A DNA stretch of 24,790 nucleotides from positions 1 through 24,790 of IMG/VR virus record IMGVR_UViG_3300027686_000032, one strand, 5' to 3'. The DNA comes from a virus. Positions 1 to 24,790 of the stretch are shown here, one piece after another. Under the pieces are notes generated by a model that was given only the letters and a program-made list of their open reading frames with translations, ran no database searches and was not told the DNA's origin. A program made the position numbers and the translations under genes. Numbering within the stretch: position 1 is the stretch's first letter; every line of letters begins with the position of its first letter.

Positions 1-2
1 AC

Positions 3-3000
3 AACGAGCTTGACCCAGAGACTCGATTTGCTATAGAGAACGCGCTAACGGTAGGCGAGGTTGTCCCCATCGGTAAACTGGCAGGCATGGCCAAGGGCGC
101 AGTAAGAAATGCTGGCGACAGGCGAATGATTAGTGACGCAGCTTCTGATGTCCCAGATGAAAGCTCATACCTGCCGCTGCAGGACCGGCTTGAAGAGATG
201 GGTGCTCGCCAGCTGGCTGTCGATGATGTCTCGCCTAAGCCAATCATGTTTAGGGATGTTGCACAGCCTGATCTTACTCCAGACCAGCTATCTAGGTCGT
301 TTAAAGACGGCGAGATAACCAACTACGGCAGGAATATTGCCCGGAAGCGAGCAGCAAAAGATATGGCAGGACAGACCTCCAAGGTCAAGAAGCTGTCTGA
401 AGTATTAGGTGACATGAACATCGAGGGCAAAGTTAGCATGGTTGCCACTCAGTCTGACAGGACTGGCATCAAAGACGGTGCAGGTCCGGGCTATCCTTTG
501 ATTGGTCGGCAGTATTCAGAGATGGCTAAGCTTTACCAAGACCAGTTTGGAGAGGCTCCTGTGCCTAGAATGCTGGACAAGAATGGTGAAATCACTGACT
601 ACCCTGTGTGGGCTGTTGATGCCAAAGGTACAGTAGCCAGCCTAAGAAACAATTTAAGAGAAGAGGGAACTATACTTGTCCCGATGATTGGCTCGCCAGG
701 ACAGCTTCGCACAAACAAAGAAGTATTTAAGAAGCTGAAGAAAGAATTTATGGCCGGCATTAAGGCCAACAAATTAGACGCAGATCAGGCTGACAAAATA
801 AACCTTAACCTAGAGGCGCTCACTGGAGACAAGATGGACATCAGAGATCCGTCATCTTGGATAGAGCTTGAGAAGACTTTTGATGGTCGTGGCGCATTGG
901 CTGACATTATGAGCGGAAAGACACCGCAGGCTATAGCTGCAGTCGGAGCAAGAAGTAAATGGCGCACTAAACTCAATAAGAAGCGAGCTGCTGATGGGCT
1001 TGAGCCTCTTGATCTAAACCCAAAGACGGCTCCTTTAGGAGCGCGTAAAGGCCAGATATTTGACTACGACAAGATATTAGAGGACTCCACAGAGTCTGTA
1101 CTCTTGGGCGCTGGAACTTTTGACATTGGCCCTTCACTAATTCTACCTTCTCGGTATAGGCAAAGTGAAACTATGCGTGATGCTCATCCTGGCTTTAAAG
1201 AGCAGTTGATGGGAGAGCTGGCATCTGATGATATTTTCACGCCCGTTCCGCTTGAGGCTGCAATGCCAAGCTTTATTGATCATGGCCGAGGTCTTCACAT
1301 GAGAGCCGGGCCTAACAAAAGGCCATTTAATTCAAGCGCCTGGGGAATGAATGCGCGTATGGGATACCCCGGCCAAGGTCTTCCAAGCCAGAAGATAGAC
1401 GAAGATTACCTAAAGTACCTGCAGGACATGGGCTTTGCCGAAGGCGGTGAGGTTGAGGTAGCTGAAGAGGTTAGCGTTGAGTACAACGCTGACAAGATCA
1501 GTGCTATGGCTGACGCGCTAATGAACGGAGATAGCTACGCCGAGGGCGGTGAGGTTAAGAAGCAGGCAACCAGAGATGACACGATTGGTTACAACGCGCC
1601 TAATTTACGCCGGGTAGCTGGCGATGTTCTTACAGACTTTGCGTCTGGCATATTCGGACCCATCGCATCATCTGCTATTTCTTTAGGCGAGCAAGCCTTT
1701 ACCGATAACACCATTGAAGAAATGATGGCTAACAATGAGGCTTACAATGATGCCCTTAACTTCAATCCCAGGACAAAAGAAGCTCAAGCTGTTAATAAAT
1801 CAGCTATGCAAGGTCTAGGCGCTGTCGTTAACGAGGGCATTGAATACTATGACCGAAACAAAAAGAATCTATCGCCTGAAGTTAGGCAATCCATAGCAGC
1901 AACCGGGCAGGCGTGGGAAGACTTAGATCCTCGCACGAAGTTTCTTATAGGAAATGCTGCCACAGTTGGCGAAGTATTGCCCATTGGTGGCGCGGTAAAG
2001 GCTGGCCTTAGAGTAGGAAGGAATGCAGTAGATCAAAGAAACTTAAACGCTGCTGCAGGGCAAGTACCCAGTGAAGCTTCTTACGAACCTTTACAGGATA
2101 GGCTAGAAGAAATGGGCGCAAGGCAGCTACAAGTTAGAGAGCCGGGCGATAATAACTTCTTGAATGAGTATGATAGTGATGTTCTTGGACTTGGTCCTGA
2201 AAGATTAATGTCACCCATTTCTACACCACAGACTGTTTCAAATAGATTAAATATTAAACTTACTGATGATGATATTGATGACCTTACCGATGATGAACTA
2301 AATAAGGCTAATGATGTTGTTGATTTGACTGAGAGAAGATATCCCGGATCAACGATAACTAACCGATGGCTTAACACTAAGCTAAAGAAGTATCTACAGA
2401 ATGAACTAGGCACAGGCCAAAACGATTCTATTGTTAGAGTAGCAGGTGACGCAGATAACATGCACTATGAAGTAACTGACTATACTTTAGGTATAGGCGA
2501 TCTTGATGAGCAGATAAATCTTGGCCAGTACAATGTTGAGGAGTATGGTCTGGAATATGATCCAAACATGATTAGGCTTGATTCGGAGTCAGACTTAGCT
2601 AAGTCATTTGAAGGAGCTTCGGATAAGTTATTAGACCAGCAGCAGGCTGGGACTATTAGAAAATCAGGATTAATTAAAAGAAGAATGGAAAATCGAGTGA
2701 GAAATTTGAATCGTAGAAAAGATTCAGAAGCCAGCCTAGAAAGTTTAATGGATGAAATGTATGAAGCCAATCCTTTCTTAAACAAGGTGCCTCCTGAAAC
2801 CAATATGTTTACTCTTAATGAAGACATTGCAGAAGAGTTACAGCTAGAGGTGCTTACTGAAGGTGTGCGTGAGTTGGTCGATCCAACGAATGAATTAGGC
2901 TTACCTCCAGAGCTGTACTTACCCGGAGATAAGATTTTAAAGATGTCAGTTGGAGAGGTCTCTGCCAGAGTTGGCGATCTTCGCCTTTGGAAAGAAAAAG

Positions 3001-3866
3001 AGATGACTAAGGGTTTTATAGAGTTAGCTCAGAAATCGCCCCGTATGATAGTCGATGGATTTGATATTGATTTTGCTAAAGAAAAAGGTGCTACTTGGGT
3101 AGACATACCTGACGCTTCATCAAGCAAGCAAAATAAAAAGATTTGCACATCATTAGGCAAGGGAGGAGAGTGGTGTACAAAGATTGAAAAACAAGCGCTT
3201 AATTACGGATCTGGAAACAGCAGTCTTACTGTAATGCTTGACGGAGATGGAAGACCTCATCTTCAAGTACAGTTCATTGCCAATTATAAAAATCAAAATG
3301 GCGATGATATCATTGATATTAAAGAGATAAAGCCACCGGGCAATGAGTTTGATCATCAAAAGTCAGCGTCTTACATTAGACAAGATCCTTTGTACGAAAC
3401 AAAACTAGCTGATGAGGTAATAAATTTTTTAAACAAAGTAGATAATGAAATGATAGTGGGTAATATTAATCCTGACGAACTAGAACTGTTCGGACTTGTT
3501 GACGTTGATGACACTATGAATTTTGAGGAAATATTAGATCAAAAGTATGGCGCTAGAGATGGGCTTGACATGGACGAGGTGCGGGATATTTATAATGTTT
3601 ACATGTCTAAAAGACAATTTAGCCCAGAAAAAACACCTAGAATTGTGCGTGAAGAGCAAATAATGGACTACATGGATTCAGGCGTATCTGATCTTGACCG
3701 TAGTGATTTTGCCAAAGGCGGTGCAGTTATCGCTAAATATGACGCAGATAAGATAAATAAACTTGCACAGGGTATAATGCCTGAGAACTTTGCTGAAGGC
3801 GGTCCAGTAATTTATAACGCTAGTCGAATTAATGAAATTGCCAACCAACTACTACAGGAGGCTTAA
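3..3866 (+). CDS. Giant modular phage protein, 3' part (possible polyvalent or ejected protein)
   Basis: The frame is open from base 3, so the gene begins upstream; the ATG at 87 is internal. At least 1287 codons are visible. Two units are seen. Each starts with a 70-aa block ending in PLQDRLEEMGARQL (6-215 and 1920-2129), continues with an unrelated central domain, and ends with [FY]A[EK]GGxV tags and a short helix (1434-1556 and 3708-3851). Central domain 1 has a SDRTGIKDGAGPGYP stretch that recalls domains of large phage polyvalent proteins. Central domain 2 has a WCTK motif near 3171 followed by a YGSG and GRPHLQVQF stretch, resembling a domain I have seen in other large phage proteins but cannot name. 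The last codons overlap the portal ribosome site. An upstream position next to the portal fits a virion-internal or co-injected protein. The function is unknown; the modular layout is certain. Confidence 0.85.
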   Translation, partial: NELDPETRFAIENALTVGEVVPIGKLAGMAKGAVRNAGDRRMISDAASDVPDESSYLPLQDRLEEMGARQLAVDDVSPKPIMFRDVAQPDLTPDQLSRSFKDGEITNYGRNIARKRAAKDMAGQTSKVKKLSEVLGDMNIEGKVSMVATQSDRTGIKDGAGPGYPLIGRQYSEMAKLYQDQFGEAPVPRMLDKNGEITDYPVWAVDAKGTVASLRNNLREEGTILVPMIGSPGQLRTNKEVFKKLKKEFMAGIKANKLDADQADKINLNLEALTGDKMDIRDPSSWIELEKTFDGRGALADIMSGKTPQAIAAVGARSKWRTKLNKKRAADGLEPLDLNPKTAPLGARKGQIFDYDKILEDSTESVLLGAGTFDIGPSLILPSRYRQSETMRDAHPGFKEQLMGELASDDIFTPVPLEAAMPSFIDHGRGLHMRAGPNKRPFNSSAWGMNARMGYPGQGLPSQKIDEDYLKYLQDMGFAEGGEVEVAEEVSVEYNADKISAMADALMNGDSYAEGGEVKKQATRDDTIGYNAPNLRRVAGDVLTDFASGIFGPIASSAISLGEQAFTDNTIEEMMANNEAYNDALNFNPRTKEAQAVNKSAMQGLGAVVNEGIEYYDRNKKNLSPEVRQSIAATGQAWEDLDPRTKFLIGNAATVGEVLPIGGAVKAGLRVGRNAVDQRNLNAAAGQVPSEASYEPLQDRLEEMGARQLQVREPGDNNFLNEYDSDVLGLGPERLMSPISTPQTVSNRLNIKLTDDDIDDLTDDELNKANDVVDLTERRYPGSTITNRWLNTKLKKYLQNELGTGQNDSIVRVAGDADNMHYEVTDYTLGIGDLDEQINLGQYNVEEYGLEYDPNMIRLDSESDLAKSFEGASDKLLDQQQAGTIRKSGLIKRRMENRVRNLNRRKDSEASLESLMDEMYEANPFLNKVPPETNMFTLNEDIAEELQLEVLTEGVRELVDPTNELGLPPELYLPGDKILKMSVGEVSARVGDLRLWKEKEMTKGFIELAQKSPRMIVDGFDIDFAKEKGATWVDIPDASSSKQNKKICTSLGKGGEWCTKIEKQALNYGSGNSSLTVMLDGDGRPHLQVQFIANYKNQNGDDIIDIKEIKPPGNEFDHQKSASYIRQDPLYETKLADEVINFLNKVDNEMIVGNINPDELELFGLVDVDDTMNFEEILDQKYGARDGLDMDEVRDIYNVYMSKRQFSPEKTPRIVREEQIMDYMDSGVSDLDRSDFAKGGAVIAKYDADKINKLAQGIMPENFAEGGPVIYNASRINEIANQLLQEA
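6..215 (+). repeat. Intragenic protein-level repeat, copy A
   Basis: Seventy codons that align without gaps to 1920-2129, with 42 of 70 residues identical by hand count. The most conserved parts are TVGEVxPIG and the final 14 residues PLQDRLEEMGARQL. Synonymous positions have diverged strongly, so the peptide rather than the DNA is being kept. It introduces central domain 1 of the giant protein. Confidence 0.9.
1434..1556 (+). repeat. AxGGxV tag pair closing unit 1 of the giant protein
   Basis: The tag FAEGGEV (1434-1454) is followed nine residues later by the helix-like YNADKISAMADAL (1482-1520), then by a second tag YAEGGEV (1536-1556). The same order, tag then Y[ND]A[DS][KR]I helix, occurs at the C-terminus of the protein (3708-3851), where unit 2 ends. 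Confidence 0.85.
1920..2129 (+). repeat. Intragenic protein-level repeat, copy B
   Basis: Second copy of the 70-codon block at 6-215. Its surroundings are about 50% G+C (hand counts of 30 of 60 at 1981-2040 and 31 of 60 at 2101-2160). Base composition falls abruptly just after it, to 17 of 60 at 2221-2280, as if central domain 2 had been placed behind a conserved leader. Confidence 0.9.
3708..3851 (+). repeat. AxGGxV tag and helix units closing the giant protein
   Basis: Two successive units: FAKGGAV (3708-3728) with YDADKINKLAQGI (3738-3776), then FAEGGPV (3789-3809) with YNASRINEIANQL (3813-3851). The spacers between tag and helix are three and one residues, against nine in the 1434 copy. 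The last unit lies 15 bases before the stop codon, so it forms the extreme C-terminus. Confidence 0.85.
3856..3861 (+). promoter_or_regulatory. Ribosome binding site fixing the portal GTG start
   Basis: AGGAGG lies six bases before GTG at 3868 and inside the last codons of the preceding gene. The in-frame ATG at 3832 has no comparable site at the right distance, so GTG is preferred. Start and upstream stop (3864-3866) are adjacent, which suggests translational coupling. Confidence 0.85.
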
Positions 3867-3867
3867 C

Positions 3868-6465
3868 GTGGCTGAAGAGAACGAGATTGAGATTGAAGTA
3901 GAAGAAGTTACAATGGTAGAGCTTCCAGAAGAAGATGAGCTAGAGTTTGAGGACACCGAAGACGGTGGAGCGATGGTACGCATGGAGACTATGTCTGTGC
4001 GAGAGGCTTCTGATCACTTTGAGAACATTGTGGAAGAGGTTGACCCTATCCTGTTAAAGTCTGCCATCAACGACCTGATGGAGAAGATAGAGCGCGACAA
4101 AGAAGCTCGCCAGAAGCGAGATCTGCAGTACGAAGAAGGTTTGCGCCGCACAGGTTTAGGCGATGACGCACCGGGAGGTGCCCAGTTTCAGGGAGCCAAC
4201 AAGGTTGTGCATCCTATGCTGGTCGAGGCGTGTGTTGATTTCTCTGCTCGATTCATCAAAGAGATATTCCCGCCCACAGGTCCAGTTAAGTCTAAGATTA
4301 TAGGCGAGGCCGACAGGGCGAAGGTAGGCAAGGCTCAGCGTAAGACTGAGTTTATGAACTGGCAGACTACAGAACAGATGGTCGAGTTTCGCTCAGAGTT
4401 AGAACAGTTAAGCACGCAGCTACCTTTGGGTGGCGGTCAGTACATGAAGTTCATGTGGAACGCTCGATTTATGCGCCCTGTGTCTGAGTTCGTTCCCATT
4501 GATGACATATACCTTCCCTTCTCAGCTACAAACTTCTACACCGCAGAACGTAAGACTCACGTTCAGTACGTCACGCAGATGGAATATGAGAAGCGCGTTG
4601 AGTCTGGAATGTACGCGGACATTGAATTACCCACGCCTACTGAGCCAGAGTATAGCGCAGCTGAACGTGCCAACGAGAAAATCGAGGGCAAGCAGAATAC
4701 TAGCTACAACGAAGATGGTCTGCGAACCATCTTTGAGATCTACACGTTCATGGACTTTGAAGATGGCGAAGGTTTAGCGCCTTACATCTTGAGCGTGGAC
4801 AAGTCTTCAGATAAAGCCTTGTGCCTTTACAGGAACTGGGAAGAAGATGACTCAAGGAAGAATGAACTGCATTGGATCGTAGAGTTCCCATTCGTACCGT
4901 GGCGTGGTGCTTACCCAATCGGCCTGACTCATATGATTGGTGGCCTTAGTGGAGCAGCGACTGGCGCATTACGAGCCCTACTAGACTCAGCTTACATTCA
5001 GAACGTGCCAACACTACTGAAGCTAAAGGGTGGCCCAGGCGGCCAGACCTTAAATGTTCAGCCTACTGAGATTGTTGAAATGGAAGGCGGCGCGTTGATT
5101 GATGACGTTCGCAAGCTGGCCATGCCGCTACCATTTGCTGGCCCAAGTCCAACATTGTTTCAGCTGTTAGGATTCCTAGTTGATGCAGGCAAGGGCGTGG
5201 TCCAGACTTCCTTTGAGAAGTTTAACGACCAAAACCCAAATGCCCCAGTGGGAACCACGATGGCAATCATCGAGCAGGGCATGGTTGTGTTTAGCTCAAT
5301 CCATTCTCGCTTACATTCCTCTATGGCTCGCAGTTTTAATATCCTTCATCGCATCAACAGCATGTACTACACTCAGGAAGAGCTAGATGCGCTGGACGCT
5401 GGGCTAGAGATCACTGCAGAAGACTTTGATGGCCCATCTGATGTTGTGCCGATCAGTAACCCAGCTATCTTTAGTGAGGCTCAGCGCTTCGCACAGATAC
5501 AAGCGATTATGGCGCGTGCTGAAAAATTTCCGCAAATGTACGACCAAAAAGCGGTTGAAGAAATGTTTCTGCGAACGCTAAAGGTTCCAGCTTCAGAAGT
5601 TATGCAAAAGCAAGCAGGCTCAGAAGATAGAGATCCAGTAAGCGAAAACGTAGCGGCAGCAATGAATCAAGGAATTTACGTGCTGCCTCAGCAAGATCAC
5701 TTGGCTCACCTGCAAGTTCACTTGCCGTTCTTAAAGTCGCCAATGTTTGGGTCAAGCCCTGGCATTATGAGCACATTCTTTTATCCAATGGCCATGCACA
5801 TGCGTGATCATCTATTGAACTACTACTTAGTGGAGTCTCATAACGCTATTGAACAGGCGCAGACTCAACAGTTGATACCTGAAGAGGCAGAGCAGCAGGT
5901 CGATGTAATCCTCAAGGTCCAGCAGTTTATTGAAGAACAGTTAGGTGGATTCGCTCAAGAACTGGTTCAGATTAATCAGCAAGCAGAGCAATTCAAGCCA
6001 GAGAATCAGCCTCAACAGCCTGGCGATGCAATGAAGATTGCAGAACTTAGTGCTCAAATTAAGCAGAGCGAACTTCAGCAGCGCACAGAGCGTGATGGAG
6101 CCCGAATACAGCTTGATAACGCTAAAATGCAGGCATCTAACGAGATTGCACAGCTTAAAATGCAGCAGACTGCTGAAATTGAACGCGCCAAGCTCGCAGC
6201 TAGTCAACAAGATCGTGAAGAAAGGTCAGAAATTGCTGGATTGCGTGAACTTTCTGCTACAGAGCGCAACAACATCAGTGAAATGTCTGAAACTGACCGC
6301 TTAAATACCCGTGAACAAGGCGAAAATAAGCGTAAGGCAGAAGATTTAGCTGCTAGAGAGCGAATGAACAGTTCCGATAACATGACCGCCAAAGAACTAG
6401 CGGCTATGGAGATGGAATCAGGCGAGAAAACTTCATACACCAGCGGTGGGGGAATTGATCCATAA
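3868..6465 (+). CDS. Portal protein, large podovirus type
   Basis: The 865-residue portal forms the dodecameric ring at one capsid vertex through which DNA is packaged and ejected. After an acidic N-terminus, the core includes QFQGANKVVHPMLVEA, a KEIFPPTGPVKSKI stretch and the LPLGGGQYMKF region, all typical of portals of P22-like or larger size; T7-type portals are much shorter at about 540 residues. From about residue 690 the protein becomes Gln/Glu/Ala-rich and strongly helical (EIAQLKMQQTAEIERAKLAASQ), which fits a long C-terminal barrel or coiled coil as in P22. It starts at GTG behind a perfect AGGAGG and overlaps the next gene by one base. The terminase is not in the window and is presumably upstream. 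The portal call is strong; the exact subfamily is not. Confidence 0.92.
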   Translation: MAEENEIEIEVEEVTMVELPEEDELEFEDTEDGGAMVRMETMSVREASDHFENIVEEVDPILLKSAINDLMEKIERDKEARQKRDLQYEEGLRRTGLGDDAPGGAQFQGANKVVHPMLVEACVDFSARFIKEIFPPTGPVKSKIIGEADRAKVGKAQRKTEFMNWQTTEQMVEFRSELEQLSTQLPLGGGQYMKFMWNARFMRPVSEFVPIDDIYLPFSATNFYTAERKTHVQYVTQMEYEKRVESGMYADIELPTPTEPEYSAAERANEKIEGKQNTSYNEDGLRTIFEIYTFMDFEDGEGLAPYILSVDKSSDKALCLYRNWEEDDSRKNELHWIVEFPFVPWRGAYPIGLTHMIGGLSGAATGALRALLDSAYIQNVPTLLKLKGGPGGQTLNVQPTEIVEMEGGALIDDVRKLAMPLPFAGPSPTLFQLLGFLVDAGKGVVQTSFEKFNDQNPNAPVGTTMAIIEQGMVVFSSIHSRLHSSMARSFNILHRINSMYYTQEELDALDAGLEITAEDFDGPSDVVPISNPAIFSEAQRFAQIQAIMARAEKFPQMYDQKAVEEMFLRTLKVPASEVMQKQAGSEDRDPVSENVAAAMNQGIYVLPQQDHLAHLQVHLPFLKSPMFGSSPGIMSTFFYPMAMHMRDHLLNYYLVESHNAIEQAQTQQLIPEEAEQQVDVILKVQQFIEEQLGGFAQELVQINQQAEQFKPENQPQQPGDAMKIAELSAQIKQSELQQRTERDGARIQLDNAKMQASNEIAQLKMQQTAEIERAKLAASQQDREERSEIAGLRELSATERNNISEMSETDRLNTREQGENKRKAEDLAARERMNSSDNMTAKELAAMEMESGEKTSYTSGGGIDP

Positions 6466-7160
6466 TGGCATTCTTGCAAAGCAACATACCGCACTTTAAG
6501 TGCTGGGTCAGGAAAGAATACACTCACAATCATGAGAAGTTTCATGGCGAGTGGATTCATGCGATGGCCGTAGCTGTTACGACTTTACCGAATCGCTGTT
6601 TAAGCTTCCAGATGATATTTACTGGGGCTGAAACTTATGACACAGATGAATCTAATGTTCACGGAGGAGCAATGTGGGCAAGAATGCCCATAACTGCTCT
6701 AATGGGGGACACTCCAGTTGACGAGTGGCCAGAGCCAATGTCTACACATGACGCCCAGCCTTGGGATTGTGCATCTCACACTCACAGCGTCTATGTTCTA
6801 GACCGATGTACGCCAGCCCCTTGGCTGGCAAAGATTGACGGGAAGTTTTATCCTGCCAAATACTATTTTACGGTGGACTATACCGATTCAGAAGTAGCAG
6901 ACGATCCAGCTCAACATAAGCAGGCGCACGTTCTAGAACTTCTTGATGCAGGAAAATGGACGGGTAACATAGTAGCGTTACCGAATAATCGGGTCCGGGT
7001 AAGTCACCCAGCTTGGTTTGAATTGGGAGAAGGCGCTCCTGATTTCAGGCCGTCCCAGCATATCCACTACAGCAAGTCTGATCTGGATTATACGCTGGAC
7101 GTTAACCAAGTTTTTGATAACATTTATGCAGCAGAGGAAGAAGAAAATGATGAAAAGTAA
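6465..7160 (+). CDS. Conserved phage hypothetical protein, 231 aa
   Basis: ATG overlaps the portal stop (TAATG), so the two are translationally coupled. The protein is rich in Trp, His and Pro, with conspicuous stretches FLQSNIPHFKCWVRKEYTHN near the start, NVHGGAMWARMPITALMGDTP around residue 65, DGKFYPAKYYFTVDY around residue 126 and LPNNRVRVSHPAWF around residue 175. It has no signal peptide or membrane segment. I have the impression of a compact conserved protein seen next to portals in marine podoviruses, with no assigned function. A role in head assembly or as a minor virion protein is inferred only from position. The acidic tail EEEENDEK overlaps the start of the next gene. Confidence 0.85.
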   Translation: MAFLQSNIPHFKCWVRKEYTHNHEKFHGEWIHAMAVAVTTLPNRCLSFQMIFTGAETYDTDESNVHGGAMWARMPITALMGDTPVDEWPEPMSTHDAQPWDCASHTHSVYVLDRCTPAPWLAKIDGKFYPAKYYFTVDYTDSEVADDPAQHKQAHVLELLDAGKWTGNIVALPNNRVRVSHPAWFELGEGAPDFRPSQHIHYSKSDLDYTLDVNQVFDNIYAAEEEENDEK

Positions 7161-7320
7161 AGGTTACGCCAAAGGCGGTAAAACCAAAGGCGGTAAAATG
7201 AAAACTAAAGGCTACGCTAAGGGCGGTGCAGTCAATATGGACTCAGATCAAGTAAGACAGCACAAGCGCATGGCCGCTGGATACATGATTAAAACAGGTT
7301 CTGGTAACACGCCCGCATAA
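7147..7320 (+). CDS. Small Lys/Gly-rich protein with KGYAKGG tags
   Basis: A 57-aa protein starting at the double ATG 7147/7150, behind GAGGAAG inside the end of the preceding gene (14-base overlap). The frame is open further upstream to 7018, but that part is only a shadow of the 231-aa gene. It has a basic head with KGYAKGG repeated twice and a KGGK spacer, then a short tail MDSDQVRQHKRMAAGYMIKTG. The same head, MKSKGYAKGG..MKTKGY, opens the protein at 13060 with different codons. The YAKGG core also matches the AEGG/AKGG tags of the giant protein upstream. The function is unknown; a DNA-binding or virion-packaged peptide is a guess from charge and context. Confidence 0.8.
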   Translation: MMKSKGYAKGGKTKGGKMKTKGYAKGGAVNMDSDQVRQHKRMAAGYMIKTGSGNTPA

Positions 7321-7333
7321 CAGGAGATATTTC

Positions 7334-7519
7334 ATGGCAGCTAAACCAGGTTTGTACGCAAATATTGCAGCTAAACAGAAACGTGTTGCAGCGGGTAAAA
7401 AAGATCCAGCTACAGGTAAGCTTGAGAAAATGCGTAAGAAAGGGCAGGCAGGTGCGCCATCAGCTGGGGCTTTTGTGAGCGCAGCTAAGACAGCGAAAAA
7501 GCCTAAGAATAATGCTTAA
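7334..7519 (+). CDS. Small basic protein of the KPGLYANI type
   Basis: A 61-residue, very Lys/Ala-rich protein preceded by AGGAG (7322-7326). The motif run KPGLYANI, KQKRVAAGKK, KMRKKGQAGAP and AFVSAAKTAKK matches a short protein type I recall from several marine phage genomes, where it is unannotated. There are no membrane segments or cysteines. The high positive charge suggests nucleic-acid contact or an internal head component, but nothing proves it. Its stop overlaps the next start (TAATG). Confidence 0.82.
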   Translation: MAAKPGLYANIAAKQKRVAAGKKDPATGKLEKMRKKGQAGAPSAGAFVSAAKTAKKPKNNA

Positions 7520-7716
7520 TGAATATAGACTCAAAGTTACTAAATATTCTCAAGGCTAATCAAGCAGAGTTTGCGCTTGAAGCCTTGCAGAAGCCACACA
7601 AGAACGATGCTTTTGAGTACGGGTATCGGGTAGGAACGGTTGCAGGTTACGAGGCATCCATTAATGTACTTTTAAATCTATTAGACGAGGAAAGAAATAA
7701 TGACCACGACTTATGA
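7519..7716 (+). CDS. Small hypothetical protein, 65 aa
   Basis: ATG overlaps the preceding stop by one base, and the gene runs 17 bases into the next gene, so it sits in a coupled run of four small genes. The sequence ILKANQAEFALEALQKPHKNDAFEYGYRVG followed by a Leu-rich helix is probably all helical. I have no functional family for it. The spacing and overlap on both sides are the main support that it is real. Confidence 0.75.
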   Translation: MNIDSKLLNILKANQAEFALEALQKPHKNDAFEYGYRVGTVAGYEASINVLLNLLDEERNNDHDL

Positions 7717-8116
7717 GGACGCAATCGCGGAGGCTTTTCCAGAAGTTTGTTCTGGCATTCAGCCTTTCGGTAGCCGCGTTCTGGTTCAGATACGCACCGC
7801 TAAGAATAAAACAGCTGGGGGCATTTTACTAACTACGGACACCACTGACACTGAGAAGTGGAATACGCAGGTAGCCAAAGTTGTCACAGTTGGGCCATTA
7901 GCTTTTAAAAATCGTAATACGATGGAAAGCTGGCCAGAAGGAAACTGGTGTAAGGAAGGTGAGTTTGTGAGAGTTGCTAAGTACGGAGGAGACCGATGGG
8001 AAGTACCTATTCCTGACGCAACCAATGGCGAAGCAGCAATGTTTGTAATTTTTAATGATCTTGACATTTTGGGTAGCGTAATTGGCGATCCCCTTAAAGT
8101 TAAGGCATTCATCTGA
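7700..8116 (+). CDS. GroES-like co-chaperonin (phage Cpn10)
   Basis: A 138-aa protein with the Cpn10 pattern in order. PFGSRVLVQ (residues 22-30) is the first strand. NKTAGGILLTTDTT (36-49) matches the mobile loop with its GroEL-binding Ile-Leu-Leu. VAKVVTVGP (58-66) comes next, then KEGEFVRVAKYGG (85-97) and FVIFNDLDILGSV (115-127), corresponding to the GroES SESDILAIV end. It is longer than bacterial GroES (97 aa) because of a 20-residue N-terminal extension and an insert near residues 67-84. Phage co-chaperonins such as T4 gp31 replace GroES in host GroEL complexes to fold capsid protein. Location just before the scaffold and capsid genes agrees. No GroEL-like gene is visible, so host GroEL is the likely partner. 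Confidence 0.82.
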   Translation: MTTTYEDAIAEAFPEVCSGIQPFGSRVLVQIRTAKNKTAGGILLTTDTTDTEKWNTQVAKVVTVGPLAFKNRNTMESWPEGNWCKEGEFVRVAKYGGDRWEVPIPDATNGEAAMFVIFNDLDILGSVIGDPLKVKAFI

Positions 8117-8130
8117 TAAGGAGATGAGTA

Positions 8131-9066
8131 ATGGCTGAACAAGAAAATATAGAAGATGTGCTGATTGAAAACGATGAGCAAGAAGAAGAACTGGTGATTG
8201 TTGAAGAAGAACCTTCTAAAGAAGATTCTGATGATGACGAACGTGTTGCGGCTGAGTCTGATGACGATGACTCTGAGCGCGAGGCTATACGTGAACGTAG
8301 GCGTAAAGAAAAAGTAGATCGTAAAGGAAGGCGTGAGACCGCCATCAAGCGCGACAAAACAGAGTTGGACTTTTTGCGAGGTCGAAATGATGATCTTGAG
8401 AAGCGTATCAGCAATCAAGAGCAGCGAAACCGCAATCAAGATATTCAAGGCATTGATGCAGCTATTGCTCAAGCCAACAAAGAAGTAAACATGGCTGAAC
8501 GAGTTATCGCCAAAGCTGTTGAGAACAATAACGGCAATGACGTAACGAAAGCGATGAAATATCGTGACGAGGCGATGAATAAAGCGCAGCATCTTCACTA
8601 CAATAAGCAGCAAGCAGCGCAACAAGTAAACACCGCGCCACAGGTTGATGACCGGACTATGCATCTGGCAAAGCAGTTCATGGACGATAATCCGTGGTAC
8701 GACTCACATGGTCGAGATGAAGATTCTGCAATTGTAATGGCGATTGATCAGTCTCTTAGTCGAGATGGTTACAATCCTCAAACCGAAGAATACTGGGACG
8801 AGCTAACTGCTCGATCTGCGCGTAGGTTACCAGAGCGTTTTGATGACGATGGGGGTTCACGAAAGCCTGAAAAGTCTGTTCGCAAGGCACGGGGTGGCCC
8901 AGCAGTTGGGTCAGGAAAAGAACACGCGCCGTCTTCGACTCGCAGGGAAGTTTATATAAGCCCAGAACGCAAAGCTGCTTTAGTAGAAGCTGGAGTGTGG
9001 GACGATCCTGTCTTACGGACTCGATATGTGAAGCGATACGCTGCATACGACAAAAGTAACGCATAA
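8131..9066 (+). CDS. Probable capsid scaffolding protein
   Basis: A 311-aa protein that starts after AAGGAG (8118-8123). The first 55 residues are extremely acidic with DDDD/EEE runs, followed by a charged coiled-coil region around residues 50-170. A conserved block comes next, AKQFMDDNPWYDSHGRDEDS...GYNPQTEEYWDELTARSARRLPERF (about 185-240), and a basic C-terminus ends RTRYVKRYAAYDK. Acidic, helical proteins with a basic C-terminal capsid-binding tail immediately upstream of the capsid gene are the hallmark of P22-type scaffolds, which fill the prohead and leave before packaging. The NPWYD..EYWDEL block is one I associate with podovirus scaffolds. No protease domain is seen. Confidence 0.78.
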   Translation: MAEQENIEDVLIENDEQEEELVIVEEEPSKEDSDDDERVAAESDDDDSEREAIRERRRKEKVDRKGRRETAIKRDKTELDFLRGRNDDLEKRISNQEQRNRNQDIQGIDAAIAQANKEVNMAERVIAKAVENNNGNDVTKAMKYRDEAMNKAQHLHYNKQQAAQQVNTAPQVDDRTMHLAKQFMDDNPWYDSHGRDEDSAIVMAIDQSLSRDGYNPQTEEYWDELTARSARRLPERFDDDGGSRKPEKSVRKARGGPAVGSGKEHAPSSTRREVYISPERKAALVEAGVWDDPVLRTRYVKRYAAYDKSNA

Positions 9067-9090
9067 GCAACACTTAAATAAAAAACTTGC

Positions 9091-9119
9091 TTTATTATGT
9101 GCAAAACACACATAATAGA
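9091..9119 (+). other. AT-rich intergenic hairpin
   Basis: The left arm TATTATGTG (9093-9101) pairs perfectly with CACATAATA (9109-9117) across a 7-base loop. A U-G pair and an A-U pair could extend the stem to 11. No T-run follows, so it is not a standard intrinsic terminator. It occupies most of the 79-base gap between the scaffold and the next gene and ends 12 bases before AAGGAG (9130-9135). A role in mRNA processing, stability or partial termination is possible. Confidence 0.6.
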
Positions 9120-9145
9120 ACAATCGCTGGAAGGAGCGACTAAAT

Positions 9146-9682
9146 ATGAGCAAAACAGACGAACGACTAAAGAAACACGCAGACGAAGGACGAGAGAACC
9201 GTCAGATGACAGATCGTGTCATTACAGAAAATCGGGAAGTATCGGAAAGCGAGCGCGTAGAAATGTTCCGTCAGAATTTATTTCAGTCTTCATTGCCTGA
9301 TCTACCTGAATTACCCGGCTGGCATATGTGCTGGCTTACAACAACTAACTCGCGTGATTCAATCCAAATGCGTATTCGCTTAGGATATGAACCAGTTAAG
9401 CCAGAAGACGTTCCTGGCTGGGAGTACGCTTCACTCAAAACGGGTGATTGGCAAGGCTTCATTGGGGTTAATGAAATGCTGGCTTTTAAGCTGCCTATTT
9501 CTTTGTACGAGAAGTTTATGATGGAAGCCCATCATGACGCTCCGAATCGAGAAGAAGGTAAGTTACGAGACACCGCTGACTTCTTAGCCCAACAGGCTGA
9601 AGGATCGGGCAGCAACATTGTTCAAGGTGATGGTAGTAAAAGTCTTGGAGAGAGCCGCTTAGGTCAATTTGATCTGGGCTGA
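9146..9682 (+). CDS. Conserved head-region hypothetical protein, 178 aa
   Basis: It starts after AAGGAG at 9130-9135. The N-terminal 45 residues are highly charged and helical (KTDERLKKHADEGRENRQM). A folded region with PELPGWHMCWLTTTN (about 55-69) and MRIRLGYEPVKPEDVPGWEY (75-94) follows, then a Gly/Ser-rich tail. Proteins of this kind, with the GWHxCWLTTTN pattern, sit between scaffold and capsid genes in podovirus genomes I recall, without assigned function. Position suggests a minor capsid or assembly role. It contains no enzyme motif I recognise. Confidence 0.82.
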   Translation: MSKTDERLKKHADEGRENRQMTDRVITENREVSESERVEMFRQNLFQSSLPDLPELPGWHMCWLTTTNSRDSIQMRIRLGYEPVKPEDVPGWEYASLKTGDWQGFIGVNEMLAFKLPISLYEKFMMEAHHDAPNREEGKLRDTADFLAQQAEGSGSNIVQGDGSKSLGESRLGQFDLG

Positions 9683-9714
9683 CGAACAATCTATTTAACC
9701 AAAGGAGCAACAGT

Positions 9715-10308
9715 ATGTCAGCGACTACTGAAGCATTTGGCTTTCGCGCTTCCTACCACAATAGTGGCCGAATCACAGCGAAAGCTTACACCATTGCCAG
9801 CGGATACGCCCAAAACGTATTCTCAGGAGACCCAGTAAAACTAGTAGATACTGGTGTTATTCAATTAGCTACATCTAACGGCCAACGTGGCGGCACATCT
9901 GCAGGTATCCTTAATCTGGGTATTTTTGCTGGCGTCCAATATGATGACGCGTTAGGCAGGCCCACTCTATCGCCATTTTGGCCAGCGAGTGCCGCAGCAA
10001 CAAATATTATCGCTTTCGTTTATGACGATCCAGAAACTATATTTGATGTTGAGTACCCTAACCCAGCAGCTGGAACTACGGTTCAAACAGCAGTTGGCGA
10101 AGAGTGCGATTGGACTGTAGCTACACCTGGCGGCTCAACAGCCACTGGTCTGTCCTCTACTTCCTTAACTGCTATCCAAGCCGGAACTGGTCAATACCAG
10201 ATCACTGGCGTTGCTGGTGGTCCTAATAACCTGATTACAGATGCATTTGTTGTAGTGACTGTTCGTATTAACGAACATCAATACAAAGCTTCTGTAGCAT
10301 CTGTATAA
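9715..10308 (+). CDS. Probable capsid decoration (cement) protein
   Basis: A 197-aa protein behind AAGGAG (9702-9707). It lacks cysteine-rich or catalytic motifs and looks all-beta. GFRASYHNSGRITAKAYTIASGYAQN opens it, FAGVQYDDALGRPTLSPFWPAS lies at residues 75-95, and AFVYDDPETIFDVEY at about 100-115. The FRPxYHxSG opening and the YDDP motif match a family found directly before the major capsid gene in several podoviruses and usually annotated as head structural protein. Immediate coupling to the capsid gene (13-base gap) supports a stoichiometric capsid component. The decoration role is inference. Confidence 0.75.
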   Translation: MSATTEAFGFRASYHNSGRITAKAYTIASGYAQNVFSGDPVKLVDTGVIQLATSNGQRGGTSAGILNLGIFAGVQYDDALGRPTLSPFWPASAAATNIIAFVYDDPETIFDVEYPNPAAGTTVQTAVGEECDWTVATPGGSTATGLSSTSLTAIQAGTGQYQITGVAGGPNNLITDAFVVVTVRINEHQYKASVASV

Positions 10309-10314
10309 GGAGGT
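10307..10314 (+). promoter_or_regulatory. Near-perfect Shine-Dalgarno of the capsid gene
   Basis: AAGGAGGT, partly inside the preceding stop codon, lies seven bases before ATG 10322. It is the longest anti-16S match noticed in the window, as expected for the most abundant virion protein. Confidence 0.85.
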
Positions 10315-10321
10315 CTGAAAA

Positions 10322-11236
10322 ATGGCTACTCCCATGAGAAGTACAGACTTTCGTTCGGTTGTTGAACCAATCCTTAACGAAGTCTTTGATGGCGTTTATG
10401 ATCAACGAGCTGACGAATGGAAGCAAATTTTCCGTGAGCAAAAAGGCATTCCACGCAATTACCACGAAGAACCAGTTCTTTATGGCTTTGGCGCGGCTCC
10501 TGAGCTTCCCGATGGTATGGCAGTTACATATCAATCAGGCGGTATCTTGTTTGTTCAGCGTTATCTTTACCATGTCTACGGCCTTGCGTTTGCATTGACC
10601 AAAGTATTGGTTGAAGACGGCGATCACATTCGTATCGGTCAAACTTACGCCAAGCATTTGGCGCAATCTTTGATTGAGACAAAAGAAACATTAACTGCCA
10701 ATGTATTGAATCGTGCGTTTAACGCAGCATTCGTTGGTGGCGATGGTCGTTCGTTAACTAACACTGCTCACCCGATTGTTCAGGGTTCATTCAGCAACCA
10801 GCTCACTACTGCTGCTGTTCTGTCCCAGACTTCTCTTGAGCAGATGCTCATTCAAATTCGCAACGCTGTTGACAACAATGGTAAGCGTATTCGTTTGACT
10901 CCGACTCAGATTATTACTGGACCAAGTAATGTTTTCCAAGCGGAAACTTTGCTTAAATCAGTATTGAAGTCTGGAACTGCTGACAACGACATTAACCCCG
11001 TTAAATCGATGGGTTTATTGGCAGATGGTCAGGCTAACATGTCTCGTATTACGTCTAACACAGCATGGTGGGTTCAGACTGATGCTCCAGAAGGTTTAAA
11101 ACTTCTGATGCGTCGAGGTCTTGAGAAGTCTATGGAAGGCGATTTTGCAACTGACTCTATGCGCTACAAAGCGACAGAGCGTTACACAGTTGGCTGGACA
11201 GATCCGCGTGCAGTGTTTGGCACCGCAGGTGTATAA
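10322..11236 (+). CDS. Major capsid protein, HK97 fold
   Basis: The 304-aa coat protein forms the icosahedral head. An N-terminal helix (RSTDFRSVVEPILNEVFDGVYD) is followed by the E-loop-like region around LYGFGAAPELPDG (about 55-68). The long spine helix includes IGQTYAKHLAQSLIETKETLTANVLNRAF (100-130). Then come TNTAHPIVQGSFSNQLTTAA, TPTQIITGPSNVFQAETLLKS (around 195-215) and the terminal ERYTVGWTDPRAVFGT. The last motif and the AHP..GGTFSNQ-like segment are typical of coat proteins of this class. There is no N-terminal delta domain, which agrees with a separate scaffold gene, and no protease gene is seen. It has the strongest ribosome site in the window and a strong terminator right after the stop. 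Confidence 0.93.
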   Translation: MATPMRSTDFRSVVEPILNEVFDGVYDQRADEWKQIFREQKGIPRNYHEEPVLYGFGAAPELPDGMAVTYQSGGILFVQRYLYHVYGLAFALTKVLVEDGDHIRIGQTYAKHLAQSLIETKETLTANVLNRAFNAAFVGGDGRSLTNTAHPIVQGSFSNQLTTAAVLSQTSLEQMLIQIRNAVDNNGKRIRLTPTQIITGPSNVFQAETLLKSVLKSGTADNDINPVKSMGLLADGQANMSRITSNTAWWVQTDAPEGLKLLMRRGLEKSMEGDFATDSMRYKATERYTVGWTDPRAVFGTAGV

Positions 11237-11245
11237 GTAAGTACC

Positions 11246-11288
11246 GCTCTTAACTCTATGGCTCTCCTTATAGAGTTAAGAGCATTTT
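11246..11288 (+). terminator. Intrinsic terminator after the capsid gene
   Basis: The arms GCTCTTAACTCTAT (11246-11259) and ATAGAGTTAAGAGC (11270-11283) form a perfect 14-bp stem with a 10-base loop, followed by ATTTT. It starts ten bases after the capsid stop. Partial read-through probably lets the following genes be expressed at a lower level, since no clear promoter follows. Confidence 0.88.
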
Positions 11289-11305
11289 ACCAAATTTAAT
11301 TTGGT
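11289..11305. other. 17-base odd-centred palindrome
   Basis: ACCAAATT and AATTTGGT flank a single T, directly abutting the terminator T-run. The one-base loop argues against an RNA hairpin of this exact form; a protein-binding site or a part of the terminator region are the alternatives. Confidence 0.5.
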
Positions 11306-11363
11306 TGCTGACAGCTTAGGCTGACGACATGCAGACAGCAGCTAAATCTTTTAACTCGCATGT

Positions 11364-11368
11364 GAGGA
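11364..11368 (+). promoter_or_regulatory. Ribosome binding site choosing start 11377
   Basis: GAGGA sits eight bases before ATG 11377. The upstream in-frame ATG at 11329 has no such site and would add 16 residues unlike the rest of the protein. Confidence 0.7.
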
Positions 11369-11376
11369 ATTTTAAA

Positions 11377-11859
11377 ATGGCTAATACTACTTTTAGCGGT
11401 CCAGTAACTTCGACCAACGGCTTTATCGGCAATTTAACCGGCAACGTGACAGGTAACGTAACCGGCAGCATCAGCGGCGGCAAGATAGTTAATCCTACCT
11501 ATTCGCATGTGGCTGTAACAGCTAACGCTACTGCAACACTTACGGCAGATAAGGTTGCTGCAGGATACATTACATGTACCTCGGCTGCTGCCACTATTTT
11601 AACATTGCCTACTGGTACCTTATTGGGTACAAAGTTAGGCGCATCAAAAGGTACAGTTTTTGACTTGTACATTGATAACACCGCAGGTGCAAACGTAGTA
11701 ACAATCGCGGTTGCCACCAATGGTATTATATCTGCACTGGGTGCTGCCGTTGCTGCCAGCGCTGGTCTTAAAACAATTCCTGCTGGCGTGACTGGTCAAG
11801 CTAAATTTACTCTTATGTTCTCTAGCGCAACAGCATACACGTTTACGCGCGTTGCATAG
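11377..11859 (+). CDS. Beta-repeat structural protein (head-fibre-like)
   Basis: A 160-aa protein. The start opens with FSGPVTSTNGFIG and runs into a four-residue tandem repeat, GNLT GNVT GNVT GSIS (about residues 18-35), as seen in the beta-helical shafts of phage head and tail fibres. The rest is Ala/Thr/Gly-rich, all-beta, lacks cysteine apart from one, and has a small domain TVFDLYIDNTAGANVVTIAVATNG near residues 90-115. Position directly after the capsid gene and terminator favours a head fibre or decoration protein, but a tail-associated fibre is possible. Confidence 0.72.
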   Translation: MANTTFSGPVTSTNGFIGNLTGNVTGNVTGSISGGKIVNPTYSHVAVTANATATLTADKVAAGYITCTSAAATILTLPTGTLLGTKLGASKGTVFDLYIDNTAGANVVTIAVATNGIISALGAAVAASAGLKTIPAGVTGQAKFTLMFSSATAYTFTRVA

Positions 11860-11884
11860 ATTTTAGAACTTAGAGGAGTAAATT

Positions 11885-12532
11885 ATGCGTCCAGTTAAAA
11901 TAGGTGCATTGACGCCAACAGGTGTTTCCCCAATCTGGTTTAATGGGAACGGGCTCACTAGTACTGGTGCGGCGGTTGCCGTCCAGACAACCAGCACATT
12001 CGATGGGCTTGCTCATAGAGTGACATTGACCGCTCCCGTTCAGGCCACCTTGGCAGGTATTGCATTCACGATCGTCGGGACTAACGCCAATGGCGCTGCC
12101 CAGACTGAAGTGATCGCAGCTGGTCCTGCAAGTGGAGCGACAGTGAGTAGTACTCAGTTTTTTCTTACTGTTGAAACTATACAGCCTAATGCCACTATGG
12201 GTACTAAAGTCTTATCGGTAGGCTTATTGAGTGAAGCTGTGGGTTATTGGGTCAATTTAGAAAACACGATGTCTGCCCCGATGGTTATGGTCGGCGTCAC
12301 TGGAACGATAAATTATAGCGTGTTCCAAACGCCTGCGAATATCTTTGATGCTCCAGAGCGAGATGCTATCTATACGTCAATCGGAATGCCGATTACGGGC
12401 CTTGCGGCTGCTACAGCTAATGCTTTGGCTGCAGGTGGCGAAAGTTGTCGAGCCATTATGCTCCGCGTTAATTCATTTACTGCAGGCGCGACCATCACGG
12501 TGTACATCAACAACTCAGGTGGAGGTTACTAA
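11885..12532 (+). CDS. Beta-rich virion structural protein, 215 aa
   Basis: ATG lies behind AGAGGAG in the 25-base gap. The sequence is low in charge and rich in Thr, Ala, Val and Gly, with a TIVGTNANGAAQTEVIAAGP segment (about 60-80) and FLTVETIQPNATMG (about 90-105) typical of small beta-sandwich virion proteins. It has no catalytic motif. Sequence style and location between the head-fibre-like gene and the adaptor fit a head-surface or connector component. Its stop overlaps the next ATG (TAATG). Confidence 0.7.
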   Translation: MRPVKIGALTPTGVSPIWFNGNGLTSTGAAVAVQTTSTFDGLAHRVTLTAPVQATLAGIAFTIVGTNANGAAQTEVIAAGPASGATVSSTQFFLTVETIQPNATMGTKVLSVGLLSEAVGYWVNLENTMSAPMVMVGVTGTINYSVFQTPANIFDAPERDAIYTSIGMPITGLAAATANALAAGGESCRAIMLRVNSFTAGATITVYINNSGGGY

Positions 12533-13047
12533 TGACAATTAAGTATATGTCTGAATTTGACTTCCCTTCTGATTTCGGCTTTACAAAATCCTCATCTACA
12601 GCGAAAATGAGTCGTGGCGGCATGAGAAATCTACGTGACGAAGAGTCTCGCGTTATTGGGGTTCAGGATAATGCAGCTGATGAAATGCGTAGAGTATCTG
12701 GGCGTAAGTCTAATGACGCTGCAGAGCGTAAAGATAAACGTGCTCAAATGGATCGTGTTAGCTCGCGTGAGCGTAACGCCCGTGATGAGATGACTAGATT
12801 GCGCGGTGAAGCTAGAAATGGCTTTAAGGCAGCTAAAGGCGGTTCTGAAAAGGACTGGATAAAAGGTGCTGTAAAAAAGCCGGGTGCTCTTCGTGAGTAC
12901 ATGGAAACTCCTGAAGGGCAAAGCATTTCCAAAAGCAAGTTAAATAAAGTTGCTTCTGGCAAACCAGCTATAGTGGGTGGTCCTAAGCCATCTGCTAAAA
13001 CGATGAAGCGAGCAAATCTTGCTAAATCATTTTCCAAAATGAAATAA
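12532..13047 (+). CDS. Basic heptad-repeat protein, 171 aa
   Basis: The charged segment at residues 33-96 repeats a motif of the form N-x-x-D-E-M-x-R-V-x-G. The equivalent residues fall at 38, 52, 73 and 87, that is 14, 21 and 14 apart, all multiples of seven. This indicates a long coiled coil or rod. The C-terminal third is Lys/Ser/Pro-rich and basic (KPSAKTMKRANLAKSFSKMK). No family is recognised. Basic, helical and located next to another basic tagged protein, it may be a virion-internal or DNA-contact protein; this is inference. Confidence 0.78.
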   Translation: MTIKYMSEFDFPSDFGFTKSSSTAKMSRGGMRNLRDEESRVIGVQDNAADEMRRVSGRKSNDAAERKDKRAQMDRVSSRERNARDEMTRLRGEARNGFKAAKGGSEKDWIKGAVKKPGALREYMETPEGQSISKSKLNKVASGKPAIVGGPKPSAKTMKRANLAKSFSKMK

Positions 13048-13059
13048 GGATACTTAGAC

Positions 13060-13356
13060 ATGGGTATGAAATCAAAAGGCTATGCAAAAGGCGGTATGAA
13101 AACTAAGGGTTATTCCAAGGGTGGTAAAACTCAAGGTTATAACGCTCGTTTAGATGATTCGATGGGTTCTAGGAATGGCTCAAAAAGTCAGTCTATGAAG
13201 TCTCGCCGGAATGAAAGCGAAGGTATGGAAAAATCCATGGGTAAGCGTAAGTTTTCTGGCAATAAAATGATGGACGTAGGATCTTCTAAAGGCGCTGTAG
13301 GTTCAGCAGAGATGAAAGAATTTAAGAAAATGGGCACCATGAAGAACAGCTGGTAG
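13060..13356 (+). CDS. Small basic protein with KGYAKGG tags, 98 aa
   Basis: It starts behind AAGGA 12 bases after the previous stop. The head MKSKGYAKGG..MKTKGYSKGG..QGY almost repeats the opening of the 57-aa protein at 7147 but in different codons. The remainder is Ser/Lys/Met/Gly-rich and looks disordered (SMGSRNGSKSQSMKSRR, MGKRKFSGNKMM). No cysteine or membrane segment is present. The shared head suggests that both proteins go to the same place or bind the same partner. Function is unknown. Confidence 0.8.
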   Translation: MGMKSKGYAKGGMKTKGYSKGGKTQGYNARLDDSMGSRNGSKSQSMKSRRNESEGMEKSMGKRKFSGNKMMDVGSSKGAVGSAEMKEFKKMGTMKNSW

Positions 13357-13381
13357 ATTTACTACTGAGCTTCATAGGGTT

Positions 13382-13394
13382 TGCTGAATCAGCA
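13382..13394. other. 13-base palindrome in the gap before the adaptor gene
   Basis: TGCTGA and TCAGCA flank a central A in the 69-base gap 13357-13425. No T-run follows and no promoter elements are convincing. It may be a short operator-like site or chance. The rest of the gap shows only a weak GGAA upstream of ATG 13426. Confidence 0.3.
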
Positions 13395-13425
13395 CTCCAT
13401 ACATTTACATTAATATGGAATTTAT

Positions 13426-14436
13426 ATGGCTTATTCGGGAAACATTGGGGTTAAAACATTTAATGCGCTGAAAGTCGTAGACCACGCTTTCCGCAGGTGT
13501 CGCCTGCCTGCTCAGGCCATAACTTCAGAAATGCAAGAATATGCACTTGATTCTCTGACATTCATGCTCGATGAGCTGGCCAATATACGGACACCATCTT
13601 GGTGCATAGAGCAGCAAATACTGCCTCTTTACGAAAATAATCAAATTGTCAAGCTTCCAAAGGGCACAATTGACGTTTTAAACCTAAATTTAAACGTACT
13701 TCAAGAGCTAAGTGGCACTGTAACATCCACAAATACCTCTTATTTAGTTAATTTTACTACCTCCACAATAGTCAATTTCATTGGAATTAAATGGTCTGCG
13801 AACGCTATTCCAGTCAATTTTCAGACTAGTTCAGACAATGCTGCTTGGACTACGGTAGGAACTTCGACTAGTCTTGATTTATCAACCAATGCGACAGCGG
13901 TTGCTGGTAATATTACTTGGACTCAAATTAATGGCGCTTTAGCCAAGCAATACTTTAGAATCGTACCAACTGATGGTGCTTCTACTATCTCTTCCTCCCG
14001 AATTACGTTAGGAAATATGCCTCAAGCCATTCCTCTTGGCTTATTGAGTAGAGATAATTATGTAAACCAAAGCAATTTAGTATTTGCTGGACGCCCCAGT
14101 AGCTTCTACTACCAGCGTGATATTCCTCAGCCAGTTGTTAATTTATGGCCAGCGCCTAACGCTGCGTCTGAAAAGTTTCAATTAGTGCTCTGGCGTCACC
14201 GCCAAATAATGGATACCGACAACTTACAGCAAGAGATTGATATACCTAATCGGTGGTTAGAGGCTATAATCAATGGGTTAGCGGCTAGGGTATGCGCTGA
14301 AACACCCTCTGCAGATGCTCAACTTATGCCAATGCTCGATGCTAAAGCAACAATGAGTATGCAACGAGCTTGGGATGGCGATAATGATGGATCTGCAATT
14401 CAAATCAATCCAGGAATAGGGGTTTACACAGCGTGA
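13426..14436 (+). CDS. Head-to-tail adaptor, P22 gp4-like, with inserted F5/8C-like domain
   Basis: The 336-aa protein joins portal and nozzle after packaging. The N-terminal helical part (residues 10-92) has VVDHAFRRCRLPAQAITSEMQEYALDSL, FMLDELAN and VKLPKGTIDVLNL, typical of gp4-like adaptors. The C-terminal part resumes at about residue 200 with LSRDNYVNQ, FYYQRDIPQPVVNLWPAPN and IPNRWLEAIINGLAARVC. Between them about 105 residues (DNA about 13708-14022) form a beta domain with FIGIKWSANAIPVNFQTSSDN, WTTVG and ITWTQINGALAKQYFRI, the pattern of discoidin (F5/8 type C) carbohydrate-binding domains. The start lacks a strong ribosome site. The core call is firm; the insert family is likely but needs a structure check. 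Confidence 0.87.
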   Translation: MAYSGNIGVKTFNALKVVDHAFRRCRLPAQAITSEMQEYALDSLTFMLDELANIRTPSWCIEQQILPLYENNQIVKLPKGTIDVLNLNLNVLQELSGTVTSTNTSYLVNFTTSTIVNFIGIKWSANAIPVNFQTSSDNAAWTTVGTSTSLDLSTNATAVAGNITWTQINGALAKQYFRIVPTDGASTISSSRITLGNMPQAIPLGLLSRDNYVNQSNLVFAGRPSSFYYQRDIPQPVVNLWPAPNAASEKFQLVLWRHRQIMDTDNLQQEIDIPNRWLEAIINGLAARVCAETPSADAQLMPMLDAKATMSMQRAWDGDNDGSAIQINPGIGVYTA

Positions 14437-14738
14437 GCATTTATCTGGACCCAACGGGTCAGCCTACATTTGGTATTGCGATATGTGCTAGATGCTCTAT
14501 TAAATTTCTATTATCAGAACTTTCGCCTGATCCTAACTTTCCGGGATTAATGGTGTGTGAGGCTGATAAGGATAGATTAGATCCTTATTTATTACCTCCT
14601 AGACGCCCAGATCAAATTGTTTTGCCGTTTAATCGGCCTGATAAGAACATAGATACTCGCCCATCAGGCGTTATTCAAGAAGCTGGTGATGAGTTTATTG
14701 TCACTGAAGATGGCAATAAATATCTGGAGATGAATTAA
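14433..14738 (+). CDS. Small Cys-motif (zinc-ribbon-like) phage protein
   Basis: It starts at GTG, overlapping the adaptor stop by four bases. The 101 residues contain CARC (18-21) and a VC (42) followed by EADKD, with the conserved frame SELSPDPNFPGLMVCEADKDRLDPYLLPPRRPD and a later NRPD. In the homologous pattern I recall, a CxxC knuckle is followed by VCxxCxD; here the fourth position is Asp45 instead of Cys. Asp could still bind metal. Such proteins lie next to gp4-like adaptors in podoviruses. The role is not known. Confidence 0.75.
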   Translation: MSIYLDPTGQPTFGIAICARCSIKFLLSELSPDPNFPGLMVCEADKDRLDPYLLPPRRPDQIVLPFNRPDKNIDTRPSGVIQEAGDEFIVTEDGNKYLEMN

Positions 14739-16313
14739 ATGACAGCAGATGTTCCAAGCAATTTAATACCCAGTAGAGTTACCCAGCTCCCAACTGCACC
14801 TGTGGCATCGCCTGATGGCTTGTTGCTGTTTACTTATCAGGGTGTTAGCTACCAGATTCGTGCTGGAGACCTTTTACAAGTTACAGGCGTGCCAACTACT
14901 CGCAAAGTTCTAGCAGGAACCGGGATGACGGGCGGTGGCTCATTAGCTTCTGATGTTACTCTAAGTATTGCCAATGGAGGCGTTGGCAGTGTGCAACTTG
15001 CAAATAGTGGAGCTACTGCCGGAACTTATGGAGATGCAGGTAATATACCTGTCGTCACTGTAGACGCTACGGGTCGTATTACGGGAGTTACTTCAGTCGC
15101 AGTGTCTGTCTCTGGATATGTACCGATTGCTCGTCAAATCATCGCTGGCGCAGGATTACAGGGAGGTGGAAATCTCAACTCTAACGTGACGCTAACTGCT
15201 GACTTTGAGGACACTGCTCCGCTGACTGGAACCACTAATGGTTCAGCAGGAACTCTAAACGAACTCTCTAGGGGAGACCATCGTCATCCTCCTGTTAATC
15301 TTAACGATCAGAACCAAATTGATGGCACATTGCCGATAGATCAGGGTGGCACAGGCCGAGCTAATACGTCAGTTCCTGGGGCCATTGCTTATGGCGCAGG
15401 CAATCAAATAGCATTAGGACCAGCAGGTGTGAATGGTCAGGTATTAATCTCAGGTGGAACTGGAACTCCAACATGGGGCTCTGCTCTGGTAATTACCGAC
15501 CAAGCTGCTAACGTAATTTATGGTGGGCCAGCATCTGGAGCAGACGCTCCAACATCGTTTAGATCTTTAGTTAACGCCGACTTACCAACTTCTGGAGCAA
15601 ATGCAGGAACCTACGGCTCTTCAACCGCTATACCAGTCATTACTGTAAATGCTAAGGGCGTAGTCACCAACGCCACCACAGCCTCTTTTACAACAGGATT
15701 AAGCTTCCAAGGCACTTGGAATGCTGCAACAAACTCTCCGTCTTTATCGTCTGGGACAGGAACAAATGGTCAGTATTACATTACGAGCGTTGCTGGAAAC
15801 ACGAATCTTGACGGCATAACTGATTGGCAAGTTGGAGACTGGGCTGTATTTAACGGCACAGCATGGCAGAAACTTGATCAATCGAACACTGTTATATCAG
15901 TAAACGGACAGACAGGAGCTGTAAACCTCACTCAAATAGCTAATGTGGCAGGTGGTGCAGCTAACCGACTAGTTTATAATACAGGTGCAAACACTACGAA
16001 CTTTGTGGCAGCGCCCACATCGGCTGATACTTTCTTAAAATGGAATGGCTCTGCTTTTGTTTGGAATTCAGCGGTGACCGCTGCGGTAACGAGCTTCAGT
16101 GGTGGATCGACAGGATTAACACCAAGTTCGTCAACAACAGGCGATATTACTGTCGCAGGAACTTTGGTAGCGGCCAATGGCGGCACTGGATTAACGTCAG
16201 CTGGAACAAGTGGAAATGTGTTAACATCGAACGGAACAACTTGGACATCTGCTACACCAGCGGCTGGCGTAACACTTGATGATGTCGTGGCGTTGGCCGT
16301 GGCTTTAGGATAG
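14739..16313 (+). CDS. Tail fibre protein, 524 aa
   Basis: It starts behind GGAG in the end of the previous gene. The N-terminus (NLIPSRVTQLP, LFTYQGVSYQIRAGDLL) is a probable virion-attachment region. Shaft repeats follow. The pair RKVLAGTGMTGGGSL..DVTLS (55-76) and RQIIAGAGLQGGGNL..NVTLT (132-153) is one; the pair AGTYG..IPVVTVDATG (94-112) and AGTYG..IPVITVNAKG (289-307) is the other. A GDHRHPP segment lies at 179. At 323-397 there is a module FQGTWNA...NGQYYITSVAG...WQVGDWAVFNGTAWQKLD...VNGQTGAVNL common in phage tail fibres. GGTGLTSAGTSGNVLTSNG (481-499) is also typical. It probably forms a trimeric fibre that contacts the host surface. Confidence 0.83.
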   Translation: MTADVPSNLIPSRVTQLPTAPVASPDGLLLFTYQGVSYQIRAGDLLQVTGVPTTRKVLAGTGMTGGGSLASDVTLSIANGGVGSVQLANSGATAGTYGDAGNIPVVTVDATGRITGVTSVAVSVSGYVPIARQIIAGAGLQGGGNLNSNVTLTADFEDTAPLTGTTNGSAGTLNELSRGDHRHPPVNLNDQNQIDGTLPIDQGGTGRANTSVPGAIAYGAGNQIALGPAGVNGQVLISGGTGTPTWGSALVITDQAANVIYGGPASGADAPTSFRSLVNADLPTSGANAGTYGSSTAIPVITVNAKGVVTNATTASFTTGLSFQGTWNAATNSPSLSSGTGTNGQYYITSVAGNTNLDGITDWQVGDWAVFNGTAWQKLDQSNTVISVNGQTGAVNLTQIANVAGGAANRLVYNTGANTTNFVAAPTSADTFLKWNGSAFVWNSAVTAAVTSFSGGSTGLTPSSSTTGDITVAGTLVAANGGTGLTSAGTSGNVLTSNGTTWTSATPAAGVTLDDVVALAVALG

Positions 16314-16322
16314 GAGAATAAT

Positions 16323-16655
16323 ATGGCAAATACATTTACACGTAAACTATCAAGAGGTATCGGCACTGCGCTGACCGCCGTTGGTAGTTATACAGTCGGG
16401 TCTTCAACTCAGACTACTGTGATCGGTTTAACAGTGTCTAACACCAGCGCATCGACTGTAAACATTGATGTGACGCTTAATGATGGGACCAACGACAATT
16501 ACATAGTTAAAGATGCTCCTGTCCCGGTAGGAGGAGCACTGGTGCCCATAGGAGGTAACCAGAAAGTTGTTTTAATTACTGGCGACTCAATAAAAGTTAA
16601 TTCAAGTGCGGCATCATCTGTTGATGCAGTGTTATCTATCTTGGAGATCACATAA
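16323..16655 (+). CDS. Small beta-sandwich fibre-associated protein, 110 aa
   Basis: It is preceded by AGGAG (16312-16316). The sequence reads as one Ig-like beta domain: FTRKLSRGIGTALTAVGSYTVGSSTQTTVIGLTVSNTS at the start, DVTLNDGTNDNYIVKDAPVPVGGALVPIGGNQKVVL in the middle and GDSIKVNS...DAVLSILEI at the end. I recall this compact type from tail or fibre gene clusters. The GGNQKVVL..GDSI.V segment is conserved in them. It may cap or link fibres. Confidence 0.75.
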   Translation: MANTFTRKLSRGIGTALTAVGSYTVGSSTQTTVIGLTVSNTSASTVNIDVTLNDGTNDNYIVKDAPVPVGGALVPIGGNQKVVLITGDSIKVNSSAASSVDAVLSILEIT

Positions 16656-16656
16656 C

Positions 16657-16875
16657 ATGTCTAATCCATATATCGGTAATTCGCCTACAGATGTACCGCT
16701 AACGACTGATCAGCTGGGCAATGGTATAGTAACCACTGCTAAACTAGCTTCTCCAATAGCTCCAACTATTGTGGGAGGAACTATAGATAACACGCCCATT
16801 GGGGCAACCACCAAAAATACAGGTGCTTTTACTACTGTAACTGCAACCACTGGAATAACTGGCGGTACTTTTTAA
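16657..16875 (+). CDS. Mini-fibre protein, 72 aa
   Basis: ATG lies one base after the upstream stop, with TTGGAG ten bases before it; an in-frame ATG at 16606 lies inside the previous gene and is not needed. It reads SNPYIGNSPTDVPLTTDQLGNGIVTTAKL, then IVGGTIDNTPIGATTKNTGAFTTVTATTGITGG, and then stops. The second part is the shaft motif usually found inside long phage fibres, here ending without a receptor domain. It may be a linker subunit or the relic of a longer fibre. Confidence 0.72.
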   Translation: MSNPYIGNSPTDVPLTTDQLGNGIVTTAKLASPIAPTIVGGTIDNTPIGATTKNTGAFTTVTATTGITGGTF

Positions 16876-16902
16876 TGATATTTTTAATGAGCGGAGGCTA
16901 AA

Positions 16903-17805
16903 ATGGCTGAAACAGGATTTACACCAATTCAACTTTATCGAACTGCGACTAGCTCAGCTGCTCCTACAGCTGGTAATTTAGCTGCAGGAGAGCTTGCGAT
17001 CAATACTAATGATGGCAAACTGTTCTATAAAAATTCTGCAGGTGCAGTTGCTGTAATGGCATCCACTAGCGGATCAACAGGGGATGTTACGCTTAATGGC
17101 ACACAGACGCTGACGAACAAGACCCTAACTTCTCCTGTTTTGGGTGGTATAACTACCACAGCTAGTGGTTCAATGGAGTTTTTACCTGCTGATTACACGA
17201 TGGTGATTAGGGGTGGAGGGTCTAGCGAGGGTACTATTAAACTTAACTGTGCCGCTAACAGTCATGGTCAATCTCTTACAGCACAGCCTCATGCGCTGGG
17301 CATTACAAATGAGATGTTACTTCCCATCGGCGCCAACTCAACTTTAGTAAGTTTGGTATCTGCTGATACGCTGACTAATAAGACTATTAATTATGCCAAC
17401 AATACTTTGGTAGGGGTAGCCTCTCTTGGCGCCAATACTTTTACAGCAACGCAGAATTTAGCAGATAATATTGTCCAGCGTCCTGTATTAAAAGATTATG
17501 CAGAAACTAAAGTAGCGATGGCTGCTAATGCTGTGGACCTTGCATTAGGTAATGTACAGACCAAAACCATCTCAGGCGCACAGACTCTTACATTTAGTAA
17601 TCCTCCTGCAAGTGGACTAGCGGGTTCGTTCACGTTAATCCTGACCAATGGCGGTAGTGCTGCTGTGACTTTTCCCTCTTCTGTGGATTGGCCAGCGGCG
17701 ACCGCACCGACACTTACGCCATCCGGGGTGGATGTTTTAACTTTTGTGACAATTGATGGCGGTACAATCTGGTACGGAATCGCTTCTGGCATAGGGATGG
17801 CTTAA
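16903..17805 (+). CDS. Tail fibre protein, 300 aa
   Basis: CGGAGG lies five bases before ATG. The N-terminal QLYRTATSSAAPTAGNLAAGELAINTNDGKLFYKNSAG (about 9-46) is a widespread fibre attachment module. Two TLTNKT shaft repeats follow (about 69-74 and 157-162). The C-terminal 100 residues begin RPVLKDYAETKV, include FSNPPASGLAGSFTLILTNGG, and end VDWPAATAPTLTPSGVDVLTFVTIDGGTIWYG, a C-terminal domain common in phage fibres. The gene overlaps the next start by one base (TAATG). It is likely a second fibre or an adaptor carrying the following receptor-binding protein. Confidence 0.83.
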   Translation: MAETGFTPIQLYRTATSSAAPTAGNLAAGELAINTNDGKLFYKNSAGAVAVMASTSGSTGDVTLNGTQTLTNKTLTSPVLGGITTTASGSMEFLPADYTMVIRGGGSSEGTIKLNCAANSHGQSLTAQPHALGITNEMLLPIGANSTLVSLVSADTLTNKTINYANNTLVGVASLGANTFTATQNLADNIVQRPVLKDYAETKVAMAANAVDLALGNVQTKTISGAQTLTFSNPPASGLAGSFTLILTNGGSAAVTFPSSVDWPAATAPTLTPSGVDVLTFVTIDGGTIWYGIASGIGMA

Positions 17806-19901
17806 TGACTACTGAAAGTAAATTACTAGGTACTAACCCTGTATCGGGTGAGGTGTTGCCAAAAGCAGTGAGCTTTGACGGGACTAGCGATTACCTTACT
17901 CGTAGCAGCAACATGACGGGTAATGCTAATAGTAAGACGTTTACGTTTAGTGTTTGGATTTATCCTACAAAAACTACCATGCTGGTTTTTCTTGGGGGCG
18001 CATCAAGATTTTACTTTAGACATGACGGAGCAAACTTTAGATTCTTTGCTTATCAGCCGACTCCATCAAGTTCCACAGCGTTTAGTTTTAGTATACCGGG
18101 AATACCAATTAACACTTTTTCAAATGTTCTTTGCTCTATAGATTTAGCAAATACATCAAATCGATATGTGTATGTAAATGATATAGCCCAGACTGTTACA
18201 TGGTCTGTATATAACAATAGTCTCGCTGATTTTTCTCAATCAGTTTATTACATTATAAAAGATGGAGGTGCTTACAATGGCGGCCGCCTATCAAACTTCT
18301 TCCTAGACTACACCTATCGTGATCTAAGTGTCACAGCTAACAGACGTTTATTCATAGACGCAGAGGGCAAACCTTCTAGCACAATACCCTCAAACCCCAT
18401 CATGTATTTACCCATGACTGACGCAGCCACAGCAGGATACAACTCTGGCACAGGCGGTAATTTTTCTGCGGTTGGTGTACTGGCTACCGCACAGCGTGGG
18501 CCTAACCAAGATAATTGTAGTGCTAGTGTGTTTGATGGTAGTAATGATTATTTGAGCAGGACTAGCTTAACTAGCATAGCTGACGGGAAAGTATTTACCT
18601 TTAGTGCAGTTATAGGTTGTGATGCGTCATCTATGAATTATGCAACAATTATGAGCATAGGAGACTCAGGAACAGATTGGTTTTACATTAGGTATAGTGC
18701 AACTGGTATTTCGTTTAAGTGTAGTGACGCTTCTGACACAAGTGTAGCTCAATTTGATCTTAATAATATTCTTAAAAGTGGGCAATCTCATACAATACAA
18801 ATTAACTTTGATGCTGCTAGTCAAAGTGGCAGTGATCTGTACTTAGATGGTGTGGCTCAATCCGTTACATGGTCTACTTTTGTCAATACAAATGTTAATT
18901 TTACCGATGATAGATATAGAGTTGGTGCTTCGGCCCCAGCGACATATGCGCCTACTTTCTACGAAGGGCCACTCGGTGAGGTGTATTTCAACACAGCCTA
19001 CACAGACCTAGCCACAGATAACCCATTCTGGGATTCAACAGCTAACCTCCCTAACTCAGTACGCAAGGTCATTGAAGACACAGGTGTTACACCTCTTATA
19101 GCTCTACCTATTATCGGCTCTGATGCAGGTAACAACTTAGGTAGTGGAGGAGACTTTACTGTTAACTCAGGGCCGTACACAGGTGCTAGGGGTGGTAGTG
19201 AATATTGGTCTAGGAGTGTAGAGAGACTTAGCTCTTCAGGTTATTTAAAAAGAACATCAATTGTTGCGCCAAATAGTAAGCAAATGTCGGCTGTTTTTAC
19301 TGCTAAGATCGGAGCCTCTAGTTTAGGATACATAATAGAAGCACGAAATGGATCTTCTGCTAGGTTAGATATTGTGATAAAAGCAGGAGGAGGGATAAGT
19401 TTCAATGCTGCGTCAACTACCGGAGCAGAGATTGTTGCGTATAATGGAGGTTTTACTCTTGCGTATGATACTTGGTATAACGTATTTATCACCTTTGACA
19501 CCTCTGATGCAAATAAGAGATTTGTATTTGTCGATAATGTTGATCGGAGTTCATCTGGCAGTGGCTTCTACGGGTATTCTGCAAACGGGCAATATGATTT
19601 AGGTGACAGTGACGACATTGATGTTTTGGGTAGGATAGCTAATCGAGATGCAACGCTCAGTAACTTCTATTTAACCCAAGATTACATAGACTTCTCGCAA
19701 GAAACTAACCGTAATGCGTTTGTAGATCAACTTGGCTACCCTGTAAATTTAACTCCTGCTATTGAATCAGGAGACCTACCAGAACCACTCATCTACATGA
19801 AATTTGAAGACACCACAGCCTTCGGTATTAACGGGGGGACAGGTGGTAACTTTACTCTAAACGGCACATTAATCGCAGCCGAAGATGTAACCCCAACATA
19901 G
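17805..19901 (+). CDS. Triple lectin-like receptor-binding protein, 698 aa
   Basis: Three tandem concanavalin A/LamG-like jelly-roll units begin near residues 21 (VSFDGTSDYLTRSS), 241 (VFDGSNDYLSRTS) and 470 (VERLSSSGYLKRTS). Each has an FTFSVWI/FTFSAVI/MSAVFTA strand, a YVNDIAQTVTW/YLDGVAQSVTW/FVDNVDRSS strand, and closes with a junction MYLPMTD/IALPIIG/IYMKFED followed by GTGGNF, GSGGDF and GTGGNF (about residues 215, 446 and 678). Domains of this type bind carbohydrates. Last in the fibre run and just before the fibre chaperone, it is the best candidate for host recognition. Junctions and domain cores differ in base use, suggesting exchange of cores. It has no Cys-rich or enzyme motif; an additional glycanase activity cannot be excluded. 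Confidence 0.77.
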   Translation: MTTESKLLGTNPVSGEVLPKAVSFDGTSDYLTRSSNMTGNANSKTFTFSVWIYPTKTTMLVFLGGASRFYFRHDGANFRFFAYQPTPSSSTAFSFSIPGIPINTFSNVLCSIDLANTSNRYVYVNDIAQTVTWSVYNNSLADFSQSVYYIIKDGGAYNGGRLSNFFLDYTYRDLSVTANRRLFIDAEGKPSSTIPSNPIMYLPMTDAATAGYNSGTGGNFSAVGVLATAQRGPNQDNCSASVFDGSNDYLSRTSLTSIADGKVFTFSAVIGCDASSMNYATIMSIGDSGTDWFYIRYSATGISFKCSDASDTSVAQFDLNNILKSGQSHTIQINFDAASQSGSDLYLDGVAQSVTWSTFVNTNVNFTDDRYRVGASAPATYAPTFYEGPLGEVYFNTAYTDLATDNPFWDSTANLPNSVRKVIEDTGVTPLIALPIIGSDAGNNLGSGGDFTVNSGPYTGARGGSEYWSRSVERLSSSGYLKRTSIVAPNSKQMSAVFTAKIGASSLGYIIEARNGSSARLDIVIKAGGGISFNAASTTGAEIVAYNGGFTLAYDTWYNVFITFDTSDANKRFVFVDNVDRSSSGSGFYGYSANGQYDLGDSDDIDVLGRIANRDATLSNFYLTQDYIDFSQETNRNAFVDQLGYPVNLTPAIESGDLPEPLIYMKFEDTTAFGINGGTGGNFTLNGTLIAAEDVTPT

Positions 19902-19919
19902 CAGACAGGAGAACACACA

Positions 19920-20372
19920 ATGCTATTATTAAAAGCAACAGGCAGCACAGTAGAGCAATACCCCTATTCACTGGGTATGCTACGAAAAGACAACCCAAAC
20001 ACTAGCTTTCCAAAGCAGCCTAGTGCAGAAGATATGGCAGCATTCAATGTCTATCCCGTGACCGAAGCAAACCCAACAGTTGGCGAGGGTCAGCGTTTGG
20101 CTAAGACTTGGACACCCACACTATCAGGCAGTGATTGGGTATTAGACCACCAAGCTGTTGATCTAACATCAGATGAAGTGGCAGAAGCTACGGCAGTGAT
20201 TGCAGCTAATATGCGTGAGAAGCGTGATGGATTACTCGCAGCTACCGACTGGACTGCAAACTCTGATGTGACAATGACTACTGAAATGGCAACCTACCGC
20301 CAAGCACTTAGGGACGTACCTACACAATCAGGGTTTCCGAGCGAAGTCACATGGCCTGATAAGCCTGCTTAA
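19920..20372 (+). CDS. Tail-fibre assembly chaperone-like protein
   Basis: AGGAGA (19907-19912) precedes ATG. The 150 residues end with REKRDGLLAATDWTANSDV, YRQALRDVPTQSGFPSEVTWPDKP, which is the pattern of the phage tail assembly chaperone family (Pfam Phage_tail_APC): Arg, a DW pair, YRQALRD and a final WP. The N-terminal part contains YPYSLGMLRKDNPNTSFP. Members help fold or trimerise tail fibres and are encoded directly after them, as here after the triple-lectin protein. Confidence 0.8.
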   Translation: MLLLKATGSTVEQYPYSLGMLRKDNPNTSFPKQPSAEDMAAFNVYPVTEANPTVGEGQRLAKTWTPTLSGSDWVLDHQAVDLTSDEVAEATAVIAANMREKRDGLLAATDWTANSDVTMTTEMATYRQALRDVPTQSGFPSEVTWPDKPA

Positions 20373-20386
20373 TAAGGATTTCTAAT

Positions 20387-20794
20387 ATGCTGTCTGCGTT
20401 AAGCGCGTTAATTGGTCCGGTATCAAGCATTCTTGACAAGGTTATTCCTGATAAAGACTTGCGTGAACGGTTGTCGCATGAAATTGCAACAATGGCTGAA
20501 AAACATGCTCAAGCGCAGGTTATGGCTCAGATTGAAGTCAATAAAGTTGAAGCCGCGCACAGCAGCATGTTTGTGGCTGGCTGGCGTCCAGCGATTGGTT
20601 GGATATGCGCGATGGGCATGGCAGGCAACTTCTTAGTCATTCCATTCGCTAACATGGCGCTAGAATTATCAAAAACAGGCGTAACTATACCCATGATAGC
20701 ACTGTCTGAGATGATGCCAGTGCTGATGGGCATGTTAGGATTAGGTGCCATGCGTACTGTAGAAAAAGTAAAAGCTGTGAGTAGAGAGAAATAA
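20387..20794 (+). CDS. Holin, 3-TM superfamily (GTA_holin_3TM-like)
   Basis: AAGGA precedes ATG. The first 60 residues are amphipathic and charged (DKDLRERLSHEIATMAEKHAQAQ), followed by MFVAGWRPAIGWICAMGMAGNFLVIPF (61-87) as one membrane segment and IPMIALSEMMPVLMGMLGLGAMRTVEK (101-127) as another. The FVAGWRPAIGW and LGLGAMRTVEK signatures are those of Pfam GTA_holin_3TM. It makes the hole that lets a lysis enzyme reach the wall. No endolysin is visible in the window, and the gene stands inside the tail cluster. Confidence 0.87.
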   Translation: MLSALSALIGPVSSILDKVIPDKDLRERLSHEIATMAEKHAQAQVMAQIEVNKVEAAHSSMFVAGWRPAIGWICAMGMAGNFLVIPFANMALELSKTGVTIPMIALSEMMPVLMGMLGLGAMRTVEKVKAVSREK

Positions 20795-20795
20795 T

Positions 20796-21428
20796 ATGAG
20801 CTACACGATGACCTACGACAGCCTGTTGGTGGACCTTCGCAGATATTTAGAGCGAGGGTTTACTCAGGATAGCGATCAAATAGTGTTTGATCAACTCCCA
20901 CGTTTAATTACCTTGGGAGAGAGGCGTATTGCGCGTGAGCTTAAAATAGAAGGATTCATCCGGGCAGTTAATCTACCGCTGGCGATTGGAGTATCAACGT
21001 ATTTAAAGCCTGACAGATGGCGCGACACTATATCGATGAATGTTTCTGGAAAGTCTATATTTGCGCGATCTTACGAATACTGCCGCAACTATTGGACAAA
21101 CGAATCTGAGACTGCCACGCCTGAATTTTATGCAGATTACGACTATCAGCATTGGCTAATAGTTCCGACTCCTAATGCTGCAAGCACAATGGAAATACTT
21201 TATTACGAGCAGCCAGCTCTTTTGGGAGATGATTTCCAAAGTAATTGGCTGACAGAATATGCGCCTGATGTTCTATTATATGCCGCACTTCTGGAAGCAG
21301 CTCCATTTTTAAAAAATGACGAACGAGTTGCTATGTGGACTGGAATGTATGATCGTGCAGCGCAGGCATTGAACGGCGAGGATCTAAGTAAGATTATGGA
21401 CAGATCAGCAAATAGGAGTGAAGCGTAA
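20796..21428 (+). CDS. Adaptor-like virion protein
   Basis: It starts one base after the holin stop with a weak site (GAGAGA). The 210 residues are mostly helical. The start YDSLLVDLRRYLERGFT and FDQLPRLITLGERRIARELKIEG (31-53), then YLKPDRWRDTI, and ILYYEQPALLGDDFQSNWLTEYAPDVLLYAALLEAAPFLKND (about 134-175) match the adaptor-like proteins of podoviruses (SU10-adaptor type). A Trp-Leu-Thr...Pro-Asp-x-Leu-Leu-Tyr stretch is diagnostic in my memory. With the gp4-like protein at 13426 there would be two adaptor-type layers between portal and nozzle. Confidence 0.75.
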   Translation: MSYTMTYDSLLVDLRRYLERGFTQDSDQIVFDQLPRLITLGERRIARELKIEGFIRAVNLPLAIGVSTYLKPDRWRDTISMNVSGKSIFARSYEYCRNYWTNESETATPEFYADYDYQHWLIVPTPNAASTMEILYYEQPALLGDDFQSNWLTEYAPDVLLYAALLEAAPFLKNDERVAMWTGMYDRAAQALNGEDLSKIMDRSANRSEA

Positions 21429-22612
21429 TGCCAAGTTATACCGATGTTTTTGGCGGTGCAAATATATACCCAAGTGAAATAAGCTATAGCTCTGTTGCTT
21501 TAACTGCCAGCATTGTGCTGAGCTGGCCAGAAGAAACGTCTACAAACGTCAATTTAGCCACTAGAATCATGGATGTTACCCCATCTGCGATAAACTTTAA
21601 CATTACCCTACCTGATGCCACTAAAAGTGGTACGGGTAATACGATATTATTTAACAATAAAGGTAGCCATACATTTACGGTTTTAAACGCTGGCGGTGTT
21701 CAAGTCGGTACAATCGCTGCGGGACAAATTTGGCAAGTTTACTTAACTAGTAATACTAGCGTAAACGGCACTTGGCAAATCCTGCAGTATGGAGCCACCA
21801 CATCGAGCGCGAACGCCTCGGCATTGGCTGGCACAGGCATTGTTGCTGTTGGCACTGTTTTATCTCAGTCAGTACCTATTACAGCATTTAACTCGAACTA
21901 TACTGCTGGCGATAATGATCGAGCAAGGATGTACAACTGGACTGGAGCTGGAGGTGTTTTGACACTACCAGACCCTACTATTGTTGGCGATAATTGGTTT
22001 CTCTATCTGCGTAATTCAGGATCAGGCCAAGTTGCGGTAACGCCAACAGGCAGTGTTCAGATTGATGGTACGTCTCCGCTTCCTTTTCAGCCTGGAGAGT
22101 CAGCAATAGTCGCTTCTGATGGTACTAATTTTTACACTATAGGATTTGGTAAATCAGCGACTTTCGCATTTGATTACACAGTAATTGATGTGCCCGGATC
22201 GGGCAACTTTGTGTTGTCTGGAGCCCAGCTAAATCGAGTTGCTTATCGATTCACTGGAGCGCTAACAGGCGCTAGAAACATTATTATACCCGCAACCGTA
22301 CAGCAGTATTGGATTGATAATCGCACCACTGGGTCACATACATTCACAGTAAAAGTTAGCGGAACCACGGGTGTAGTTTTAAGCACCAATGAGCGCGGTA
22401 TATTTTATTGCGATGGTAGTGTGATCTTAGATGCTGACACTGCAACTATTGGCGTACCTATTTCTATCGCAAATGGCGGTACTGGAGCCACCTCCGCAGG
22501 AGCTGCATTAATAAATTTGGGCGGTAAATCTACAGGTATCGCTATATTTGAGTCTGTAAATCAACGGACTGCATGGACCGCGATTGGACCAGCAGACGGA
22601 GGCACTTACTAA
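21428..22612 (+). CDS. Tail structural protein with three beta repeats, 394 aa
   Basis: ATG overlaps the previous stop (TAATG), with AGGAG about eight bases upstream. Three similar segments of about 60 residues are visible. They are LPDATKSGTGNTILFNNKGSHTFTV..G..VGTIAAGQIWQVYL (61-106), LPDPTIVGDNWFLYLRNSGSGQVAV..G..IDG..PGESAIVASDG (180-232), and IPATVQQYWIDNRTTGSHTFTV..G..GVVLSTNERGIFYCDG (287-330). The tail SIANGGTGATSAGAALINLGG (347-367) is a fibre-like stalk motif. The opening DVFGGANIYPSEISYS and the whole arrangement match a protein type found before the nozzle in marine podoviruses. Likely a tail hub or fibre-base protein. Confidence 0.77.
   Translation: MPSYTDVFGGANIYPSEISYSSVALTASIVLSWPEETSTNVNLATRIMDVTPSAINFNITLPDATKSGTGNTILFNNKGSHTFTVLNAGGVQVGTIAAGQIWQVYLTSNTSVNGTWQILQYGATTSSANASALAGTGIVAVGTVLSQSVPITAFNSNYTAGDNDRARMYNWTGAGGVLTLPDPTIVGDNWFLYLRNSGSGQVAVTPTGSVQIDGTSPLPFQPGESAIVASDGTNFYTIGFGKSATFAFDYTVIDVPGSGNFVLSGAQLNRVAYRFTGALTGARNIIIPATVQQYWIDNRTTGSHTFTVKVSGTTGVVLSTNERGIFYCDGSVILDADTATIGVPISIANGGTGATSAGAALINLGGKSTGIAIFESVNQRTAWTAIGPADGGTY
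22598..22602 (+). promoter_or_regulatory. Ribosome binding site choosing the nozzle ATG 22614
   Basis: GGAGG lies 11 bases before ATG 22614. The alternative TTG at 22584 is upstream of this site and would overlap the previous gene by 29 bases. Confidence 0.65.
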
Positions 22613-22613
22613 T

Positions 22614-24446
22614 ATGCCTATTCAAACAGCTGTATTAAAATCATCTCCAGGAATCAAAAGAGATGGAACCAAGTTTGAAGGCGATGCGTATACGGATGGT
22701 CAGTGGGTGCGCTGGCAAAGAGGGCTTCCTCGCAAAATGGGTGGATACAAAACTACTCAGAAATTATTACAAGAAATAAGCCGTGGATTTTCTACGTTTA
22801 CGCAGATGCTATACGTCTACTGTCATTCGGGCAGCGCAAATAAATTAGAGCGATTTACGCTAGACGCTACAAGTAACAGTTCAGTTATTACCGACAGAAC
22901 ACCTGTTGCTGTAGGCGCATATGGAACTGTAACTTTGGCTGGCGCTAGCGGATCAGTAAGTATGATTGCTGTCAATGGCGTTGACATTATGTCTGGAGCT
23001 GTGGCCTTTAACAGTACATTAAATCAAACAGCAACAGATGTTGCCTCCAATATCACTGCATTTAACTCAACGCCAAATTACACTGCTGCGGCAGTAGGCG
23101 CGGTAATCACCATTACTTCAGTTACCACAGGTGATCAGGTTAATGGATTTATCATTACCAACACATTAACCACGCTTACGTCTACTTTAGTGAAATTCGA
23201 CTACGGATCTGATCCTCTGCTAGCAAATCCTTTCAACTATTGGATGTTTGATGTCCAATATGCCTCATCTACTAATCAAAACTATTTAATAGCCTCAGTG
23301 GCACCAAATGGTACTTGTGTGTGCAATGATCAGGATGGTCAAATATTCTTTGGAGAAGTCTTAGGAACTGGCGATTTGAAAAGCATACCACTTCCTCCAA
23401 ACGCTAATGTGACTGGCGGAATTGTTAGTCTTCATCCTTACTTATTTTATTATGGTACTGATGGCATTATTGGCTGGTCAGTTCCTGGAGAGCCAACGGA
23501 TTTAACTGGTTCAGGTAGCGGCCTAGCTCGCGTCTGGGGGCAAAAGATCATCAAGGGTCTACCAATGAGAGCGGGATCTGGAACGGCCCCTGCAGGAATA
23601 TTTTGGGCGTTTGACGCGGTATTAAGGGCTACTTTTACAGGCGGATCAACAGTATTCCAGTTTGACATTATTGCGACTGGCACTTCAATTATGTCTCAGT
23701 TCTGCGTGGTAGATTACGATGGAGTATTTTACTGGGCTGGCGTAGATAGATTCTACATGTTTAACGGTGTAGTGCGCGAAGTACCAAACAGCATGAATCT
23801 TAATTACTTTTTTGACGGCATTAACGTCAACGAGCAAAGCAAAACATTCTGTTTTCAAGTGCCAAAATACGGCGAGATTTGGTGGTGTTATCCTCGCGGA
23901 ACAGCGACAGAATGCACCCACGCTGTCGTGTATAACGTGCGAGAGCAGACTTGGTATGATACTGAGCTCCCTAACGATGGAAGGTCTGCTGGACACTTTA
24001 ACAACTCATTTGCTGCCCCAGTTCTCACAGGCGTTAAAAATGATGGCGGCGGCTATAAAGTTTGGCGTCATGAGTTTAAGTCTGATGAGTATGATGGTCC
24101 ATCAGTAAGACCCATTAAGTCTAACTTTGAGACAGCTGACTTATCTACCCTAGTTACTGGAAATAATAGATATTTACGCTGCACAACGATTGAGCCGGAC
24201 TTTGTGCAAAGCGGTCCGATGACTGTTAATATAACGGGAAGAGCTAACGCAAGAGCGCCAGAAGTGGTCAGTACAACATTTGAGTTTCCTGAGTCGGCCT
24301 CTGAACCTTATCAGCAGATAGTTATGCTAAAAGAGCAGAGAAGAGAGCTTAGAGTTAAGTTTGAAAGTAATGAGCTGTACGGAGATTATCAAATGGGCCA
24401 GATCATCGCGCACTTTGACAGCGGTGATGGTACGGATCTAGGATGA
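22614..24446 (+). CDS. Tail nozzle protein, P22 gp10-like, with inserted beta domain
   Basis: The 610-aa protein forms the tail hub that closes the DNA-filled head below the adaptor (called packaged DNA stabilisation protein in P22). The opening LKSSPGIKRDGTKFEGDAYTDGQWVRWQRGLPRKMGGYK is typical. The beta-propeller blades show as YLFYYGTDGIIGWSVPG, GLPMRAGSGTAPAGIFWA, DGVFYWAGVDRFYMFNG, IWWCYPRGTATECTHAVVYNVREQTWYDTELP. The C-terminus ETADLSTL...TTIEPDFVQSGPMTVNITGRANARAP fits too. Residues about 97-193 (DNA about 22902-23192) look inserted between TDRTP and FDYGSDP: AGASGSVSMIAVNGVDI...TDVASNITAFNST...ITSVTTGDQVNGF. The next gene starts inside its stop codon. Confidence 0.87.
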   Translation: MPIQTAVLKSSPGIKRDGTKFEGDAYTDGQWVRWQRGLPRKMGGYKTTQKLLQEISRGFSTFTQMLYVYCHSGSANKLERFTLDATSNSSVITDRTPVAVGAYGTVTLAGASGSVSMIAVNGVDIMSGAVAFNSTLNQTATDVASNITAFNSTPNYTAAAVGAVITITSVTTGDQVNGFIITNTLTTLTSTLVKFDYGSDPLLANPFNYWMFDVQYASSTNQNYLIASVAPNGTCVCNDQDGQIFFGEVLGTGDLKSIPLPPNANVTGGIVSLHPYLFYYGTDGIIGWSVPGEPTDLTGSGSGLARVWGQKIIKGLPMRAGSGTAPAGIFWAFDAVLRATFTGGSTVFQFDIIATGTSIMSQFCVVDYDGVFYWAGVDRFYMFNGVVREVPNSMNLNYFFDGINVNEQSKTFCFQVPKYGEIWWCYPRGTATECTHAVVYNVREQTWYDTELPNDGRSAGHFNNSFAAPVLTGVKNDGGGYKVWRHEFKSDEYDGPSVRPIKSNFETADLSTLVTGNNRYLRCTTIEPDFVQSGPMTVNITGRANARAPEVVSTTFEFPESASEPYQQIVMLKEQRRELRVKFESNELYGDYQMGQIIAHFDSGDGTDLG

Positions 24447-24682
24447 GTCTTAGTGTTACGCTCCCAGTTGGTATTGGTCTCAAGGACTGGGCTGACTGCC
24501 TAATCACTGATTTTGATGCTTTTGGCGTTTACCAGCCACTAGATGATGTGAATAAGTGGCAAGATTGGGCTATGCAGTACATGCGATCTAGTAACTTAGT
24601 GGAAGACTTTCCAGATCCGTATAGTTACGCTATTACGGACTGGCGAGAATGGGCAGAGAGGTTTGTTCAAACAACATTATGA
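24443..24682 (+). CDS. Small hypothetical protein, 79 aa
   Basis: ATG overlaps the nozzle stop by four bases. The sequence is acidic and rich in Trp and Asp: GLKDWADCLITDFDAFG, NKWQDWAMQYMRSSNLVEDFPDP, TDWREWAERFVQ. It repeats a W-x-x-WA pattern three times, probably as amphipathic helices. No family is recognised. Stop and next start overlap (TTATGA), so it is translationally linked to both neighbours. Confidence 0.8.
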   Translation: MSLSVTLPVGIGLKDWADCLITDFDAFGVYQPLDDVNKWQDWAMQYMRSSNLVEDFPDPYSYAITDWREWAERFVQTTL

Positions 24683-24790
24683 AATATATTGGCTATCAAG
24701 ACGAAGAAATGGCAGAAAAATGGGCAAGAAAATACTTAGGAATTAAGAGCGCTCCTAGTGTTTTTAGAGCGTTATCGGCTGTTGATGATG
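24679..24790 (+). CDS. Partial gene at the window end (possible GNAT-type protein)
   Basis: ATG overlaps the preceding TGA and the frame stays open to the last base, giving 37 residues: MKYIGYQDEEMAEKWARKYLG, then FRALSAVDD. This opening resembles short GNAT-like acetyltransferase proteins that follow the nozzle gene in other podoviruses, but too little is present to be sure. Confidence 0.55.
   Translation, partial: MKYIGYQDEEMAEKWARKYLGIKSAPSVFRALSAVDD

Follow-up and report, generated by a model that had tools for sequence, protein, structure and literature searches.

The window, a stretch of 24,790 bp that constitutes a whole viral record, begins within a giant gene whose product is built of units. 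Each unit contains a conserved leader followed by a different central domain, and ends in short AxGG tags. In related phages, the gene is located between the genes for the large terminase and the portal protein, and its middle is exchanged as a cassette whose fixed borders coincide with the leader end and the tags. The product is probably a polyvalent effector protein of phages, in which exchangeable cargo domains are combined with a constant part for delivery.

Gene position and leader

The gene is carried by a group of uncultured tailed phages. In relatives with the full-length gene, it encodes 1,129–1,882 residues and is flanked by the large terminase (TerL) and portal genes, a slot seen in contigs L004, L008, L013, and L084. 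The gene in the window runs off the left edge, as the preliminary description states, and because the record does not include its start, the start was taken from relatives. The form closest to the window is its near-twin L002, which encodes 1,491 residues in the order NT domain (~88 residues), tag, leader A (~180 residues), C1 domain, two tags, leader B, P2 domain, and two tags. Of this order, the window retains everything from the last part of leader A onwards (Table 1). The NT domain corresponds to phrog_7595, which is a free-standing protein of ~90–115 residues in most other phages found. In the window, the portal gene opens with a GTG codon one base past the stop of the giant gene, and the same spacing occurs in seven of the eight contigs examined. 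The cultured relatives Caulobacter phage RW, CRP-902, and Pag-Yong1 are without a large slot gene, which is therefore dispensable in that lineage.

Table 1. Features of the giant gene and the adjoining portal gene in the window
Feature	Position	Strand	Evidence
Leader copy A, C-terminal end, cut by contig edge	3..227	+	profile A1, E 1.2e-39, model positions 115-189
C1 domain, function unknown, confident model, new or unassigned fold	228..1430	+	homologues and model
AxGGxV tag FAEGGEV	1434..1454	+	motif scan
AxGGxV tag YAEGGEV	1536..1556	+	motif scan
Leader copy B, complete, ~190 residues	1569..2141	+	profile A1, E 6e-91; low-confidence helical model
PcfJ-like domain P2	2148..3707	+	family alignment vs PF14284; homology to DSL-LC04 protein
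AxGGxV tag FAKGGAV; DNA homology to L039 restarts here	3708..3728	+	motif scan and DNA alignment
AxGGxV tag FAEGGPV; constant C-terminal end begins	3789..3809	+	motif scan
Portal gene, GTG start	3868..6465	+	tblastn, Caulobacter phage RW 48.6%, and annotated portal / head-to-tail connecting proteins

Several neighbouring genes of the window could be matched to known families. The open reading frame directly 3' of the portal gene (6465–7157) matches phrog_3704 (labelled ferredoxin, E = 2.5e-28). A GroES-like co-chaperonin (7700–8113; Pfam Cpn10, E = 1e-8) is encoded in the interval between the portal and capsid genes, and is likewise placed in Caulobacter phage RW, MW202545, HTVC027P, and DSL-LC04. 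The products of 13426–14433 and 20796–21425 both match the SU10 adaptor family (E = 6.5e-7 and 6.4e-28, respectively), an apparent duplication in which the copy at 13426–14433 has an extra central insert.

The two 70-codon blocks at 6–215 and 1920–2129, from which the unit structure had been recognised, were reproduced exactly by re-alignment, with 42 of 70 residues identical, 14 of them consecutive (PLQDRLEEMGARQL), and no gaps. In 10,000 shuffles of one of the blocks, the number of identities averaged 5.4 and never exceeded 16. The same blocks match at 115 of 210 nucleotides, and the codons differ for 30 of the 42 identical residues, which indicates that the leader copies are of old origin and that conservation acts on the protein. 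A correction to the earlier description is that the blocks form the final part of a mostly helical leader of about 180–190 residues, which in unit 2 begins near position 1569, as judged by homologues. A complete leader copy A is present in L002 and L004. The sequences following the two blocks had been called unrelated; BLASTP comparison of unit 1 with unit 2 identified the leader (E = 2e-20) and, as the sole other notable match, the AxGG tag region (E = 0.002).

In AlphaFold models of the leader with C1 and of the leader with P2, the leader is all-helical but of low confidence, with block means of 28–73, and this model does not establish the leader as a structurally independent block. In a tree of leaders, copy B of the window groups with copies B of L002–L004 (99/94) and with the copies of L019, separately from copies A; the deeper branches are long and unsure. 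A leader profile search of viral contigs identified 28 loci, to which two further searches added more, and several of the contigs are short fragments. No leader relatives were found outside these phages: the leader is absent from a collection of genomes from 85,462 species of bacteria and archaea, and a tblastn search with the leader, C1, P2, and module X against 50,697 phage records gave no match. Direct scans of the window protein against Pfam, PHROG, and NCBIfam returned nothing significant, and a literature search found no paper on the leader or the AxGG tag.

Central domains and AxGG tags

At least six module sets follow the leader in different viral contigs, which provides the variety of downstream domains anticipated for swapping behind a constant leader. 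C1 follows the leader in the window, L002, L011, and L084, an ART-PolyVal-like domain together with C1 in L004–L006, and a methyltransferase together with C1 in L003 and L013–L015. The other sets are modules X and Z (L008, L016, L019), a zeta-toxin kinase (L040–L042, Pfam E-values down to 3e-15), a PcfJ-like domain (L017, L018, L020), and, in L039, an uncharacterised stretch of ~580 residues with Z. Neither C1 nor X matches a Pfam family. A provisional GNAT label for module Z was dropped; the sole family match of Z is phrog_2563, of unknown function. The ART-PolyVal match in L004 (E = 5e-4, 21.3 bits) is below the Pfam cut-off of 31.2, and the curated polyvalent domains exceed their cut-offs only in relatives that do not contain the leader, namely L050, which has a strong ART-PolyVal domain (E = 3.5e-35) in addition to C1 and a PcfJ-like domain, and L023, which has an LPD23 domain.

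The C1 domain is 94–100% identical in eight other contigs and 25–58% identical in ~70 more. Its AlphaFold model, with pLDDT mostly 85–97, has no match in the PDB at E ≤ 0.001 and 15 matches among viral predicted structures, one of which is a 1,403-residue "PcfJ-like protein". A scan of the genome collection with C1 gave a single match, in a Methylomonas MAG contig. Many other contigs, among them L111, L127, L133, L145, and L150, contain C1 together with a PcfJ-like domain but no leader, and these domains can therefore be used without it. The two domains are paired independently in a 2,291-residue polyvalent protein (L050:6051–12923), which contains GNAT, PcfJ-like, ART-PolyVal, and C1 domains.

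The P2 domain was identified through its family, as 18 of the 40 rows of the P2 family alignment match Pfam PcfJ (PF14284) with a best E-value of 2.7e-10, but the window sequence itself does not. P2 is homologous, via L020, to a protein of phage DSL-LC04 that is annotated as PcfJ-like (E = 1e-8), and in the tblastn search of the 50,697 phage records only the distant P2 relative L051 reached DSL-LC04. The confidence of the AlphaFold model of P2 is mostly 85–98, with a weak stretch near residue 320. A fold search gave weak matches to GNAT acetyltransferases, the best with an E-value of 0.004, with low TM-scores, which is a hint of a GNAT-like fold in the model and not an assignment.

The AxGG tags reported at the unit ends were located at residues 478, 512, 1236, and 1263. 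The motif [FYMKLWV]AxGGx[VIL] occurs 150 times in the 98,000 residues of proteins that contain the leader, C1, or P2, compared to about four times in shuffled sequences, and is carried by 79 of 98 such proteins versus 50 of 904 other open reading frames; the counts are not independent, because many of these proteins are homologous. The proteomes of lambda and T7 contain about one motif per 10,000 residues. Tags are also present in the slot proteins of MW202545 and HTVC027P, which have no meaningful similarity to the giant protein, and the DSL-LC04 slot protein contains three AxGGxV tags. Since the alanine and glycine codons of the tag vary, it is kept as protein, and conservation of the tags as sites of DNA recombination was rejected. 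Self-processing by a zincin metallopeptidase was rejected, because no HExxH motif was found in 14 giant proteins. The tag may serve as a signal for packaging, mark a processing site, or act as a linker. A broader role of AxGGxV, as a general signal by which the head-loaded proteins of these phages are addressed or processed, is conceivable but doubtful; the tags bracket every cargo and occur in non-homologous slot proteins of distant phages, which suggests such a reading.

Similar motifs occur elsewhere in these genomes. Two small basic proteins encoded among the virion genes of the window (7018–7320 and 13060–13356) are rich in KGYAKGG and KGYSKGG repeats, and these GG repeats resemble the AxGG tags. 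Proteins with several AxGG tags are encoded close to the capsid genes (L028:15342–16697 and L023:11211–12497), and the scaffold-like acidic open reading frames of L141, L146, and L048 contain one AxGG tag each.

Exchange of cassettes at fixed borders

Among the closer phages, the TerL, portal, and major capsid proteins are 91–99% identical, and the middles of the giant proteins differ. Up to the leader end, the DNA of L002 and L039 is 97.6% identical; ~3.5 kb of unrelated sequence follows, and identity returns, at 97.5%, with the last tags and extends into the portal gene. The sole piece shared within the unrelated stretch is a short leader-to-leader match. The corresponding protein identities are 99% for the NT domain, 95% for the leader, and 99% for the portal. 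L002, L008, and L016 each lose homology to L013 at the same base, L013:3613, which is the end of the leader, and breakpoints at the leader end and the AxGGxV tags were found in several pairs of contigs. The C1 DNA of L002 and L013 is 91.1% identical, more than the 76.6% of the adjoining upstream DNA, which points to horizontal transfer of the cassette.

The proposed swapping of central domains thus stands with a restriction, as part of the layout is collinear. The order leader–C1–leader–P2 is common to the window type (including L002) and L084, in which C1 is only 58% identical to that of the window type and the portal 85%, and occurs with an added cassette in L003–L006. The shared order in L084, together with the leader-less pairing of C1 and PcfJ-like domains elsewhere, indicates that the layout is partly conserved and partly exchanged.

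Proposed function and known systems

We place the giant protein with the phage polyvalent proteins because of its gene position and cargo. Polyvalent proteins were described in terminase–portal phages, which encode them next to virion genes, and their injection was predicted (Iyer et al. 2017, PMC5512222). They are similarly multi-domain and combine unrelated activities (ART-PolyVal, GNAT, methyltransferase, zeta-toxin kinase, LPD), and some of their domains are common to the relatives L050 and L023. Unrelated activities also occur across the family described here (ART-like, methyltransferase, zeta toxin, PcfJ-like), but the copy in the window has only C1 and the PcfJ-like domain. The suggested resemblance to toxin or polyvalent effector systems was upheld for the latter; a toxin is unsupported for the two domains of the window. 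The 2017 study found that polyvalent proteins do not follow a layout with a constant N-terminus, and the constant-leader layout, with a leader repeated within the protein, cargo swapped behind it, and fixed exchange borders, was not described among them (PMC5512222). Furthermore, zincin processing is a common, not universal, theme of polyvalent proteins, whereas here AxGG tags are located at the module borders of proteins without HExxH.

By analogy with polyvalent and ejection proteins, we infer that the protein is loaded into the head, processed at the tags, ejected, and active in the host. The constant part would comprise the ~88-residue NT domain, the ~180-residue helical leader, and the C-terminal AxGG tag repeats, and the cargo between these parts may be replaced by homologous recombination at the leader end and the tags. 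The protein most likely enters the head during assembly and then the host together with the DNA, where the targets of the cargo domains would be host or defence components. Repetition of the leader in the two-unit form may provide each cargo with a copy of its own. The PcfJ-like protein of DSL-LC04 occupies the same slot and has a homologous PcfJ-like domain and tags, but is a single unit without a recognisable leader and without C1. Head proteins of SPN3US and T4 are cut by the prohead protease, and AxE marks the protease sites of SPN3US (PMC10052503). They share with the giant protein a short motif repeated in packaged proteins, if the latter is indeed packaged, but AxGG differs from AxE, and no known protease acts on AxGG.

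The location next to the portal gene, the helical leader, and its fusion to the NT domain, a small family common in phages, would also suit an internal virion structural or ejection protein such as T7 gp16 or the N4 virion RNA polymerase, with middles that aid assembly or DNA entry. We consider this rather unlikely, because the gene is dispensable, several cargo families are enzymes, and replacement of the whole middle between phages with 99% identical portals is ill-suited to a structural role. Many of the contigs are short metagenome fragments, in which assembly artefacts could have fused the leader to unrelated sequences; nevertheless, each of these layouts was recovered from more than one sample (L004/L005/L006, L008/L009/L010, and L013/L014/L015), the reading frames are open through the joins, and the joins are at the same place, which makes chimaeras extremely improbable.

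A constant part combined with variable effectors, including a zeta-toxin kinase and an ART-like domain, is likewise reminiscent of the virion-linked MuF polymorphic toxins of temperate phages, in which a structural N-terminus precedes swapped C-terminal toxins directed against competitors of the lysogen, with an immunity gene downstream. A small open reading frame is next downstream of 89% of MuF toxin genes (PMC5576092), but in seven of the contigs examined here the portal gene begins a single base beyond the stop, which leaves no room for it. Pfam scans of the giant proteins detected no MuF domain, the constant sequence is at both ends with the cargo in the middle, and the absence of the leader from the bacterial and archaeal collection gives no sign of prophages. 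A MuF-like toxin is therefore improbable, and a polyvalent effector remains the preferred reading.

The giant protein is a probable effector seen to exchange cargo, with sharp borders, between nearly identical phage genomes. Its middle domains look like an interchangeable kit of proteins that are sent into the host with the DNA. The cargo, including C1, X, and the PcfJ-like domain, is a source of candidate host-directed or anti-defence activities, and the constant parts are a candidate delivery module. If the AxGGxV tags do act as a general signal, they would represent a new packaging or maturation code.

Follow-up and report, generated by a model that had tools for sequence, protein, structure and literature searches.

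KGYAKGG, a repeated peptide on small basic proteins of an uncultured short-tailed phage, as a possible docking motif

Only for a few phages, to our knowledge, has the loading of large effector proteins into the head been worked out in detail. In phage T7, gp7.3 and gp6.7 are small virion proteins that are ejected; gp7.3 contacts the DNA where adaptor and nozzle meet (PMC11784390). Polyvalent proteins (Iyer et al. 2017; PMC5512222) are predicted to be packaged.

The locus analysed here belongs to an uncultured short-tailed phage (IMG/VR record IMGVR_UViG_3300027686_000032) that we compared with hundreds of relatives; the window is the whole analysed stretch of 24,790 nucleotides. It encodes two small basic proteins with a common head:

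7147..7320, + strand: P57, small basic protein, 57 aa, pI 10.4, charge +11
7150..7179, + strand: P57 copy 1, MKSKGYAKGG
7198..7227, + strand: P57 copy 2, MKTKGYAKGG, then AV
10322..11236, + strand: major capsid protein, on which the placement of the phage rests
13060..13356, + strand: P98, small basic protein, 98 aa, pI 10.3, charge +14
13066..13095, + strand: P98 copy 1, MKSKGYAKGG
13096..13125, + strand: P98 copy 2, MKTKGYSKGG

The translated ORF at 7147-7320 (57 aa) begins MMKSKGYAKGGKTKGGKMKTKGYAKGGAVNMDSDQV and the one at 13060-13356 (98 aa) begins MGMKSKGYAKGGMKTKGYSKGGKTQGYN. The initial annotation had reported the same head on both proteins, written in different synonymous codons, and we confirmed the two points: each protein carries MKSKGYAKGG plus a second MKTKGY[AS]KGG copy, and the first copies differ at 4 of 10 codons (6 nt, all synonymous); five codons differ between the second copies. 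MKSKGYAKGG (10 aa) is the longest word common to P57 and P98, the maximum among 3000 pairs of composition-preserving shuffles being 7. A recent DNA duplication of the heads was disfavoured by the synonymous differences between the copies and by the saturation of synonymous sites elsewhere. After copy 2 and AV, P57 continues with a clade-specific tail, NMDSDQV.QHKRMA. P98 matched nothing in Pfam and PHROG, and a PDB sequence search with P57, P98, the portal and the capsid protein returned nothing useful.

The pattern [FY][AS][KE]GG was present in two copies in P57 (at least two in 0 of 100,000 shuffles), in two copies in P98 (reached by 1 of 100,000) and in four copies in a giant protein encoded upstream of the portal gene (0 of 20,000). 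Over all window genes, we counted 8 occurrences vs a shuffle mean of 0.05 (maximum 2 in 2000 shuffles), and the four other reading frames contained none. The back-translated motif occurred 37 times in 13 related records, on one strand only within each record, and a reversed control pattern occurred 0 times in the same records. The shuffle and strand tests and the reversed-pattern control thus reject Lys/Gly richness as the source of the motif; the initial annotation had considered that it might be equally common in random Lys/Gly proteins, and it was not. Its other concern, loss in near relatives, applied in part: Caulobacter phage KcrB, whose capsid protein is 80% identical, has no KGYAKGG, no p231 (see below) and no giant gene before the portal. 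A tblastn search of a phages collection with the tag gave no match, possibly because of low-complexity masking. We found no publication naming a KGYAKGG-type peptide, related motif strings matching only unrelated titles.

Among the relatives, KGYAKGG is a repeat unit present in 1-5 copies, the number differing from one relative to another. This brick, [MK]K-x-KG-[YF]-[AS]-K-GG, is joined to different tails and occurs at either end of otherwise unrelated proteins (near the C terminus in L089 and L100), a behaviour resembling that of short linear motifs. The 224 distinct DNA units encoded 46 peptides, with a core pS of 0.75 and a core pN of 0.09, the latter biased low because the units were chosen by a pattern. 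The peptide is conserved at the protein level while synonymous sites are saturated. The idea that the head is under stronger constraint than the rest of P57 failed: pN/pS was 0.31 in the unit vs 0.26 in the tail (17 rows, two of them shifted by one codon), and the head is therefore not singled out. We also observed that V is frequently retained two positions past the GG, and that the motif may lie anywhere from the N terminus of a protein to close to its C terminus.

The genes surrounding P57 and P98 are the following:

3832..6465, + strand: portal-position protein, 877 aa, homologues annotated portal / head-to-tail connecting protein
6465..7160, + strand: p231, acidic, conserved neighbour of KGYAKGG genes
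12532..13047, + strand: p171, small basic protein, charge +18
13426..14436, + strand: p336, SU10-adaptor family protein

The first 14 nt of the P57 gene lie within the 3' end of p231, which is highly conserved. p231 falls in phrog_3704, labelled "ferredoxin", the same family as a cyanophage ORF labelled PurM; SH3/Tudor-like barrels are predicted in it, with fold-search Z scores of at most 6.8, below the informative level of the tool. We examined two sets of loci, one chosen only by the DNA pattern and the other only by p231. KGYAKGG lay within 1.5 kb of p231 in 68 of 69 pattern loci (40/41 non-redundant), in both gene orders and on the same strand. At the p231-only loci, a small K/G-repeat ORF adjoined p231 in 54 of 66 cases (25/35 non-redundant) and 0 lay on the other strand; the control loci gave 0/59 around the capsid gene and 0/73 around p197. 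Some p231 neighbours carry GMAKGG, YMAKGG or KYKSRGG in place of KGYAKGG, and fusion of p231 with a repeat protein was not seen, except for a basic C-terminal extension in L193. In the Pelagibacter phages HTVC027P and HTVC008M and in cyanophage S-CAM22, p231 lies among replication genes, outside the virion blocks, and no K/G-repeat neighbour was found; calling P57 a "virion-cluster" protein, as the initial annotation did, thus goes further than its tie to p231 allows.

The P98 gene is located directly upstream of the adaptor-like gene p336 and not at p231. Of the 47 pattern loci holding p336, 44 had KGYAKGG no farther than 1.5 kb from it. p171 and P98 form one fused reading frame in several relatives, among them L010, L103, L104 and L049. 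The clade of the window has p231 behind the portal gene, with one motif gene beside p231 and often another beside p336; distant phages have a single motif gene, in a block with the order motif gene-p231-p336 or p231-motif gene-p336.

The initial annotation had also matched the core YAKGG to tags of the giant protein, which does hold four [FY]A[KE]GG copies (giant gene at 87-3866):

87..3866, + strand: giant modular protein, 1259 aa, upstream of portal, C-terminal module PcfJ-like
1434..1520, + strand: giant tag 1, FAEGGEV...YNADKISAMADAL, at a module boundary
1536..1556, + strand: giant tag 2, YAEGGEV
3708..3776, + strand: giant tag 3, FAKGGAVIAKYDADKINKLAQGI, near the C terminus
3789..3863, + strand: giant tag 4, FAEGGPVIYNASRINEIANQLLQEA, last 25 residues

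These tags carry an additional Y[DN]P..I..I...L helix. A giant-type gene was found directly upstream of the portal gene in relatives, most of them with tags; in MW202545 and DSL-LC04 it is flanked by the terminase and portal genes. DSL-LC04 has FAEGGEV close to the N terminus of its PcfJ-like protein, and YAKGG in a small protein. The product of the gene upstream of the portal ends with an xGG motif and a short Y[DN]P..I helix in 35 of 43 non-redundant relatives, where the tag falls in the last 60 residues, vs 9/602 inner blocks. The bodies are mosaics of shuffled modules: in relatives, the counterparts of about aa 48-440, 510-703 and 750-1190 come in other orders, each aligning on its own. 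Of 21 relatives of the C-terminal module, 6 matched PcfJ (PF14284; best E 1.4e-9); the window member itself did not. The structure model predicts a folded PcfJ-like module, then a low-confidence tail (pLDDT <50 around the GG loops) with two short helices.

The reading that we favour, with a probability of about 0.4, is that KGYAKGG is a reusable docking motif, P57 and P98 being portal-tail proteins similar to T7 gp7.3 and the giant-protein form being a head-cargo tag. P57 and P98 are small, basic and probably disordered proteins built from brick copies and different tails. P98 would most likely lie at the portal/adaptor junction, contacting the DNA end and the tail as T7 gp7.3 does. P57, probably coupled translationally to p231 in view of the gene overlap, would most likely bind this acidic protein. 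The [FY]A[KE]GG.V motif with its short helix, at the giant C terminus and at inner module boundaries, would most likely act as a head-cargo tag, through which the polyvalent (PcfJ-like) protein reaches the portal while the particle assembles and is then ejected along with the DNA; small and giant motifs may use the same binding site. Counting against the docking motif, KcrB lives without KGYAKGG, p231 and the giant gene, p231 is outside the virion blocks in three phages, and the P57 head is not singled out. A more general version, in which [FY]A[KE]GG would be the address peptide of many mostly uncultured aquatic podoviruses, recognized by one portal-side receptor that loads tagged proteins into the head, appears rather unlikely to us; small basic bridging proteins would carry the peptide as repeats, and giant mosaic effectors would carry it at their ends together with the added helix.

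The small and giant motifs could instead be unrelated, each making its own use of a convenient glycine turn, with convergence accounting for the five residues in common; KGYAKGG would then mark a small basic family tied to p231 and the adaptor gene, and the giant tag would be a separate C-terminal tag. This is a tentative but quite conceivable alternative. The helix half of the giant tag was not found in P57 (PSSM P = 0.20), homology of the P57 tail to it being not significant; its presence in P98 is doubtful (P = 0.04 in a set of five tests). The two patterns also occur independently: relatives such as L010 have KGYAKGG small proteins without the giant gene, and G003 and G006 have giant tags without P57-type small proteins. 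The third motif residue is mostly K in small proteins vs E, K, D, A or S in giant tags, and the GMAKGG, YMAKGG and KYKSRGG neighbours of p231 point the same way. However, YADGG and YAEGG occur in small proteins of sister phages and YAKGG in giant proteins, so that the two sets overlap, and in both GG is often followed by A or S, then V. Since the helix was not found in P57 and the patterns are separable, a single signal common to the small proteins and the giant protein is no more than possible; the shared targeting or binding signal initially proposed is partly supported, as a conserved short motif on unrelated proteins, and a target common to P57, P98 and the giant protein is conjectural.

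Two other explanations were considered. KGYAKGG might be a nucleic acid-condensing repeat (K for charge, G for flexibility, Y for stacking) of small head or tail-channel proteins, acting with no specific protein partner, which we consider improbable. The strong positive charge of P57, p61, p171 and P98 (+11 to +18) among mostly acidic window proteins would fit such a role, as would the variable copy number and the other basic bricks (DUF6321, DUF6496, phrog_7595, phrog_16028) occupying the same gene slots; the acidic nature of the giant protein, the frequent E for K in its tags and the constancy of the A, Y and GG positions, greater than charge alone would call for, speak against it. That maturation cleavage takes place at the motif (after GG or after K/E), the heads then being propeptides as in T4 internal proteins, is very improbable in our opinion. 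The N-terminal position in P57 and P98, the location of giant tags where modules meet and at the C terminus, and the identical heads on different basic proteins, as in T4 IPII/IPIII (PMC9026906), are consistent with it, but a scan of window genes, in a record that is itself a fragment, detected no protease family, the T4 [LI]xE site is absent, MKSKGYAKGG having no acidic residue, and neither the V often kept after GG nor the motif positions reaching near the C terminus favour it.

A constant short terminal tag on exchanged bodies would provide a sequence handle for ejected effectors in metagenomes, as well as a loading signal that can be put to the test. p231, a widespread orphan whose family bears the label PurM or ferredoxin in genomes of marine phages, gains a first physical lead from its tie to KGYAKGG genes.

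Compared with known systems, P98 resembles T7 gp7.3 (98 aa, +14, pI 10.3 vs 99 aa, +10, pI 10.1), and both gp7.3 and gp6.7 in length, strong positive charge and K/G-rich composition; its gene adjoins the adaptor gene, a likeness of gene adjacency only with the position of gp7.3 at the adaptor-nozzle junction. In contrast, no sequence match was found, gp7.3 and gp6.7 have no [FY][AS].GG, and gene 7.3 is upstream of the T7 portal gene, unlike the arrangement in the window. The capsid targeting sequence (CTS) of T4 internal proteins (PMC9026906) is likewise a ten-residue N-terminal head common to small basic proteins with different bodies, but its [LI]xE cleavage site and a protease were not found among the window genes scanned, and KGYAKGG forms repeats in variable number that in relatives are also internal or near the C terminus. 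The passages searched in the polyvalent protein study (PMC5512222) contain no terminal [FY]A.GG.V + Y[DN]P..I tag, and its main text does not name PcfJ; the proteins described there resemble the giant protein in combining several modules in one polypeptide and in having their gene beside portal/terminase. Finally, DUF6321, DUF6496, phrog_16028 and phrog_7595 differ in sequence from P57 and P98 but take the same gene slots, either as small proteins on their own or as portions of such proteins; matches to DUF6321 extend to the end pieces of larger proteins.

The window, a 24.8 kb virus record, holds the late gene block of a podovirus-like phage, in which the giant protein is followed by the portal, p231, P57, p61, p65 and GroES, then by a scaffold-like acidic protein, two further proteins, the major capsid protein and two proteins, and finally by p171, P98, the SU10-adaptor family protein, tail and fibre genes, a holin and a second adaptor. 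Its capsid relatives include Caulobacter phages RW, RLK, KcrB and GB2A (80%), Roseobacter CRP-901, Pelagibacter HTVC023P and HTVC027P, Planktothrix Pag-Yong1 and at least 600 stretches in IMG/VR. The GroES gene, between the portal and capsid genes, was also present in the relatives examined, KcrB, HTVC023P and Pag-Yong1 among them. The features concerned are:

87-3866, giant modular protein (1259 aa) upstream of the portal
2187-3863, its PcfJ-like C-terminal module (aa 701-1259)
6465-7160, p231, conserved neighbour of KGYAKGG genes
7147-7320, P57, small basic protein
7700-8116, GroES (Cpn10)
12532-13047, p171, small basic protein upstream of P98
13060-13356, P98, small basic protein beside the adaptor gene
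13426-14436, p336, SU10-adaptor family protein

As the initial annotation had proposed, P57 and P98 carry the same KGYAKGG head 5.9 kb apart: MKSKGYAKGG is identical in both, and 4 of its 10 codons differ, always synonymously. Each protein has a second copy (MKTKGYAKGG in P57, MKTKGYSKGG in P98; 5 of 10 codons differ). The core was also recovered in the giant protein, as claimed, [FY][AS][KE]GG occurring eight times in the window genes (four in the giant protein, two each in P57 and P98), where shuffled proteins would give 0.05, and nowhere in the window's other reading frames. The back-translated motif had 37 occurrences across 13 related records, against none for the reversed control pattern, and a looser motif occurred 213 times in 84 loci and phage records (42 expected, maximum 55).

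The motif genes are closely tied to p231 and to the adaptor gene. Among 120 loci chosen solely by the KGYAKGG DNA pattern, 69 held p231, and the motif was no more than 1.5 kb from it, on the same strand, in 68 of these (37 upstream, 31 downstream; 40/41 after removal of near copies); p336 was within 1.5 kb of the motif in 44/47. When loci were chosen by p231 alone, a small ORF with K/G repeats was found at most 900 bases away on the same strand in 54 of 66 (25/35 non-redundant) and on the opposite strand in none of the 66, and the same test gave 0/59 around the capsid gene and 0/73 around p197, both controls. The repeats of these p231-chosen loci often read GMAKGG, YMAKGG or KYKSRGG, so that the wider repeat is [YM]xxGG, with KGYAKGG as one of its forms. 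Between portal and adaptor, KGYAKGG-type motifs were present in 27/28 loci with p231 versus 17/41 without, although these loci are related and partly redundant, so that the Fisher value cannot be taken as a clean probability. In distant phages, a single motif gene shares one block with p231 and p336, whereas in the window these two are separated and each has its own motif gene. These layouts suggest a simple history for the P57/P98 pair: p231 would have moved behind the portal along with a motif gene, a second one having stayed or arisen at the adaptor.

The p231 protein is 54-90% identical to the window copy across phages, including some whose capsids are only about 37-40% identical. It matches phrog_3704 "ferredoxin" and, at 25-30% identity, an ORF that genomes of T4-like cyanophages and Pelagibacter phages label PurM or ferredoxin; the family is also annotated phosphoribosylaminoimidazole synthetase there, and our analysis found no support for the PurM or ferredoxin name. 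The predicted model (pLDDT 78) has two SH3/Tudor-like barrels, with weak fold matches, and p231 is acidic (-17) where P57 is basic (+11). Since p231 lies among replication genes in HTVC027P, HTVC008M and S-CAM22, any virion role of this protein is only putative.

In relatives, the P57 slot is occupied by proteins that combine one to five repeat units ("bricks", [MK]K-x-KG-[YF]-[AS]-K-GG) with a tail of one of several types (NMDSDQV.QHKRMA; GPTQGQRQ.YKRTG; RGCGAATKGTKHSNKMG; MTLAQ.RAAAKAKGYKL.K; MYN.GGMVKS.G..NTGI). The 224 distinct DNA versions of the brick, picked by pattern, encode 46 peptides, and synonymous sites are saturated. In 17 P57 orthologues, pN/pS was 0.31 in the last unit, a value inflated by two rows with an inserted residue, and 0.26 in the tail. 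In this comparison, which the initial annotation had proposed, both parts are constrained and the head does not stand out from the rest. The position of the brick varies in the P98 slot: it may be N-terminal, close to the C terminus, present at both ends or missing. Several relatives encode p171 and P98 as a single protein. Other small basic bricks occupy slots beside p231 or the adaptor: DUF6321, phrog_7595, phrog_16028 and DUF6496 (L364:3674-3979; L333:2943-3185; L345:1502-1678; L057 before p336). DUF6321 also matches C-terminal ends of large-protein PHROG profiles, and the match of the phrog_7595-like brick lies within a profile named "minor head protein and DNA pilot".

Of 43 non-redundant loci, 35 have an xGG motif with a [YF][DNS]...[IVL] helix at the end of the gene preceding the portal, versus 9/602 inner blocks; the stricter core [FY][AS].GG lies within the last 60 residues in 30/43 versus 40/602. 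The giant bodies are mosaics, the modules of the window protein aligning to relatives in other orders, and its first module is C-terminal in L036, L117 and L122, where a tag-like end comes after it. Judging from matches in 6/21 relatives (E down to 1.4e-9), the C-terminal module is PcfJ-like; its model is folded and then continues in a poorly predicted tail, in which segments near the GG motifs have pLDDT <50 and short helices span 520-529 and 545-558. Terminal, flexible and constant while bodies change, the giant tag would fit a cargo tag. In a fold search, the model of this module was similar to GNAT acetyltransferases: acyltransferases of that fold made up nearly all of the VIA rows, the best match being HAT1 (Z 9.5, 122 residues, rmsd 2.9; Foldseek best E 0.002), and no obvious acetyl-CoA loop was seen by eye. 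This predicted likeness is possibly a fold assignment for PcfJ-like proteins. A linker, SYxPLQDRLEEMGARQL, present twice (near aa 26 and aa 670) and recurring in relatives, is a possible further module-joining element. FARGGLA or FSRGGLT is found in a gene of 560-625 aa that lies downstream of the p620 homologue (G001:26257-27969; G003:20395-22272; G004:37387-39297) and is a further candidate among the late genes for carrying the motif. In other phages, [FY]A[KED]GG also occurs in large proteins, close to stretches such as GEGTETSDDVPAMLS or, in L084, RGPGDGMDIPALAHG (L159:14123-16069; L116:8845-10819; L084:46368-47252); these may represent a different phage module.

The initial annotation had suggested that the shared peptide is a common targeting or binding signal. 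The common core of the small proteins and giant tags, both encoded by late genes, the exchangeable bodies on which both are carried and the overlap of their forms (small proteins on the adaptor side with YADGG/YAEGG, giant tags with YAKGG) speak for this part of the proposal and against two signals. The alternative of two signals draws on the absence of the helix half of the giant tag from P57 and on independent occurrence: small motif proteins occur in locus L010, which lacks a giant gene, and tagged giants occur in G003 and G006, which lack a P57-type protein. That a single common receptor reads both is rather doubtful, with a probability of about 0.2-0.3.

Our literature search found no paper describing the KGYAKGG peptide, nor is it mentioned in the searched passages of the polyvalent-protein paper. 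Targeting or docking peptides and small basic virion proteins are already known as kinds, but this form and its distribution appear new. T4 internal proteins provide a parallel for a ten-residue head common to different small basic proteins, although neither the T4 cleavage site nor, among the window genes scanned, a protease was found (PMC9026906). For P98, T7 gp7.3 offers by analogy the best functional parallel: it has 99 residues and a mostly positive N terminus, is anchored where the nozzle subunits meet the adaptor, on those subunits, and touches the DNA end (PMC11784390), and the two proteins are nearly equal in length, charge and pI.
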